Assembly: GCF_017094485.1 (NCBI RefSeq)
Contig: NZ_CP064786.1
Location: 2,670,788 to 2,734,787 of the forward strand
Source of the DNA: Natranaeroarchaeum sulfidigenes
GTDB lineage: Archaea > Halobacteriota > Halobacteria > Halobacteriales > Natronoarchaeaceae
DNA: 64,000 nt
Direction of reading: 5' to 3'
The position numbers and the translations under genes were made by a program. The notes beneath the pieces were generated by a model. The model made no database searches. It was not told the DNA's origin and worked only from the letters and a program-made list of their open reading frames with translations. This document shows positions 1-64,000 of this stretch, piece by piece (positions within the stretch are counted from its first letter, which is position 1; each line of letters begins with the position of its first letter).

Positions 1-4
1 GATA

Positions 5-1183
5 ATGTCAGTTAATACACAATCTGAGGAGGTCGTCGGGGAACTGTCGGGGACGAGGCAGCGGCCGGCCAACCAGTCTACCACATCCGAGACCCACAGC
101 GACAGTCGGATCCTCGCACTCGACGGAGCGAGCAAACACTACGGGCACGAAGCCGCGGTCGACGAACTCTCGCTGTCGGTGCAGGATGGAGAGTTCGTCA
201 CGCTGCTGGGTCCATCGGGCTGTGGCAAATCGACTACCCTCCGACTAATCGCCGGGCTCGAACGTCCCGATACCGGACGAGTGCGGATCGAGGGCGAAAC
301 CGTCGCCGCAGCGGACGATGGGACGTTCGTCCGCCCAGAACACCGCGATGTCGGCGTCGTCTTTCAGGACTTTGCCCTGTTCCCACATATGACCGCCGCC
401 GAGAACGTCGCCTTCGGGATCGACGACCTCCCCGACGCCGAACGCGAGGCGCGCGTCGACGAACTACTAGAACTGGTCGGCCTCTCCACGCACTGTGAGT
501 GTCGCCCCGAGGAGCTATCAGGGGGCCAGCAACAGCGCGTCGCACTCGCCCGGGCCCTCGCGCCCGAACCGGAAATCCTTCTGCTCGACGAACCGTTCTC
601 GAACCTCGACGTCGATCTACGCGTCGAGATGCGCGAGGAGGTCCGCCGGATCGTCAAAGAGACCGGTGTTACAGCCGTTTCTGTCACCCACGATCAGGAA
701 GAAGCGTTGTCGATAAGCGATCGCGTCGCCGTGATGCATGACGGGAAGATCGAACAGGTTGGCCCGCCCGAAGAGGTGTTCCAGCGCCCCACCTCCCGGT
801 TTGTCGCGACGTTTCTGGGACACGCAAGCTTTCTCCCCGGCTATGTCCAGGGTGACGAGATCGAAACCTCAGTTGACACCCTTCCCCGTGAGCAGGTCCA
901 CGGGCTACAGTCCCAGTACGACCACACCGAACTGGACGTTCTCGTCAGACCCGACGACGTCCTCGCCTCCTGTAACTGCGATGGCGATGCCGACGGGGAG
1001 ATCACCTACCGACGGTATCTCGGTCCGACAGTACTGTACCGGGTGGAACTCGACAGCGGCGAAACGCTCCAGTGTATGCACAACCACAGCGAGAAGCTAG
1101 AACTCGGCATGCGCGTTGACGTCAGTCTCGTCGCTGACCACGAACTCGTCTGGTTCCCGATCGAGGACGACTCCGGTAGCTAG
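5..1183 (+). CDS. ABC transporter ATP-binding protein, iron/sulfate/thiamine type with TOBE-like C-terminus
   Basis: This is the nucleotide-binding subunit of an importer of the Fbp/Cys/Pot class. Seen: Walker A GPSGCGKST at residues 69-77, signature LSGGQQQR at 171-178, Walker B ILLLDEP at 191-197, and a C-terminal part of about 110 residues of the regulatory (TOBE) type, which fits the 392-aa length. An Asp/Ser/Thr-rich stretch of about 35 residues precedes the ABC core. No permease or binding protein follows, so its partners are probably to the left of the window edge. The substrate cannot be read from the ATPase; ferric iron, sulfate, molybdate or thiamine are the usual ones. The ATG at base 5 leaves no visible upstream signal. 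Confidence 0.9.
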   Translation: MSVNTQSEEVVGELSGTRQRPANQSTTSETHSDSRILALDGASKHYGHEAAVDELSLSVQDGEFVTLLGPSGCGKSTTLRLIAGLERPDTGRVRIEGETVAAADDGTFVRPEHRDVGVVFQDFALFPHMTAAENVAFGIDDLPDAEREARVDELLELVGLSTHCECRPEELSGGQQQRVALARALAPEPEILLLDEPFSNLDVDLRVEMREEVRRIVKETGVTAVSVTHDQEEALSISDRVAVMHDGKIEQVGPPEEVFQRPTSRFVATFLGHASFLPGYVQGDEIETSVDTLPREQVHGLQSQYDHTELDVLVRPDDVLASCNCDGDADGEITYRRYLGPTVLYRVELDSGETLQCMHNHSEKLELGMRVDVSLVADHELVWFPIEDDSGS

Positions 1184-1234
1184 CCACCCGAAACCGTCCA
1201 CACTGTTTTGTATCGGATCCCCCTAGAGTCGGGC

Positions 1235-1861
1235 ATGTACAGACGTATTTTATTGCCCACTGATGGAAGTGAGGGGAGTCATCGGGCCATCGAACACGCC
1301 GTTGCGCTCGCCGACGATGTCGGCGCGGACATTCACACTGTTTACGTGCTCAATGCGACCGAGTTCGACGAACTCGACGGGGACGCGGTCGACAAGCGAA
1401 AACACGTCGGAGAGTCCGCGCTCGATGCGGTCGAACGAGCATGCGATCGGGTCGGTATCGACGTAGATCGAGAGCTGCGGCGGGGTGTCCCCCACGAGGA
1501 GATCCTGGCAACCGCCGAGGAGTCGGGGTCGGATGCAGTGGTAATGGGAACACACGGACGAACCGGCATCGACCGCCTGCTCGTCGGAAGCGTCACCGAG
1601 CGTGTGATCAGGGAGTCACCAATACCGGTTACGACCGTACGGGTTGCCGAAGAAAACCTTGCGATCGACACTCCTGATCGTGCGCTCGAACGAGCGAAAG
1701 AAGCGGTTGCTGAGGCCGGATACGAGGAGATGGATGTTCTCGACAAGCCCTATCGGGGAACGAGTTTCTGGATCGTCCCGATGGAACTGGAGGGACAGAA
1801 AGCACGAGTCCACATCGACGGTTCGAACGGAAGCATCAGGATCGCCTCCTCGGATAGTTAA
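1235..1861 (+). CDS. Universal stress protein (UspA) with C-terminal extension
   Basis: The N-terminal 140 residues are a Usp fold: start MYRRILLPTDGSEGS and the nucleotide-binding signature GTHGRTGIDRLLVGSVTE. About 60 further residues form a small alpha/beta extension that ordinary Usp proteins lack. I chose the ATG at 1235 over an upstream in-frame TTG at 1208 because the Usp fold starts directly at this Met. It lies on the same strand and 51 bp downstream of the ABC ATPase. The role is inferred as stress-related nucleotide binding; no specific partner is visible. Confidence 0.88.
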   Translation: MYRRILLPTDGSEGSHRAIEHAVALADDVGADIHTVYVLNATEFDELDGDAVDKRKHVGESALDAVERACDRVGIDVDRELRRGVPHEEILATAEESGSDAVVMGTHGRTGIDRLLVGSVTERVIRESPIPVTTVRVAEENLAIDTPDRALERAKEAVAEAGYEEMDVLDKPYRGTSFWIVPMELEGQKARVHIDGSNGSIRIASSDS

Positions 1862-1869
1862 GTCCCCTT

Positions 1870-2487
1870 TCAGCCCCGAACAAGTGGTGGATGGCGCGTT
1901 GTCAGGGCGCTCGGCGAGGAGAGTTCAAACCGCATCTGGAAGGAGGGTGCACGGCGATCTATCCGGGAGCGAGAGCCTCCAGCCTCGGCGCGCTCGAACC
2001 CGAGCCGTTCGTACATACCGATGGCGTGTCGGTTCGACGGCTCGACTTCGAGGACAAGCGCATCACGCCCGGCAGCCGAGGCATCCGCGATGACGTGTTT
2101 GCAGAGCTCGGTCCCGAGCCCCCGGGACTGATACTCCTGGTGAACGAAGACGGCAAGTTCGGGCTCGGGATCGTGTGTCGGCATGTAGACCGCGTGGCCC
2201 GCAATCTCGCCGTCGGCGGTGGCGACGAAATTCCCGCCGTCGGCGACGAGTGTGTCGATCCACTCGACACGCCGCTCTTCGGTCAGTGGCGGGAGCCCCT
2301 GCGCACGGTCGTCGGAGTCGAACTCGCGATACATCTCCAGCAGGGCCTCGCGGTCCGAGGACACGTAGGGACGGACGGTCCATACCGACCCGGTCGTGTC
2401 AACAAACCGGGGACAGCGAGACGGGCAGTGTTCGGTCCCCTCACACTCCGACGGGTCCCAGTACTGGCAGGTGGGTTCGGGGCTCAT
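1870..2487 (-). CDS. GNAT-family N-acetyltransferase with N-terminal cysteine cluster
   Basis: Residues about 37-170 form a GNAT acetyl-CoA-dependent acyltransferase: the acetyl-CoA loop is seen as QEYQSRGLGTELCKHV and the terminal fold motif as NRHAIGMYERLGFERAE. The first 28 residues carry four cysteines (C7, C15, C21, C25), which could bind zinc, although this is inference. The substrate is unknown. The gene converges on the Usp gene with only 8 bp between the stop codons. Confidence 0.85.
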   Translation of the reverse strand: MSPEPTCQYWDPSECEGTEHCPSRCPRFVDTTGSVWTVRPYVSSDREALLEMYREFDSDDRAQGLPPLTEERRVEWIDTLVADGGNFVATADGEIAGHAVYMPTHDPEPELAVFVHQEYQSRGLGTELCKHVIADASAAGRDALVLEVEPSNRHAIGMYERLGFERAEAGGSRSRIDRRAPSFQMRFELSSPSALTTRHPPLVRG

Positions 2488-2550
2488 GCGTCGATATTGG
2501 CGAGAGCGGAGGATAAACCGACGGCCCGCTCTCAGAAACTGAGAACGAGA

Positions 2551-2919
2551 TTAGCGATCCGGGAGCAGTTCCGCGAGCGAAACATTCCTCGTGCTGTCGG
2601 GATCGAGTGTTGCGACGACACCACTGTCCCCGGTCACCGGCGCGTGGAGTACTAGCACATCCTCGTAGCTGTAAATCGTCGCCGAATGCTCTCCGTACGG
2701 TCCGCCGACCGGACGATAGCCGGTCGTCTGTTTGAGTACGGGGAGTTTCTTTTCCGGCGGGATACCGTCCTTTGCGCCGTCGTTCATACGCTGTATCTCG
2801 ATACTGTCCTCGTCGTACCGGACGACAGCGCGGAGGTCATCACCGCAAGCACGAGTCAGTCGGGTTTCGAGGGCCGAGGCGAGTTCATCCGCAGTGTGTG
2901 AATCGGTTGTGGAAGACAT
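2551..2919 (-). CDS. Hypothetical haloarchaeal protein, 122 aa
   Basis: I recognise the general type, a short acidic haloarchaeal protein with no transmembrane segment, but no biochemical function. The N-terminal half is helical and has an RAVVRYDEDSIEIQRMND segment. The C-terminal half looks like a small beta domain. It starts 64 bp upstream of the GNAT gene on the same strand, so the two may be cotranscribed. Typical haloarchaeal codon use and the clean ATG at 2919 support it as a real gene. Confidence 0.7.
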   Translation of the reverse strand: MSSTTDSHTADELASALETRLTRACGDDLRAVVRYDEDSIEIQRMNDGAKDGIPPEKKLPVLKQTTGYRPVGGPYGEHSATIYSYEDVLVLHAPVTGDSGVVATLDPDSTRNVSLAELLPDR

Positions 2920-3061
2920 GGGTACAGGTAGACGGGGCAGTCAGCCAGCCGTCGTGTCCGTATCGATGGTACGGCGTCGAGAGATATGCCGTACAGGGTG
3001 CGATCTGTGGGCATTTACGGTCAGCCGTGTGGACGGGCGTCGAAGAATGTCAACTGCTGGC

Positions 3062-3427
3062 TCACTCGGAAATCTCTTCCGGGACAGCCATCTCCGCCTG
3101 TGGCGAGACCGATGACGAACCGCTGTCGAGGGTGACAGCACCCGGTTCCCAGCAATGACTCTCGACTCGCTCGCAGACCGATCGCAGGGCCGCGAGTGAC
3201 TTCTGGTTTGCCTCCGAGGAGACGAACGTGTCGAGCGCCTGCCTGTCGGGGAACTCGAACTGGATCCGGACCGCGTTGCCATCAAGCTCTGCAAGCGGAC
3301 GGAAGCCACCGAGGCGCTCGATCGCAAACCACCGGAGTACCGACTCGGCCATCGTGTTCCGGTAGGCCCGTTCGTGTTCTGGATCGACCTTGCAAGTAAG
3401 TTCGTACCGATACCCACCCCCAGTCAT
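3062..3427 (-). CDS. Hypothetical haloarchaeal protein, about 121 aa
   Basis: This is a soluble acidic protein with no recognised family. It begins MTGGGYRYELTCKVDPEHERA and contains a predicted alpha/beta segment and two cysteines near the C-terminus (CERVESHCW). It is reminiscent of ferredoxin-like ABM-fold proteins, which is a guess from the strand-helix pattern. I prefer the ATG at 3427; an in-frame ATG at 3445 adds six residues. It lies between another small hypothetical gene and a 260-bp intergenic region shared with a divergent regulator. Confidence 0.65.
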   Translation of the reverse strand: MTGGGYRYELTCKVDPEHERAYRNTMAESVLRWFAIERLGGFRPLAELDGNAVRIQFEFPDRQALDTFVSSEANQKSLAALRSVCERVESHCWEPGAVTLDSGSSSVSPQAEMAVPEEISE

Positions 3428-3445
3428 CGGCCGATACACCCCCAT

Positions 3446-3688
3446 CGTCTCCCCGGTTGGCCGCAGTTCCGGAAATATGTCCGGTGTTCTGCCATACTCA
3501 GTAGTACAACAGCGTTCCCCATTGGTGGTTCGCTAAATTATTGAGGGTTTAATAGCGAACGCGGACCGGTCGAGTGGCCGAGTCGGTCGGTGGATCGTAA
3601 ATAAAACAGGTTACAATGCATCGGCGTAACGTGCAGATCCCGTTATATGTTGGTAACACTTTTGAGCACGTACGCCTTTCTCCCCGGT
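3446..3688. promoter_or_regulatory. Divergent intergenic region upstream of the HTH_10 regulator
   Basis: AT-rich DNA between two divergent genes. TTTAATAGCG near 3549-3558 and AATAAAACAGG near 3599-3609 look like archaeal TATA elements. The rightward regulator starts at an ATG at 3689, so the region probably carries promoters for both genes. No open reading frame here is convincing. Confidence 0.35.
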
Positions 3689-4315
3689 ATGACGACCGAG
3701 GACGGGCAGACGAGTCACACTCTCTACGTCGAGTTCGAGTTGAGCTCGGTCGCAGACGTAGAATGCCCCCTGGAGGCATTCGGAGAGGAGGAGGTGACAC
3801 GTGTCACACAACAGTCCCTCGGTGACGATTGTCACGTCGACACGACCCTCGAAACCGACGACGGCGAGACGGAGATCGTTCACAGTACGGCCACGATGGG
3901 TGAGGACTGTCACTGTCCCGTCTTTCTCGAGTTCGATTCGATCCCGGAGATCATCGAGGTCCAGGAGGAGCACGTCGTCGTCAGGACACATCTCGCGGAT
4001 CGAACGCAGCTCGCGGCGCTGGTCGACGAGCTGAAAGCGGTTACCGGTCGCCTCGCATTGCGACGACTCGTTCGCACGGACGCCACCGAGGCTGACCAGC
4101 CCCGACAGACGTCACTTGATCTATCGGAGCTGACCGAGACGGAGCGGGCTACCGCAGCCAAGGCAGTCGCCAGAGGGTACTACCGAACGCCCAGAGAGAC
4201 GACCATCGGAGAGCTCGCGACAGAGGCTGGCATCTCCGATTCGGCGATGTCACAGCGTTTGAGCGCGGTCGAGTCGAAGCTGGCACTTGCCGCCTTTGCG
4301 GATACTGTCGGGTGA
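3689..4315 (+). CDS. HTH_10 (bacterio-opsin activator/DmsR-type) regulator with Cys/His N-terminus
   Basis: The C-terminal half (about residues 139-190) is an HTH_10 DNA-binding domain, with the usual segment ARGYYRTPRETTIGELA followed by GISDSAMSQRLSAVESKL. The N-terminal half has cysteine and histidine residues at C26, C48-H49 and C74-H75-C76, suitable for sensing metal or redox state. DmsR, a known member of this family, controls DMSO respiration. Here the gene converges on an NrfD/Fe-S pair, so local control of those genes is likely but inferred. The ATG at 3689 was chosen over an upstream TTG. Confidence 0.85.
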   Translation: MTTEDGQTSHTLYVEFELSSVADVECPLEAFGEEEVTRVTQQSLGDDCHVDTTLETDDGETEIVHSTATMGEDCHCPVFLEFDSIPEIIEVQEEHVVVRTHLADRTQLAALVDELKAVTGRLALRRLVRTDATEADQPRQTSLDLSELTETERATAAKAVARGYYRTPRETTIGELATEAGISDSAMSQRLSAVESKLALAAFADTVG

Positions 4316-4377
4316 TGGGGCTGTTCGGTTCGTGCGCGAATGGAGACAGAGAAGTCGTCGGCCAGAAACGGAGCCAC

Positions 4378-5385
4378 TCAGAAGATCGGGACGTTCAGCG
4401 CCGCATAGAGGATCGACAGACGGAGGAATAGCCCGCCGATCAGGACGAAGCCAAACTTGGAGCCGTATGCCGCGCGCCCGACCAGCCCGTCGACGTGGGT
4501 GCCACGGCGGTGCAGGAGGATGAGCGTCCCCGAAATCAGAAGCGGGAGCAGCAGTCCGACCACCACGACGAAGCCCCAGAACTCCAGCATGAACGTCTGG
4601 GTCAACAGCTCGTAGCTCGCGGTAGCGGTGCCACCTGCACCGGCGAGATACCACAGCAGGGCAGCGAGTACACCAATCTCCCCGAGGATCACGGCGTCGT
4701 CAGCGAGACTGAACTCGTGAACGCCGGTGTCATCGACACCGAGCAGCAGCGTCGGTACGAGCGCCGTTGCGCTGATACCCATCGAGATGCCGCTGGTGAG
4801 AAAGAGCAGCGGGAGCAAGATCGGATGCCAGAGCGGGACAACCGGAGCGACCGCGCTGAGCAGCAGTGCGGTGTACACGATCAACGTCACTGCGAGGGCT
4901 CCGCCGACGATGTGGAGTGCAAGCCGGGTATCCGTGGCCGGACGGGTCCGGTCGACGATCTCGTCGATCGGGCCGAGATCGAGGCCAAACCCGCCGTCAC
5001 GACCGAAGCCGAGCCAGGCGAGCTGTGCCAGTGCCGCGACGACAAACAGGATAATCACCCAGACGCCGATGGCCATCCACGATTCGATGTTGGTGAACAG
5101 CCACAGCTCGATCGCGTTGAGCGGTTCGCCCAGGTGGAACAACAACAGCAGGCCGCCAAGCGAGATCGCGGCGAAGCTAACGACCATTCCGCCCAGCGCG
5201 GTGAGTCCATACGCCCTCGATTTCGTGTCGGTGCGATCGAAGCCAGGGACGCCGCCGCTCTCCGATCGCTGGCGGAGGTAGTCCGCGGCCGCGCCAGTCA
5301 GGTACGCTCCCCCGGAGATCCCACCGAGGAAGAGGTACGCTCCGATCATCCAGTCCCAGAACAGCGCCGGTGAGTCGTGTATCAT
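4378..5385 (-). CDS. nrfD: NrfD/PsrC-family integral membrane quinone-interacting subunit
   Basis: A very hydrophobic 335-aa protein with about eight or nine membrane spans. The first span holds the family-typical segment LFLGGISGGAYLTGAAADY. NrfD/PsrC proteins exchange electrons between membrane quinone and an Fe-S subunit. The Fe-S partner lies 17 bp upstream on the same strand, so the two form an operon. No molybdopterin, cytochrome or other catalytic subunit accompanies them, which is unusual. The direction of electron flow cannot be told from the sequence. Confidence 0.88.
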   Translation of the reverse strand: MIHDSPALFWDWMIGAYLFLGGISGGAYLTGAAADYLRQRSESGGVPGFDRTDTKSRAYGLTALGGMVVSFAAISLGGLLLLFHLGEPLNAIELWLFTNIESWMAIGVWVIILFVVAALAQLAWLGFGRDGGFGLDLGPIDEIVDRTRPATDTRLALHIVGGALAVTLIVYTALLLSAVAPVVPLWHPILLPLLFLTSGISMGISATALVPTLLLGVDDTGVHEFSLADDAVILGEIGVLAALLWYLAGAGGTATASYELLTQTFMLEFWGFVVVVGLLLPLLISGTLILLHRRGTHVDGLVGRAAYGSKFGFVLIGGLFLRLSILYAALNVPIF

Positions 5386-5402
5386 TGATGTATCCTCCGT
5401 AG

Positions 5403-6524
5403 TTATTTTGCCGTGGGCTCGCTCAGTCCCATGTCGTCGTAGGTAACCGGACCGGGCACCTGTGCGGTTTCGACGTCCTCGGGGTTGTCACCGATGTAGG
5501 TGACTTTCGGGTTCGAGGCGTCGGTCCGGAGCTTGAACGTCTCCTCCTCGTCGAACTGATCGAGGTACTGGTTCGGATCGCTGTCCTCGTCGTTGAGATC
5601 GCCAAAGTGGATGGCGTCGACCGGACAGGCATCCTCACACGCCGTCGACTCCTGGTGGCCCTCGCCCTGCTCGCGATGCGAACAGAAGGTACACTTGCTA
5701 CAGGAGCCCTCCGGTGGCGGACCGGAGACCCAGCGATCCTCGTCGTCGCGGGGCTCGCCGACGAACTCGACGCCGTCGGGCTGCTCCGAGAAGACGAACT
5801 CGTTGACGTGGTACGGACACGCGACCTCACAGTACTTGCAGCCGAGACAGATGTCGTAGTCACAGAGCACCCGCCCGTCCTCGCTGTAAAACCGCGAGTT
5901 GTTGGGACAGACGCTGACACACGGTGCGTCCTCACAGTGCATACAGGGCCGCTGCATCGCTTCGACCTGATCTTCCTCGTCGTCGCTCGTGTACTCGCGG
6001 TCCTCACGCTGGTAGCGGAAGACGTCCATCCAGAAGTCGCCCTCGTGAGTGGCGTTTTCCTCCTTGCAGGCCTCGACACACTGGAGACATTTGATACATG
6101 CTTCCGTATCGAGGACCATCCCGACCTTCCGCCCCTCGTCGTCGCTCGTTTCCTCCGCAACGACCGTATCGTCGCCGGAGCCGACACCGAAGCGCGTGCT
6201 CGCGTCTCGGAATCCCGCCCCGCCGGCAGTCGCAACACCGGCGGCCATCCCGAGAGCCGCCAGCACGGAGCGTCGGGACTTCGATTTCCCGCCGAGCGCT
6301 TGCTCTTTGACGTTGATTTCCGAGTACTCGGGGACGTCGAGGTCGAACTCGTCTTCGACCGCCTCCCGGTAGCGCTCGTGGAACTCGCCTTCCGCGAGTT
6401 CGCCGTTGCTCACACGCCGCGCGTCGCGGCTCATTTGCTTTGCAAGCTCCGTGTCGTACTCGACGTCGTCGAGAAGGTTTGCAGCGCGGTCCTCGATATC
6501 GTCGTGAGAGTCGTCGGGTATCAT
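5403..6524 (-). CDS. Four-cluster 4Fe-4S ferredoxin subunit (NrfC/PsrB/DmsB type) with internal Tat-like motif
   Basis: A 373-aa electron-transfer subunit. Cysteines that would bind four [4Fe-4S] clusters are visible at 143-146-149-153, 194-197-202-206, 226-229-232-236 and 275-278-(281)-296-300. Residues 1-80 form an acidic helical domain, then a twin-arginine-like segment SRRSVLAALGMAAG starts at residue 83. The Tat motif is therefore preceded by a long N-region, and it is unclear whether it is cleaved or acts as an anchor. It is cotranscribed with the NrfD subunit. The role is inferred as electron transfer between quinone and an unidentified partner. Confidence 0.88.
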   Translation of the reverse strand: MIPDDSHDDIEDRAANLLDDVEYDTELAKQMSRDARRVSNGELAEGEFHERYREAVEDEFDLDVPEYSEINVKEQALGGKSKSRRSVLAALGMAAGVATAGGAGFRDASTRFGVGSGDDTVVAEETSDDEGRKVGMVLDTEACIKCLQCVEACKEENATHEGDFWMDVFRYQREDREYTSDDEEDQVEAMQRPCMHCEDAPCVSVCPNNSRFYSEDGRVLCDYDICLGCKYCEVACPYHVNEFVFSEQPDGVEFVGEPRDDEDRWVSGPPPEGSCSKCTFCSHREQGEGHQESTACEDACPVDAIHFGDLNDEDSDPNQYLDQFDEEETFKLRTDASNPKVTYIGDNPEDVETAQVPGPVTYDDMGLSEPTAK

Positions 6525-6779
6525 GGCGTTTCTGTCTCCATAGATGATCGGTCGTGATGATCGATGCTCGCAACCGGATGAAGATCCACCCGGCCGGCGT
6601 CCTATTACAATAGTACATACGGACAGTTCCCCGATTTGAATGCCGCTTGATACTGAAGTTCTTTAAGTGACACCGGGATACAGCACGACGACACCCGGGT
6701 CTGGTCTGGCCCCGGGACCGTTTCACGAACTGGGAGCGAACAGCACACTTATTGCCTGTTTCGAGTAATCCGTGATACG
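6525..6779. promoter_or_regulatory. Divergent promoter region between Fe-S/NrfD operon and HTH regulator
   Basis: A 255-bp region between divergent genes. For the rightward gene, CTTATTGC at 6748-6755 sits 25-32 bp before the ATG at 6780, as expected for a leaderless archaeal transcript. AT-rich stretches near 6602-6616 and 6655-6668 could serve the leftward operon. Confidence 0.45.
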
Positions 6780-7427
6780 ATGACCGAGCGTTCCCCTTCC
6801 GCCGCTGATGGGTCGACGCCGACTGATGGGCTTCGCACGACGGTCGATACCGTTGTCGCCGCCGGACAGCTGCTCGCTGATCCTCGCAAGTGCCGGATCT
6901 GGCACGAGTGCTGGCTGCAAAACGGCCTCGACGTGAAAGAACTCGCCAGTACCGTGTCGATCCCACAGAGCACGCTGTACAACCTCACCAAAGAGATGGT
7001 CACGGAGGGGAGCCTCTACGAATCCGGGGCGGCGACCGGCCGATCGACGGTGTACAAACCGGTCTCGATGCAGATTTTCGTCTCCGAACATCCGGAGGGG
7101 ATCGGACCCCAGTTCAATATTCACGGGACGCTCATCGGCGTGGTCGGCGCTGGCACCTATTCCGAGGACGTCGAGACGTTTCTGGACCGGAACAGCTACA
7201 CGATGCTCGTCGAGACGATCACCGGCGTGTTGGCACTGCTGAGCGACGATGATCCGTCGGAAACCAGCGCCCACGAACTCGTCGATGGGCTTCGACCAGT
7301 CGATGCGCAGCTGGTCCAGGGTCATATCGCGGCGGTCCTGAAACGGGAAACCGAGCTGGATAAACTCGGGCTGACGTTCCCGAAGAATCCGGTGATCCAG
7401 CCGATCGAAACGCCCGCTCCCGAGTAG
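6780..7427 (+). CDS. Haloarchaeal winged-helix regulator, 215 aa
   Basis: The N-terminal half contains a winged HTH: LDVKELASTVSIPQSTLYNL is the probable recognition helix region, followed by a wing with GAATGRSTVYKPV. The C-terminal half (about 110 residues) is a separate ligand or oligomerisation domain without a recognised fold. Position suggests control of the divergent Fe-S/NrfD operon, the downstream ABC operon, or both. Confidence 0.75.
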   Translation: MTERSPSAADGSTPTDGLRTTVDTVVAAGQLLADPRKCRIWHECWLQNGLDVKELASTVSIPQSTLYNLTKEMVTEGSLYESGAATGRSTVYKPVSMQIFVSEHPEGIGPQFNIHGTLIGVVGAGTYSEDVETFLDRNSYTMLVETITGVLALLSDDDPSETSAHELVDGLRPVDAQLVQGHIAAVLKRETELDKLGLTFPKNPVIQPIETPAPE

Positions 7428-7469
7428 TTCGAGGGGATGCTTCTCACCCGGCGAGAACTCGACTGCATC

Positions 7470-7477
7470 TTTATTTG
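7470..7477 (+). promoter_or_regulatory. Probable TATA box of the ABC importer operon
   Basis: TTTATTTG at 7470-7477 lies about 27 bp before the ATG at 7504, the spacing expected of a haloarchaeal leaderless transcript. No operator repeat is obvious around it. Confidence 0.5.
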
Positions 7478-7503
7478 CCGTTACAAGAAATCTGTTACCA
7501 GCA

Positions 7504-8724
7504 ATGCAAAATAACTCGACCAACGGGCTGGATCCCCGAGGCCGTGAGAGACGTTCGGGCCCGGACCACCGTTCCGGCGTCACTGCATCGCGTCGTCGCT
7601 TCCTCGCTGCAGGGAGCGGAGCCGCACTCGCCGCGACTGCCGGTTGTTTGTCGATGCTTCGGGACGATGGCGACGTAGTAACGTTCGGGACGCTCCCGAT
7701 CGCTGCAGTTGCGGAGATACATCTCGCAGAGGAACGTGGCTACTTCGAGGACAGGGGGATCGATCTGGAGATCGAACGGGTCACCGGCGCACCGCAGGCG
7801 GTACCACAGCTCGCGTCCGGGGAGCTGGATGTGGCGAGCGGTTCGATCGGCGCAAGTATCTTCAACTCGATCGCACAGGACGTCCCTGTCCAGATCGTCG
7901 CGGACCAGACCCAGTGGTGGGAGAACCAGCCCTCCGGAAACCGGATCTGGGTCAGGGAGGAACTGTACTCCGATGGGATGGCGCTGTCCGATGTCGAGGG
8001 GACGCCGACAGTAGCGATCAACGGCGAAGGGGGATCGATGGATTACGTGGTCGGCCGACTGCTCGCCAGCGAAGGGATGGGCTGGGCCGACATCGAGATC
8101 ACGGAGATGCCGTTCCCGGACATGATCGGCGCGATGGCGGGGGGCGAGATCGATCTCTGTTCGATTCCGGACCCGCTCGGCCTGCAGGTCGCCTCGGAGG
8201 CCAACGCCGGACAGCTACTGTACGGATCGGAAGTCGCGCCACGAATGCAGATCGCGGGATACTTTTACGGCCAGCCGTTCATCGAGGAGCGTCCGGCGGT
8301 CGCGCGTCGATGGCTGGAGGCGTATCTGCTCGGCGTCAGGGAGTACTACGAGATGGGCGGCTTTCCAGACGAGGAGCTGGCCGGAATCATCAGCGACGCG
8401 ATCGACGTCCCGGTCGGGGCGATCCGCTCGTCGATCCCATCGCTCCCACACAAAAACGGGTTCGTCAACGTCGACAGTATCATGCGACAGCAGGAGTACC
8501 ACGCCTGCCGGGGGTACGTCGACGAGACCGTCGAGGCCGAGGCGATCGTCAACGAGTCGATTCTCGACGAGGCGCTGGCGGAAGTCGGCCGACTCGACGA
8601 GGCGGAAGCAACGCCGTCGGTAGCGAACATCGAGGAGTGGAGCGAGTCGGCACCCGCTCCGTACCCACCGCTCGGGGACATGACGCCGCCGTCGGAGTTC
8701 CCGACCGACGCGATCTGCGAGTAG
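7504..8724 (+). CDS. ABC transporter substrate-binding lipoprotein, NMT1/SsuA/TauA type
   Basis: A 406-aa extracytoplasmic binding protein of the NitT/TauT class. Seen: twin-arginine signal RRRFLAAGSGAALAATAGC with lipobox cysteine at about residue 48, then a two-lobed body beginning VVTFGTLPIAAVAEIHLAEE. Family members bind nitrate, sulfonates, taurine or pyrimidine precursors; which of these applies cannot be told. It is first in an operon with an ATPase (gap 31 bp) and a permease. The C-terminal 40 residues are rich in Pro and Glu. Confidence 0.9.
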   Translation: MQNNSTNGLDPRGRERRSGPDHRSGVTASRRRFLAAGSGAALAATAGCLSMLRDDGDVVTFGTLPIAAVAEIHLAEERGYFEDRGIDLEIERVTGAPQAVPQLASGELDVASGSIGASIFNSIAQDVPVQIVADQTQWWENQPSGNRIWVREELYSDGMALSDVEGTPTVAINGEGGSMDYVVGRLLASEGMGWADIEITEMPFPDMIGAMAGGEIDLCSIPDPLGLQVASEANAGQLLYGSEVAPRMQIAGYFYGQPFIEERPAVARRWLEAYLLGVREYYEMGGFPDEELAGIISDAIDVPVGAIRSSIPSLPHKNGFVNVDSIMRQQEYHACRGYVDETVEAEAIVNESILDEALAEVGRLDEAEATPSVANIEEWSESAPAPYPPLGDMTPPSEFPTDAICE

Positions 8725-8755
8725 GTAACCGACACGGCACCGAGGACGACCGATA

Positions 8756-9562
8756 ATGATGCCCGAACCGACAGCCGACCGAACCGAGCCCCGGATCAGC
8801 GTCAGCGACGTCAGCAAGACGTACCGGAGCCGGTCCGGAGCGGTCCGCGCTCTCAGCGACGTGCAGCTGCGGGTGGAAGACAGGGAGTTTTTCTGTATCG
8901 TCGGCCCGTCGGGCTGTGGGAAGTCGACGCTCCTCCGACTACTGGGAGGGCTTCTCGACAGTGATGAGGGCACCATCGAGATCCGGACCGGCGATGCGGA
9001 CCGACCGACGACGAACATGGTGTTTCAGGAGTACGGGATCTTTCCGTGGAAGTCCGTCATCGACAACGTCGCGTTCGGGCTCAAAATGCAGGGCGTTCCC
9101 CGGGAGGAGCGATACGAGACCGCCAGACGGTACATCGGAAAAGTCGATCTCGACGGCTTCGAGGAATCGTACCCACATCAGCTCTCCGGCGGGATGAAAC
9201 AGCGGGTCGGCATCGCCCGCGCGTTCGCGAACGATCCCGAGGTGTTCCTGATGGACGAACCGTTCGGCGCGCTCGACGCCCAGACCAAGGGGTTTCTCGT
9301 CGAGGAACTGCTGGAACTCTGGAACGAGTCGACAAAGACGGTCGTCTACGTCACCCACGACATCGAGGAGGCGATCCGACTCGGTGACAGAATCGGCGTG
9401 ATGTCGGCTCGCCCCGGTCGAATCAAGGAAGTAATCGATGTCGACCTGGAACGACCACGTGGCCGGACGGAGATCCCGCTCGAACGACTCGACCGGCTCG
9501 AAGAGCGGATCTGGTCGTCGTTGAGCGGCGAGGTCGAGCGATCGATGCACGGGCGGTCGTGA
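8756..9562 (+). CDS. ABC transporter ATP-binding protein, NitT/TauT type
   Basis: A 268-aa nucleotide-binding subunit. Walker A GPSGCGKST is at about 50-58, the Q-loop region is FQEYGIFPWKSV as in SsuB/TauB/NrtD proteins, and the signature LSGGMKQR is at 143-150, followed by Walker B VFLMDEPFGALD. It would power the neighbouring permease, and perhaps also the second orphan permease at 14.8 kb, which has no ATPase of its own. The stop codon overlaps the alternative GTG start of the permease. Confidence 0.93.
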   Translation: MMPEPTADRTEPRISVSDVSKTYRSRSGAVRALSDVQLRVEDREFFCIVGPSGCGKSTLLRLLGGLLDSDEGTIEIRTGDADRPTTNMVFQEYGIFPWKSVIDNVAFGLKMQGVPREERYETARRYIGKVDLDGFEESYPHQLSGGMKQRVGIARAFANDPEVFLMDEPFGALDAQTKGFLVEELLELWNESTKTVVYVTHDIEEAIRLGDRIGVMSARPGRIKEVIDVDLERPRGRTEIPLERLDRLEERIWSSLSGEVERSMHGRS

Positions 9563-10317
9563 CCATGTACGTCCGTCGGCTCCTGTTAAACGTCGCGCCG
9601 ATCGTCAGTGGCCTGCTCCTCTGGGAGCTACTGGCCCGGCTGGCGCTGATCACTCCACAGTTCTTCCCGCCGCCGACCGTCGTGCTCGACGCCGCATACA
9701 CCGAGATCGTGCATGGTGAGATGCTCTACCACTTCGGCGTCAGCCTTCGCCGGATCGTCCTTGCGTTTGCCATCGGTGCATCGACCGGCGTCGTCGCCGG
9801 GTTGCTCATGGGCTGGTCCAGACAGGTCCGACTCGTGTTGAACCCCTACGTCGGTCTCCTGTACCCGGTGCCGAAGATCACGCTGTTGCCGATCTCGTTT
9901 GCCCTGTTTGGCGTCACCGAGACGGCGAGGGTGGTGACGATGAGCCTCGCCGTCTTCCTGCTGGTGTCAGTCAGTACCATGGGGGGTGTCAGAGCGATCG
10001 ATGACGTCTATATCGACGCTGCGATCGACAACGGGGCCGGCACCATCGATCTGTATCGGGAAGTGTTGCTCCCCGGCGCGCTGTCACAGACCGTGTCCGG
10101 GCTGAGCCTGGGCTTTGGAATCGGCTTTATTTTGATCGTCGTGATCGAGATGGTCGCCGCCGACGCCGGGCTCGGATACGTCATCTGGAACTCCTGGCAA
10201 CTGTTTACGATCCCACGACTGTACGTCGCACTGATGTTGATCAACGTCATCGGGATCGTCTTCGTCTACGGCATCGAGGCCGCAGGTGATTACCTGACGC
10301 CCTGGGAGGGCCAGTAG
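9559..10317 (+). CDS. ABC transporter permease, NitT/TauT (SsuC) type
   Basis: A 252-aa membrane protein with about six spans. The EAA loop that contacts the ATPase is visible as AAIDNGAGTIDLYREVLLPG. A GTG at 9559 overlaps the ATPase stop; the in-frame ATG at 9565 is equally possible. The operon order of binding protein, ATPase and permease is complete. A paralogous permease at 14829 shares the PTIL/PTVV start and the EAA loop and may pair with this one as a heterodimer. Confidence 0.9.
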   Translation: MTMYVRRLLLNVAPIVSGLLLWELLARLALITPQFFPPPTVVLDAAYTEIVHGEMLYHFGVSLRRIVLAFAIGASTGVVAGLLMGWSRQVRLVLNPYVGLLYPVPKITLLPISFALFGVTETARVVTMSLAVFLLVSVSTMGGVRAIDDVYIDAAIDNGAGTIDLYREVLLPGALSQTVSGLSLGFGIGFILIVVIEMVAADAGLGYVIWNSWQLFTIPRLYVALMLINVIGIVFVYGIEAAGDYLTPWEGQ

Positions 10318-10378
10318 ACGAATCTCACGGACTGAGAACCCAGACAACACCTAATTATACCACCGGCATAGGGGACGT

Positions 10379-10909
10379 ATGAACAGCCAGGAATCGACTG
10401 ACACTGCGGAGGGTGAGGGGTCCGGCGACGAGGCCGAGCGAGACGACACACAACTGGAGTTCGAGGACTCCGTCACGATCGACGCCGGAAAAGAGGAGCT
10501 CTGGGGGTTTATTTCCGAAGCGCAGAATCTCGCCCAGTGTATTCCCGGCGCGGAATCGGTCACCAGGGAGACGGAACGCCGGTACACCTGTGAGGTCACC
10601 CGCGGAATCAGCAAGATGACGATCTCGATCGACGGCGAACTGGAGATGGTCGAGATGAACGAGCCGGACTGGATCGTCGCCGACGGGGAGGCGTTCGATT
10701 CGACGACCGGAAGTCGGTTCGACGTGCTCGCCGCGATGGAGATGAGCGAGGTCGAAGGCGATCGAACGGAGCTGGCGTATACGGCCGAGCTATCCTACTC
10801 CGGCGGGGTCGCCTCGCTCCCGAAACTCGTCGTGCGGAAGGCGGTCACGTCGGATCTCAACAGCTACTTCGAGAACATCAGAACGGAGATCGAACCCGAA
10901 CGCGAGTAG
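10379..10909 (+). CDS. CoxG-like SRPBCC-family protein
   Basis: A 176-aa protein whose residues about 25-170 resemble CoxG, a START-like SRPBCC fold. The typical segment is ELWGFISEAQNLAQCIPGAESV. In aerobic CO dehydrogenase loci CoxG takes part in attaching the enzyme to the membrane, but no coxSML genes are present here. It sits directly after the ABC operon and converges with the tandem ferredoxin gene (4-bp gap). Binding of a hydrophobic ligand or assistance to an Fe-S partner are both possible. Confidence 0.8.
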   Translation: MNSQESTDTAEGEGSGDEAERDDTQLEFEDSVTIDAGKEELWGFISEAQNLAQCIPGAESVTRETERRYTCEVTRGISKMTISIDGELEMVEMNEPDWIVADGEAFDSTTGSRFDVLAAMEMSEVEGDRTELAYTAELSYSGGVASLPKLVVRKAVTSDLNSYFENIRTEIEPERE

Positions 10910-10913
10910 CGGA

Positions 10914-11759
10914 TCAGGGTTCGGTATCGAGCGTAAAGTCGTCGCGAGGCTGGGCGACGCAGGTCAGTAGCTGTCCGTCCTCGACCTCTTCCTCGGACAG
11001 GTAGTCGTTGCCGTCCATCTCGACCACGTCGTTGGCATCACCATCGACTTCTGCGACACACTGCCCACAGACGCCGACCTCGCACTGGTATGGCAGATCC
11101 CATCCCTCGTCCAGTGCCGGGTACAACAGTTCCTCGTCTTCTGGGACATTAAGCGTCGTCCCACCAGTGTCGTGACCGAGATATTCTACCGCAAACGTCT
11201 GTGCCTCCTCGACATCATCGAGTGGACTGTCGCCCTCGTCCGGGCGTTCGTCCATGCTAAAGTCAGCGCGCGGCTCGGCGACACAGGTGAGGAAGGCTCC
11301 GTCTTCGATCTCCGAGTCGTCGAGATACTCGTTGCCGTCCATCTCGACCACGTCGTTGGCATCTCCATTAACCTGCGCAACACACTGTCCACAGGTTCCT
11401 ACCTCACACTGGTACGGAAGATCGAGATCGGCATCCAGTCCGGCATCAAGGATAATCTCGTCTTCGGCAATATCGAGCGTCTCTTCGTTTCGGAGGAACT
11501 CCAGTTCGTATGCGAGCGCCTCCTCGCCGTTTTCCTCACCGTTTTCATCAGCGTCTTCGGAGACGAAGTTCTCCTGGCTGTCGTCCTCGCCGGTATCGAA
11601 CAGCCCGGCACAGCCAGCGACTGCCGCCGTGCTACCCGCAGCCAGCGCAGTGAGTACCCGTCGTCGACGAGCGTTGGTATCGGCGTTAGGACAGTTCGTA
11701 CAGTCTCCGGCCGCTTCGGAATCACAATCAACCGCTTTGTCAGTACCTCTTTTGCTCAT
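10914..11759 (-). CDS. Tat-exported lipoprotein with two tandem [2Fe-2S] plant-type ferredoxin domains
   Basis: A 281-aa exported electron carrier. Seen: an N-terminal segment with C12, C20 and C23, twin-arginine RRRRVLTALAAG at 31-42, lipobox cysteine C50, a Glu/Asp/Asn linker to about residue 80, then two ferredoxin domains. Cluster ligands are C118, C123, C126, C159 and C226, C231, C234, C267, with identical CX4CX2CX32C spacing and near-identical surrounding sequence, so the domain was duplicated recently. The ATG at 11759 was chosen; a GTG at 11783 would add eight residues. A double ferredoxin on the outer membrane face is rare. It is likely to work with the neighbouring exported lipoprotein. 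Confidence 0.85.
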   Translation of the reverse strand: MSKRGTDKAVDCDSEAAGDCTNCPNADTNARRRRVLTALAAGSTAAVAGCAGLFDTGEDDSQENFVSEDADENGEENGEEALAYELEFLRNEETLDIAEDEIILDAGLDADLDLPYQCEVGTCGQCVAQVNGDANDVVEMDGNEYLDDSEIEDGAFLTCVAEPRADFSMDERPDEGDSPLDDVEEAQTFAVEYLGHDTGGTTLNVPEDEELLYPALDEGWDLPYQCEVGVCGQCVAEVDGDANDVVEMDGNDYLSEEEVEDGQLLTCVAQPRDDFTLDTEP

Positions 11760-11871
11760 ACCTAGCCGTTGTGTCGTATTCACTACAGGGCTCGGGTGTA
11801 ATATACACGGTATTATAAGGGTGGAGACAGTGGATAGCGTCGCGTGAAGCTGACGAAACGGTTGTCTGGGA

Positions 11872-12834
11872 TTATATTATCTCGATCTCGGACGCGGAGA
11901 CCCCGACATTGTAGAACACACCCTCATTCGTTACCTCGACAGTGTACTCGACCGTTCCTTCTTCTGCATCATCTGGAATAATCCAGCCGGCGTCCCACTC
12001 GTCGTCATCCCAGTCGTCCTCGTCTTCCGTGCCGAGCTCCACGGTATCGAACCCGTCAACGTCGACGGTAACCTCGTCAAGGGTATCCGGACCAACCATC
12101 TCTCCGGTCGTCCCGTCGTAGACGCCGACCTTGAATACAGCCTGCATGCCCGGGCGGAACTGGTTTTGTGGCGCACACGCCTGTGCAAAACCGTTTGCGT
12201 CGTCCGGAATCTCTTCGGAACCGGCCCAAACATCATCGGTAACGACGTAGTTTCGTGGGTCATCACCTTCGATTACTTCCAGCTCACCCTGGTAGATGCC
12301 GACGTTTTGATACTGCCCCTCGTTCGTTACCTCGACGACGTACTCGACCGTGCCGGGATCCTGGTCGTCGGGGATCATCCAGTTGCCGCTCCACTCGAAC
12401 TCGTCGTCCTCGCCTTCCTCGCCGTGCTCGAGCTCGACGGTGTCGTCTCCAATTTCGACGACTGCCTCGTCGACGGTCTCGTTGTCGACGGGATCGCCGG
12501 TTTCGGGGTCGTAGATTCCGATCTTGAACACCGCCTGCATGCCGGGCATGAACTGGCGCGTCGGCGAACACGACTGGGCAAAGCCCGTGTCCGGCGCACC
12601 GGCGGAGCCGGCGATCAGGTCGTCCGTGACCACGTAGTTGAGGACCTCGTTTTCCTCGTCACCGTTCTCGTCATCGTTTGCCGCGCCGTTTTCGTCACCG
12701 TTCTCGTCGCCGTTGTCGTCGCCAGTACAGCCGGCGACAGCAACGGAGGCGAAGGCTGCGCCACCTGCTGCCATCACGCGACGGCGGGACGCACTCATTC
12801 GGTCATCAGCATCGTCGGTCGGGGTAGGTACCAT
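11872..12834 (-). CDS. Tat-exported lipoprotein with two copies of a one-cysteine beta domain
   Basis: A 320-aa secreted protein. The twin-arginine segment is ASRRRVMAAGGAAFASVAV with lipobox C36, followed by a (GDENGDEN) acidic linker. Two copies of a domain of about 125 residues follow (about 63-187 and 195-320). Each has YVVTDD, then GFAQ-x-C, then F-x-PGMQAVFK-x-G-x-YD, and ends with an EVTNEG segment. One cysteine per copy (C89, C220) is conserved, which could bind a metal or a heme. I do not recognise the family. It is in the same orientation as the tandem ferredoxin gene 112 bp downstream. Confidence 0.75.
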   Translation of the reverse strand: MVPTPTDDADDRMSASRRRVMAAGGAAFASVAVAGCTGDDNGDENGDENGAANDDENGDEENEVLNYVVTDDLIAGSAGAPDTGFAQSCSPTRQFMPGMQAVFKIGIYDPETGDPVDNETVDEAVVEIGDDTVELEHGEEGEDDEFEWSGNWMIPDDQDPGTVEYVVEVTNEGQYQNVGIYQGELEVIEGDDPRNYVVTDDVWAGSEEIPDDANGFAQACAPQNQFRPGMQAVFKVGVYDGTTGEMVGPDTLDEVTVDVDGFDTVELGTEDEDDWDDDEWDAGWIIPDDAEEGTVEYTVEVTNEGVFYNVGVSASEIEII

Positions 12835-13320
12835 TGTAGTTCTACTGTATACCCTCCATTACTAATAAAACCGCATCATTTCCGCAGATTGAGAATACCA
12901 CTTCTCCATTATGAGTTTCTGATTACAAACAATTTGTAATTTGGTCGTTCGTGAGCAGACCTATCGGACCCCCGATATCACCGTTGAGAGCCGTTCATAC
13001 CGGGATTCTCGAAAATCGGATACTGTATTACAAAATCAAGTCATACGAAAAACCGACAGTAATCATCTACAATCATCGGCCAGTTCTACATACGTATTAT
13101 TTTATTGTTATCTTTGTCACGGCCCAAGAGCCGTTGGGAGTCCGCGGTCTCAGGTCCGAACCTGGATCACGCAAAACCGGTCGCACATACGGATACGTAC
13201 AAGAATACGGTAGAGCAGGGACACGAACTATCGTTCGTCGACCGTCGCAGCGTCGTTAAAAAATCCTTATTTGTGAAGGCAGAGTTATAGGGAACTGCCG
13301 GTAAACAGTAAACTAGAACA
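12835..13320. promoter_or_regulatory. 486-bp AT-rich divergent promoter region
   Basis: Non-coding and clearly richer in A and T than its surroundings. On the minus strand TTTATTAG near 12860-12868 lies about 28 bp before the lipoprotein start. On the plus strand AGTTATAG at 13282-13289 and CCTTATTTG near 13265-13273 precede the ATG at 13321. TATTATTTTATTG near 13095-13107 is a further AT-rich run. Reading frames in the region lack coding character. Confidence 0.45.
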
Positions 13321-14766
13321 ATGACAGAGAAGGGAGATGGAATTACGTCGACGCTGCGGGACACGTTCGAGGAACATCGGCGTGGGCGTCAGGACCAGTC
13401 AACCAACCTGACGGTGACGCCGGAGGCGGGCTACGTCGGTGACGAGATCACGATCGAGGGCTCATCGTTGCCCGAAAACCAGGGCTTCGAGCTGATCTGG
13501 CACTCCGTCAGAGGTCGGTGGGGCGTGATCGAGGGCAACGAGATTCACGGCCCACAGTATCAGCCACGGACCGAACAGATCGCGACGGTACGGACGAACG
13601 CCAGCGGCGAGTTCAGCCAGCGCTGGGAGATCCCGGAAGACTACGGCGGGGACCACACGATCGAGCTCCGGACGAGCGATGGCAACACGCTCGCTGAAGC
13701 CGAGTTCTCCGTGACCGCGTGGTTCGAGATCGATCGGACGACCGCCGAACTCGGCGAGACGTTTACCGTCGTCGGCTACGGACTCGGGCCGGGCGTCGAG
13801 CGGAGCAACTACCAGATCGCCTGGGACAACGGGATGGTCGGGTTTATCACCGGTGTCGTCAATCGCGGTACCGCCACGGCGGAAGTCCGTGCTGTCGGTC
13901 CGCCGGGCGAGCACGTCCTGCAGGTCTGGCGGAACTATCGGGGCGTTCCGTTCCTGCAGAACAACACACAGTCGCCGTTTGGCCCGGTCGCGGGTGAACG
14001 CCAGTCTACGTGGACGGTCGAGGTTACGGAACAGAGCGCCACGCCGGACCCCTACTGGGTGGATCCGATGTACGACGAGGAGGCTCTGGGCGTCCATCTG
14101 CCCGACCCCGATCGGGAGACGGACGCACAACTCGAGATCAGCCCGACGTCCGGACAGGCCGGTGACACGGCGACACTCTCAGGGAAGGCGTTCCCAGCCA
14201 ACACCGAGATCGATCTGGTCTGGTACTCACACGGCGGCCACCGCCCGCTCGATATCGATATCACGCCGAACGCCAAGCCCGAGATACTACCGACGGTTAC
14301 GACTGACGAGAACGGCGGGTTCGACCACGAGTTCACGATCCCCAACGAAATGGGGGCGACCCGTCCGATTATGGCGGAGATCGACGGCGAGTCGGTCGCC
14401 GTGACGGGCTTTATGATGCAGCCCAAGATCGTCGATATGTCCCCGACCAGCGGTCCGGTCGGAACCGAGATCGAGTTCGAGGTGACCGGTATCGGTTGGC
14501 CGCTCTACGAGAACGCCTACCATTTCGTCTACGACAACAAGCCACTTGGCTACATCTGCAGTCTGGACGAGGAAGACGGTATCCTTCGGACGAAGCTCCG
14601 GGCGACCGGTGAACCCGGCTACCACTTCATCGACGTGTACCCGAGCCTGTTCGAGACCGAGACCGACGAGCCGAACTTCACGACGAAACCCCATCTCTCG
14701 TACTGGGACAACCATCCAGTGCGACCACTGCCAGCACTGCACTTCGCGTTCGAGATCACCGAGTAA
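13321..14766 (+). CDS. Multi-domain Ig-like (IPT/TIG-like) protein without signal peptide, 481 aa
   Basis: Four predicted beta-sandwich domains at about residues 28-130, 130-236, 268-372 and 373-481. Each starts with a pattern such as PTSG-x-VGTEIEFEV or PEAGYVGDEITIEG, as in IPT/TIG folds. There is no signal peptide, Tat motif, lipobox or membrane span. That is odd for such folds and suggests either a cytoplasmic scaffold or export together with a partner. The aromatic-rich segments WRNYRGVPFLQNN and the conserved tryptophans may mark a binding face. It lies 62 bp before the second permease on the same strand. Function unknown. Confidence 0.75.
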   Translation: MTEKGDGITSTLRDTFEEHRRGRQDQSTNLTVTPEAGYVGDEITIEGSSLPENQGFELIWHSVRGRWGVIEGNEIHGPQYQPRTEQIATVRTNASGEFSQRWEIPEDYGGDHTIELRTSDGNTLAEAEFSVTAWFEIDRTTAELGETFTVVGYGLGPGVERSNYQIAWDNGMVGFITGVVNRGTATAEVRAVGPPGEHVLQVWRNYRGVPFLQNNTQSPFGPVAGERQSTWTVEVTEQSATPDPYWVDPMYDEEALGVHLPDPDRETDAQLEISPTSGQAGDTATLSGKAFPANTEIDLVWYSHGGHRPLDIDITPNAKPEILPTVTTDENGGFDHEFTIPNEMGATRPIMAEIDGESVAVTGFMMQPKIVDMSPTSGPVGTEIEFEVTGIGWPLYENAYHFVYDNKPLGYICSLDEEDGILRTKLRATGEPGYHFIDVYPSLFETETDEPNFTTKPHLSYWDNHPVRPLPALHFAFEITE

Positions 14767-14828
14767 GCTCGGATCGATCACGCGCCGTCGTGCAGTCCTT
14801 TCGAACCATCCGTACCGCGAGACACCTG

Positions 14829-15602
14829 ATGAACCGAGACACGCTGTACCAGGCGCTTTCCGTCGGGGTACTGGTTGGTCTCTGGCAACTGGTTCTGCAT
14901 CTCGAACTCGTGCATGCGGCCGTGCTTCCCGCACCGACAACGATTCTGGCGAGTACCGTGGCGTTGCTGGGCGACGGGGAGTTTCTGCGACACTTCTCGA
15001 CGAGCATGACACGTACCGTCGTTGCCGGGGGAGTTGCGGTGATGAGTGGGACGGTGATCGGGCTGGCGATGGGGTGGAACACGACGGTACGTGCGCTGTT
15101 GCAGCCGCCGATTTCGGCGCTGTACCCACTGCCAGTGATCGCGTTGCTTCCGCTTCTGGTCCTCGCGTTCGGATCGAGCGAGACCGCACTCGTTTTTACC
15201 GCTGCGTTCGGCGGGTTCTTTCTCGTCGTCTCGAACGCGAAAAACGGTGCAACAAGAATCGAGCAGGTGTATCTCGATGCGGCGCGAGATAACGGTGCAA
15301 CATCCACGTACCAGCTCTTTCGGGAAGTGTTGCTACCGGGGTCGTTGCCGCTGCTTTTCACCGGCGTTCGCCTCGGGGTGAGCACGTCGTTTCTGATCGT
15401 GATCTCGGTCGAACTGATCGCCGGTGGCGAAGGGCTCGGCTATCTGATGTGGGTTGCATGGAACACGTACGCGCTCGAGGAGCTCTACGGGACGATCGTT
15501 GTGATCGGCCTCGTCGGCGTCGCGATCACGTACGGACTGGAGTATCTCCAGCACCGACTCGTGCCATGGACCGGTGGCTCGACCGGGGGTAGTTTCATTT
15601 GA
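14829..15602 (+). CDS. Second NitT/TauT-type ABC permease, without its own ATPase
   Basis: About 257 aa with six predicted spans and an EAA loop AARDNGATSTYQLFREVLLPG. The ATG at 14829 was preferred to a GTG at 14790. It is related to the permease at 9559-10317 over its whole length. No ATPase or binding protein lies next to it, so it probably uses the ATPase at 8756 either as a separate channel or as half of a heterodimer. Both uses are inferences from gene content. Confidence 0.88.
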   Translation: MNRDTLYQALSVGVLVGLWQLVLHLELVHAAVLPAPTTILASTVALLGDGEFLRHFSTSMTRTVVAGGVAVMSGTVIGLAMGWNTTVRALLQPPISALYPLPVIALLPLLVLAFGSSETALVFTAAFGGFFLVVSNAKNGATRIEQVYLDAARDNGATSTYQLFREVLLPGSLPLLFTGVRLGVSTSFLIVISVELIAGGEGLGYLMWVAWNTYALEELYGTIVVIGLVGVAITYGLEYLQHRLVPWTGGSTGGSFI

Positions 15603-15705
15603 CATCCTCCGCCGCCTGAAGCCCGCGCCACTGCACCTGCTCCGCGTATAAACCGGTGTATATTGCAGGGCCACGTAGTTGGGGAAATAGGTACTATGAT
15701 TGGGT

Positions 15706-16086
15706 ATGAGCCGGACGTACCAACACTACCCTGACGGTGGAATCGACGAACGCGAGCTCGGGGAGTGTTTCGATTCCGAACTGGTCGTCGAGCTGCTGGA
15801 CGATGCGGAAGCTGTCAGACTGTTTCAGACCGCCGCCGACCCGATGACGATCCAGCAACTGGCCGAAGAATGTGACGTCTCACAGTCGACCGCATACCGG
15901 AAAGTCGACAAGCTCACCGAGGCAGGACTGTTGGTCGAAACGACGGAGAAACGTCCTGATGGCGATCCGCCCGCACGGTACAAACGGCGAGCACCGGCTG
16001 TGACCGTGACAATTGGCGAAGACGTCGAAGTCGTCTGTGCCGACCTGCTACCGGACCGGCTATCCGAGACGGCCGCCGAGGAGTAG
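15706..16086 (+). CDS. ArsR/winged-helix type small regulator
   Basis: A 126-aa protein with an HTH in the middle: PMTIQQLAEECDVSQSTAYRKVDKL, then a wing TTEKRPDGDPPARYKRR. The last 25 residues contain one cysteine (VVCADLL). An in-frame TTG at 15700 lies two codons upstream, but the ATG at 15706 fits better. It converges with the cysteine-rich HTH_10 gene with only 9 bp between the stops. Confidence 0.8.
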   Translation: MSRTYQHYPDGGIDERELGECFDSELVVELLDDAEAVRLFQTAADPMTIQQLAEECDVSQSTAYRKVDKLTEAGLLVETTEKRPDGDPPARYKRRAPAVTVTIGEDVEVVCADLLPDRLSETAAEE

Positions 16087-16095
16087 AACGGTGGA

Positions 16096-16791
16096 TCAGT
16101 CGTCGGCAGAAACACCCGCGGACACTGACCTACGGGGACCGGCAATATCCTCGGTCTGGAGTAATCCGACTACCAGCTTCGATGCGACAGCGTTGAGTCG
16201 CTGTGAGGCCGCGGACTTCGAGATATCGAGTTCGTTGGCGACAGCACCGAGGTCTGCCTGTCGCGGCGTCTCGTAGTAGCCGAGTTCGTAGGCAGTGCGG
16301 ATGGCCTCGCGTTGCTTGTCGGTGACCGGCGCATTGGTGAGTTGCGAGCCGTCGCAGTCGTCCGTACTGAGATCGACAAGGCGCTGGAGACGAACGGTCG
16401 CGCCGGTGTCCCGCAGATCAGTGATGATGGCGCGGAGTTCATCGCGGCCGTGAATCGTGACCGAAAATACGAGCTCTCCGTTCTGCACACACTCGATCTC
16501 GGAGACACAGGAGTGGTTACGAAACGTCCGACAGACACACCGACTCGTGACTTCCTTGGTGAGAAACTGCGGACCATCCGGACCGTCTCGCGAGGCTACT
16601 TCCGCGTGACATTCACAGGACTGATCGGGACAGTCGCCGTCAGGACAGGACAGCGACTGACGAATACTGCTGGTGGTGGTAGCCGCCGAAAGTAGCTCAC
16701 ATCCCGCGCTCGAGGGGGGCTCGACGCGGAGGCGCGCACGGAGCGTATCAACATCCCCAAGGTTGGTGTCCGCGCTATGGGCTGCAGTCAT
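16096..16791 (-). CDS. HTH_10 regulator with ten-cysteine N-terminal domain
   Basis: The C-terminal part is an HTH_10 domain: REAIRTAYELGYYETPRQAD followed by ELDISKSAASQRLNAVASKL. The N-terminal 105 residues hold nine of the ten cysteines (C31, C49, C54, C59, C61, C85, C87, C95, C101), enough to bind zinc or an Fe-S cluster. This points to sensing of oxygen, redox state or metal. It lies just upstream of fixABCX in the direction of transcription and next to the redox cluster, so those are the likely targets. The sensor role is inference. Confidence 0.83.
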   Translation of the reverse strand: MTAAHSADTNLGDVDTLRARLRVEPPSSAGCELLSAATTTSSIRQSLSCPDGDCPDQSCECHAEVASRDGPDGPQFLTKEVTSRCVCRTFRNHSCVSEIECVQNGELVFSVTIHGRDELRAIITDLRDTGATVRLQRLVDLSTDDCDGSQLTNAPVTDKQREAIRTAYELGYYETPRQADLGAVANELDISKSAASQRLNAVASKLVVGLLQTEDIAGPRRSVSAGVSADD

Positions 16792-16895
16792 ACTCAGTAC
16801 TACACGATCGCCTTTTGAATGACCCAGTGGTCGTTCTCAGTTCGTGAGAAAACACGACGGACGGCGATGGAAATGCGAAACAGCGAGGGGCCAGA

Positions 16896-17204
16896 TCAGC
16901 CGTAGCTGTAGGTCACGCCGGAGCCGTTCTCGGGGTACGTCCAGACGACGTTGTTGTGCGGGCAGGCGAACCGACAGCTACTGCACTCCAGACAGTTCTC
17001 GTAGGCGATGTGCGGGACGCCGTCCTCGCCTTCCCGCCAGACGTCGGCCGGGCAGACGTCGACGCAATCGTCGGTTCGACAGCGTTCTTCACAGATACCG
17101 GGCACCTTGACATCAAGGTGGGACTCGCCGGGGTCCTCGTACTTGACGGTGTACAGCCGGTCTTCGAGCGATGCGTTGTCGACGGAGTTCTGTTTCGTGC
17201 TCAT
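16896..17204 (-). CDS. fixX: Ferredoxin-like protein FixX
   Basis: A 102-aa ferredoxin of the FixX type, last gene of the fixABCX operon. Cysteine motifs are ICEERCRTDDCVDVCPADVW and CLECSSCRFACPHNN, which bind one or two Fe-S clusters. FixABCX complexes take electrons from NADH and pass them by bifurcation to quinone and to a low-potential acceptor. The start ATG overlaps the fixC stop (ATGA). Confidence 0.93.
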   Translation of the reverse strand: MSTKQNSVDNASLEDRLYTVKYEDPGESHLDVKVPGICEERCRTDDCVDVCPADVWREGEDGVPHIAYENCLECSSCRFACPHNNVVWTYPENGSGVTYSYG

Positions 17205-18565
17205 GAGGTCATCACCTTGCGGTAGCGCCAGGCCAGTTTTGCCGCGCCGCTCCAGCCGCCGATGGTCTGGAGGATCCGGTCTTTCGCGTCGTCTGCGTGC
17301 TCTGCCTTCGGGTCACGGTCGATGCTGAAGTACTCCTCGCTGGCGTCGGCGATCGCCCGCGGCAGATCACGGAAGAGGAGGTCTTTGTCTTCGACTGCAG
17401 TCTCCATCAGCCACTCGTAGCGTTCGAGATTCTGAACGACAAAGGAGTCTTCCAGGTTCCGTGGATACTCCAGCAGTGCGTTCGCGTCGGTTCGATCGTT
17501 GGCCATCGCCGTGATGATCGCGTTCCCTGCGTGGTAGCCGCTCTCGACCGCCATGTTCGTCCCTTCGAGGTGGACGCCGTTGTTCAGGACGAGTCCAGCA
17601 GTATCCCCGACCAGTACCGCGCCGTCGTGGACGAGGTCCGGCATGGCGTCGGCACCACCCTCCGGGATCGTCTTCGCGGAGTACTCCACAGTGCGACCGC
17701 CGCGTACCAGTGGTGCGACCGCCGGATGGGACTTGAATTCGTTGAGCGTCTGCTCGGGCTTTGGCTGGCTTGTCACCGCGTCCTCGATGCGGTAGGCAAG
17801 CCCGATGCTCACCGTGTCGTCGTTGGTGTAGATGAACGCGCCGCCGAAGGCGTCGCCGACGGCACCCTCGCCGAAGTAGTGATACGATGCGCCCGAGTCC
17901 TCGGTCAGTCGGAACCGGTCCTCGATCTCGTTGCCATCGCCGGGGAACTCGATGACCTCCTTGACCGCCACGGCGACATCTTCGCGTGGCGATGGATCCT
18001 TGAGGTCGGCCCCCTCTGCGACGAGGGAGTTGCCACCTTCAGCGAGTACGACGACCGGGGCGCGGAGTTCGCCCTCCGGGCGATCGGTGTCGACGCCGAC
18101 GATCCGTCCGTCGTCCTCGCGGATGAGGTCGGTCACCGTCGTCTCGGTGATCAGGGTTGCACCCGCTTCGACTGCCTGCTCGGCGAACCACTCGTCGAAG
18201 TCCCCGCGCAGGACCGTGTAGGAGTCGTTGTGGGGCTCCTGGTGCCACTGGTTGGGCTTGACCGAGACGGCGGTCTCGTCCTCGGGCGAGAGCATGCCAA
18301 AGCGTTTCTCCCCGACGTACCGTTCCAGTGGCGCGTCGTCGATGTCGGTCAGCTCCCGGATGGTCGGCGTGTACAGTACGCCACCGAAGACGTTCTTCGC
18401 GCCGGGATAGGCACCGCGCTCGATCATGATAACGTCGAGCCCGGCGTCGGCCATCGTCAGCGCCGATGCGCTCCCGGCGGGGCCTGCGCCGACGACGATA
18501 GCGTCGAACTCGCCGTCGTAGTTCGGGTCGGCTGGTGGTTTCGCTCGCTCGCTTTCCTCGCTCAT
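17201..18565 (-). CDS. fixC: Electron-transfer flavoprotein-quinone oxidoreductase FixC
   Basis: A 454-aa FAD enzyme. The dinucleotide-binding loop is AIVVGAGPAGSASALTMADAG near residue 22, and a second FAD motif GAVLVGDTAGLVLNNGVHLEG is in the C-terminal half. It accepts electrons from the FixAB flavoprotein and passes them to FixX and membrane quinone. The four fix genes overlap or abut, which supports one transcript. Confidence 0.94.
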   Translation of the reverse strand: MSEESERAKPPADPNYDGEFDAIVVGAGPAGSASALTMADAGLDVIMIERGAYPGAKNVFGGVLYTPTIRELTDIDDAPLERYVGEKRFGMLSPEDETAVSVKPNQWHQEPHNDSYTVLRGDFDEWFAEQAVEAGATLITETTVTDLIREDDGRIVGVDTDRPEGELRAPVVVLAEGGNSLVAEGADLKDPSPREDVAVAVKEVIEFPGDGNEIEDRFRLTEDSGASYHYFGEGAVGDAFGGAFIYTNDDTVSIGLAYRIEDAVTSQPKPEQTLNEFKSHPAVAPLVRGGRTVEYSAKTIPEGGADAMPDLVHDGAVLVGDTAGLVLNNGVHLEGTNMAVESGYHAGNAIITAMANDRTDANALLEYPRNLEDSFVVQNLERYEWLMETAVEDKDLLFRDLPRAIADASEEYFSIDRDPKAEHADDAKDRILQTIGGWSGAAKLAWRYRKVMTS

Positions 18566-19578
18566 GCTAGTACCTCCGCTGGGTCGTCAACGTCCTCTAG
18601 CTGTTCGACCAGCTCGGGACAGATCTCGAAGAGGTCGCCGACGATGCCGTAGTCGGCGTGTTCGAAGATCGGCGCGTTGGGATCGTTGTTGATCGCGACC
18701 ACGATGTCGCTATCGTTCATCCCTTCGATGTGCTGGATTGCACCGCTGATACCGACTGCGACATAGAGATCCGGCCGGACGTTTTTGCCGGTCTGGCCGA
18801 CCTGTCGCGCACCGTCGATCCAGCCCTCATCGACCGCCGCTCGGCTGGCGGCGAGTTCAGCGTCAAGCGCCTCCGCGAGTTCCGCGACCGGCTCGACGTT
18901 GCCCTCGACGCCGCGACCGGCAGCGACCACGCGGTCGGCATCCGTGATATCCGCGGTGTCGCCGACGTTCCGCTCGACGACTTCGGAGATCGTGTCCGCC
19001 TCCTCGACGATGACCTCGACCTCCTCGATCTCGCCCTCGTGGTCGGGGTCGGGATCGGCCGTCGCGAAGACGCCGGGGCGAATCGTCGCCATCTGCGGCC
19101 GGTGACGTTCACACTTGATCGTCGCCAGCACGTTGCCGCCGAAGGCCGGGCGGCGGGCTTCGAGGTGGCCGTCCTCGTCGATCCCAAGCTCCGTGCAGTC
19201 GGCGGTGAGCCCCGCGTACGCTGGGACTGCGACGCGGCCCGCGAAGTCCCGTCCCGTGTGGGTCCCGCCGATCAGGACGACATCGGGTTCCCGCTCCTCG
19301 ACGAGATAGCGGAACTGCTCGCCGTAGGGGTCCGCACGATATGGCTCGAAGACCGGATCGTCAGCGACAAGCACTTTGTCCGCGCCACGCTCAACCGCTT
19401 CCTCGGCCACGTCGTCCAGATCTTCCCCGATCGCGAGTGCCACGAGATCTTCGTCCAGTTCTTCTGCCAGCCCTTTGGCTTCCGAGAGTAGCTCCCAGGA
19501 GACCGGCGCGACCTCTCCGGCGTGTTCCTCGATGAACACCCAGACGTCGGAATGGTCGTCGATGTCGATGTCTGGCAT
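18562..19578 (-). CDS. fixB: Electron transfer flavoprotein alpha subunit FixB
   Basis: A 338-aa ETF alpha subunit. The FAD-binding C-terminal domain is visible as DLYVAVGISGAIQHIEGMNDSD followed by INNDPNAPIFEHADYGIVGD. It forms a heterodimer with FixA. Its start is adjacent to the fixA stop (no gap) and its end overlaps fixC by 4 bp. Confidence 0.95.
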   Translation of the reverse strand: MPDIDIDDHSDVWVFIEEHAGEVAPVSWELLSEAKGLAEELDEDLVALAIGEDLDDVAEEAVERGADKVLVADDPVFEPYRADPYGEQFRYLVEEREPDVVLIGGTHTGRDFAGRVAVPAYAGLTADCTELGIDEDGHLEARRPAFGGNVLATIKCERHRPQMATIRPGVFATADPDPDHEGEIEEVEVIVEEADTISEVVERNVGDTADITDADRVVAAGRGVEGNVEPVAELAEALDAELAASRAAVDEGWIDGARQVGQTGKNVRPDLYVAVGISGAIQHIEGMNDSDIVVAINNDPNAPIFEHADYGIVGDLFEICPELVEQLEDVDDPAEVLA

Positions 19579-20367
19579 TCAGACCACCCCCTCCTCGGCG
19601 AGCGTTTCGAGCAGCTCTGCAGGTGATTCGAGGCGCTCTTGCTCGCGCTCGACTGGATCGACCGTCTCCATCCCGCCGACCTGTGTGGGCGAAGCGGCAA
19701 GTCCGACCCTGTCAGTGTCTATCGGCAGCTCCTCGGCAGTGACCTGCTCTGGCTCGAACTCGGTCTCGGCGTAGATCTTTCGGTGAAGTCCGGCCGGTCG
19801 GGGTTCGTTCTCGCCGTAGGCGAAGGCGATGACGACTGGCAGGTCGGCAGCGACGTACTCGTGGCCGCCTTCCACGTCGCGTTTGGCGACGATCTGATCC
19901 TCGTCGGGCTTCGGTTCGAGCTCTTCGGCGTAGGTGAGCTGTGCCCAGCCGTTGTGTGCAGCGATCCCCGGCGGAACCTGACCCGTCGAGGAGTCGGTCG
20001 TCTCCTCACCACAGAGTACGACATCCGCGTCGAGATAGTCCGCAGCCGATGCGAGTACAAGGCTTGTTGGCCAGGTATCGCTACCAGCGAACGCCCGATC
20101 GGTCACGAGCACGGCGTCGTCACAGCCCATCGCAATCGCTTCTTCAAGGACGGGTGTGGCCTGTGGTGGGCCCATCGTCACGGCAATGACGTTCGCATCC
20201 ACCTGGTCTTTGATTTCTAACGCTGCTTCCAGCGCGTTTCTGTCCGGCCGGTTCAGGATCGAATCGGCGCCCGATCGATTGAGCGTCCCCGTGTCGGGAT
20301 CGATCGTGACGTCGTCCTCGTCGGGTACCTGCTTGATCCCTACTACGACGGTCCATTGATCAGTCAT
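19579..20367 (-). CDS. fixA: Electron transfer flavoprotein beta subunit FixA
   Basis: A 262-aa ETF beta subunit and first gene of the fix operon. Typical segments are VGIKQVPDEDDVTIDPDTGTL, SILNRPDRNALEAALEIKD and the AMGCDDAVLVTDRAFAGSD loop. It binds the second flavin or nucleotide with FixB. The bifurcating function is known for the family and inferred here. Confidence 0.95.
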   Translation of the reverse strand: MTDQWTVVVGIKQVPDEDDVTIDPDTGTLNRSGADSILNRPDRNALEAALEIKDQVDANVIAVTMGPPQATPVLEEAIAMGCDDAVLVTDRAFAGSDTWPTSLVLASAADYLDADVVLCGEETTDSSTGQVPPGIAAHNGWAQLTYAEELEPKPDEDQIVAKRDVEGGHEYVAADLPVVIAFAYGENEPRPAGLHRKIYAETEFEPEQVTAEELPIDTDRVGLAASPTQVGGMETVDPVEREQERLESPAELLETLAEEGVV

Positions 20368-20563
20368 AGTGGCTGTTCACGGTGGGGCTACGATACAGCC
20401 AACAATGAGGGATCCAGACGCTTCCCAGCATCTGAGAAAGCACCGCCCGAACACCCACATACGCTGGTAGTTTATATTCGAGAGGATACCGGAAACGTAC
20501 TGCGACGGGGAGCGCCAGGAGATGGACCGGGTCATCGGCGAGTGCTCAGAGGCGCGGAGCCCA
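20368..20563. promoter_or_regulatory. Promoter region upstream of fixABCX
   Basis: About 200 bp between the fixA start and the stop of the HIT gene. Only AT-rich patches such as TAGTTTATATTCG near 20468-20480 stand out. The minus-strand TATA box cannot be fixed with confidence, and no convincing reading frame lies here. Confidence 0.3.
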
Positions 20564-21100
20564 CTACTCTACAATGACAGCGCCGTCCGAGGGAACAGTC
20601 GTGCCCTCCTGGGCCGCAAACGCGTCGTACACTCGCCCGTAGGTGTCTTCAAGCGCCTCAACGATCACCTGCGTATCACTCACCGTTGCCATGAAGTTCG
20701 TATCGCCCTCCCAGCGCGGGACGACGTGCGTGTGGAGATGGTCGTCGATCGATCCGCCTGCCCCCTTGCCGAGGTTCAGGCCGGTATTGAACCCATCCGG
20801 GTTCATCGCGCTTTCCAGCGCGTCGAACGTCCGCTGTTTGAGTCTCGCGTGATCTGTCAACACGGCCTCGTCAAGGTCACGGTAGTCCCCCGTATGACGG
20901 TGGGGGATCACCATCATATGTCCGGGATTGTACGGGTAGTTGTTGAGGAGCACGAAGGCGTGATCGCTACGGGCGACGATCATATTCCGTCGGTCGGCGT
21001 CCTGTTCCGGTAGCTCACAGAAAACACAGTCGTCGATATCGGTGCGAGAGCTATCTCGTTCAACCCATTCGATGCGCCACGGCGCGAACACCTGGTCCAT
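20564..21100 (-). CDS. HIT-family nucleotide hydrolase/transferase
   Basis: A 178-aa protein with the histidine triad HLHTHVVPRW and the conserved upstream segment NYPYNPGHMMVIPHRHTGDY. An N-terminal CVFCELPEQ motif resembles the zinc site of some HIT proteins. It probably splits dinucleoside polyphosphates or AMP derivatives. The ATG at 21100 was chosen because the conserved MDQVFAPWRIEWV start lies there; the upstream frame is not conserved-looking. Confidence 0.9.
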   Translation of the reverse strand: MDQVFAPWRIEWVERDSSRTDIDDCVFCELPEQDADRRNMIVARSDHAFVLLNNYPYNPGHMMVIPHRHTGDYRDLDEAVLTDHARLKQRTFDALESAMNPDGFNTGLNLGKGAGGSIDDHLHTHVVPRWEGDTNFMATVSDTQVIVEALEDTYGRVYDAFAAQEGTTVPSDGAVIVE

Positions 21101-21353
21101 ACGGACAGTGTGACCGTTCCAGGAATATATACTGTCGCCCACGGCACAGGGTGGGTGCCGCCGCCGGTCGGACGCACCGACGGTTCGATCGGTGGCCACA
21201 AAGGATATAAATGAACGCTTACATCCGATTTTAAACGCTTTTGGCCGATCTTACCGCGTCAGATCGGGAACCCAGAGACACGGAGGCGCTCTCCAGTAAA
21301 CAGTTCCTAACGGAGTCTCCGTTTTATAGCTATCCCCGAGCAGACGAAAAGCA

Positions 21354-21554
21354 ATGGCAACTACTGAGGGATCGTTTGACGGAGTGCGTGAACGCTGTGA
21401 CAGCTGTGACGTGGAGACGACCCACCGAGTATCGGTCCAGCTCAAGACCGAAAGCAGAAAAGAGGAGAACGCACAGTTCTCGCGGGAGCCGTACCGGATC
21501 GCGGAGTGTCAGGAGTGTGGTACCCGAACGAGCCAGCGGATGAACAACGCCTAG
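21354..21554 (+). CDS. Small zinc-ribbon protein, 66 aa
   Basis: Two CxxC pairs are visible: CDSCD near the start and CQECG near the end, with beta-rich sequence between (HRVSVQLKTES, FSREPYRIAEC). This is a zinc ribbon of a kind common in haloarchaea. Function unknown; nucleic-acid or protein binding is plausible. The stop overlaps the stop of the convergent methionine aminopeptidase gene. Confidence 0.8.
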   Translation: MATTEGSFDGVRERCDSCDVETTHRVSVQLKTESRKEENAQFSREPYRIAECQECGTRTSQRMNNA

Positions 21555-22447
21555 CGGGTCGTCACCTCACAGCCATCAGGCGTGACGATGACGGTGTGTT
21601 CTTTCTGACTGACCAGACAGCCGTCGTCCTCTTTGAGTACTGGATAGCCGTGAACGATGTCCTGCGATTTGAGCCGTCTGAGAGCCATCTTTGGGCGGGA
21701 ACTCTCCAGCCAGCGTGTCGCGAAGGGAAGCGTACGGAACTCCTCGGTGATCTGTTCTAGAACCTGTCGTGTCTGTCGATTTCGGACGGACCCCTCCCGT
21801 TCGAGCGCGAAGATCTCCTCGGCGCTTCCCTCGCTCACCTTGCCGGAGCCATCCGTTGCGAACGGCTCGATCGCGACGACGTCGCCGACCTCGAGTTCGG
21901 TACCCTGTGGGACGGCCCGATTCGGAATCGACGGGTCGGTGTGTTGTTCCCAGTGGCCCAGTCCGTGGCCGGTGAGATTGACGACGGGGTTGAAACCGTA
22001 GCCGTCGATCGCCTCTTCGATCGCCGCCCCGATCTCTGCGGTGTCGACACCGGGTTCAATCAGCTCGATCGCGGCGTCGAGCGCGGCTCCGGGTGCCTCG
22101 GCCAGATCCGGGTTGCCCGACAGGTCGATCGTGATCGCCGAATCCGCGAGCCAGCCGTCGACGGCGACGCCGATGTCGATATTGATCATCTCCTCACCGA
22201 AGGTCGAATCGTCTTCGATGCCCGGTGTCGCATGAGCGGCCTCCTCGTCGATACTGACGTTGACCGGGAAGGCTGGCTGGCCGCCGAGCTCCCGGATCCG
22301 GTCTTCGGCGTACTCGGCAACTTCGAGATGACTCGCGCCGACCTCGATACGCTCGACCGTCTCTTCGCGAACCTGTGCGAGTATCTCGCCAGCCTCACGG
22401 TGTTTCTCGTACTGCTCGGATTCGAGATCGACCTCGGTATCTACCAT
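21551..22447 (-). CDS. map: Methionine aminopeptidase, type II
   Basis: A 298-aa metallopeptidase that removes the initiator methionine. Metal and active-site residues lie in HATPGIEDDSTFGEEMI, NIDIGVAVDGWLADSA, GHGLGHWEQH and VVAIEPFATDG, in the family order. The length fits archaeal MetAP2. The ATG at 22447 gives the normal N-terminus MVDTEVDLESEQYEKHREAG; the upstream in-frame extension is arginine-rich and not family-like. Confidence 0.95.
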   Translation of the reverse strand: MVDTEVDLESEQYEKHREAGEILAQVREETVERIEVGASHLEVAEYAEDRIRELGGQPAFPVNVSIDEEAAHATPGIEDDSTFGEEMINIDIGVAVDGWLADSAITIDLSGNPDLAEAPGAALDAAIELIEPGVDTAEIGAAIEEAIDGYGFNPVVNLTGHGLGHWEQHTDPSIPNRAVPQGTELEVGDVVAIEPFATDGSGKVSEGSAEEIFALEREGSVRNRQTRQVLEQITEEFRTLPFATRWLESSRPKMALRRLKSQDIVHGYPVLKEDDGCLVSQKEHTVIVTPDGCEVTTR

Positions 22448-22478
22448 ACTCCTACTCGACACAGCGACACAAAAGGCG

Positions 22479-23369
22479 TTACGGGCTATCGCCGCCGGAG
22501 CTAGCGACGCTCGTCTGCATCGCTGCGCTGTTGTACGCGCTCCCAACCCTCCCACTGATATCGGAGACGATCACGCCAGCCGATTCGCCAGTTTTCTCCC
22601 CTAGTTCCTCGATCGAGCGCCTCGCCGCCGTTTCAGGACTCTCTCCGGCGTCAAGCAGATCGACGGCCCGCCGTGCCACGCCGGTCCGGGCGATCGCCTC
22701 ACCCGCACCCGTGGCACTCGCTCCGCCGGCGTCCGATGCGAAAAATCCGGCACCGATCTGTGGAACGTCACCGACCCGGCCTGCGAGTGCGTACCAGCGC
22801 CCGCCGGTCGATGTCGCCGCGGCGACCTGCCCGTCAGCGACCGCGACTGCGCCGACGGTATCGTGGTCGTCGACCCGGCGCGAGGACGTGTCGCCGAAGT
22901 GCTCGGCGATCCAGTCGAGTTGGTCCCGGGCACTACCCTCAGGGGGCGACTGCTCGGCCCACCGGTCCCGCGAGCGATCCGACCACAGGTCGACGTCAGT
23001 CTCGATTCCGTACTCGGCAGCAAGCGCACGGGCGTGCTCGCCGGATACGAACACGTGTGGCGTCTCTTCGAGGACGACCCGGGCGGCCCCAAGAGCGTGT
23101 TCGACGCCCGGCATCGAACAGGCCGCCCCCGCTTCGCCCGCCCCAGTCATCACGCCCGCATCCGTCCGGATCACGCCGTCGCTCTGGACTGCGCTACCGG
23201 TCCCGGCGTTGAACCGCGGCGATGATTCGAGGAGTTCGACGGCACGCACGACGGCATCGAGCGGGTCGGATTCAGTAGCGCCCGACTCCGCCGCATCGTC
23301 GAGTACAGCCTGTCTCGGCTCCGGTTCGTCGGGGCTCCCGCCTGCACCGCCGTGAACGATTACGCGCAT
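22479..23369 (-). CDS. Isoaspartyl peptidase/L-asparaginase (Ntn-hydrolase)
   Basis: A 296-aa enzyme beginning MRVIVHGGAGGSPDEPEP. The self-cleaving threonine is visible in DDHDTVGAVAVADGQVAA, which separates the two chains after processing. It hydrolyses isoaspartyl dipeptides or asparagine. It is divergent from icd with 138-144 bp between the starts; the ATG at 23369 was chosen because the fold begins there. Confidence 0.93.
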   Translation of the reverse strand: MRVIVHGGAGGSPDEPEPRQAVLDDAAESGATESDPLDAVVRAVELLESSPRFNAGTGSAVQSDGVIRTDAGVMTGAGEAGAACSMPGVEHALGAARVVLEETPHVFVSGEHARALAAEYGIETDVDLWSDRSRDRWAEQSPPEGSARDQLDWIAEHFGDTSSRRVDDHDTVGAVAVADGQVAAATSTGGRWYALAGRVGDVPQIGAGFFASDAGGASATGAGEAIARTGVARRAVDLLDAGESPETAARRSIEELGEKTGESAGVIVSDISGRVGSAYNSAAMQTSVASSGGDSP

Positions 23370-23507
23370 GTGATACCAGTAGCAGCGGACCTCCTTCAGT
23401 ACTTTCCACCGAGTTCCACTGCCATCGTTGGCGACGCTACTGCTACCAATAATTGCGCCACCGGACGCAAAAGACAGGGCTTTTACCCCCATCATGATTC
23501 GTTAGAA

Positions 23508-24776
23508 ATGACCATGAGCTACGACAAGGTCGAAGTCCCCGAGGAGGGGGAACCGATCACTCTTGCTGACGAAGACACCGGCGAACTCGATGTGCCGGAG
23601 AACCCGATCATCCCCATTATTCACGGGGACGGAATCGGTACGGACGTCGGTCCCGCGGCACAGAAAGTTCTCGATGCTGCCGCGGAAGCAACTGGCCGTT
23701 CGATCTCCTGGATGCGCGTGTACGCAGGCTCGTCCGCCCGCGAAAAGTACGACGAGAACCTGCCCGAGGATACGGTCTCCGCGATCCGCGACCACCGCGT
23801 CGCGATCAAGGGTCCGCTGACGACGCCCGTCGGCGCTGGCTTCCGCTCGCTCAACGTCGCGCTTCGGCAGACGCTGGATATGTACGCCAACGTCCGCCCG
23901 ACCTACCACATCGACGGCGTCCCCTCGCCTGTCAAATCCCCCGAGAAGATGGACATGGTGACGTTCCGGGAAAACACCGAGGACGTCTACTCGGGCGTCG
24001 AATGGGAAGCCGGAACTGACGAGGTCGAGCAGGTTCGTGACTTCCTCGAAGACGATATGGACATCAAAGACGTCATCCACGACGGCCCGGTCGGCATCGG
24101 CGTCAAGCCGATCTCCGAGTTCGGCTCCAAGCGCCTCATCCGCGAGGCGATCGACTACGCCGTCGCCAACGACCGCGACTCCGTTACCCTCGTCCACAAG
24201 GGTAACATCATGAAGTTCACCGAAGGAGCCTTCCGCGACTGGGGCTACGAGGTCGCCGAGGAGGAGTACGGCGAGGACGTCATTACCGAGGACGAACTAT
24301 GGGAGGAGTACGACGGCGAACAGCCCGAGGGCACGGTTGTCGTGCAGGACCGCATCGCCGACAACATGCTCCAGCAGATCCTCACCCGAACGGACGAGTA
24401 TTCCGTCATCGCGACGATGAACCTCAACGGCGACTACATGTCCGACGCCGCCGGTGCACAGATCGGCGGGCTCGGCATCGCCCCTGGTGCGAACTTCGGT
24501 CACGGTCGCTGTCTCGCAGAGCCAGTCCACGGCTCCGCACCCAAATACGCCGGTGAAGACAAGGTCAACCCGACCGCGATGATCCTCTCGGGCCGCGAGA
24601 TGCTCGACTATCTGGGCTGGTCCGACGCAGCCGACCTCGTGCGCGACGCCGTCGAGGAGACCATCTCCTCTGGCACCGTCACCTACGATCTCCACCGACA
24701 GATCGAGGGCGGCACGAAGGTGGCCACCAGCGAGTTCGCCGATGCCGTCGTCGAGAACATCGAGCAGCTCTCGTAG
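23508..24776 (+). CDS. icd: Isocitrate dehydrogenase (NADP-dependent)
   Basis: About 422 aa, the length of haloarchaeal and bacterial-type NADP-ICDH. Recognised by IIHGDGIGTDVGPAAQKVLD, the substrate segment RENTEDVYSGVEWEAG, the catalytic LVHKGNIMKFTEGAF and MNLNGDYMSDAAGAQIGGLG. It converts isocitrate to 2-oxoglutarate in the TCA cycle. Starts at 23508 (MTM) or 23514 (MSYDKVEV) are both reasonable; the longer upstream frame overlaps the divergent gene and is not used. Confidence 0.97.
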   Translation: MTMSYDKVEVPEEGEPITLADEDTGELDVPENPIIPIIHGDGIGTDVGPAAQKVLDAAAEATGRSISWMRVYAGSSAREKYDENLPEDTVSAIRDHRVAIKGPLTTPVGAGFRSLNVALRQTLDMYANVRPTYHIDGVPSPVKSPEKMDMVTFRENTEDVYSGVEWEAGTDEVEQVRDFLEDDMDIKDVIHDGPVGIGVKPISEFGSKRLIREAIDYAVANDRDSVTLVHKGNIMKFTEGAFRDWGYEVAEEEYGEDVITEDELWEEYDGEQPEGTVVVQDRIADNMLQQILTRTDEYSVIATMNLNGDYMSDAAGAQIGGLGIAPGANFGHGRCLAEPVHGSAPKYAGEDKVNPTAMILSGREMLDYLGWSDAADLVRDAVEETISSGTVTYDLHRQIEGGTKVATSEFADAVVENIEQLS

Positions 24777-24874
24777 AGCGTCCTTCACACCCGATCTCCG
24801 ATTTTTCTGCGGTCCCGGCTCCTCAGGACAACGTGTCGTAACGCTCACCAACCGCCCCTCCGTATCGGACTCTC

Positions 24875-25306
24875 ATGACTGACATACGAGTCGTCGACTC
24901 GACAGCCGAGCGCCAAGACGCGTTCGCAGTACGACAGACTGTCTTCGTCGAAGAACAGGGTGTCGATGAAGAGCTGGAGTACGACGAACACGAGGAGACG
25001 GCGACACATTTCGTGGCCTACGACGGCGACGAGCCAGTTGGGGCGGCACGGCTCCGCGAACCCGAAGACGGACTGGGCAAAGTCGAGCGCGTGGCTGTAC
25101 TCGAATCACGCCGCGAGCAGGGCGTCGGGGAAGCGCTGATGGAGGCCGTTGAGCGCGAGGCCCGCGAAGCGGGGATGACGAAGCTCAAGCTCCACTCGCA
25201 GACGCGCGCGATGGGGTTTTACGTGTCAGTCGGGTTCGAGCGCCGCGGCGAGGAGTTCGAGGAGGCGGGGATCCCACACGTGAAGATGTACAAACGGATC
25301 GAGTGA
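24875..25306 (+). CDS. GNAT-family acetyltransferase (ElaA/YjcF-like)
   Basis: A 143-aa single-domain GNAT. The segments RQTVFVEEQGVDEELEYDEH, RVAVLESRREQGVGEALMEA and SQTRAMGFYVSVGFERRGEEF match the small YjcF/ElaA-like class. The substrate is unknown. It is on the same strand as icd but 98 bp away, so it probably has its own promoter. Confidence 0.88.
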   Translation: MTDIRVVDSTAERQDAFAVRQTVFVEEQGVDEELEYDEHEETATHFVAYDGDEPVGAARLREPEDGLGKVERVAVLESRREQGVGEALMEAVEREAREAGMTKLKLHSQTRAMGFYVSVGFERRGEEFEEAGIPHVKMYKRIE

Positions 25307-25316
25307 CAGTACTCCC

Positions 25317-25658
25317 TCAGTCCTGCCAGTCGGGATCCGTCCGCGGCGGGGCGAAGACGTCGATCCCTGTGACGACCTTGTCAGTTCGGTTTTCTGCCGC
25401 GTGAGCCTCATCGCCGGGGATGGCATAGGTATCACCGGGACCGATCTCGTATTCCGTACCGTCAGCGAGGACGAACGTGAGCGTCCCCGAGAGAACGACG
25501 CCGGTCTGTTCGTGTGGATGGTCGTGTTCGGGGACGGTTGCGCCCGGTTCGATCTCGAACCGCTGGACGTTCATCTCGTCGCCGCCAGCAAGCAGGGCAA
25601 GGTGGACACCGTCGACGGCTTCGGTCGATGCACGATCAGTTGGTCCAATGACTTCCAT
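25317..25658 (-). CDS. Cupin-domain protein
   Basis: A 113-aa single cupin barrel. Metal-binding motif 1 is seen as GATVPEHDHPHEQTGVVLSG and motif 2 as GPGDTYAIPGDEAHAAEN. The ligand and any enzymatic role are unknown. It converges with the GNAT gene at a distance of 10 bp. Confidence 0.88.
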   Translation of the reverse strand: MEVIGPTDRASTEAVDGVHLALLAGGDEMNVQRFEIEPGATVPEHDHPHEQTGVVLSGTLTFVLADGTEYEIGPGDTYAIPGDEAHAAENRTDKVVTGIDVFAPPRTDPDWQD

Positions 25659-25744
25659 ACTGCTGGCTGGCCGGCGATCGGCAAGAAGTTTGCCACAGCA
25701 CGAGTGCCGGTGCGTTCATAATGATCGCCCCATAAACCGGGCGT

Positions 25745-26269
25745 ATGTACGCGGTCGTCGGCTGTAACGCGTGTAGCAATCTCTGGCTCGTGGAGGGACG
25801 ACAGCAGACCGCACAGTGTTCTCGCTGTGGGAAGACCCACCAGTTCGACCGCCTGAAGAAGTTCGCCGAGACCGACGACGAGGACCACGCCCGCGAGCTC
25901 CGGGCCTCGATGCTCGCGAACCGGAGCGATCACGGCGATGCGTTCGCTGCCGTCGACTCCTTCGGCGAGCTAGAAAACGAGATCGACGACGCCGGCGTTA
26001 GTGACCGCGAATATCTTGAGGGATCGGGGCTCGATGCCGACGAGATCGCGGATGCAGGAGCAAGGACCAACGAGCAGACGGGGAGTTCACGAACCAGGAA
26101 AGAGACGGTTCTCGACGCCATCCGGACGCTTGATGAGCCGACCGAGAGCGCCGTCATTGATTACGCGACCGATCACGATGTCCCGGCGGAGTACGTCACG
26201 AGATGCCTGGACAAACTCGCCCAGCGAGGGGAAGTCTCACGCTCACGGGACGGCTATCGATTGCTCTGA
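25745..26269 (+). CDS. Zinc-ribbon/winged-helix protein (DUF5817-like)
   Basis: A 174-aa protein. The N-terminus holds a zinc ribbon with CNACSNLWLVEG and CSRCGKTHQF. The middle is acidic. The C-terminal 65 residues look like a winged helix (VLDAIRTLDEPTESAVIDYA, YVTRCLDKLAQRGEVSRSRDG). The arrangement suggests DNA or RNA binding. I assign the DUF number from memory of the family and with moderate certainty. Confidence 0.75.
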   Translation: MYAVVGCNACSNLWLVEGRQQTAQCSRCGKTHQFDRLKKFAETDDEDHARELRASMLANRSDHGDAFAAVDSFGELENEIDDAGVSDREYLEGSGLDADEIADAGARTNEQTGSSRTRKETVLDAIRTLDEPTESAVIDYATDHDVPAEYVTRCLDKLAQRGEVSRSRDGYRLL

Positions 26270-26343
26270 TCGGGTCACGATCAGTGAGAAAATAGTAGCC
26301 CGTTATCGGTCAACGTGCTACACCGGTATTCAATGCTGACCCG

Positions 26344-26595
26344 TCAGAGTTCGTCGTCCTCTTCGTCATCGAGGTCATCATCTTCTTCATCCGGATCGTC
26401 TTCGGGGTCGTCTTCCGGGTCATCTTCCGGATCGTCTTCCGGATCGTCTTCTGGATCATCTTCTGGATCATCTTCCGGATCGTCTTCTGGATCGTCTACT
26501 GGCTCGTCTTCCGGGTCATCCGTACAACCTGCGAGCCCGAGTAGACCGATACTCCCCGCGATACCGACGAACGTACGCCTGTCGAGTCGTTTCAT
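26344..26595 (-). CDS. Small Tat lipoprotein with DDPE tandem repeat tail
   Basis: An 83-aa protein: twin-arginine signal RRTFVGIAGSIGLLGLAGC with lipobox, then a mature tail made almost only of about ten repeats of Asp-Asp-Pro-Glu, ending in acidic residues. The DNA is a 12-bp tandem repeat, so the length could vary between strains. After lipidation it would be a short, highly charged surface peptide. Function unknown. Confidence 0.7.
   Translation of the reverse strand: MKRLDRRTFVGIAGSIGLLGLAGCTDDPEDEPVDDPEDDPEDDPEDDPEDDPEDDPEDDPEDDPEDDPDEEDDDLDDEEDDEL
26372..26516. repeat. 12-bp tandem repeat (DDPE codons)
   Basis: About ten imperfect copies of a 12-bp unit that reads GATGATCCGGAA on the minus strand, with third-position variants in several copies. 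It keeps the reading frame of the lipoprotein gene because each unit is four codons. Confidence 0.75.
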
Positions 26596-26976
26596 TGTAT
26601 CCCCAACCGGTGATTCGACGGCTTCGGTGATTAGTATATACCAGCTACACGATAGATGACGCGAAAATTAGACATTGAAACGACCTGACAGTCCGACTAA
26701 TGGATCTCCAGAAACAGATGACAGCAAAGCAATACTGATCGGTGTCGAACTCGTTCAACTGTAGCCTGATACAACGCCGTTGACGCGCCAGCCGCCGACC
26801 GTTGTGCGGTGTCGTTCGTTTACCATTCCCGTACACAACACAGGCTTACTCCAGTCTATCGTACGATGCATTGGTCAGATTCGTGTCGTCAATCTATGAA
26901 TCCGTTGATCGGGCTGGCTGGCGCACGGGAGATCTGAAACCGAGGCATTCACGGCGTTACAACCGCAATAGAGTGT
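26596..26976. other. 381-bp AT-rich intergenic region
   Basis: No convincing gene. Two short frames (26645-26836 minus, 26802-26996 plus) have cysteine- and arginine-rich translations without haloarchaeal acidic character. The region should carry the promoters of the divergent lipoprotein and small membrane protein genes; TTAGTATATACC near 26629-26640 is a possible TATA element for the leftward gene. Confidence 0.4.
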
Positions 26977-27198
26977 ATGAGCGAGAACGGAACTGAGGCC
27001 GATTACGAGCTCGTCGGGAAGACGCTGACACTCGTCGCAGTTGGCGTCGTCGTTCCCGGAATCGTCGCCCGATATCTCAACGAAGTCGGCTACGGCGTCA
27101 TCGGGACGTTTATTTTCGGGATGAGCTTTTTTGCGCTAGTGTTCATTGCGTGGTATATCTGGATTCGGCCGATCGATCTTACGGGCCCGATGGGCTAG
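26977..27198 (+). CDS. Small two-span membrane protein, 73 aa
   Basis: Two hydrophobic segments are clear: TLTLVAVGVVVPGIVARYL and GVIGTFIFGMSFFALVFIAW, followed by a WIRPIDLTGPMG tail. Similar small membrane proteins are common in haloarchaea, but none has a known function. It precedes another small membrane protein on the same strand by 78 bp. Confidence 0.65.
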   Translation: MSENGTEADYELVGKTLTLVAVGVVVPGIVARYLNEVGYGVIGTFIFGMSFFALVFIAWYIWIRPIDLTGPMG

Positions 27199-27275
27199 AA
27201 GTGCTGCAGTGATATAGGTAGACCCACAGAGTAACGGAACTTTAATCACCTGCTCGGTAGCAATATCGGATATCA

Positions 27276-27533
27276 ATGAACGCCGTTCCACTGCAACTGC
27301 TGGACACGTTCCTGCTCGACTATCACATTGGGCACGTGCTGGTACTGACGTTCGTGCTGGTAATGCTGGGATCGCTACCGCTTCGGTCGCGCAAGATCCT
27401 CTCGCTGAACGCGGTACTCTTTGGCGTCATTTTCGTTGCCGTCCCGTTCTCGATGACCGACGACATCGTCTACCGCGCGTTTGGCTTCGTGTTGATCGTC
27501 GTCGCACCGATCCTCTACACGACAGCAGAGTGA
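27276..27533 (+). CDS. Small three-span membrane protein, 85 aa
   Basis: Hydrophobic stretches around HVLVLTFVLVMLGSLPL, VLFGVIFVAVPFSM and FGFVLIVVAPILYTT predict about three spans. No family recognised. It converges with the siroheme decarboxylase gene with 1 bp between the stops, and CTTTAATCACC near 27240 is a possible promoter element. Confidence 0.65.
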   Translation: MNAVPLQLLDTFLLDYHIGHVLVLTFVLVMLGSLPLRSRKILSLNAVLFGVIFVAVPFSMTDDIVYRAFGFVLIVVAPILYTTAE

Positions 27534-27534
27534 C

Positions 27535-28587
27535 TCACACCAGTTCCTCGTAGCGCGCGCCGGTCTGTTTCAGCGTCTCCGTCGAGTACAGCCGCTCGTG
27601 ATCGAACGGCAGGTGCTCGGCCGCCAGTTCGTCTATCTTTTCGTCGACCGCGGCCGCGTCACGGCCATGAATCATCGTGAACAGGTTGTACTCCCAGTCG
27701 AGTTCAGGCCGACGCGGACGGTGATAACACAGCGTCACATACGGTAGGTCTCCGACAGCGACGCCGCGCTCGTCCAGCTCCTCGTCGTCGACATCCCAGA
27801 CGACCATACAATTGCTGTCGAAGCCGGTGACGATGTGGTTGACGACACAACCGATGCGCTTGATACAGCCCGCATCGAGCAGACGCTCGATCCCCGCAAC
27901 GACGTCCGGGACGTCGGCGTCCAGCGTCGCGGCGATGTCGGCGTACGGCGTCCGCGAGAGCGGAAAGCCCGACTGGATCTCCAGTAGTAGTTCGGCCTCG
28001 AACTCCGAGAGGTCGCCAGTTGCGTCCTCACTGATCCGCGTCGCGTCCACTTTCGTGGAGCCGAACCCGCTTTCCCCGGGTCCGTCCGTCTCCCGCGCGA
28101 ACCGGTCGGCGTTGACGACCGGAAATTCCAGATTGATGTAGAAATCGGTCAGCATCGGCAAGTTCAGTATCGTACAGCCGGTCCGCGTCTCGATATCGTC
28201 GAGGATTTCGTCGCGGCGCTGGCGAGACCCCGCCGTGACGACGAACCACATGTTCCACTCGTGGTCACGGCGGTAGTTGTGGTTGATCTGTGGGTACGCG
28301 TTGATCACATCCGTAATCTCGTCGAACCGATCCTCCGGCGCTTGCACGGCCGCGAGCGTCGAACTGCCGATCACCGGCGGGTTGAGAACCGGACCGAATC
28401 GTCGGAAGACACCGCGTTCGTACAGTCGTTCGACACGTTCGAGCGCCTCCGCTTCGCTAACATTAACTGCCTCACCGAGGACACGAAACGGCCGCGGTAC
28501 GACAGGAAAGCCACTCTGAAAGCCATCGATAATCGACGCATCAACATCGTCGATCGACTCGCGCCAGTCGCTCGACTGGGTACTCAT
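27535..28587 (-). CDS. Siroheme decarboxylase, fused AhbA-AhbB-like (Lrp/AsnC fold)
   Basis: A 350-aa protein made of two related halves, each an AsnC-type HTH plus a ligand-binding domain. The first half has HNYRRDHEWNMWFVVTAGSR and the second CYHRPRRPELDWEYNLFTMI, the segments that in AhbA, AhbB and NirD/L/G/H carry catalytic histidine and arginine residues. These proteins convert siroheme to didecarboxysiroheme in the alternative heme and heme d1 pathways. AhbA and AhbB are normally separate chains. The ATG at 28587 was chosen because the frame upstream is not family-like. Confidence 0.88.
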   Translation of the reverse strand: MSTQSSDWRESIDDVDASIIDGFQSGFPVVPRPFRVLGEAVNVSEAEALERVERLYERGVFRRFGPVLNPPVIGSSTLAAVQAPEDRFDEITDVINAYPQINHNYRRDHEWNMWFVVTAGSRQRRDEILDDIETRTGCTILNLPMLTDFYINLEFPVVNADRFARETDGPGESGFGSTKVDATRISEDATGDLSEFEAELLLEIQSGFPLSRTPYADIAATLDADVPDVVAGIERLLDAGCIKRIGCVVNHIVTGFDSNCMVVWDVDDEELDERGVAVGDLPYVTLCYHRPRRPELDWEYNLFTMIHGRDAAAVDEKIDELAAEHLPFDHERLYSTETLKQTGARYEELV

Positions 28588-28838
28588 TACACCGATGTTG
28601 GGCGGAGTAAATGTACCTCTTTCGGGTCGGTGACAAGGTGAGCTGTATAGGTCCACTCAGGTTTTTGAGGGATCGAGGGGTCAGCAACCAACATGCTCTA
28701 AGACCTCGGCCCGGAGCGGTTCGCGGGTGTGTGACACGCCGCTCCGGTCGGTGCCCTGTCGCCTGTTCGCCATGGGATGAGCAGCTGGCTCTCACCAGAA
28801 GCGGGACGCTTTTGCGCGTGCTCTCCTAACGCGCAAGC
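28588..28838. promoter_or_regulatory. Intergenic region with a 9-bp inverted repeat
   Basis: A 251-bp region between divergent genes. CCGGAGCGG (28711-28719) pairs perfectly with CCGCTCCGG (28739-28747), and the loop contains a further small hairpin GTGT/ACAC. It could be an RNA structure in the leader of the downstream TrpD-like gene or an operator. Confidence 0.4.
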
Positions 28839-29918
28839 ATGGCCCAGACGTCCCAGAAGTACGGCGAGTGGCCGCTCAAACGCCTGATGACCGCAGTCGT
28901 CGGCTCCGGACCAAAATCCGCGGACGACATGTCTCGCGCGCAGGCCCGAGAGGCCTTTCAGCGAATCCTCGGCGACGAGCCGGACCAGACGACCCTCGGC
29001 GCGTTCTGGCTGGCGAACCGCTGGAAGCGAAACACTCCGGAAGAGCTGGCGGCGTACGTCGACGTGATGGCAGAGGAGTCTACGGTCGTCGCCGAACCGG
29101 AAGCCGATCCAGTCGACTGTGGAGCAAACTACGACGGCAAACATAGCTCGGCACTGCTCGGGGTCGCCGCGGGCGTCGTCGCCGCCGGAGCAGGAACGCC
29201 GATCGTTACCCACAGCGGCGACCGCGTCCCGACCCAGAAGGAAACGGCGTACAAACACGTCCTCGACGAACTCGGCGTCAGAACCGAACTCGACGTCGAG
29301 GAGAGCGCCGAGATGGTCGACGAGACTGGCTTTGGTTTCTACTACCAGCCCGCATTCAACCCCGGCATCGACGACCTGTTCGAGCGGCGAGACATGATGG
29401 GTGTCCGGACGTTCGTCAACACGATCGAAACACTGGCAAACCCCGCAAACGCCGACGTCCACCTGGGGAGCTTCTACCATCTCGCCTTCGCGAAGAAGGT
29501 CGTCGACACCTTCCGCGAGAGCGAGCAGGTCTCGCCCGGCAAAGTGATCATGTTTCAGGGGATGGAAGGCTACGACGACATCCGCCCGGGCTACACGAAA
29601 GTCGCCGAGTGGGAAGCTGATGGAACCGAAGACGGTACGTTCGAGGACTACGAGATCGAAACACCCGAGTACGGGATGGACTTCGAGGAGGAAGACCTGC
29701 AGGTCGACGACGTGCAGGCCGATTCAGCGACGATCACTGAAGACGTCGTGACGGGTGAGCGTGAGGACCACTTCGCGGACGCTGTCGCACTGAACGCCGC
29801 GTTCCGCATCTATGCGGGCGGGGACGCCGACACGCTCGACGATGGGCTCGAAGCGGCCCGAACGGCAATCGATGACGGCAGCGCGGCCGCAGTGCTCGAG
29901 GACCTGCGAGCGTTCTGA
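28839..29918 (+). CDS. Anthranilate phosphoribosyltransferase-like protein (TrpD2-type)
   Basis: A 359-aa protein of the TrpD/nucleoside phosphorylase III fold. The N-terminal helical part (FQRILGDEPDQTTLGAFWLA) and the segments GVAAGVVAAGAGTPIVTHSGD and RDMMGVRTFVNTIETLANP are family features. It lacks trp neighbours, and the substrate loops differ from a classical TrpD, so a role other than tryptophan synthesis is likely. A phosphate-binding loop is recognisable only partly. Confidence 0.85.
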   Translation: MAQTSQKYGEWPLKRLMTAVVGSGPKSADDMSRAQAREAFQRILGDEPDQTTLGAFWLANRWKRNTPEELAAYVDVMAEESTVVAEPEADPVDCGANYDGKHSSALLGVAAGVVAAGAGTPIVTHSGDRVPTQKETAYKHVLDELGVRTELDVEESAEMVDETGFGFYYQPAFNPGIDDLFERRDMMGVRTFVNTIETLANPANADVHLGSFYHLAFAKKVVDTFRESEQVSPGKVIMFQGMEGYDDIRPGYTKVAEWEADGTEDGTFEDYEIETPEYGMDFEEEDLQVDDVQADSATITEDVVTGEREDHFADAVALNAAFRIYAGGDADTLDDGLEAARTAIDDGSAAAVLEDLRAF

Positions 29919-30011
29919 CGCGACGTCGTTCCACAATCGGTACGCATCAGTACGGCGAGGAGCTATCAGCCCCGTGAACATTATACCACCAGCAGTCCTA
30001 CGTCTATCCGT

Positions 30012-30296
30012 ATGTTCGGATCGAAACTGCGGAAAATCGGGTACGTGTGGATGGCAGTTCAGGGGTTGTTTTCGCTTGCACTTCCACGGCAGTCGCTCAA
30101 GTTGAACCTGAAACTTCTCGGTTGTGGATTCGAGAACCCGACCGATCTCGAGCCACGTGACTGGTACGTCACACAGACGAGAGCACTCGGGGCAGGATTC
30201 ATCGTAGCCGGACTGCTCGGTTTACTACTTGAGGAACGAGACGAACTACAGGCCGAATCAGATCCCGAGAACGTCTCCGTCGAGAAGGTCGAATAG
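30012..30296 (+). CDS. Small membrane protein, 94 aa
   Basis: An N-terminal segment KIGYVWMAVQGLFSLALPRQ and a central span ALGAGFIVAGLLGLLLEE suggest one or two membrane passes, followed by an acidic tail. No family recognised. It converges with the Usp gene with no gap between the stop codons. Confidence 0.65.
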   Translation: MFGSKLRKIGYVWMAVQGLFSLALPRQSLKLNLKLLGCGFENPTDLEPRDWYVTQTRALGAGFIVAGLLGLLLEERDELQAESDPENVSVEKVE

Positions 30297-30725
30297 TTAC
30301 CGGACTACCGTTACCGGAACCGTCGACCGGCGCATCACTGTTTCGGCGACGCTTCCAAGGAGAATTCGACTCATGCCGGTGCGTCCATGGCTGCCCATGA
30401 CGATGTGGTCGATGTCGTGTTCATCAGAGAAGCGCACGATCGTATTAGCTGGACGACCAATCTCGGTTGCAGTTCGCAGTTCGACGCCAGCCCCGGCAGC
30501 ACGGTCCACGGCCTCGTCGAGGACTGTCTGCGCTTCGTCCTCTGCAGTGTCGTACCAGCCCTGTGGGAACTCCGCGACGGCCCCCTCGACTGCGTATCCG
30601 GCTTCGGCTGGGTCGATAACCGTCAACCCCACAAGTTCCGCGTCGGGGAACTCCGTGATGGCATGATCGAGCGCCTCCTCCGACTGTGGGGATCCGTCGA
30701 TCGCAACAAGTACAGTTTTGCCCAT
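30297..30725 (-). CDS. Universal stress protein, single domain
   Basis: A 142-aa Usp beginning MGKTVLVAIDGSPQSEEALD, with the nucleotide-binding signature MGSHGRTGMSRILLGSVAE and a C-terminal PVTVVR strand. The ATG at 30725 was chosen because the fold starts there; the longer upstream frame is serine/arginine-rich shadow sequence. Confidence 0.92.
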   Translation of the reverse strand: MGKTVLVAIDGSPQSEEALDHAITEFPDAELVGLTVIDPAEAGYAVEGAVAEFPQGWYDTAEDEAQTVLDEAVDRAAGAGVELRTATEIGRPANTIVRFSDEHDIDHIVMGSHGRTGMSRILLGSVAETVMRRSTVPVTVVR

Positions 30726-30780
30726 ACAGATACTCCAGCGGACAGCCTCAAAAACCTCATCCCGAAACGTCAAACACCGC

Positions 30781-32562
30781 TCACCCGTGCCGGGTGAGAC
30801 AGTTCGGTAGCCCGATGATCTCGACCGGCTCGGAGTTGTCGGGCGAGTAGACGACCATCTGTCCTTTCTCCATATAGGGGACTTTGTTCTCCAGATTGGC
30901 GGGGATGTTGACGCTTTTGATCGCATCCTCGTCGCCGAGGTTGAGGACGGCTGTCGTGTTGATCTGTTTGAATACGGCGTCGGCGATGTCCTGTGGATCC
31001 TGCGTGATCAAGAAGAGACCGAGCCGTTCCTTTCGCCCCTGCTTGGCCGCGTCAGTGAACTTGCCGATCACTCGCCGGGCCTGTGCACTCTCGGCGTCGG
31101 TCAGGAAGTTGTGGGCCTCGTCCATTCCAAGTACGACCGGCGTCTCCTTGATCCGGTCGTAGCGAGGGTCGTTCGAGAGCTTCTGGTCGACGAGCAGGCT
31201 CGATACTGCGAGCACGATCGTCTCGGTTGCTCGCGTATTGTTGATGTGGTAGGTCGGAACGACCGTCAGCCCGCCGGGCCGGACGAATCGCTCGATCTGT
31301 TCGGTGATCGGGCGGGCGTCCTGATCGAACACCGCCCCGAACCCACGAACACGCCGATTGACAGCGTCGAACGTCGCCTCGTGGACGCGCCCGGATTCAT
31401 TGAGCTCCTCCCGAAGGGCCGGGTCGTCCATGAACGTCTGGAACTGGTCGTACGTCCCGCTGGAACCGTACTCCCGGAAGAACCGATCGAGCAGATGCCG
31501 GAGCGCGTTGTACTGGTTGTCGTTGAGCCCGCCCCCAGCGACCAGCCACTCGTTGTCCCGCACCATCGAGAAGGGGATGGTGAACTCGACCTGTTCGGCG
31601 CGGTGATCGTCCGTCGAATACGTCGCGTCACCGACTTTCGGAACGAATGCGATAGTGTCGTCGTGGCCGCCGTGGACGACTCCCTCGCGCTCGTATCGTC
31701 GCGAAATCTCGGCGTCGAGATCGGGGTTGTCGTCGTGCATCTGGGCGTACTCGTCCTGCGGGTCGAACTGAACGACTGCGGGCGTGACCGAGCGCCCGTC
31801 GTCCATCCGATAGGTTCGCTCGTCGGCGAGGAACTGGCGGAGGATGTTTTTTGCCGTGTGCGTTTTGCCCGATCCTGTTCCCCCGGCGATCAGGGTGTGC
31901 CGGAAGACGAGCGGATCGCCGTCCTCGTAGTCGTCTTTGAGGCGGTAATCGATCGTCGGCGGCTGGGCGCTGGTCCGGACCTTCTCGCCACCGACTGCGA
32001 GATGGCCGAGAAAGACGCCGTCCTCGGGGATCTTGAGTCCCGTCTTGATCTCCGCCGTGTCGTCCGCCTCTCGTACCGTCGTCTGTGGTTTCGGGACGCG
32101 GTCGGTCATCCGGCGCTTGAGACCGTCATCGCTATCATAGAGGACCGCCAGTGGCTCCAGGTCCGCGAGGAACTTGTAATCCGCTTCGTCGATGCCGTCC
32201 TGGCGCATCGCTCGCTGGGCGTGGATCTCGGTGGCGTCGTCGGCGTGAAACTCCTGGGCGTACTCCAGTCCGGCAATCCGACAGAAGAGCGTCTCGCCGT
32301 CCGGATACGGCGCGAGCAGATACTTCCCGATCCGAACCGACGACCGGTTCCCCTTCGTGACGTAGGCCCGAACCGTCGAGTCATCCTCGTCCTCGTGGAT
32401 GCGAAGCCCCTGCGAGACGGCGATGGTTCCGATACCGTCCTCGTTTCTGGCGGGCGTCGTCTCGACACGCTCGAAGTCGTCCGCAGCGTCGCGGTCGGCG
32501 GCGGTGTCGTCCGCCCCCCCACCGTCCCCGCCGTACGCGTCGAAGTCGTTCAGATCAGCCAT
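30781..32562 (-). CDS. herA: HerA-type DNA helicase/translocase ATPase
   Basis: A 593-aa hexameric translocase subunit. After an acidic N-terminus and a HAS-barrel-like domain, Walker A GGTGSGKT is at residues 227-234; VVLGMDEAHNFL is Walker B, and the arginine-rich C-terminal part includes RRVIGKFTDAAKQGRK. HerA works with NurA in resecting DNA ends for recombination. The nurA gene lies about 0.45 kb to the right in the same orientation, separated by a small divergent gene. The ATG at 32562 was chosen for its acidic MADLNDFDAY start. Confidence 0.92.
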   Translation of the reverse strand: MADLNDFDAYGGDGGGADDTAADRDAADDFERVETTPARNEDGIGTIAVSQGLRIHEDEDDSTVRAYVTKGNRSSVRIGKYLLAPYPDGETLFCRIAGLEYAQEFHADDATEIHAQRAMRQDGIDEADYKFLADLEPLAVLYDSDDGLKRRMTDRVPKPQTTVREADDTAEIKTGLKIPEDGVFLGHLAVGGEKVRTSAQPPTIDYRLKDDYEDGDPLVFRHTLIAGGTGSGKTHTAKNILRQFLADERTYRMDDGRSVTPAVVQFDPQDEYAQMHDDNPDLDAEISRRYEREGVVHGGHDDTIAFVPKVGDATYSTDDHRAEQVEFTIPFSMVRDNEWLVAGGGLNDNQYNALRHLLDRFFREYGSSGTYDQFQTFMDDPALREELNESGRVHEATFDAVNRRVRGFGAVFDQDARPITEQIERFVRPGGLTVVPTYHINNTRATETIVLAVSSLLVDQKLSNDPRYDRIKETPVVLGMDEAHNFLTDAESAQARRVIGKFTDAAKQGRKERLGLFLITQDPQDIADAVFKQINTTAVLNLGDEDAIKSVNIPANLENKVPYMEKGQMVVYSPDNSEPVEIIGLPNCLTRHG

Positions 32563-32671
32563 GTCCACCCAATGTGGGTCATCCGTGAAACCCGTTTCCC
32601 TGCGAACCGACACGTCGATCGCCACCGGGACCCCCAACGGCCTTTTGCCCGCTGCCGACCTCTGTACTACT

Positions 32672-33016
32672 ATGTTACTGGTTCGTGGGCAGGCGAGCGG
32701 CACGGCGTTGACAGGGACGCTGTACGAGCGCGGCGAGTCGGCACCGACGTTCAGGGGGGCACCCGACGAGGGCGCCGCCTACGTCTGGGTCTGTGACGCC
32801 TTTTATGAGGTCGAGAGCGGCGGTACCGAACAGCAGATCGGCGAGGAGACGGTCAACGTCGCCTTCGAGTCGCCGATGCCCCGCGGGTTCGATACGCGCG
32901 AGCAGGCGCTCGAAGCGGCGAAAGAACACGTCCGGACGCAGTTCGCCCGGATCGGCGTCCCCGAAGAGAAAGTCGATGTCGAACTCGAAAAGACCGAACC
33001 GGACGTCCCGGTCTAG
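32672..33016 (+). CDS. Haloarchaeal protein between herA and nurA (DUF7113-like)
   Basis: A 114-aa soluble acidic protein beginning MLLVRGQASGTALTGTLYERG, with a conserved-looking GFDTREQALEAAKEHVRTQF segment and a C-terminus EKVDVELEKTEPDVPV. It is transcribed opposite to both herA and nurA and its stop overlaps the nurA stop by 4 bp. Function unknown; the position suggests, but does not prove, a link to DNA repair. The family number is from memory and uncertain. Confidence 0.72.
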   Translation: MLLVRGQASGTALTGTLYERGESAPTFRGAPDEGAAYVWVCDAFYEVESGGTEQQIGEETVNVAFESPMPRGFDTREQALEAAKEHVRTQFARIGVPEEKVDVELEKTEPDVPV

Positions 33017-34296
33017 AACTCCTCTCCGCCCCAGCGGCGGTCGTCGTAGCCGTGCATCTGTTCGGTCTCGAACGCCGCTTCGAGTTCCGACCGGAGCGAA
33101 TCGGTCCCCTCGGCGCTGATCCGCGCGAGTTCGTCGGCTTTTTGCACCGAAAGCGGCGGCCCTCGCTCGGCCGCGACATCCGCGAGCAGTTGCATCGCCA
33201 GCCGCTCGCGACACTCGGCCGATTTCGTGAACGCGTAGGGGGCCTCGATCCGGTAGAGCAGATCGTCACGGGGATCATAGAGTGGGAAGAACGTCACCTC
33301 GTAATCCTCGGGATCGAGGGCACGATCGACGCCGAAGGCGTCGCCGTCCGCACTGAGGAAGCGATCCGCACCGCCGCGCGAGCGAAACCAGTTCGTGAAC
33401 GTGAGGACATCGGTCGCCCGGGTACGCTCCCGTCGTGGCTCGCCGTCCGGCCCCTCGCGCTCGACGAACTCGACCTGTTCGAGTAGTCTGGTAAAGAAAG
33501 CGGTATCGTTGACCCACGGTGCTTCCTGCCCGGTGTCCCGAAGCGTTCGCGTGATCGCCTTTGTCGTCGGGTTCTTGACAAATCCCACCAGCGGGACGTC
33601 CTTCTCGACGAACGTCTCGACGAGTTCGACGTAGTTTTCGATGACGTCGCGGGGCTCTTGCTCGTCGTGGAGCAGATCCGCGAGTTCGGGCGCGCGGTCG
33701 GTCCAGTTCAGCATTCCTTTGGGGTAGATCGGTCCGTCGAGGACGAACAGATCGTCGACAGTGTCGGCGTGTTCGATCGCGTGGTGGCTCTCGGCGAGAT
33801 AGAGGCCGAGTTCGTGGACGACGCTCTCCTCGAACCGTGAGACCCGGGGGGCCTGCAGGATGCGCCGGTCGGTGTGGCCCTCGTCCCACTTCGTCCACTC
33901 CGTCGAGAGGTCCTGGGTGGGGTCACTGATGTGTGCCGTGACGACCACTGTGCGATCCCGATGCAGGTCGAGATCCGACGGGCTCGACGCCATGGCGGCC
34001 TGTGCGACGTCCAATACGATCCCGTTTTTGAACGAGGTCGGGTTGATCGTCCCGGAGTCCAGCCCGTGACAGGACGGGAACTCGGCGTCCTGCAGGGCGA
34101 CGTCATCGATCGGCACCTCACAGCGGCGCTGCTCGCCGAGCGGTTCGAGTACGACCCGACCGTCGTCGACCAGCGGGTCGAGGAACTCCGCCCAGACCGT
34201 GTCGACGAACTGCTGTTGGTCGGTTTCGTCGACCGACCGGGTGATCCGTCTCGCAAGCTGTGTGATTCCCTCGAACTGTACCGGATCCAGTGTCAC
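33013..34296 (-). CDS. nurA: NurA 5'-3' nuclease
   Basis: About 427 aa. The start is a GTG at 34296 giving (M)TLDPVQFEGITQLARRI, as in haloarchaeal NurA. The acidic nuclease core includes SCHGLDSGTINPTSFKNGIV early and VLDGPIYPKGMLNW in the middle, where metal-binding aspartates are expected. The C-terminal half has GADRFLSADGDAFGVD and HGYDDRRWGGEEF at the end. It should act with HerA in end resection. Confidence 0.87.
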   Translation of the reverse strand: MTLDPVQFEGITQLARRITRSVDETDQQQFVDTVWAEFLDPLVDDGRVVLEPLGEQRRCEVPIDDVALQDAEFPSCHGLDSGTINPTSFKNGIVLDVAQAAMASSPSDLDLHRDRTVVVTAHISDPTQDLSTEWTKWDEGHTDRRILQAPRVSRFEESVVHELGLYLAESHHAIEHADTVDDLFVLDGPIYPKGMLNWTDRAPELADLLHDEQEPRDVIENYVELVETFVEKDVPLVGFVKNPTTKAITRTLRDTGQEAPWVNDTAFFTRLLEQVEFVEREGPDGEPRRERTRATDVLTFTNWFRSRGGADRFLSADGDAFGVDRALDPEDYEVTFFPLYDPRDDLLYRIEAPYAFTKSAECRERLAMQLLADVAAERGPPLSVQKADELARISAEGTDSLRSELEAAFETEQMHGYDDRRWGGEEF

Positions 34297-34354
34297 GTCA
34301 TCACAACGTGGCGGCGAGGCGATAAAACCAGCGGGTTCCGGCGGTTCGGTACTC

Positions 34355-34801
34355 TCAGACCGTCTTGGTCTCGGCGAGCAGTTCGTCGAACAGGTCCTCG
34401 ACGCGCCCGGCAATCTCGTCTCTGATCTCACGGACGGCATCGAGGCCCTGTCCGTCAGGATCGTCGAGCCCCCAGTCGCGGTTCTCCCCGTTCCAGGTCG
34501 CCGGACAGACGTCCTGTGCCGAACAGCCCATCGTGATGACGTAGTCGACGGTCTGGAGCTCCTCGGGCGTGATATCTTTCGGTGTCCTGTCGGCGAGATC
34601 GAATCCCTCCTCGTCCATCACCGTGACGACCTCCTCGTGGACGTGATCGGCGGGCTGGGTGCCGCCGGTGAGGATCTCGATCTCATCGGCGACGCCGCGC
34701 TGGTCTCGCTCGCGTTCGGCGAAGGCCGTGGCCATCTGGCTGCGGCCCGCATTCTGGACGCAGACGAAGGCAACGCAAGTCTGGGCTGTTAGCTCGGTCA
34801 T
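34355..34801 (-). CDS. Arsenate reductase/low-molecular-weight protein tyrosine phosphatase family
   Basis: A 148-aa protein with the P-loop CVQNAGRS near residue 14 (C-x5-R-S) and the typical VDYVITMGCSAQDVCPATW segment that supplies further redox cysteines, as in thioredoxin-coupled arsenate reductases. The ATG at 34801 is preferred to the GTG at 34804. No ars operon neighbours (arsR, arsB, arsA) are seen, so the physiological substrate is uncertain. Confidence 0.9.
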   Translation of the reverse strand: MTELTAQTCVAFVCVQNAGRSQMATAFAERERDQRGVADEIEILTGGTQPADHVHEEVVTVMDEEGFDLADRTPKDITPEELQTVDYVITMGCSAQDVCPATWNGENRDWGLDDPDGQGLDAVREIRDEIAGRVEDLFDELLAETKTV

Positions 34802-34971
34802 CACTCTCTGGTTCCAGTAGGAGAGATATAAGCGTTGTTTGCAACGGATATGTCTGGATATGTATCTCTATAGAGCAGGCTAGAGTCGGCGGTAGCTCGG
34901 GATACTGCTTCAGCCGACGGGGCAATCGATCCGAAACTTCGTTTAAGCATTTGGGAGTTGACACTCGACAC

Positions 34972-36306
34972 ATGAGATACATCGAGATCACGGTACCGGC
35001 CGGCCGGCGGCAAGCAGTGATCGACGTCCTCGACGAGGAGGGGATCGACTACATCGTCAGTGACGAAACGAGCGGACGGGAGTACGCGGCAGTCGTCAGG
35101 TTCCCGCTCCCCACGCGAGCCGTCGAGCACGTCCTCGATCGACTGAACCGGGTCGGTATCGGCGACGATTCGCGCGTCGTGATCATCGACGCCGAGACGG
35201 TCATCTCACAGCAGTTCGACGATCTACTGGATCGCCACTCTCAGGGCGGCACGAAGGGGGAACGAATGTCCAGACAGGTGCTACGGACGAAAGCCGAAGA
35301 GCTCACACCGGCGTTTCCCATCTACGTCGTGATGTTGCTCATCAGCGCTGTCGTCGCCACCGCGGGGCTACTTGCGGACTCCCCCGCGGTCGTGGTTGGC
35401 TCGATGGTCATCGCGCCGCTAATCGGCCCTGCACTGGCGGCGAACGTCGGAATCGTCACCGACGACGACGGACTCAAGACGTCCGGGTTCGCCTACCAGC
35501 TCTCCGGTATCACGATCGTTATCGCCGCCTCGATCGGCCTCGCGCTTCTCGCCCGTCTCGCCGGCCTCGAACCTGGCGGGGTCGATATTGTCGTCGCTGC
35601 CGAGTTACAGGAGCGGGTCTCACCGAACCTTCTGTCACTGGCAGTTGCTCTGGGAGCCGGCGTCGCAGGCATCCTGAGCCTCACACGGGGGTTCTCGGAA
35701 GCGATCGTCGGCGTGATGATCGCCGCAGCGTTGATCCCGCCTGCCGCTGCGGTCGGGATCACGGTCGCCTGGGGAATGTACGGAGCAGCGAGCGGTGCCG
35801 CGATACTCGTACTTGTTAATCTACTATCGATCAATCTGGCGGCACTGGCGACGCTGTGGGTCGCCGGCTACCGTCCGCAGGGACTGTTCGAGGTGGCACC
35901 GAGTCGCAGAACGACCTACACGTACGGTGCGGCGTTCGGGGTCGGTCTCCTCGTGCTTGCCGCTCCGCTTGTCGGCGTCACGCTGCTCGATTTTCACACG
36001 ACTGAAGTGAAATCGGCCGCCGACAAGGAAGTCGATTCCGTGCTGGAAGATCCACAGTACGAGGACGTCGAAGTCGAGTCGGTCGAGGTGTTGCTCGATG
36101 ACGACTACCCCCTCCGTTCGATCGATCGCGTCGTCGTGACGGTATCGGATACCGAACCCGGCCCGAAGCCGGTGCTGGCCGATCAGCTCCACGAGGCGAT
36201 CAGCGAGCATGCCGACGACGCCGTCGTCGAGATTCGGTACGACGTCACCGAAGAGCGAGGCGACGATCGGCGCGAGTACGTCGTTCGAACCTCTGAGCGG
36301 GAGTAG
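34972..36306 (+). CDS. DUF389/TIGR00341-family membrane protein
   Basis: A 444-aa protein. The N-terminal 110 residues form a soluble ferredoxin-like domain (MRYIEITVPAGRRQAVIDVL), followed by about six membrane spans with the family-typical AVVVGSMVIAPLIGPALA and SEAIVGVMIAAALIPPAAAV. The C-terminus is again soluble and acidic. Transport or sensing of unknown kind. The ATG at 34972 was chosen over an upstream GTG/TTG-like start. Confidence 0.9.
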   Translation: MRYIEITVPAGRRQAVIDVLDEEGIDYIVSDETSGREYAAVVRFPLPTRAVEHVLDRLNRVGIGDDSRVVIIDAETVISQQFDDLLDRHSQGGTKGERMSRQVLRTKAEELTPAFPIYVVMLLISAVVATAGLLADSPAVVVGSMVIAPLIGPALAANVGIVTDDDGLKTSGFAYQLSGITIVIAASIGLALLARLAGLEPGGVDIVVAAELQERVSPNLLSLAVALGAGVAGILSLTRGFSEAIVGVMIAAALIPPAAAVGITVAWGMYGAASGAAILVLVNLLSINLAALATLWVAGYRPQGLFEVAPSRRTTYTYGAAFGVGLLVLAAPLVGVTLLDFHTTEVKSAADKEVDSVLEDPQYEDVEVESVEVLLDDDYPLRSIDRVVVTVSDTEPGPKPVLADQLHEAISEHADDAVVEIRYDVTEERGDDRREYVVRTSERE

Positions 36307-36348
36307 CGCACCGACGGCCGCGTGACGTGGTACCCGAGTGTCGAGCGC

Positions 36349-37224
36349 TCACTCGTCGTCTGATCGCACAGGCACGGAGAGTACCGGAACGTCGGCGAGA
36401 CGTGCGACCGTCTCGGTGACGCTTCCGAGCAGGTACCGTTCGAGCCCGGACCGGCCGTGTGTCCCCATGACCACCAGATCGATGTCGTGATCGGCGATGT
36501 AGTCCAGAATGCTTCGTGCAGGCGACCCACTGAGTACCGATGCCTGCACCGATCGGAGCTCCGCATCGTCTGCTCGGTCGAGAACGTCGTTGACAGCCTC
36601 TTTCCCGGTGTCTTCTAGCTCTGTGAGGACGGCGGCGCTTTCCCCCAGTGGCGAGGTCACAGCGATGTCGACCACGTGGACGACGTGCAGTGCGGCGTCG
36701 GTTCCATCGGCGAGGTCGATCGCGTAGTTGGCCGCGGCGTTTGCGACATCGCTGCCGTCGGTCGGGACGAGAACGGTCTCGAACTCGGGATCGAAGACGG
36801 TTCGTTCGTGGATAGTCAGGATAGGGATAGGCGACACGCGGAGCGTGCGTTCGGTGGTGCTCCCGAGGACGCGCTGGTCGAGCCCCCTGCGACCGTGGGT
36901 GCCCATGACGATCAGGTCGGCGTCGTGGTCAGTAGCGTACTCGACGATTTCCCGATAGACTGCCCGGTCGGTCTCGACGACGCTGGTGGTCCGCGTCGCG
37001 CTGAGCCGCTCACCCGCACCGACGACCGACGCCAGATACTGCTCGGCCCCCCGAGAGAGGTCGGCGACCGTTTCCGAGCCATGACCCTCAGGGAGTTCGC
37101 CGAGTTCGAGAACGTGAATCACGTGTGCTGTTGCGTCGTGACGTTCGGCAAGAGCAAGTGCCCCGTCGACCACCGACTCAGCTAGCTCGCTTCCGTCGGT
37201 CGGCACGACTATCGTATCGTACAT
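36349..37224 (-). CDS. Tandem universal stress protein
   Basis: A 291-aa protein made of two Usp domains (about 1-145 and 150-291). Each has the nucleotide-binding signature: MGTHGRRGLDQRVLGSTTE and MGTHGRSGLERYLLGSVTE. It starts MYDTIVVPTDGSELAE at 37224. It converges on the DUF389 gene with 42 bp between the stops. Confidence 0.93.
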   Translation of the reverse strand: MYDTIVVPTDGSELAESVVDGALALAERHDATAHVIHVLELGELPEGHGSETVADLSRGAEQYLASVVGAGERLSATRTTSVVETDRAVYREIVEYATDHDADLIVMGTHGRRGLDQRVLGSTTERTLRVSPIPILTIHERTVFDPEFETVLVPTDGSDVANAAANYAIDLADGTDAALHVVHVVDIAVTSPLGESAAVLTELEDTGKEAVNDVLDRADDAELRSVQASVLSGSPARSILDYIADHDIDLVVMGTHGRSGLERYLLGSVTETVARLADVPVLSVPVRSDDE

Positions 37225-37351
37225 ACTGACCACTACGACTGATATACTAGTCAAATGAGGGTGTCGGAAATACCGGGATGTGCTGGCGACAATGGCGATA
37301 CTGGCGACGGCAAGCGAAGAGTAGTTACAAGATAAACGCGTTTGCTCAGGT

Positions 37352-38866
37352 ATGGACGCTGCACTGATCATCCTCGACGGCTGGGGTATCGGCGAACACG
37401 ACCGCCGCGACGCGGTGAAAGCCGCCGACACGCCGAACTTCGATCGGCTGGCGAAGACCGGCGCGTACAGCACGCTCACGGTAGCCGGACGCCGCGTCGG
37501 CCTGCCGGACGGACAGATGGGTAACAGCGAGGTCGGCCACCTCAATATCGGCGCGGGACGGGTGGTCTATCAGGAGTACACCCGGATCAACGACGCCATC
37601 GACGATGGGAGTTTTCTGACGAACGACGCGATCCAGACGGCGTTCGATCATGCGGACGAAAACGACGGACAGGTCCACTTCATGGGGCTCGTCAGCGATG
37701 GCGGCGTCCACTCCTCGCAAAAGCACCTGCACGCGCTGATCGAGATGGCCGCCGAACACGGTGTCGAGGCGACTACACACGCCTTCATGGACGGTCGCGA
37801 CACCGCACCCCACGGTGGCGAAGGGTACCTCGAAGAGCTTGAAGCCGTAGTTGACGAGCACGGCACCGGCGACGTCGCGACCGTTACCGGCCGCTACTAC
37901 GCGATGGATCGGGACCAGAACTGGGAACGTACCCGACGGGCCTACGACGCAATTGTCAACCGGAACGGCGACCACACCGCCTCCTCTGCCGTCGAGGCCG
38001 TCACCGCGTCCTACGAACGGGACACCACCGACGAGTTCGTCGAACCGACGATCATCGATGGCGGCGCGGCACTGGGAGACGGTGACAGCGTCGTCTTCTT
38101 CAACTTCCGCTCGGACCGTGCCCGCCAGCTCACTCGAATGCTCGGCGAGATCCGTCCGGAGTGGGCGTTCGAGACGTCCCCGCCGGACGTGACAGTCACC
38201 ACGATGACCCAGTACGACAAGACGTTCGATGTCCCCGTGGCGTTCCCGCCGACCCAGCCAGAGGACGTACTCGGTGAGGTGCTCGCCGACACCGGCAAGA
38301 CCCAGCTCCGGCTCGCCGAGTCCGAGAAGTACGCCCACGTCACCTACTTCCTCAACGGCGGACGCGAGGTCGAGTTCGACGGCGAGATCCGGAAGATCGT
38401 CGAGAGCCCGGACGTGCCCACCTACGACCTCCAGCCGGAGATGAGCGCGCCCGAGGTGACCCAGACCGCGATCGATGTCCTCGACAGTGACGATCCGGAC
38501 GCGATGGTGCTCAACTACGCCAACCCCGACATGGTCGGCCATACGGGCGACTACGAGGCCGCGATCGAGGCCGTCGAAGCCGTCGACGAACAGCTCGGCC
38601 GGCTCGCCGACGCGCTGGAGGAGGACGGTGCCGAGGTCCTGATCACCGCCGATCACGGCAACGCCGACGACATGGGCACCGAAGACGATCCACACACTGC
38701 CCACACCTACAACCTCGTCCCGTTCATCTACGTCGGCTCCGAGGGCGACGATGCCGGGAAATCGGTACGACAGGACGGCTCGCTGTGTGACCTCGCACCG
38801 ACGATGCTGGACCTGATGGATATCGACCAGCCCGACGCGATGACCGGCGAGAACCTGCTGGAGTAG
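37352..38866 (+). CDS. gpmI: 2,3-bisphosphoglycerate-independent phosphoglycerate mutase
   Basis: A 504-aa enzyme of the alkaline-phosphatase superfamily. The catalytic serine lies in QMGNSEVGHLNIGAGR, metal ligands at the start in ALIILDGWGIGEHD and near the end in NYANPDMVGHTGDYEA and ITADHGNADDMG. It interconverts 3- and 2-phosphoglycerate in the lower glycolytic pathway. The length fits the bacterial-type GpmI. Confidence 0.96.
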   Translation: MDAALIILDGWGIGEHDRRDAVKAADTPNFDRLAKTGAYSTLTVAGRRVGLPDGQMGNSEVGHLNIGAGRVVYQEYTRINDAIDDGSFLTNDAIQTAFDHADENDGQVHFMGLVSDGGVHSSQKHLHALIEMAAEHGVEATTHAFMDGRDTAPHGGEGYLEELEAVVDEHGTGDVATVTGRYYAMDRDQNWERTRRAYDAIVNRNGDHTASSAVEAVTASYERDTTDEFVEPTIIDGGAALGDGDSVVFFNFRSDRARQLTRMLGEIRPEWAFETSPPDVTVTTMTQYDKTFDVPVAFPPTQPEDVLGEVLADTGKTQLRLAESEKYAHVTYFLNGGREVEFDGEIRKIVESPDVPTYDLQPEMSAPEVTQTAIDVLDSDDPDAMVLNYANPDMVGHTGDYEAAIEAVEAVDEQLGRLADALEEDGAEVLITADHGNADDMGTEDDPHTAHTYNLVPFIYVGSEGDDAGKSVRQDGSLCDLAPTMLDLMDIDQPDAMTGENLLE

Positions 38867-39146
38867 CTCCGGCCGTTTTTCGGCGATTTCGGCGCTAAAC
38901 GTTTTACTTCGAATAGTGTAGTAATACACTATAAAAGCCATAGCTATTCACTTCGAAAATTGAAGCTTGGCCTCTTTGCCGCAGTCGGAGCGGCTGGCGC
39001 GCGCTGGCGAGTCGTCTATGACGAGCCAGCGTCGCGCGAGGTCTTCGCGAGGGAACCGAGCGAAGGCTCGGAAGACTCGTCTTCCGGTGGGTGAGCGAGC
39101 GGAGCGAGCGAATCGGTTGGAGAGGATGAGGTGTTGTAGGTGGACT
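38867..39146. other. Intergenic DNA downstream of gpmI
   Basis: Non-coding. T-rich runs (CCGTTTTTCGG near 38873, ACGTTTTAC near 38898) could end the gpmI transcript. The rest is low-complexity GAGCGAGCGGAGCGAGCG-type sequence with many short inverted repeats, as is common between haloarchaeal genes. Frames crossing it have arginine/serine-rich translations and are not credible. Confidence 0.45.
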
Positions 39147-39244
39147 GAAAGGGGCCGGATCGCTCGACGAGCGAGGCGACGCAAGGACCGCAACGAAGTG
39201 AGGACCACAGCGAGCCGTAGCCGTCGAGCGATTCGGGGGCTTTC
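39147..39244. repeat. 98-bp stem-loop element with 23-bp imperfect inverted ends
   Basis: Bases 39147-39169 and 39222-39244 are inverted repeats matching at 19 of 23 positions, starting GAAAG on both arms and sharing ATCGCTCGACG as the inner part. About 52 bp lie between. A transcript would fold into a long hairpin. I recall similar GAAAGGGG-ended elements in other haloarchaeal intergenic regions, but cannot verify a family here. Confidence 0.55.
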
Positions 39245-39282
39245 GTGGTGTCGTTCTCCAGAAGATCATACGTGACAGAAAG

Positions 39283-39357
39283 CGCCCGAGGCGGGAGTGA
39301 GCAAACGCGGTTTGTTTGCGAACTACGATCGACGGAGTCGATCGGGATTTGAACCCG
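39283..39357. repeat. 75-bp tRNA-Asp-like fragment element, copy 1
   Basis: The element matches copy 2 (40821-40895) at 74 of 75 bases. Read on the minus strand it begins with a perfect T-arm (CGGGTTCAAATCCCG), is followed by two hairpins (GATCGAC/GTCGATC and GCAAAC/GTTTGC), and ends with the tRNA-Asp acceptor end CTCGGGCG. It is therefore a tRNA 3' end split by inserted hairpins. Confidence 0.75.
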
Positions 39358-39524
39358 TAGCAAACCTCACTCCGTTCGGTTTGCGTGATTCAAATCCCTT
39401 GGAGGGTATTTGCGGCTCACGGAGTGACGAGCACACGCTACGCGGTGCTCGTCGACGTTGTTCGCCGTGGCGTCAAGACGCCACGAGGTTTCACTCACGA
39501 GTTCGTGAAACCGCCGCAAAAGTA

Positions 39525-39597
39525 CGCCCGAGGCGGGATTTGAACCCGCGTCACGACCGTGACAGGGTCATATGATAGGCCACTACACCACCCGGGC
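39525..39597 (-). tRNA. tRNA-Asp (GTC), copy 1
   Basis: 73 bases without encoded CCA. On the minus strand GCCCGGG pairs with CTCGGGC in the acceptor stem, the anticodon loop is CTGTCAC with anticodon GTC, and the T-arm is CGGGTTCAAATCCCG. It is identical to the copy at 41007-41079. No intron. Confidence 0.96.
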
Positions 39598-39725
39598 TGA
39601 CTACACTCCTGCTTTCCCGGCCATCGACTTAAGCCCCTCGCATTGAACTGCCCCTGTGAACGGTTGACCCAGCACCCTCCATGCATGGGTACAACACACA
39701 AGTCCCATGAGTTCAAAGGCACACT

Positions 39726-40118
39726 ATGGCCTCGATACCCGAGGAATACCACGACCTGTTCGAGCGGCCGACCATCGCTCACGTCTCGACGACACTCCCG
39801 AACGGCTACCCCCACGTGACGCCGGTCTGGATCGATTACGACGTCGAGGAAAACCTGTTGCTGGTCAACACCGAACGCGAGCGTCGCAAGGAACTGAACG
39901 TCAGGGATGACCCGAAGGTCGGCGTCAGCATGACCGATCCTGACGATCCCTATCGACGCGTCTCGATCTTCGGGGACGTCGTCGACCACACGACCGAGGG
40001 CGCACGCGAGCACATCGACGAGCTCTCCCAGCGCTACACCGGCCAGGAGTATACCGAGGCAAACGAGATCGAGACCGAGCGCGTCCTGCTGAAGATCCGA
40101 CCCAAACAGGTCTTCTGA
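39726..40118 (+). CDS. PPOX-class (pyridoxamine 5'-phosphate oxidase-like/F420-dependent) protein
   Basis: A 130-aa split-barrel flavin or F420-binding protein. Family segments are STTLPNGYPHVTPVWIDYD, RRKELNVRDDPKVGVSMTDP and RRVSIFGDVVDHTTEGAREH. The length and the C-terminal RVLLKIRPKQVF fit the F420-dependent Rv1155-like group. The substrate is unknown. It sits between the two tRNA-Asp copies, 48 bp before a VOC gene on the same strand. Confidence 0.87.
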   Translation: MASIPEEYHDLFERPTIAHVSTTLPNGYPHVTPVWIDYDVEENLLLVNTERERRKELNVRDDPKVGVSMTDPDDPYRRVSIFGDVVDHTTEGAREHIDELSQRYTGQEYTEANEIETERVLLKIRPKQVF

Positions 40119-40166
40119 GCATCGGCCGACGACCAGACATTTCTCCGTTGAGACCATAGAAACGAT

Positions 40167-40778
40167 ATGAGCGACAGTCCAGACATCACTGCGGAGCGTC
40201 CCGACAGCCCCATTCAACTGGCGGGGACCGACCACATCTCCGTCATCGGCAGCAACGAGGAGGATACGATCGAGTTCTACCGCGACCTGCTCGGGATGGC
40301 CCTGGTGCTTCGCCAGCCCAACCTCGACGATCCCAACCAGACCCACCTCTTTTTCGACACCGGCGACGGCCGGATTCTCACCTTCTTCGTCGCGCCGGGC
40401 AGGGAGTCGAGTCCTCAGCCCCACCGCCACCGCGTCGGCTCCGTACATCACCTCTCTTTTTCGGTCGAGCCCGAGCGCTTCGTCGAAACCCGCGAGGCCC
40501 TCGAAGACACCGGCCACGGCTACAACGAGTTCGACCGCGGCATCTTTCACTCGCTCTATACGCGAGATCACAACGGGTTGACCCTCGAACTCGCCACGGA
40601 CAAGTTCTCGATCCCCGACGAGCGGCGCGGGGAGGTACTGGCGACCGCCCAGCGGCTGCGCGTCGAGGATGGCGCGGAGTACGCCGAGGAACGCCATCTC
40701 GAGGCCGCGCTGGAAGAGCTGGGTATCGAGAGTGAAAAGTACGAACTACCGGACGCAGACAGTGGAGTCGGTGTCTGA
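40167..40778 (+). CDS. VOC-family (glyoxalase/dioxygenase-like) metalloprotein
   Basis: A 203-aa protein with two VOC repeats. The first begins GTDHISVIGSNEEDTIEFYRD and the second VGSVHHLSFSVEPERFVETR, with likely metal ligands at the two histidines and at the glutamate of GLTLELATDKF. Such proteins include ring-cleaving dioxygenases and glyoxalases; which reaction applies is not clear. It is probably cotranscribed with the PPOX-like gene. Confidence 0.88.
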   Translation: MSDSPDITAERPDSPIQLAGTDHISVIGSNEEDTIEFYRDLLGMALVLRQPNLDDPNQTHLFFDTGDGRILTFFVAPGRESSPQPHRHRVGSVHHLSFSVEPERFVETREALEDTGHGYNEFDRGIFHSLYTRDHNGLTLELATDKFSIPDERRGEVLATAQRLRVEDGAEYAEERHLEAALEELGIESEKYELPDADSGVGV

Positions 40779-40820
40779 CACAGGGGCTACCGAGCCACTT
40801 CGTGAGGACCTCGCAGAAAT

Positions 40821-40895
40821 CGCCCGAGGCGGGAGTGAGCAAACGCGGTTTGTTTGCGAACTACGATCGACGGTGTCGATCGGGATTTGAACCCG
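40821..40895. repeat. 75-bp tRNA-Asp-like fragment element, copy 2
   Basis: Near-identical to 39283-39357, with one base changed in the loop of the GATCGAC hairpin. As in copy 1 it lies on the downstream (3') side of a tRNA-Asp gene, here 112 bp away. A second T-loop-like piece, GATTCAAATCCCTT, follows in both copies (about 39389 and 40934) on the plus strand. Confidence 0.75.
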
Positions 40896-41006
40896 AGGCA
40901 GACGTGCTCACTTCGCTGCGCGCGACTGCCAAGATTCAAATCCCTTCCGTTGGCGTTTCGCTGACGCAGTGGCTCGCTACGCTCGCCGGTTTGCGTCAGC
41001 AGAAAG

Positions 41007-41079
41007 CGCCCGAGGCGGGATTTGAACCCGCGTCACGACCGTGACAGGGTCATATGATAGGCCACTACACCACCCGGGC
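41007..41079 (-). tRNA. tRNA-Asp (GTC), copy 2
   Basis: 73 bases, identical to copy 1 and with the same anticodon GTC and acceptor stem. The identical block covers the tRNA plus one upstream base; flanks then diverge. Upstream (right), AGTATTCTTAAGAC near 41108-41121 may hold its TATA element. Confidence 0.96.
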
Positions 41080-41373
41080 TTGCGAACGCATCCTATCGTT
41101 GCCGGGTAGTATTCTTAAGACTTTCCAAACGGTCACGGTATGCCATCGGAGAACAGCCGTGTCACGGCGCCACAAACGCTATAAAGATTGCTCGCGTAGC
41201 GGTCAGTACTGACAGCCGACAGATCACAGCCGTCGACCCGCGTTTGCCCGCTCCTTCTGGGGTTCGATAGCCGTATATCCCAACGTACTTGGTAAGTCTT
41301 AATAGCCTTGCGTCGGTATGGGCCTGTAGTATCTCGTGATAGCAGTTTCTCTCTCCGGTCAGACCCACAACAC
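41080..41373. promoter_or_regulatory. Intergenic region with the RNA polymerase operon promoter
   Basis: 294 bp between the divergent tRNA-Asp and rpoH. CTTAATAG at 41298-41305 is the best TATA candidate for the rpo operon and leaves a leader of about 45 bases before the ATG at 41374. No gene is seen here. Confidence 0.5.
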
Positions 41374-41601
41374 ATGGTAGACGTAAGCCAACACGAACTC
41401 GTCCCCGAGCACTCAGTCGTCGATGAGGACGCACTCGACGAGCTGCTCGAGGAATACGACATCGGACGCACAGACCTGCCGAAGATCAAACGGGCGGATC
41501 CAGCACTGCCCGACGACGCCGAGGTAGGCGACGTTATCAAGATCGTCCGGGACTCGCGGACGACCGACCGATCCGTAACGTATCGAATGGTGGTCGAATA
41601 A
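41374..41601 (+). CDS. rpoH: DNA-directed RNA polymerase subunit H
   Basis: A 75-aa archaeal Rpo5 (eukaryotic Rpb5 C-terminal domain). The sequence runs [20 protein letters not shown], then [20 protein letters not shown] and VTYRMVVE at the end. First gene of the rpo operon; its TAA shares a base with the next ATG (TAATG). The ATG at 41374 was chosen to give the normal short length. Confidence 0.97.
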
Positions 41602-43169
41602 TGGATACACAGGACAGGCGGACGATTTCGCGGGAATATTTCGGAAAGGAACGGCTCGCAGAACATCACTACCGCTCTTTTAACTCCTTCCTCAATCGAG
41701 GGATGCAACAGGTCGTCGACGAGAAGGAGACGATCGACACGGACATCGGCGACAAGGAAGGCGAAGAGCCCGTCCACGTAGAGCTCGGTGACGTCCGCGT
41801 CGTGACGCCGCGCGTTCGGGAGGCCGACGGCAGCGAAGAACTGCTCTACCCACAGGAGGCCCGACTGCGCAACATCACCTACTCCGCTCCGGTCTTCATG
41901 GAGATGGAGATCGTCAAGGGCGACCCCGAGGAGGGCGAACAGCGCGTCGTCGACAGCACCGAAACGAAGGTCGGTCGGATGCCGATCATGGTCGGCTCCG
42001 AGAAGTGTAACATCGCCGGCTTTAGTGACGAGGAGCTGATCGAGATCGGCGAGGACCCCGCCGACCCCGGCGGCTACTTCATCGTCAACGGCTCCGAGCG
42101 CGTGCTGATGACCAGCGAGGACCTCGCGCCGAACAAGATCCTCGCGGAGTACGACACGAAGTACGGCGACGAGATTCAGGTCGCCAAGACGTTCAGCCAG
42201 CGCCGTGGCTACCGCGCCCTCGTACTCACCGAGCGCACCCGCGATGGGCTGCTCGAAGTATCCTTCCCGTCTGTTTCGGGGAGCGTTAACTTCGTTACGC
42301 TCGTCCGGGCGCTCGGACTCGAATCCGACGAGGAGATCGTCCACCGCGTCTCCGACGACCCGGAGATCGTGAAGTTCATGCTCGAAAACCTGGAGGCCGC
42401 AGAGGTCCAGACGACCGAGGAAGCCATCGAGACCCTCGGCGAACGGGTCGCCTCCGGGCAGGGCAAGAACTACCAGCTCAAACGGGCCAACTACGTCATC
42501 GACCGCTATCTCCTGCCGCACCTGCACGAGGAAGGCGTCGAGGAAGAAGACGTCCGGATCAACAAGGCGTACTACCTCTGCCGGATGGCGGAAGCCTGCT
42601 TCGAGCTGGCGCTGGAACGCCGTGAATCAGACGACAAGGACCACTACGCGAACAAGCGTCTGAAGGTCAGCGGCGACCTGATGAAGGATCTGTTCCGGAC
42701 CGCGCTGAACAAGCTCGCACGGGACGTCAAATACCAGCTCGAACGCGCCAACATGCGGAACCGACAGCTCTCCGTGAACACGGTCGTCCGTTCGGACGTG
42801 CTGACCGAGCGGCTCGAACACCCGATCGCGACCGGGAACTGGGTCGGCGGGCGCTCGGGCGTCTCCCAGCTAGTCGATCGGACCGACTTCATGGGTGTCC
42901 TCTCTCACCTGCGCCGCCTGCGCTCGCCGCTCTCGCGCAGTCAGCCACACTTCGAGGCGCGGGACCTGCACGCGACCCAGTGGGGTCGTATCTGTCCCTC
43001 CGAGACCCCCGAGGGGCCGAACTGTGGACTGGTGAAGAACTTCGCCCAGGCGATGGAGCTATCCCAGAACGTCGAGGACGAACAGGAGCTGAAACGCGAA
43101 CTTGCCTCTATGGGTGTCGAGGGGATTCCCGGCATCGAGGGCGTCGACCGACGAGTGGAGGGTGACTAA
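41601..43169 (+). CDS. rpoB2: DNA-directed RNA polymerase subunit B''
   Basis: A 522-aa N-terminal half of the split beta-like subunit. Characteristic segments are [36 protein letters not shown] and [20 protein letters not shown] near the end. In haloarchaea the B subunit is encoded as B'' and B' in tandem. The stop is directly followed by the rpoB' start. Confidence 0.98.
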
Positions 43170-43170
43170 T

Positions 43171-45003
43171 ATGAGCCAACAGCAAGAACGCGAAGCGAAG
43201 GTGTACGTCAACGGGAGTCTGGTCGGCACGCATCCCGAGCCGAACCAGCTCGCAGAACAGATCCGGGAAGCACGCCGCCGCGGCGAGATCAGCGAGATGG
43301 TCAACGTCTCGGTCGACCAGCGAACGCGGGAAGTGATCGTCAACGCTGACGCGGGACGCGCTCGCCGGCCCCTGCTCGTCGTCAACGACGGTGAACCGCT
43401 CATCTCCGACGAGGAGATTCAGGCGCTCGAAGACGGCGAACTGGAGTTCGAGGACCTCGTCGAGATGGGCTACGTCGAGTTCATCGACGCCGAGGAGGAA
43501 GAGGATATCTACGTGGCCGTCGACGAGGAGGACCTCGAGGAAGACCACACACACCTCGAAGTCGATCCACAGCTCATCTTCGGGATCGGTGCAGGGATGA
43601 TCCCGTATCCCGAGCACAACGCCAGTCCGCGGATTACGATGGGATCAGGGATGATCAAGCAGTCGCTGGGGCTCCCCTCGGCGAACTACCGGATCCGGCC
43701 GGACACGCGACAGCATCTCCTGCACTACCCGCAGCTCTCGATGGTCAAAACCCAGACCACCGAGCAGATCGGCTACGACGACCGCCCGGCGGCACAGAAC
43801 TTCGTCGTGGCCGTCATGTCGTATGAAGGGTTCAACATCGAGGACGCACTCGTCATGAACAAAGGATCGGTCGAGCGCGCACTTGCTCGCTCGCACTTTT
43901 TCCGGACCTACGAGGGCGAGGAACGCCGGTATCCCGGTGGACAGGAGGACCGCTTCGAGATCCCCGACGACGACGTACGAGGTGCGCGGGGCGAGGACGC
44001 CTACACGCATCTCGACGATGACGGTCTCGTTAACCCCGAGACACGCGTCGACGAGAACTCTGTACTGCTCGGCAAGACGAGCCCACCCCGGTTCCTCGAA
44101 GAACCGGACGACATGGGCGGCCTCAGCCCGCAGAAACGCCGTGAAACCAGCGTCACAATGCGCTCGGGCGAAGACGGTATCGTCGACACCGTCACGCTGA
44201 TGGAGGGCGAGGACGGCTCGAAGCTCTCGAAAGTCTCAGTTCGGGACGAACGGATCCCCGAACTCGGCGACAAGTTCGCGAGCCGCCACGGACAGAAAGG
44301 AGTCGTCGGCCACCTCGCACCCCAGGAGGACATGCCCTTCACCGAGGAGGGCGTCGTGCCGGACCTCCTCGTCAACCCGCACGCGCTGCCGTCGCGGATG
44401 ACAGTCGGCCACATCCTCGAAATGATCGGTGGGAAGGTCGGCTCGATGGAAGGTCGTCGCGTCGACGGGACGCCGTTTACCGGCGAGGACGAGGGCGATC
44501 TTCGGGATATGCTCGAAGAGCACGGCTTCCAGTCCTCGGGCAAGGAGACCATGTACTCCGGCGTCTCCGGCGAGAAGATCGAGGCCGAGATCTTCGTCGG
44601 GACGATTTTCTACCAGAAGCTCTACCACATGGTCTCGAACAAACTGCACGCCCGCTCTCGTGGGCCGGTGCAGGTGCTCACCCGACAGCCGACTGAGGGA
44701 CGTGCCCGCGAGGGAGGACTTCGTATCGGTGAGATGGAGCGGGACGTCTTCATCGGCCACGGCGCGGCCATGACGCTCAAAGAGCGGCTCCTCGACGAGT
44801 CCGACCGAGAGGAGGTGTACATCTCCGCGGAGACCGGGATGGTCGCCGTCAACGACGTCAATCAGAACCGCGTGTACGACCAGCTGACGGGCGACGAAAG
44901 CGACATCCACCGAATCGAGATCAGCTACGCGTTCAAGCTGCTGCTCGACGAGATGATGGCGCTTGGCATCCGCCCACGACTCAACCTGGAGGACGCAGTC
45001 TAA
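43171..45003 (+). CDS. rpoB1: DNA-directed RNA polymerase subunit B'
   Basis: A 610-aa C-terminal half of the split B subunit. Recognised by [20 protein letters not shown], the lysine-rich catalytic-face region [20 protein letters not shown] and the C-terminal [15 protein letters not shown]-like segment. The ATG at 43171 immediately follows the rpoB'' stop. Confidence 0.98.
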
Positions 45004-45004
45004 C

Positions 45005-47947
45005 ATGAACATGGAAACACCGAAAGAGCTCGGCGGCATCGAGTTCGGGCTCATGGACCCGGAGACGTACCGCGATATGTCCGTCACGAAAGTGATTACA
45101 GCGGACACCTACGACGACGACGGCTTCCCCATCGACATGGGGCTGATGGATCCACGTCTCGGCGTGATCGATCCCGGTCTGGAGTGTCCAAGCTGTGGCC
45201 AGCACTCGGGTTCGTGTCCGGGTCACTTCGGCCACATCGAACTCGCTGCTCCCGTCATCCACGTCGGCTTCACGAAGCTCATCCGACGACTGCTCCGTGG
45301 CACCTGCCGCGAATGCTCGAAGCTCTTGCTGACCGAGGAGGAAAAAGAGGAGTTTCACGATGAGCTGAAAACTACGAAGGAGCTGAGCAACGACGTCAAC
45401 GACGTCACGAAAGCCGGAATTCGGCAGGCTCGAAAAAAGGATGTCTGTCCCCACTGTGGCGAACAGCAGTACGACATCAACCACGAGAAACCGACCACGT
45501 ACTACGAGGTCCAGCAGGTCCTCACCAGCGACTATGCACAGCTGATCTCGGCCGCGATGCAGGGTGACGAGGAGGCCGATCGAGATCCGATGCCGCCTCA
45601 GGAGCTCTCGACCGAGACCGGCATCGACCTCTCGCGGATCAACGAAATCCTCAGCGGCGAGTTCCGCCCGCGCGAGGACGACCGCAAGGCGATCGAGAAG
45701 GCCCTCGACATCGACCTGACCGAGGAGGACATGAACAAACTGATGCCCAGCGATATCCGGGACTGGTTCGAGGCCATCCCGGACGAGGACATCGAGGTGC
45801 TGGGGATCAACTCCGAGCGTTCGCGCCCGGAATGGATGATTCTCACCGTCCTGCCGGTACCACCGGTGACCGCACGCCCCTCGATCACGCTGGACAACGG
45901 CCAGCGCAGTGAGGACGACCTGACACACAAGCTGGTCGACATCATCCGCATCAACCAGCGGTTCATGGAGAATCGTGAGGCAGGAGCGCCACAGCTGATC
46001 ATCGAGGACCTCTGGGAGCTGCTGCAGTACCACGTCACGACGTTTATGGACAACGAGATCAGCGGCACCCCGCCGGCACGCCACCGCTCCGGCCGGCCGC
46101 TGAAGACGCTCTCCCAGCGTCTCAAGGGCAAGGAGGGTCGCTTCCGCGGCTCGCTCTCCGGAAAGCGCGTGAACTTCTCGGCCCGAACCGTCATCTCGCC
46201 GGACCCCACACTGAGCCTCAACGAGGTGGGTGTCCCCGAACACGTCGCCAACGAGATGACCCAGACGATGAACGTCACCGAGCGAAACGTCGGGCAAGCA
46301 CGTCAGTACGTCTCGAACGGCCCCGAAGGCCATCCCGGTGCGAACTACGTCAAACGACCCGATGGGCGCCGACTCAAAGTAACCGAAAAGAACTGCGAGG
46401 AGCTCGCCGAAAAGGTCATGCCCGGCTGGGAAGTCAACCGGCACCTGATCGACGGCGACATCATCATCTTCAACCGGCAGCCGTCGCTCCACCGGATGTC
46501 GATCATGGCCCACGAGGTCGTCGTGATGCCGTACAAGACGTTCCGACTCAACACGGTTGTCTGTCCGCCGTACAACGCTGACTTCGACGGCGACGAGATG
46601 AACATGCACGCCCTCCAGAACGAGGAAGCACGAGCCGAGGCTCGTGTCCTCATGCGCGTCCAGGAGCAGATCCTCTCGCCGCGCTTCGGTGAGAACATCA
46701 TCGGCGCAATTCAGGACCACATCTCCGGGACGTATCTGCTTACCAACGAGAACCCACAGTTCAACGAGACGCAGGCGCTCGACCTGCTGCGTGCGACCCA
46801 CGTCGACGAACTGCCGGAGGAAGCGGGCACCGAGGACGGTGAGCCGTACTGGACCGGCCGTCAGCTGTTCTCGGAGCTGCTCCCCGACGACCTGAACCTC
46901 GAGTTCACGTCCTCGGCGGGCGACGACGTCGTGATCGAGAACGGCCAGCTACTCGAGGGAACGATCGACGAAGACGGCGTCGGGGCCTTCGGCGGCGAGA
47001 TCGTCGACACCGTTACCAAGGTGCATGGGACGACACGAGCCCGACAGCTGATCAACGAGATCGCCGCGCTCGCGATGCGCTCGATCATGCACTTTGGTTT
47101 CTCGATCGCCATCGACGACGAAACCGTCTCACTGGAAGCCCGGGAGCGAATCAGCGAGACGATCGACGACGCCTACGACCGCGTCGAGGAGCTGATCGCA
47201 ACCTACGAGGCGGGAGAGCTCGAATCCCTGCCCGGTCGGACGGTCCACGAGACGCTCGAAATGAAGATCATGCAGACGCTGGGCAAGGCACGTGACAACG
47301 CCGGCGATATCGCCGAAGAGCACTTCGACGACGACAACCCGGCGGTCGTCATGGCCGAGTCCGGCGCGCGAGGGTCGATGCTGAACCTGACCCAGATGGC
47401 CGGCTGTGTCGGCCAGCAGGCAGTCCGGGGCGAGCGGATCAACCGCGGCTACGAGGACCGCACCCTCAGCCACTATAAGCCGAACGACCTCTCGGCGGAC
47501 GCACACGGCTTCGTCGAGCACTCCTACACGGAGGGGCTGAACCCGCGAGAGTTCTTCTTCCACGCGATGGGTGGTCGCGAGGGGCTGGTCGACACCGCAG
47601 TCCGGACCTCCAAGTCCGGCTACCTCCAGCGTCGCCTGATCAACGCCCTGTCCGAACTCGAAACCCAGTACGACGGTACGGTCCGGGACACCTCGGATAC
47701 GATCGTTCAGTTCGAGTTCGGCGAAGACGGCACCAGTCCGGTGCAGGTCTCCTCCCACGAGGACCACGAGATCGACGTCGAGTCAATCGCCGATCGCATC
47801 GTCGAAGCGGAGTTCGAAGACGAAGCCGAGAAACAGCAGTTCATGGGTCGCGAGGAGCCGCCGACGAACCTCTCTGAACACGCCGACGCCCGGCGGGTCC
47901 AGTCACCGCCACCGGAACCGGCAGCCACGGAGGTGGACGATGACTGA
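45005..47947 (+). CDS. rpoA1: DNA-directed RNA polymerase subunit A'
   Basis: A 980-aa large subunit N-terminal part. The zinc sites [17 protein letters not shown] and [10 protein letters not shown] are visible, and the catalytic magnesium motif [12 protein letters not shown] is present. A 4-bp spacer-free junction with rpoB' (stop at 45003, start at 45005) and an overlap with rpoA'' at the end show one operon. A second ATG at 45011 is possible. Confidence 0.98.
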
Positions 47948-49136
47948 GATACTCGAGTTCGATGTCAGCAACGACGAGGAAGCGATGGTGGAGGATACGG
48001 ACCTCCCCCGCCGCCTCAAAAACAAGGTCTACGAGACGCTCGAAGCTCGGGACGTGACGCTCGAACAGGCCGACGACATCATCACGGCCGTCGAGAACCG
48101 ATATCTCGACACCCGTATCGATCCCCTCGATCCCGTCGGGACCGTCAGCGCCCAGTCCATCGGGGAACCCGGTACCCAGATGACCATGAACACTTTTCAT
48201 TACGCCGGAGTCGCCGAGATCGACGTGACCCAGGGGCTGCCGCGACTGATCGAGCTCGTCGACGCCCGGAAGGAACCGGACACGCCGACGATGACGGTCC
48301 ACCTGGAAGACGAGTACGCCGACGACCGCGAGAAGGCCCACGAGGTCGTCTGGAAGCTCGAAGCGACGAAGATCCTCGCGCTCGGCGACGTCTCGACGAA
48401 CGTCGCGGACATGCGCGTGCGGATCGACCTCAACGAGGACACCCTCGAAGAGCGGATGATCGATCCCGAGGGAGTCGCCGACACGATCGAGGCGAACCTC
48501 GGCGTCGAGACGGTACAGAACGGACCGGTCATCCAGTTCGGCCCCGAAGAGCCGAGCTACCGTGATCTGCTCCAGCTCGTCGAGGAGCTGCGAGAGATCA
48601 CCTTCAAAGGGATCGACGAGATCTCTCGTGTGGTGATCCGCAAAGAAGAGACCGAAGAGGGCGAGGAGTTCGTCCTCTACACCGAGGGGTCGGCTTTTGG
48701 TGAAGCACTCGCTATCGAGGGCGTCGATTCGTCCAGGGTAACGACGAACAACATCCACGAGGTCTACCGGAATCTCGGCGTCGAGGCCGCCCGCGAGGCC
48801 ATCATCAACGAGACGATGGACACGCTCGAAGAGCAGGGTCTCGACGACGTGAACGTCCGGCACCTCATGCTGGTCGCCGACATTATGACCAACCCCGGAA
48901 CCATCGAATCGATCGGTCGACACGGCATCTCGGGGAACAAGGACAGCGTGCTCGCCCGTGCGGCGTTCGAGGTGACGGTGAATCACCTGCTCGACGCCGC
49001 GATCCATGGCGAGGTCGACGAGCTCGACGGCGTCACCGAGAACGTCATCGTCGGGAAGCCGATCAAACTCGGGACGGGAGACGTCGACCTCCGGATGGGA
49101 TCGCTGGGCCCGGACGCATCGACGAGTTCGGACTGA
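47940..49136 (+). CDS. rpoA2: DNA-directed RNA polymerase subunit A''
   Basis: A 398-aa C-terminal part of the largest subunit. The bridge-helix/trigger-loop side is seen in [20 protein letters not shown] and [20 protein letters not shown]. It overlaps rpoA' by 8 bp and shares ATGA with the next gene. Confidence 0.98.
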
Positions 49137-49555
49137 TGACGGTCACCCTGTCGGACGCCGCACGCCAGTATCTGGTCGCGTTCGAGGATGCGACCGGCGC
49201 GGAAGCCAGAGACTGCGTCGTTGAGGACGAGCGCGTACTGGTCCTCGTGGCGACCGGCGACATGGCACAGGCGATCGGCCCCGGCGGGGAAACGGTCCAG
49301 AAGGCGGAAGACAGGATCGGAAAGGACGTCAAGCTCGTCGAGGACGCCCCGACAGCAGAGGAGTTCGTTGCGAACGCACTCGCCCCCGCGGCGGTGTACA
49401 ACGTGACGATCAGCGAGAACGAGGGACTGGTCGCCTACGCCGAGGTTGCCGACGAGGACACCGGCGTCGCCATCGGCGAGGGCGGCGCGAACATCGAGGC
49501 GGCCCGGCTGCTGGCGGAGCGACATTTCGATATCGAGGACATTCAGCTGACGTGA
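49136..49555 (+). CDS. nusA: NusA-like transcription factor (KH domains)
   Basis: A 139-aa protein of two KH-like domains with GxxG-type loops: AIGPGGETVQKAEDRIGKDV and GVAIGEGGANIEAARLLAER. Archaeal NusA homologues consist of KH domains only and lie at this place in the operon. It binds RNA during elongation or termination, as inferred from bacterial NusA. Confidence 0.95.
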   Translation: MTVTLSDAARQYLVAFEDATGAEARDCVVEDERVLVLVATGDMAQAIGPGGETVQKAEDRIGKDVKLVEDAPTAEEFVANALAPAAVYNVTISENEGLVAYAEVADEDTGVAIGEGGANIEAARLLAERHFDIEDIQLT

Positions 49556-49677
49556 CTGCGGATCGGACTACGTTTTACGCCCGCCGCGAACCGCTACGAC
49601 GACGAAACGACCTCAGATTCCTTTATTCACCCCTGTCGACGCCCCTCACGCCGTAACTCCGGCTTCGAAAGGGGATG

Positions 49678-49683
49678 CTTAAG
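49678..49683 (+). promoter_or_regulatory. Possible internal TATA box before rpsL
   Basis: CTTAAG at 49678-49683 lies 28 bp before the rpsL ATG at 49711, so rpsL-rpsG may also be transcribed from their own promoter. The preceding gap of 155 bp after nusA supports this. Confidence 0.4.
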
Positions 49684-49710
49684 TGGCTCCGTCAGGTAGT
49701 CGGTGGTACT

Positions 49711-50139
49711 ATGGCAAACGGCAAGTACGCCGCGCGGAAGATCAAGAAGGACCGCCAGAGTGCGCGGTGGTCCGACTCGGAGTACGCGCGACGCGAACGC
49801 GGTCTCGGCGAGAAGTCCGACCCGCTGGAGGGTGCACCACAGGGTCGAGGTATCGTACTGGAGAAAGTGGGCATCGAGGCGAAACAGCCCAACTCCGCGA
49901 TCCGGAAATGTGTTCGGGTCCAGCTGATCAAGAACGGTAAGCAGGTCACTGCGTTCTGTCCCGGTGACGGCGCAATCTCCTTCATCGACGAACACGACGA
50001 AGTCACCATCGCCGGGATCGGCGGTGCGAAAGGTCGTGCAATGGGTGACCTCTCCGGTGTCAACTACAAGGTCGAGAAGGTCAACGGCGTCTCGATGATC
50101 GAACTCGTTCGCGGTAACGCGGAGAAACCGGTGCGATAA
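49711..50139 (+). CDS. rpsL: 30S ribosomal protein S12
   Basis: A 142-aa S12/uS12 of archaeal type. The decoding-centre segment is [20 protein letters not shown], and [20 protein letters not shown] follows. The ATG at 49711 ([10 protein letters not shown]) is the family start; a frame beginning at 49675 is too long. Confidence 0.98.
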
Positions 50140-50141
50140 TC

Positions 50142-50756
50142 ATGGCGGCAGAAGACCAGCCCGAACCCGACAAGCCCGCGGGTACCGACGACGACAGCGC
50201 AGTCGCCAAACTGTTCGGCGAGTGGGAAGTCACGGGGATCAGCTACTCCGACCCCTCCACCGAGCGTTACATCACGGTGACGCCGGTCGCCCACACCATG
50301 GGCCGCCACGCAGGCAAGCAGTTCCAGAAATCCGAGGTCTCGATCGTCGAGCGACTGATCAACCGACTGATGCAGACCGACGAGAACACCGGCAAGAAAC
50401 AGCAGGCGCTCAACATCACGCGTGACGCCTTCGAGATCGTTCACGAGCGCACCGAGGAGAACCCGATCCAGGTGCTCGTACAGGCGATCGAGAACGCCGC
50501 ACCGCGCGAGGAGACGGTCCGCCTGAAGTACGGTGGCATCTCCGTCCCCAAGGCCGTCGACGTCGCGCCCCAGCGCCGTGTCGATCAGTCCCTGAAGTTC
50601 ATCGCGGAGGGCGTCTACGGCTCCTCGTTCAAGACGGCGACTGACGTCGAGGAAGCGCTGGCAAGCCAGCTAATCGGTGCCGCCAACAATGACGTCAACA
50701 CGTACGCAGTCAGCCAGAAAGAGGAGAAAGAACGCGTCGCCGCTGCCGCACGGTAA
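50142..50756 (+). CDS. rpsG: 30S ribosomal protein S7
   Basis: A 204-aa S7/uS7. Typical segments are NRLMQTDENTGKKQQALNIT, ENPIQVLVQAIENAAPREET and the RRVDQSLKFIAEGVYGSSF loop. It starts 2 bp after rpsL. In most haloarchaea fusA follows within this neighbourhood; here a different, opposite-strand gene follows. Confidence 0.98.
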   Translation: MAAEDQPEPDKPAGTDDDSAVAKLFGEWEVTGISYSDPSTERYITVTPVAHTMGRHAGKQFQKSEVSIVERLINRLMQTDENTGKKQQALNITRDAFEIVHERTEENPIQVLVQAIENAAPREETVRLKYGGISVPKAVDVAPQRRVDQSLKFIAEGVYGSSFKTATDVEEALASQLIGAANNDVNTYAVSQKEEKERVAAAAR

Positions 50757-50765
50757 CTCTACTCT

Positions 50766-50784
50766 CGATTCTTCGTTTTTCGCG
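50766..50784 (+). terminator. T-rich stretch after rpsG
   Basis: GATTCTTCGTTTTTCGCGT just after the S7 stop is a plausible T-rich archaeal terminator for the polymerase/ribosomal operon. No strong hairpin is visible. Confidence 0.4.
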
Positions 50785-50801
50785 TTTGCTACTGGCAAGA
50801 C

Positions 50802-51587
50802 TCAGTCCGCGGCCTGCTCCGTTCCCGTCGCGTACGCCCGCGTCGCGTCCACGAGGTGTTTCCGGTAGTCGCTCGGGTCCGGATCGGCCTGTAACTGCTT
50901 GAATCGGCGTTTGAACCCGTGAAGGTCGATCCCTGGCGCATCCCTCGTGGCGGCATCCGCGAGGTCGTAGAGCCGGTGATCGGGAGCCACGAGGTCGTGT
51001 CGTTCCAGTAGTGCAAGCGCGAAGGAGGCGTTGACGACTGTCATCTCGGGATCCGAGGCAGCAGTGAGTCGTCGAGCCGGTTCGTGCTGTCCGTCGAACT
51101 CCAAGTCCCGGGCTGGCGGGACTGTTGCGGGCTGATCGGCCAGCGCAGCGGCGAGTTTCGACTCGAAGAAGGCGACGAGTTTGTCCGTGGGCCCGACCGA
51201 GAGGGTGATGTCGTCGGCGTAGATGTCCTTCATGTGGTTGGCGATCTGGTAGCAGTGAGTGAGCGTGCGTCGCTCGACCGTCTTTCCGGCGAGGGCGAGA
51301 AACAGAATCTCCTCGGTCGACTGGACGTGCGAGGCGTGGCCTTCCTCGTGGCGAAGCATGTGCGAGAGTTCGTGTAGCGCGAGTTCGCGGCCCATCGTGC
51401 TCGTCGCCGCCTGTGCGGAGATGTTCAGGACGTGGTGGTCGTCGTGGTGGCCGGTCCAGGTCCGTTCGTCCGGGCTCTCCCGGACGTACACGTCCACCGG
51501 CAGGTCGAGGTCGTGTTCGGTCTCGAACAGGTCCTGTGCCCCGAGAAACGGTGCCGCCGGGGCCCCGCCCTGTACGTTCAACTCCAT
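50802..51587 (-). CDS. HExxH zinc-metallopeptidase-like haloarchaeal protein (DUF5781-like)
   Basis: A 261-aa protein. ELALHELSHMLRHEEGHASH carries an HExxH-type HELSH motif with two further histidines nearby, as in zinc metallopeptidases. The N-terminus is MELNVQGGAPAAPFLGAQDL and the C-terminus helical. No signal peptide or membrane span is seen, so it should act in the cytoplasm. The ATG at 51587 was chosen; one at 51602 adds five residues. It lies where fusA might be expected. The DUF number is from memory. Confidence 0.78.
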   Translation of the reverse strand: MELNVQGGAPAAPFLGAQDLFETEHDLDLPVDVYVRESPDERTWTGHHDDHHVLNISAQAATSTMGRELALHELSHMLRHEEGHASHVQSTEEILFLALAGKTVERRTLTHCYQIANHMKDIYADDITLSVGPTDKLVAFFESKLAAALADQPATVPPARDLEFDGQHEPARRLTAASDPEMTVVNASFALALLERHDLVAPDHRLYDLADAATRDAPGIDLHGFKRRFKQLQADPDPSDYRKHLVDATRAYATGTEQAAD

Positions 51588-51713
51588 GTCTACTTCTAGC
51601 ATGGAACGGAGAGATATGAGGCTGTTGGCGGCCGTGAGATACTTCGAGTCACAGTAACCGACCGGGATGACCGACTGCGTGTCATTTAGGTTCGCTCGGA
51701 CCGACTGACAACT

Positions 51714-53276
51714 ATGCAATCGCTATCGGGGCAATCGGTCGCCATCGTCGGCAGCGGCTTTGGTGGCCTCTCGGCTGCCTGTTATCTCGCCGATGCCGGG
51801 GCTGACGTCACTGTCTTCGAGAAGAACGAGCAAGTCGGTGGACGTGCAAGTCGACTTGACCAGGGGGGGTTCCGATTCGACATGGGCCCGTCGTGGTATC
51901 TGATGCCCGACGCCTTCGAGCGCTTTTTCGGCCATTTCGATCGTGATCCCGGGGAGTTCTACGAGCTAGAACGACTCGATCCACACTACCGGATCTTCTT
52001 CAAAGACGACGGCGAGGGATCGTTGCCGGGCGCGACGCCTGCCGCGGACGTCCCCACGCGTCACGAGCGCGAGACCGGCGAAGTCATCGACCTCGTGCCG
52101 GATCTCGAAACGAACAAACAACTGTTCGAGTCGTACGAACCCGGGGCTGGCGAGGCGCTGGAACGGTATCTCGACCAGTCCCGTGAGAACTACCGGATCG
52201 GGATGGACGATTTCGTCTACACCGACCGGAGCAGCCTGCGGGACTGGATAGACCTCGACGTCCTGCGCAACGCCCGCGGGCTCTCGCTAATCGGCTCGAT
52301 GCAGGATCACGTCGAGAACTACTTCGAGCATCCGAAGCTCCAGCAGGTCGTCCAGTACACGCTTGTCTTTCTCGGCGGGTCGCCGACGAACACGCCCGCG
52401 CTGTACAACCTGATGAGCCACGTCGATTTTAACCTCGGCGTCTGGTACCCGGAGGGGGGTATCGGCGGCGTCGTCGATGGGATAGTCGAGCTCGGCGACG
52501 ACCTCGGTGTCGAGTACCGGACCGGCGAGGCGGTAACGGAGATAAAGGGCCGTGCCGGTGGGTTCCGGGTCGAAACCGAGTCCGACGGCCACGAGGTCGA
52601 TTACGTCCTCAGCGACGCCGATATGCCCTACACCGAACAGGAGCTATTAGCGCCGGAGAAACGCCAGTACACCGAGGAGTACTGGGAATCGAAGACCTAC
52701 GCCCCTTCGGCCTTCCTCATGTATCTCGGCGTTGAGGGAGAGGTGCCCGAACTCGAGCATCACACCCTCGTATTGCCCACCGAATGGGACGAACACTTCG
52801 ACCAGATCTTCGAGGAGCCAGCGTGGCCTGACGACCCAGCCTACTACCTCTGTGTGCCCTCGAAGACCGACGACACCGTCGCACCGGAGGGCCACAGCAA
52901 CCTCTTTGCGCTGGTCCCCGTCGCACCGGGTCTGGACGACGACGAGGAGACCCGGCAGTGGTACCGGGATCTGGTCCTCGACGACATCGCAGCAAATACC
53001 GGAACGGAGCTCAGAGACCGGATCGTCGTCGAGGAGATTTTCTCGGTCTCGGACTTCGCCGGACGGTACAACAGCTACGACGGAACTGCGCTAGGGATGG
53101 CCCACACACTCACACAGACCGCACTGTTCCGTCCGAACCACCGGTCCAGCGAGGTCGATGGGCTCTATTTCGCCGGGTCGTACACCAACCCCGGCATCGG
53201 CGTCCCGATGTGTCTGATCAGCGGTGAACACGCGGCGACAAAGCTCATCGAGGATTACGGCGACGCGACTAAGTGA
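51714..53276 (+). CDS. crtI: Phytoene desaturase CrtI
   Basis: A 520-aa FAD-dependent desaturase. The N-terminal nucleotide-binding motif is VAIVGSGFGGLSAACYLADA, and the C-terminal FAD motif is GLYFAGSYTNPGIGVPMCLI. It makes lycopene from phytoene in the bacterioruberin pathway. It is the first gene of a carotenoid operon followed by lye and cruF. Confidence 0.96.
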   Translation: MQSLSGQSVAIVGSGFGGLSAACYLADAGADVTVFEKNEQVGGRASRLDQGGFRFDMGPSWYLMPDAFERFFGHFDRDPGEFYELERLDPHYRIFFKDDGEGSLPGATPAADVPTRHERETGEVIDLVPDLETNKQLFESYEPGAGEALERYLDQSRENYRIGMDDFVYTDRSSLRDWIDLDVLRNARGLSLIGSMQDHVENYFEHPKLQQVVQYTLVFLGGSPTNTPALYNLMSHVDFNLGVWYPEGGIGGVVDGIVELGDDLGVEYRTGEAVTEIKGRAGGFRVETESDGHEVDYVLSDADMPYTEQELLAPEKRQYTEEYWESKTYAPSAFLMYLGVEGEVPELEHHTLVLPTEWDEHFDQIFEEPAWPDDPAYYLCVPSKTDDTVAPEGHSNLFALVPVAPGLDDDEETRQWYRDLVLDDIAANTGTELRDRIVVEEIFSVSDFAGRYNSYDGTALGMAHTLTQTALFRPNHRSSEVDGLYFAGSYTNPGIGVPMCLISGEHAATKLIEDYGDATK

Positions 53277-53298
53277 TACGAAACCGGTAGCTTCGGAC

Positions 53299-54189
53299 GT
53301 GATTCCGACCACGACGACCGGCGATGCGGCGGCCCAGGAGACCCGCGGTGAGCGTCTGCGCTACCTTGTCGTGCTCTCTCGTCCCCGGTTCTGGCTGTAT
53401 CTCGCCGGGCCCGTCGCGGTCGGGGCGGTCTACGGTGCGTCCACACTCTCCGATCTCGCTGCACCGGTCCTCCTCGTGCTCTTTGCGTACTTTCTGATTC
53501 CGGCGAACGTCTTCCTGTATGGAATCAACGACGTCTACGATGCCGAAATCGACGCCGAGAACCCGAAAAAGGACGACGGGGGGCGAGAAGCCCGATGGGG
53601 AGGGCAACGCTTCGTGATCTACGCCGTTGCGATCTGTGGTGCGCTGGCGATACCAGTGGCACTGCTATTACCGACGGCAGCATGGCTCTGGATTGCGCTG
53701 TTCGTCCTGCTCGGCGCGGAGTACTCCGCCCCGCCGGCCCGGTTCAAGACGACACCGCTACTGGACTCGCTTTCGAACGGTCTCTACGTCGTCCCCGCGA
53801 TGGCCGCCTACACCACCGTCGCGGGTACACAACCCCCAACTATCGCCGTCGCTGGGGCGTGGTGCTGGGCGATGGCGATGCATACGTTCTCGGCGATTCC
53901 GGACATCGAGCCGGATCGGCGCGCTGGTATCCGAACGACTGCAACCCTGCTGGGCGAGCGGGCGACCTACGCGTACTGTACGCTCGTCTGGTCACTGGCC
54001 GCAGTCGCCTTTGGCCTGCTCGACCCGCGTCTCGGGGCCGTCTTCGCCGTCTACCCCGTGCTCGTCGCCGGGATCGGCCTGTCGTCGGTGTCGGTCGACC
54101 GGGCGTACTGGTGGTATCCGGCGATCAACACCATCGTCGGCGCGGTGCTGACGATGGGCAAACTCTGGGAGATCGCCCCGCCAGTCTGA
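53299..54189 (+). CDS. lye: Lycopene elongase / UbiA-type prenyltransferase
   Basis: About 296 aa with eight or nine membrane spans. The aspartate-rich site NDVYDAEIDAENPKKDD and the second motif SAIPDIEPDRRAGI mark a UbiA prenyltransferase. In haloarchaea this enzyme adds C5 units to lycopene to build the C50 carotenoid. A GTG at 53299 gives a family-like start; an ATG at 53224 would overlap crtI by 53 bp. Confidence 0.93.
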   Translation: MIPTTTTGDAAAQETRGERLRYLVVLSRPRFWLYLAGPVAVGAVYGASTLSDLAAPVLLVLFAYFLIPANVFLYGINDVYDAEIDAENPKKDDGGREARWGGQRFVIYAVAICGALAIPVALLLPTAAWLWIALFVLLGAEYSAPPARFKTTPLLDSLSNGLYVVPAMAAYTTVAGTQPPTIAVAGAWCWAMAMHTFSAIPDIEPDRRAGIRTTATLLGERATYAYCTLVWSLAAVAFGLLDPRLGAVFAVYPVLVAGIGLSSVSVDRAYWWYPAINTIVGAVLTMGKLWEIAPPV

Positions 54190-54239
54190 ACGACGACAAA
54201 GCGGTTCGTTGATGTGTCGGGCAACCGGAGAACCGAGTA

Positions 54240-55082
54240 ATGAACCGACGTGCTGTCGAGGACCGGCTAGATACGCTGATTCGGAACAACCGTGTGACGA
54301 TCGCGATCACGTTCCCGCTTGTCGGGACGGTCCTGCTGATCGGGGCTGCAGAAGGTGTGATCCCGCACTGGCTCGCGTTCAACCCGGTCCTGTTACTCGG
54401 AGCAGTGCTTGTGATGCGGCTCCCGCTGATCGGTGGTCTCGCACCACTGGTGAACCGGCGGGTGGCTGCCGGACTGGGAGTGCTTGTCCTTTTTAGCTGG
54501 GGAATCGAACTCGTCGGCGTCTATACTGGGTTTCCGTATGGGGAGTTCGAGTATCTAATCGATCTCGGGCCGATGCTGTTCGATGCCGTCCCAGTCGCGC
54601 TGCCTGTCTTTTATTTCCCTATCCTGCTCAACAGCTATCTGCTCTGTGCGCTGGTGCTCGGCGATCGCATGCAGTCGCTGCCGATCCGGTTCCTTTCGGT
54701 CCTCGCGGTCGTCATTACGATGGACCTCGTTCTCGATCCGGGAGCGGTCGCGCTCGGCTTCTGGGGCTGGGAGGCAGGAGGAGTGTACTACGACGTACCA
54801 GTCCAGAACTACATCGGCTGGGTGATTTCGGGGACCATCGCCGTGGCCATCCTGACGCTTACGTTCGACCACGACGCGCTAGACCGTCGTCTGGACGAGT
54901 GCGAGTACGTCCTCGACGATCTGATCAGCTTTGGCCTGCTCTGGGGGCTCGTCAACCTCTACTTCGGTAATCCGATCCCCGTCGTGCTCGCCGTAGCGCT
55001 GCTCGTAACGCTGTTCCGTGCGGAGTGGTTCGACTTCGCAGGACTGACAACGACGCCATCACATCTACCGCTGCAGAAGTGA
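54240..55082 (+). CDS. cruF: Bisanhydrobacterioruberin hydratase CruF-like
   Basis: A 280-aa membrane protein with about seven spans, of the carotenoid 1,2-hydratase (DUF422) family. Segments such as GIELVGVYTGFPYGEFEYL and LDPGAVALGFWGWEAGGVYY are typical. It adds water to bisanhydrobacterioruberin to give bacterioruberin. It follows lye by 50 bp and converges on crtB with no gap. Confidence 0.94.
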   Translation: MNRRAVEDRLDTLIRNNRVTIAITFPLVGTVLLIGAAEGVIPHWLAFNPVLLLGAVLVMRLPLIGGLAPLVNRRVAAGLGVLVLFSWGIELVGVYTGFPYGEFEYLIDLGPMLFDAVPVALPVFYFPILLNSYLLCALVLGDRMQSLPIRFLSVLAVVITMDLVLDPGAVALGFWGWEAGGVYYDVPVQNYIGWVISGTIAVAILTLTFDHDALDRRLDECEYVLDDLISFGLLWGLVNLYFGNPIPVVLAVALLVTLFRAEWFDFAGLTTTPSHLPLQK

Positions 55083-56036
55083 TTACTGGGCCGGCGTGGT
55101 ATCCGGCCGATCCGGATCGTGATGCGGGGTATCCGTCTCGGTGATCGTACTGACTCTCTGGAAGACGGCTTCCGGATCACGGTTCCACTGCCAGTGCCAG
55201 CGGGTTCTGGCGGCGAGCCATAGCTTTCGAGGCATACTCAGATCGGGTTCGTGCGAGATCGTATCGAATTCGAGTTTGCGAATGAGCCGATGGTGGTCCG
55301 CGTACAGCACCGCCGACAGCAGTACAGGGAACTGACAGTCCTCGGGGAGGTATTTGATTCCGGCAACCCCTTCGTGATAGAGCTCCTCCGTCCGGGCCAT
55401 CTCCGCCTGAATCGCCCGCCCAATCTCGGGTGTGAACTCGAGATTCTCGACATCCTCGATGGACGCACCATACTTTTCGAGCGTCTCGATCGGGAGGTAA
55501 ATACGATCCCTGTCGATCACGTCCTCGCGTACGTCCCGCAGGAAATTGGTGAGCTGAAACGCTTCACCGAGCGCAATAGCGTGAGGGAGCGCAACCTCGG
55601 GCTGGTCGAGATCCATAATCTCGGTCATCATCACGCCGACTGCGGCGGCAGAGCCGCGCATATACGCTTCGAGTTCCCCGTAGGTCTCATAGCGGCTCTT
55701 GTGGATGTCCGTCTTCATCGCGTCGATGAAGTCGTTAATTTCGCTTTCGGAGATGTCGTATTCGGTAGCGATATCGCGAAATGCTTCGAGCACTGGCCCG
55801 TCCGGGTCCTCCTCGCCGAGCGCCTGTCGGCGATACGATTCCAGTTGCGCCGCCTGTTCGTCTGGCGGCGTATCGCCAGCATCGTCGACGACTTCGTCGG
55901 CTACCCGGAAGAACGCGTACAGGACGTATGTCGGGTGGCGCGCTCGCTCGGGGAGGAACCGAGTCGCGACGTGAAATGTCCGGCCGGTTCGTCGCTGGAT
56001 AGCCTTCGTCCGTTCGATCTGTTTGCTATCGACCAT
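55083..56036 (-). CDS. crtB: Phytoene synthase CrtB
   Basis: A 317-aa squalene/phytoene synthase. Two aspartate-rich sites are visible: FFRVADEVVDDAGDTPPDEQ and FLRDVREDVIDRDRIYLPIE. It condenses two geranylgeranyl diphosphates to phytoene, the first step of the local carotenoid pathway. The crtE-type precursor synthase is not in the window. Confidence 0.95.
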   Translation of the reverse strand: MVDSKQIERTKAIQRRTGRTFHVATRFLPERARHPTYVLYAFFRVADEVVDDAGDTPPDEQAAQLESYRRQALGEEDPDGPVLEAFRDIATEYDISESEINDFIDAMKTDIHKSRYETYGELEAYMRGSAAAVGVMMTEIMDLDQPEVALPHAIALGEAFQLTNFLRDVREDVIDRDRIYLPIETLEKYGASIEDVENLEFTPEIGRAIQAEMARTEELYHEGVAGIKYLPEDCQFPVLLSAVLYADHHRLIRKLEFDTISHEPDLSMPRKLWLAARTRWHWQWNRDPEAVFQRVSTITETDTPHHDPDRPDTTPAQ

Positions 56037-56191
56037 ATTACGTACTTAACTGAGCGGCTACTGCGTGGGCATCATAGAGTCGGGCTACCATACTAGATTC
56101 GTGTACGCCGCTAGGGAGCGACGGCGTATAATAATTTGTGTAGGCAACTCGCAACGAGGGGCTTTTTATTACGCATACGCTACCTCGCTGC

Positions 56192-57016
56192 ATGCACGTT
56201 GGGATCGTCGCACAACGAGGTAACGAGCGAGCTGTTGGCCTCGCACGAACCCTCGTTGAGACGCTCACGAGCGAGGATCTCAGGACCTCAGTCGATACGG
56301 CAACCGGTGACGCACTTGACCGATCTGGTGTGGATGTCACCGAGATGGTGACGTGTGATCTGGTCGTCTCGATTGGCGGAGACGGGACGTTTCTATACGC
56401 CGCTCGCGGGGCTGGTGCGACGCCGGTTATCGGCGTCAACCTCGGTGAGGTCGGGTTTCTGAACGCGGTTGCACCCGTCGACGCGATCGATGCGGTCACT
56501 ACCGAAGTCGAACGACTCCGTGACTCCGGTCAGGTTCAGGCCCGCGATCTACCGCGTCTGCAGGCCACAAACGATGAGTGGTCGCTCGAACCGGCGATCA
56601 ACGAGATCGTCTTTCAGGGACCACAGCGTGGTCACGGCATGGGCGCGGACTTCGAGGTCCGTATCGACGGAGAGGTGTACACGACTGGCCACGCCGACGG
56701 TGTGCTCGTTTCCACGCCGACCGGTACCACCGCGTACAACCTCAGCGAGGGCGGCCCTCTCGTCCATCCGGGGCTCAACGCCTTCGTCGTTACCGAGATG
56801 TGTCCGACAGACTCGATGCCGCCGCTAGTTGTCGATGCCGACAGCACGGTGTCAGTGACCGTCTCGAACGCTGACGAAGCCTTCGTCGTCAGCGACGGCC
56901 GGACCAGACAGCGCCTCGATCCACCGGCCAGCGTCTCCGTTGCGACGGCCGATGTTCCGGTCCGACTCGCTGGGGGGAGCGCCGACTACTTTCAGGCGTT
57001 GAAGAAACTGGAGTGA
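56192..57016 (+). CDS. nadK: NAD kinase (ATP-NAD/NADH kinase)
   Basis: A 274-aa NAD kinase. The catalytic loop is VVSIGGDGTFLYAARG and the C-terminal substrate region is GTTAYNLSEGGPLVHPGLNA. It makes NADP. It starts 155 bp from the crtB start and is divergent from it; TTTTTATTACGC near 56163-56174 is a good TATA candidate. Confidence 0.95.
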   Translation: MHVGIVAQRGNERAVGLARTLVETLTSEDLRTSVDTATGDALDRSGVDVTEMVTCDLVVSIGGDGTFLYAARGAGATPVIGVNLGEVGFLNAVAPVDAIDAVTTEVERLRDSGQVQARDLPRLQATNDEWSLEPAINEIVFQGPQRGHGMGADFEVRIDGEVYTTGHADGVLVSTPTGTTAYNLSEGGPLVHPGLNAFVVTEMCPTDSMPPLVVDADSTVSVTVSNADEAFVVSDGRTRQRLDPPASVSVATADVPVRLAGGSADYFQALKKLE

Positions 57017-57106
57017 TACGGTCTTCGACCATGCCGTGTCCGAATTCGTAGCGTAGAAGTGCTCCTTTCGAAAGGCCTAATCACGCTCCCCCCTGAGCAC
57101 CGCTCA

Positions 57107-58033
57107 ATGAGCAAGCAACTGCCGGATGTCCAGGCGACACGCCCGGACGTTACCGTCGGCCTGAGTCAGGTCGGCGTCACGGACGTCGAAAAACTCGTCA
57201 AGGTCGCCCGCCCCGACAAACGACCGATCGTGCTGATGGCAGAGTTCGAGGTCTTTGTTGACCTGCCATCCTGGCGAAAAGGCGCGGACATGAGTCGGAA
57301 CATGGAGGTCATCGACGAGACGCTCGAAGCTGCAACCCGTGAGGAGGTGTACCGCGTCGAGGATGTCTGTGGCGACGCGGCGGAACGACTGATCGAGAAA
57401 CACGAATACACGAGCGAGGTCACCGTCTCGATGGAAGCCGAACTCGTCCAGCGCGAGCGGACACCCGCCTCGGACAGAGAGACCCAGAGCACAGTAGATA
57501 TTATCGCCAGCGCGACGGCAACCGAGGAGGGAACCCGCGAAATGATCGGCGTCGACGTGACGGGAATGACAGTCTGTCCCTGCTCGCAGGGGATGTCGGA
57601 GTCCCGCGCTCGAGACAAACTCGAAGCGCTCGACGTCGACGCCGACGCTGTCGAGGAGTTCCTCGAGGACGTGCCACAGCCGGGACACTCCCAGCGCGGC
57701 CACGCCAAGGTTACGATCGAGAGCTCCGGCGCACCCGAAGTAGATCTCCGGGACCTGATCGAGGTCGCCCGCGATTCGATGAGCGGCCGGATCTACAACA
57801 TGGCCAAACGGCCCGACGAGGACCACATGACCTACGAGTCCCACGCCGACGCCAAGTTCGTCGAGGACTGTGTGCGGGCGATGGCCGAGGGCGTCGTCGA
57901 GGAGTTCCCCGACCTCGCCGACGACGCGGTCGTTTCGATGCGCCAGTCCAACGACGAGTCGATCCACCAGCACAACGCCCACGCTGAGCGGCACGTCGAG
58001 ATGGGGCAGCTGCGCTCGGAAGTGCAGGAGTAA
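57107..58033 (+). CDS. mptA: GTP cyclohydrolase MptA (FolE2/type IV)
   Basis: A 308-aa enzyme. Characteristic segments are [11 protein letters not shown]-like [18 protein letters not shown], the metal/redox motif [19 protein letters not shown] and the C-terminal [16 protein letters not shown]. It opens GTP to a cyclic phosphate product in the early pterin (methanopterin/folate) and possibly 7-deazaguanine pathways. The ATG at 57107 matches the family start [15 protein letters not shown]. Confidence 0.95.
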
Positions 58034-58041
58034 GGCAGCGT

Positions 58042-58845
58042 CTAAAAAGAAAGCGGCTCGGCGTCCTGCCACTTCGGCAGGAACTCGTCGTGGATGTTGG
58101 TCGCGAACTCGGGGTCTTTCAGGTCGATCATACCGAAGGTGTCGTTGACAGCGAGCGGGTGTGGCACCTGAATGCAGACCTCGACGTCGTCGATCACGTT
58201 GAACGTCCCCGTCACGTCGTCGCTGACCCGGACCTCGTAGTCAGGATGCGGTGAGAGCGTCTCGCGGTGGCGCTGGCCGACGCTCGCGGGCAACGAATCG
58301 ACCAGCCCGGGCGTCATCAGGACGTTGATCTCGACGCCCCGGTCGATCGCGGCTTCGAGCTGTTTGGAAACGAGATCGCCGATATCTCCCTGGTCGAACA
58401 GCGACGTCTGGTCGGAGGCGACGACGACGATTCGTTCGTCGGCTGCCGACAGGCGTTCGACGAGCAGGTCGGCAGTCTCTTCCGCGCCGACCGCGGCGGT
58501 CCAGAACTGTTCTTCGACCGGTTCGGCGGCGTGCAGTTCGGTCGACAGGTCGTCGACGATCTCCTCGTACTGGTCGGCTTTCTCCTCGAGTTCGCGCTTC
58601 TTGTCGTCCAGCAGACGATCGAGCGCGGTCGACGGTTCGACCGCGACGTACTTTTTCGGTCGACTGGCGGTCTGAGTCCGGACGAGATTGTACTGCTCGA
58701 TACTGTTGAGCACGTCGTAAATCCGACCCATTGGTACGTCGCTCACCCGAGACAACTCCTTTGCGGTTGTGGGCCCCGTGTTCAGTAGCGACCGGTATGC
58801 ACGAGCTTCGTACTCCGATAGGCCGAGATCCCTGAGGCTAGGCAT
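58042..58845 (-). CDS. TrmB-family transcription regulator
   Basis: A 267-aa protein beginning MPSLRDLGLSEYEARAYRSL, an HTH region ELSRVSDVPMGRIYDVLNS, then a coiled coil (LDDKKRELEEKADQYEEIVD) and an effector domain with VGAEETADLLVERLSAADER. TrmB-type regulators control sugar metabolism in archaea, but here the ligand and targets are not visible. It converges with mptA. Confidence 0.92.
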   Translation of the reverse strand: MPSLRDLGLSEYEARAYRSLLNTGPTTAKELSRVSDVPMGRIYDVLNSIEQYNLVRTQTASRPKKYVAVEPSTALDRLLDDKKRELEEKADQYEEIVDDLSTELHAAEPVEEQFWTAAVGAEETADLLVERLSAADERIVVVASDQTSLFDQGDIGDLVSKQLEAAIDRGVEINVLMTPGLVDSLPASVGQRHRETLSPHPDYEVRVSDDVTGTFNVIDDVEVCIQVPHPLAVNDTFGMIDLKDPEFATNIHDEFLPKWQDAEPLSF

Positions 58846-58926
58846 ACTGGTCAAGAAACGCTCGAATAGTATAAACGCACCGACCGTTTGAAACCTTGTC
58901 GGGCAACGGGGAACCAACCTGCTGGT

Positions 58927-60570
58927 CTACGCTATTGAGAGCGTCCGAACGCTCCGTTCGAGCTCGTCGGGTGTCGCTGCGGGATCGGTCGATCGGTCGC
59001 CGCGTCGCGCGACAGCTGTACCGTCCTCCACTCCGGTTGCGTCCGGCACCACGACCTTCTCGTGATCGCCGACGCGAAGTGCGGCGCGGTGCAGGTCGGA
59101 ACCGGCGGCATCACCGACATGGATCGTCAGCGTCTCGTTCAGGAGCCGAGTAGTAACAGCGCCAAACCCGGTTACTTGCGGGCCGAACCGGTCGTAGGCA
59201 CCGGCGAACGTCTCGACCGTTTCCCGTGCGACATCACGATATCGTTCGGTGCCAGTGATAGCATAGAGATCGAGCAACGCGTCGGCCATTTCGACGTTGC
59301 CGTCGAGTGGACGGAGCGGCTTATCGAGCAAACCGAGTCCCGTAGCGGGACCGTCACGGAACGAGGACTCATCGAACAGTTCCTCGATGGCCGCGTCGGC
59401 GACGGTGCGGGCGGTCTCAATCGTATCAGCTCCGAGCACTTCACGGGCCGTTATGAGCGCTGCAAGCGTATGTGCGTGGTCTGCCAGCAGGAGCCGTTCG
59501 CCACGCTCGTCGCCCTCGAGATAGTGTAACACCGTTCCGTCGTCGATCAGTTCCCGCTGAAGGTGATCGAGTGCTCGCTCTGCATATCGACGTGCTCGGT
59601 TTTCGTCCGTGTAGGCGTAATAAGTCAGGAGCGCGTCGACGGCCAGCGCGTTCCGGTCGGCGAAGACTGTCGTATCGACCGGTGGGGCCTCGGCCTGCTC
59701 GCGCTCGGTGGGCTCCAGCGTGTAGTAGCCCGCACCCTCGCCTGCGGACTGGCTGCCAGCAAAGGCCGACCCGGTCCACAGGGTCGTCGTCAGGTAGTCG
59801 ATGGTTCGCTCTGCCGGTTCGCGGTACTCCTCCGTGCCGGTGTAGAGATAGGCGTTTGCGAACGCCCGCACCAGCGCGGCGTTCGTGTCCAGCAGCTTCT
59901 CGTAGTGGGGATCCGCCCAGTTGCCCTCGGCGGCGTATCTGAAGAAGCCGCCCGCGTACTCGTCGAACAGGTTCGCGCTGATCGCGCTGAGGGTCCGCTC
60001 GGCCTGCTCGCGCTCGCGTTTGAGCGCGAACTCGATGGTCCGGGGCATCGGGAACTTCGCATTCGTTCCCCATCCGCCCGCCCGCTCGTCGTAGGTCTCG
60101 TGGAGTGCACCGAGAAAGTGCCGTTCGATCTCCTCGCGTATCTGGCCCGCAGGTGGACTATCACCGCTGACCGCCCGGGGGACACGGCCCGCTGAACTGC
60201 CCTTTCCATCCCACATCTTTCGGACGCTCGTGATCACCTGACGCATCCCCTCGGGCCCGAGATAGCCCGACCCGGTCAGCAGTTCTCCCTCGGGCGTCAG
60301 AAAGACAGTCGACGGAAACCCACCCATGTTGTACCGCTCGCGAACCCGTGGATGGCGATCGACATCAACCCGCACCGGAACGAAGCCGTCGTTGATGTTC
60401 GCGGCGATGCGGGGATCGCCATAGGTCTCCTCGTCCATCTCGTGACACCACGAACACCACGTTGCTGACAGCGACAGCAGGATCGGTTTGCCCGCGCGAT
60501 CAGCAATCTTGAACGGCTCCGGACCCCACTCGTACCACTCGACGCCAGTCCGGGCTGCGTGTTCGTCCAT
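58927..60570 (-). CDS. YyaL/SSP411-type protein: thioredoxin-fold plus glycosidase-like domain
   Basis: About 547 aa. The N-terminal part is a DUF255 thioredoxin-like fold with LLSLSATWCSWCHEMDEETY, followed by a six-hairpin (alpha/alpha) glycosidase-like region (GGWGTNAKFPMPRTIEFALK, DEYAGGFFRYAAEGNWADPH). Its biochemical role is unknown in all domains. The ATG at 60570 fits the family start; the upstream frame is low-complexity. Confidence 0.9.
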   Translation of the reverse strand: MDEHAARTGVEWYEWGPEPFKIADRAGKPILLSLSATWCSWCHEMDEETYGDPRIAANINDGFVPVRVDVDRHPRVRERYNMGGFPSTVFLTPEGELLTGSGYLGPEGMRQVITSVRKMWDGKGSSAGRVPRAVSGDSPPAGQIREEIERHFLGALHETYDERAGGWGTNAKFPMPRTIEFALKREREQAERTLSAISANLFDEYAGGFFRYAAEGNWADPHYEKLLDTNAALVRAFANAYLYTGTEEYREPAERTIDYLTTTLWTGSAFAGSQSAGEGAGYYTLEPTEREQAEAPPVDTTVFADRNALAVDALLTYYAYTDENRARRYAERALDHLQRELIDDGTVLHYLEGDERGERLLLADHAHTLAALITAREVLGADTIETARTVADAAIEELFDESSFRDGPATGLGLLDKPLRPLDGNVEMADALLDLYAITGTERYRDVARETVETFAGAYDRFGPQVTGFGAVTTRLLNETLTIHVGDAAGSDLHRAALRVGDHEKVVVPDATGVEDGTAVARRGDRSTDPAATPDELERSVRTLSIA

Positions 60571-60652
60571 GTGGCTCGCTACGCCGCCGCGGGGGTAAGG
60601 GCTTCGGGACCGGCCCGGAGTGTTAAGCGTTTTCACCGCGGAGCCGCTATCG

Positions 60653-61276
60653 ATGTGTATGTTCAAGCGGATCCTGGCCCTGTTGATGCTCATCCCGCTG
60701 CTGGACTCGGTGTTGCTGGTCGCACTGGGCGTCTTCTGGGTCAGCTGGATCGGCGGACTCGAGATCGTCCTGCTGGTCGTCCTGACGGCGTTGATCGGCA
60801 CCCTCGCGGTACACGCCGAAGGTAAGCGAACGATCCGGAAGCTTCAGGGCTCGCTTCGGGCTGGCGAAGTCCCGACCAACCAGCTGATCGACGGCGGCTT
60901 CCTGATCGCCGCCGGAGCCTTCCTGCTCACGCCGGGACTCGTAACCGATCTTATCGGCTTCCTGCTCGTGATTCCGCCCACGCGGATCGCCATCAGAGCC
61001 GTCGTCAAAAAGTTCGTCATCGTCCCGTACATCGACAAACAGACCGGCGGCTTCGCCACCGGAAACGTCTACACATTCGGGTTTCCCGGCGACACGGGCG
61101 AAGGGCCAGGCCCGGCACGGGGTGGTGATCCGTTCGACATCAGCGGAGGATCAGGGAGCGCTGACGATTCCTTCGATGCGAGTCGACGGTCCGACGGGGG
61201 CGACGACGTATACGACCTCGGCGACGACTCCTACGACGTCGAGTTCGACGAATCCGGAGAGTCGTCGGATCGCTAG
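60653..61276 (+). CDS. FxsA-family membrane protein
   Basis: About 207 aa (start at 60653, MCMF, or 60659, MFKRILAL). Three or four membrane segments are followed by an acidic Asp/Ser/Gly-rich cytoplasmic tail. The family-typical segment is LLTPGLVTDLIGFLLVIPPTR. FxsA modulates phage exclusion by F plasmid in E. coli, but the archaeal role is unknown. It is divergent from the YyaL-like gene. Confidence 0.88.
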   Translation: MCMFKRILALLMLIPLLDSVLLVALGVFWVSWIGGLEIVLLVVLTALIGTLAVHAEGKRTIRKLQGSLRAGEVPTNQLIDGGFLIAAGAFLLTPGLVTDLIGFLLVIPPTRIAIRAVVKKFVIVPYIDKQTGGFATGNVYTFGFPGDTGEGPGPARGGDPFDISGGSGSADDSFDASRRSDGGDDVYDLGDDSYDVEFDESGESSDR

Positions 61277-61329
61277 CGATATCGCAGGAGGGAGTCACCC
61301 CCTGACAGGGCCCCCGGAGAAGGAAACGC

Positions 61330-61335
61330 TTAAAC
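61330..61335 (+). promoter_or_regulatory. Probable TATA box of tRNA-Ile
   Basis: TTAAAC at 61330-61335 lies about 32-37 bp before the tRNA gene, the usual archaeal spacing. It sits just after FxsA and should give an independent transcript. Confidence 0.5.
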
Positions 61336-61366
61336 ACACAAGCCAACTACCCGATAATGCGTTCGC

Positions 61367-61440
61367 GGGCCAATAGCTCAATCAGGTTGAGCGCTCGGCT
61401 GATAACCGGGAGGTTCGCGGTTCAAATCCGCGTTGGCCCA
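61367..61440 (+). tRNA. tRNA-Ile (GAT)
   Basis: 74 bases with a perfect seven-base acceptor stem (GGGCCAA/TTGGCCC), anticodon loop CTGATAA (anticodon GAT) and T-arm region GCGGTTCAAATCCGC. CCA is not encoded. Everything to the right of it in the window is AT-rich and integrase-linked, so its 3' half may serve as the attachment site of an integrated element. Confidence 0.96.
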
Positions 61441-61949
61441 TTCACCTTCTGAACGGTTCTTAGATGACCGATATCGGCTGTTTTAGCGTTTCTCCGACCC
61501 AATTCCGATATTTCTTGGTCTCTTATGCCTGGGATTGGGCGTGTGAGTTGATTCAGGTTCTGAACGCGGGTCCCTTCCGTCTGCGATTCCGCTTAGTTGA
61601 AGCGTGCGACAGTATATAAGTCCTGTGCCAATTGCTCACGAGCAACAAGCAGTATTCGATGCGATACTCGGACAATAGAAGAAGTTCGGAGCGTGACTTC
61701 TGTTTACTTACATCGGTGTCGATAGATTGGTTTGGTTGTCGACGCGCGCCGGAAGCGAAGTTCTTATGATTATTATGAAATCGACAGATGGGATTTTGAG
61801 GACTCAGGATTTATTTCCCCGACTCGAAATAGAAACCCATATTTTCGGAGTATCTTCATGAAATCGGACTTATTTTTACGAAATGAGTCTGATAAGGGTG
61901 CTGTGTGACAAGGTTTTAAAAGTAGCTGGCTCATTAAATTCTGTGACTC
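61441..61949. other. AT-rich region between tRNA-Ile and integrase
   Basis: 509 bp without a credible gene and much richer in A and T than the chromosome to the left. It contains a perfect hairpin TTGCTC-AC-GAGCAA (61632-61645) and two ATGAAATCG direct repeats (near 61775 and 61858). TTTTAAAA at 61914-61921 lies 29-36 bp before the integrase ATG and is its likely TATA box. Confidence 0.55.
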
Positions 61950-63338
61950 ATGAAAGATGGTAGTGAATCAAGACCAGATTTCCCTGAAAAATTAGCGGAG
62001 CGAATTGAAGAGCTCCCAGATCATCTGAACAATCAAGAAACTATTGTCGGGGATGGAGAGTTTGAGCTCACCAGTGAGCATCCAGTTAGTGTGGTGGAGT
62101 ACTTCATCTCTATCCATGTCGATGAGTGGCGTGAAGATACATTCAAAGACTACTCATACGATCTAACACGCTTCCTGGAGTACTGTGAATATGCCGACAT
62201 CGACGATCTCTCTGATCTGTCATCACGTGACTTTGAGGGCTTCAAAAAGTGGCGGAAGAAAGATGGAAATATCGTTTTAGCAACGCTACACGGCCAGTTA
62301 GCGAATGTCAGAGTGTTCACGCGGTGGTGTGAGACAGTCGAGATTGTTGAACAGGGGCTCGCTGACGAAATGGACATGCCGGATCTCGACAGATCAGATA
62401 TCGTTTCGTATGTGCGGCTTGATACGGAGACAGCAGAGCAAATTATCGAGTATCACAGGCAGTTTGATTACGTCACCCGTGGATTCGCCGAATTCGCACT
62501 GATGTGGGAAAGTCTCAATCGCTTGGGAGACGTTCGCGCGCTGGATCTCAAACACTACAATCGTGAGGAAGGGTACATCGTACTCGAAGCCAATGAAGAA
62601 GAGGGAACTCCGTTAAAAAATGGTGAGAGCGAAGTCGAAGGCGAAGGTGGGGAGCGAGAGATTTCGCTTTCGGACTGGGTCTGCGAGGTCCTGAATACAT
62701 ACATTGACGGTACTGGTGATCCAGCGCATCCGAAACGTATTGATGCGGAAGACGAACATGGGCGCAAACCCTTGTTTACCACGCGATACGGCCGAGCATC
62801 GGTATCAACAGTCCGCCGAGACCTGTACAGGATTACGCAGCCTTGCCAGTATGGTGTCGAATGTCCTCACGATAGAAATCCAAACGAATGCGACGCTCGC
62901 CAAAATAATAACCGTCTGAGCAGGTGTCCGTCAAACGTATCTCCACATCCAGTCCGACGAGGGGGAATCTGTCACCAACTCAAAGAGGGCGTCGCAAAAG
63001 ACGTGATCTGTGGTAAGGCCGATGTCTCTCGAAAGGTGCTAAATAAACATTACGACCTCAGAACAAAAGAGGAAGCGAGGGAGCAGCGGCGCAAAGAACT
63101 CAAAAAGCACCTTGAAGGATACGAGAACTCACCAACCTATAATCAAGAAACTTGGTTGACACAAGAATTGCCAGCGGTCGCTGATGGAATCAGATTTACA
63201 ACCGACTATCTTGAGTCACTCGGCGAGACACCTGATCGGACGAGGCTGGCGAAGGGGCTTGGGGGATACCTCCTGTTCGTCACAATGATAGCGATCAATT
63301 TCGAACTGCTAGGTATCGGATTCGATATGGTCATCTAA
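61950..63338 (+). CDS. Tyrosine-type site-specific integrase
   Basis: A 462-aa integrase with an N-terminal SAM-like DNA-binding domain (VEYFISIHVDEWREDTFKDY) and a C-terminal catalytic domain. Likely catalytic residues lie in ESLNRLGDVRALDLKHY (Arg), SPHPVRRGGICHQL (His-x2-Arg) and the nucleophile in KVLNKHYDLRT. A cysteine/histidine insertion (CQYGVECPHDRNPNECDA) lies before the second motif. Unusually, about 90 residues follow the Tyr and end with a hydrophobic segment GGYLLFVTMIAINFELLGIG. The codon use is AT-richer than in its neighbours, indicating transfer. Confidence 0.9.
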   Translation: MKDGSESRPDFPEKLAERIEELPDHLNNQETIVGDGEFELTSEHPVSVVEYFISIHVDEWREDTFKDYSYDLTRFLEYCEYADIDDLSDLSSRDFEGFKKWRKKDGNIVLATLHGQLANVRVFTRWCETVEIVEQGLADEMDMPDLDRSDIVSYVRLDTETAEQIIEYHRQFDYVTRGFAEFALMWESLNRLGDVRALDLKHYNREEGYIVLEANEEEGTPLKNGESEVEGEGGEREISLSDWVCEVLNTYIDGTGDPAHPKRIDAEDEHGRKPLFTTRYGRASVSTVRRDLYRITQPCQYGVECPHDRNPNECDARQNNNRLSRCPSNVSPHPVRRGGICHQLKEGVAKDVICGKADVSRKVLNKHYDLRTKEEAREQRRKELKKHLEGYENSPTYNQETWLTQELPAVADGIRFTTDYLESLGETPDRTRLAKGLGGYLLFVTMIAINFELLGIGFDMVI

Positions 63339-63396
63339 AAACTCATTTTAGCAGAGTTAGATAGTGTATGCGTAGTTTTGTCGCGGCGATGAAGTG

Positions 63397-64000
63397 ATAG
63401 TATATTTCCTCAAATATTTCTGCCTGTCTCGACGATCGCCCGGCTCTTCCTGGTCGCCGGGATCAGGATTTCAATTCCGTCGTGGATTTTCTGCCTGTCT
63501 CGACGATCGCCCGGCTCTTCTTGGTCGCCGGGATCAAGATTTCAATTCCGTCGTGGATTTTCTGCCTGTCTCGACGGTCCCTGCGGGGTCCGAAAGGCTC
63601 CAGTCGTTATTGTTTCAATCCCGTCGTGGATTTTCTGCCTGTCTCGACAGAGCCGGTAAACGCCGCCGCGCGGTCCCTCGACGTAGTTTCAATTCCGTCG
63701 TGGATTTTCTGCCTGTCTCGACAGAGCCGGTAAACGCCGCCGCGCGGTCCCTCGACGTAGTTTCAATTCCGTCGTGGATTTTCTGCCTGTCTCGACCAGA
63801 GCGAACTGATCTCGAACGGCTACGCGATCAAGTTTCAATTCCGTCGTGGATTTTCTGCCTGTCTCGACATGATGTCTTAGTTCCCTCCATTGGCGGGTGT
63901 CTCGCGTTTCAATTCCGTCGTGGATTTTCTGCCTGTCTCGACCCAGCGCTTTCGAGATGGGAAGGAGATCGCGAAAGCGTTTCAATTCCGTCGTGGATTT
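63397..64000 (-). CRISPR. CRISPR array, 37-nt repeats, eight complete spacers seen, continues past the right edge
   Basis: Repeats on the plus strand start GTTTCAATTCCGTCG and end CTGCCTGTCTCGAC (37 nt). Complete copies are at 63468, 63539, 63612, 63686, 63760, 63832 and 63906; a ninth starting at 63979 is cut by the window edge. The first copy, ending at 63433, is degenerate except for its last 17 bases. Spacers are 34, 34, 36, 37, 37, 35, 37 and 36 nt. On the minus strand the repeat ends in ATTGAAAC, the usual crRNA handle of type I and III systems. The array is therefore probably transcribed leftward, with the leader and any cas genes beyond 64000. The two leftmost complete repeats share an A instead of G as first base. 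Confidence 0.96.

Follow-up and report, generated by a model that had tools for sequence, protein, structure and literature searches.

The window analyzed here is a stretch of 64,000 nucleotides from the haloarchaeon Natranaeroarchaeum sulfidigenes, which contains a gene (Fd2) for a predicted Tat lipoprotein with two [2Fe-2S] plant-type ferredoxin domains. By mapping the surroundings of this gene across loci, a conserved cluster was delineated. Besides Fd2, its genes encode an NrfD-family membrane protein, an iron-sulfur subunit resembling DsrO, a CoxG-like protein, a lipoprotein with duplicated Ig-like domains (DupLp), a TIG-domain protein, and an ABC importer of the NitT/TauT type that has two permeases (Table 1).

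Table 1. Features of the Fd2 locus, with positions given in the window.
Feature	Position	Strand	Basis
Second Bat/DmsR_N-type HTH_10 regulator	3647..4315	+	Sequence match
NrfD-family quinone-interacting membrane subunit	4378..5385	-	PF03916 E 8.6e-29, conserved in cluster
DsrO/NrfC-like subunit, predicted four [4Fe-4S], with Ferredoxin_N region and internal Tat motif	5403..6524	-	Profiles
NitT/TauT-type ABC importer: Tat-lipoprotein substrate-binding protein, ATPase, permease 1	7504..10317	+	Profiles, conserved
CoxG-like SRPBCC protein	10379..10909	+	PF06240 E 3.5e-20, conserved
Fd2, predicted Tat lipoprotein with two [2Fe-2S] plant-type ferredoxin domains	10914..11759	-	281-aa haloarchaeal ORF, profile matches, orthologues
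Fd2 ferredoxin domain 2, ~residues 191-281, C226/C231/C234/C267	10917..11189	-	Cysteine spacing, Fer2 match
35-nt exact repeat, domain 2 copy (GDANDVVEMDGN)	11005..11039	-	DNA comparison, codon resampling
Fd2 ferredoxin domain 1, ~residues 83-172, C118/C123/C126/C159	11244..11513	-	Cysteine spacing, Fer2 match
35-nt exact repeat, domain 1 copy	11329..11363	-	DNA comparison, codon resampling
Predicted Tat signal RRRRVLTALAAGSTAAVAGC and lipobox cysteine, residues 31-50	11610..11669	-	RR and AGC invariant in 11 orthologues
Three extra N-terminal cysteines (C12, C20, C23), not conserved	11691..11726	-	Orthologue comparison
DupLp, Tat lipoprotein with two repeated Ig-like domains	11872..12834	-	Sequence, predicted structure
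TIG-domain protein, without recognisable signal or TM segment	13321..14766	+	Profile
ABC permease 2	14790..15602	+	Conserved neighbour of TIG
Bat/DmsR_N-type HTH_10 regulator	16096..16791	-	Sequence match

A family search, as proposed in the first-pass annotation, matched Pfam Fer2 twice (E 8.5e-23; 80.5 bits against a cut-off of 21) and the plant-type ferredoxin model TIGR02008 at 103.9 bits, above its cut-off of 81.15. The score for NF041393, the model of the haloarchaeal cytoplasmic ferredoxin Fer, was 82.4 bits, below the cut-off of 150. Among the 12 cysteines of Fd2 (12, 20, 23, 50, 118, 123, 126, 159, 226, 231, 234, and 267), the last eight reproduce exactly, in both domains, the CX4CX2CX32C spacing reported earlier, and the last spacer is 32-34 residues long in the orthologues. 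A collection of 34 domains from exported or related proteins showed the CX4CX2C...C pattern without exception, so this spacing is not due to chance. The ligand cysteines of 6khi, from the solved cyanobacterial ferredoxins, align with those of domain 1, and matches also included 1doi and 1e0z, haloarchaeal ferredoxins of solved structure. Judged by profiles and ligands, Fd2 is thus a member of the plant-type Fer2 family, with its fold assigned through homology; an AlphaFold model of the mature protein, built on an alignment of three rows, had a pLDDT of 36 and was set aside.

The twin-arginine signal and lipobox that had been read from the sequence are present as predicted motifs: the signal RRRRVLTALAAGSTAAVAGC has its hydrophobic segment at residues 35-49 and is closed by the lipobox cysteine, Cys50. 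Across 11 two-domain orthologues, drawn from five families, neither the RR pair nor the lipobox AGC nor any of the eight ligand cysteines varies, which supports Fd2 as a predicted exported, lipid-anchored lipoprotein carrying two plant-type domains. The three extra cysteines preceding the signal do occur here and in the sister species and are absent from most orthologues; a special role for them was rejected, as they are not conserved and lie within the part expected to be cleaved off. Between 78% and 87% of haloarchaeal lipoproteins are predicted Tat substrates (PMC2945643), and a Tat lipoprotein is therefore ordinary in these organisms. What is unusual about Fd2 is a plant-type ferredoxin as the Tat cargo. 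Even so, the statement that plant-type ferredoxins are normally cytoplasmic has to be qualified for haloarchaea, in which predicted export appears common because single-domain versions are found in this and other genomes.

With 58-60% protein identity, and 78% DNA identity over 166 nt, the two domains are too different to be called near-identical, as they had been. The long block common to both, GDANDVVEMDGN, comes from a real exact repeat of 35 nt in the DNA, and exact runs between the domains of one gene extend to 37 nt in the orthologue at L044 and 106 nt in that at L051. Runs that long appeared in 0 of 2000 codon resamplings for each of the three genes, all based on the codon usage of the window genome, also for L044 and L051. 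As the runs far exceed this expectation, the comparison suggests that the domains have been homogenised within the gene or repeatedly duplicated, with the shared block as a trace. A single ancient duplication that left stable first and second domains was rejected by AU tests in which the first domains as a set, or the second domains as a set, were constrained to group together (p 2.9e-5 and 4e-77). A first tree, which joined the domain pair of the window with single-domain proteins, was also discarded, being dependent on root and sample. After removal of long rows, all two-domain sequences fell on one side of one branch, so that one origin followed by homogenisation accounts for the data as well as several origins. 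Both domains are under purifying selection, with dN/dS against the sister species (G046) of ~0.05 for domain 1 and ~0.06 for domain 2. In one orthologue (L045:9237-10121), domain 1 has diverged near the loop preceding the last cysteine (GYGEMGEAEF...VLPC) and is possibly under relaxed constraint.

The distribution of Fd2 was examined in 295 genomes of the host order, 74 of which contained a match at E 1e-20. Two-domain orthologues were detected in 11 of the 295, from five families (G000, G046, G263, G278, G108, G200, G012, G039, G030, G185, and G221); named carriers are Halapricum hydrolyticum and one Halobacteriales MAG, and parts of the cluster occur in Halapricum sp. CBA1109 and Haloferax marinum. 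In a sample of 394 genomes from the phylum, matches were confined to the host's own order, and no two-domain protein was found outside it.

Single-domain Tat lipoprotein ferredoxins with the X32 spacing were identified in many genomes, and their sequences indicate a related, wider haloarchaeal family. Such proteins, for example the two encoded in the host genome itself (L054 and L055), resemble Fd2 in Tat signal, lipobox, X32 spacing, and up to 65% domain identity, but have one domain and no adjoining NrfD/DsrO genes. At L054:7678-9282, in the 549 kb region of the host genome, a gene for one of these ferredoxins is divergently oriented to its neighbour, which encodes a Tat lipoprotein resembling the haem-b subunit of ethylbenzene dehydrogenase (PF09459, E 3.2e-27), and the two could possibly form another redox pair. 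Near single-domain exported ferredoxins of two families lies a membrane protein (L058:7221-7883 and L059:8266-8904, 74% identical) that matched no Pfam or NCBIfam family confidently and is haem-b-like by eye only. A proposed association of single-domain exported ferredoxins with PF16947 proteins was rejected, since the positions differ. A third type, a Fer2 protein of ~200 aa in which an N-terminal hydrophobic segment replaces the Tat signal (L058:2389-2976), is widespread in haloarchaea, and L004 was assigned to it by similarity.

Genes for NrfD and the DsrO-like subunit are clustered with the two-domain ferredoxin gene in 11 of 11 genomes. The NrfD protein is longer in G030 (435 aa) and G200 (433 aa), and the latter genome has the ferredoxin/DsrO/NrfD trio only. 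All 11 orthologues of the DsrO-like subunit contain exactly 16 invariant cysteines and the Tat motif SRRxxL, as expected for a putative outer-face relay of four [4Fe-4S] clusters. The NrfD protein and four-cluster subunit of Mo enzyme complexes (Psr, Dms, and Ttr) are therefore represented, and the Mo subunit is absent from the cluster: a search of ten genomes found no Mo catalytic subunit (PF00384) within ~13 kb, and by this measure no catalytic subunit is linked to the pair. Likewise, no gene for a multihaem QrcA or for QrcB was seen among the cluster genes, and neither Fd2 nor DupLp contains a CXXCH motif. The models for DsrO (132 bits, cut-off 200) and QrcC (93 bits, cut-off 400) were matched below threshold. 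In seven genomes with TIG and no two-domain ferredoxin, no orthologous NrfD/DsrO pair was located near TIG; one of them (L104) has a diverged 4Fe-4S protein (31%) there.

The remaining genes form a second half of the cluster, which may import a related compound. The ABC, CoxG, and DupLp genes share the contig with Fd2 in 9 of the 11 loci (the tenth, L050, ends within DupLp at the contig edge), and TIG does so in 9 of 11. The latter gene was found in 17 of the 295 genomes, and TIG, CoxG, and DupLp occur together without the redox part at L064 and L099. The two halves are separable, because G200 has no ABC/TIG part and the TIG-only genomes have no redox part. TIG-type domains are usually extracellular. 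The TIG protein of the window is highly conserved, with second copies in some genomes; inferring its function from bacterial relatives was abandoned, as the sole match, a 27% identical protein encoded on a Deinococcus plasmid, has neighbours that give no clue. CoxG proteins are able to anchor enzymes to membranes, as demonstrated in Sulfolobus (PMC11962113). DupLp, the second duplicated exported protein of the cluster, matched no Pfam or NCBIfam family; it has a conserved C-P-F-PGM motif and, in L049, three Ig-like repeats. AlphaFold predicted two beta sandwiches (pLDDT 51), and a functional assignment through Foldseek was rejected because only generic Ig-like matches with query TM-scores <0.3 were returned. 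Genes similar to the Bat/DmsR_N-type regulators also lie beside the cluster at L046, L049, L062, L063, L064, and L065.

Comparison of window positions 3647-15602 with the sister species (L042) showed a mosaic: dS was 0-0.05 for NrfD, DsrO, ABC, CoxG, TIG, permease 2, and one Bat gene, and reached 0.64 for the ferredoxin and 0.56 for DupLp, similar to more distant genes. This pattern suggests a recent exchange of the flanks, not of the ferredoxin and DupLp lipoproteins. Adjoining the cluster (16896-20367, minus strand) are FixX-FixC-EtfA-EtfB-like genes of the electron bifurcation type, named from sequence only, which are also present in the sister species; none were seen at the loci of other families. 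Positions 26344-26595 (minus strand) encode a small Tat lipoprotein that, in its mature form, consists of an acidic DPED repeat.

The sequences establish what the two domains are, that motifs for export and anchoring are present, that each domain is under constraint, and that the gene is linked to NrfD/DsrO; on these grounds, Fd2 is probably the electron carrier of an NrfD-type quinone-reacting complex. Specifically, it is proposed, with a probability of roughly 0.58, that Fd2 is an extracytoplasmic lipid-anchored carrier in an outer-face ferredoxin:quinone oxidoreductase formed with the DsrO-like subunit and NrfD. From the sequence, two Fer2 domains would sit on a Tat lipid anchor; from the Tat route, we infer that the clusters would be assembled and inserted before export, leaving Fd2 on the outer face of the membrane. 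Gene linkage points to the DsrO-like subunit as the partner on which Fd2 would dock, and this subunit would relay electrons through its four [4Fe-4S] clusters, to or from menaquinone at NrfD's quinone site. Fd2 would presumably exchange electrons with a redox partner outside, and general redox knowledge favors their running downhill from ferredoxin to menaquinone. The tethered tandem ferredoxin would then occupy the place that a Mo enzyme or multihaem cytochrome takes in other NrfD complexes. The linkage in all 11 genomes counts for this module reading. It also lends support to the suggestion in the first-pass annotation that two carriers on one anchor could bridge two partners, and the accompanying quinone module gives Fd2 an interest that it would not have as a stand-alone oddity. 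Counting against the reading, the Fd2 gene of the window lies 4.4 kb from the pair with an oppositely oriented ABC operon between them, and single-domain exported ferredoxins without an adjoining NrfD pair indicate that the family is not generally tied to NrfD.

The same linkage could reflect reversed flow or an enzyme in trans, with NrfD/DsrO oxidising menaquinol and the tandem ferredoxin feeding an exported reductase such as a Mo enzyme. Enzymes of the Mo-bis-PGD type (PF00384) are encoded elsewhere in all ten genomes checked, at 13-16 kb in G012 and G039, so that a partner in trans is possible, which also weighs against the module; moreover, the flanking Bat/DmsR_N regulators resemble those of DMSO respiration. 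Nevertheless, no Mo reductase is linked to the cluster, and because the potential of plant-type [2Fe-2S] clusters usually lies below that of menaquinone, transfer from menaquinol would be uphill unless driven. This arrangement is regarded as unlikely.

The frequent company of the ABC/CoxG/TIG/DupLp genes, and the grouping of three of them even without the redox part, would fit a role of Fd2 as electron entry or exit of a pathway in which a compound is imported and it, or its precursor, is transformed at the surface. The separability of the two halves speaks against such a role, which seems quite improbable. It is still harder to regard Fd2 as an ordinary member of the exported-ferredoxin family, in which the second domain is a neutral duplication and one domain suffices. 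Single-domain members are indeed widespread and the domains appear to be homogenised within genes, but both domains have been kept with all ligands in 11 genomes from five families and under strong purifying selection, which makes neutrality very doubtful.

The outer partners known for NrfD-type complexes are Mo enzymes, multihaem cytochromes, and hydrogenases. A review of the NrfD family lists no complex with a plant-type [2Fe-2S] protein, and the term "2Fe-2S" is absent from its text (PMC8076601). If the ferredoxin is indeed the partner, haloarchaea would be able, with no need of c-type haem, to transport low-potential electrons one at a time outside the cell, and plant-type ferredoxins would function outside the cytoplasm throughout an archaeal order. 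More tentatively, and with considerable doubt, the module might provide a haem-free path from extracellular low-potential electrons to the quinone pool, with a tandem [2Fe-2S] protein on a lipid anchor taking over from the multihaem cytochromes or Mo subunits of other NrfD complexes; such a path would possibly be used for extracellular electron exchange. The tandem domains also lend themselves to testing why both clusters are retained and by what means homogenisation within the gene maintains them.

The Fd2 system is a new combination of known parts, in which the key electron-transfer step is the one that we infer. Fd2 shares the Fer2 domain and the same arrangement of four ligand cysteines with plant-type ferredoxins (PF00111, TIGR02008; 1doi/1e0z, 6khi), but differs from them in being a predicted exported lipoprotein, in having two domains per chain, and in a last spacer of 32 rather than ~29 residues; its CxxxxCGQC motif resembles that of reductase-linked Fer2 domains, such as PaaE. 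Fer2 domains outside the cytoplasm also occur in periplasmic PaoA-type aldehyde oxidoreductases, where they are part of the enzyme, and in pectocins (4n58/8jc1, matched here), which are bacteriocins; neither is a tethered tandem carrier like Fd2. The DsrO-like 16-Cys subunit and NrfD protein resemble DsrOP of DsrMKJOP and the corresponding parts of Psr, Dms, and Nrf, but no DsrMKJ, Mo, or haem catalytic partner lies in the cluster. As the defining catalytic or multihaem subunit was sought there and not found, the pair was not classified as Psr, Dms, or Qrc. By analogy, it may work like QrcCD or DsrOP. In the case of QrcCD, a separate carrier in the periplasm supplies the electrons for menaquinone reduction (PMC6303296, PMC8076601), and the reaction is electrogenic (PMC6303296). 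Like QrcABCD of sulfate reducers, the module would join an outer-face four-cluster subunit to an NrfD-like quinone subunit, with a separate carrier delivering the electrons (PMC6303296); unlike Qrc, that carrier would be a lipid-anchored [2Fe-2S] protein.
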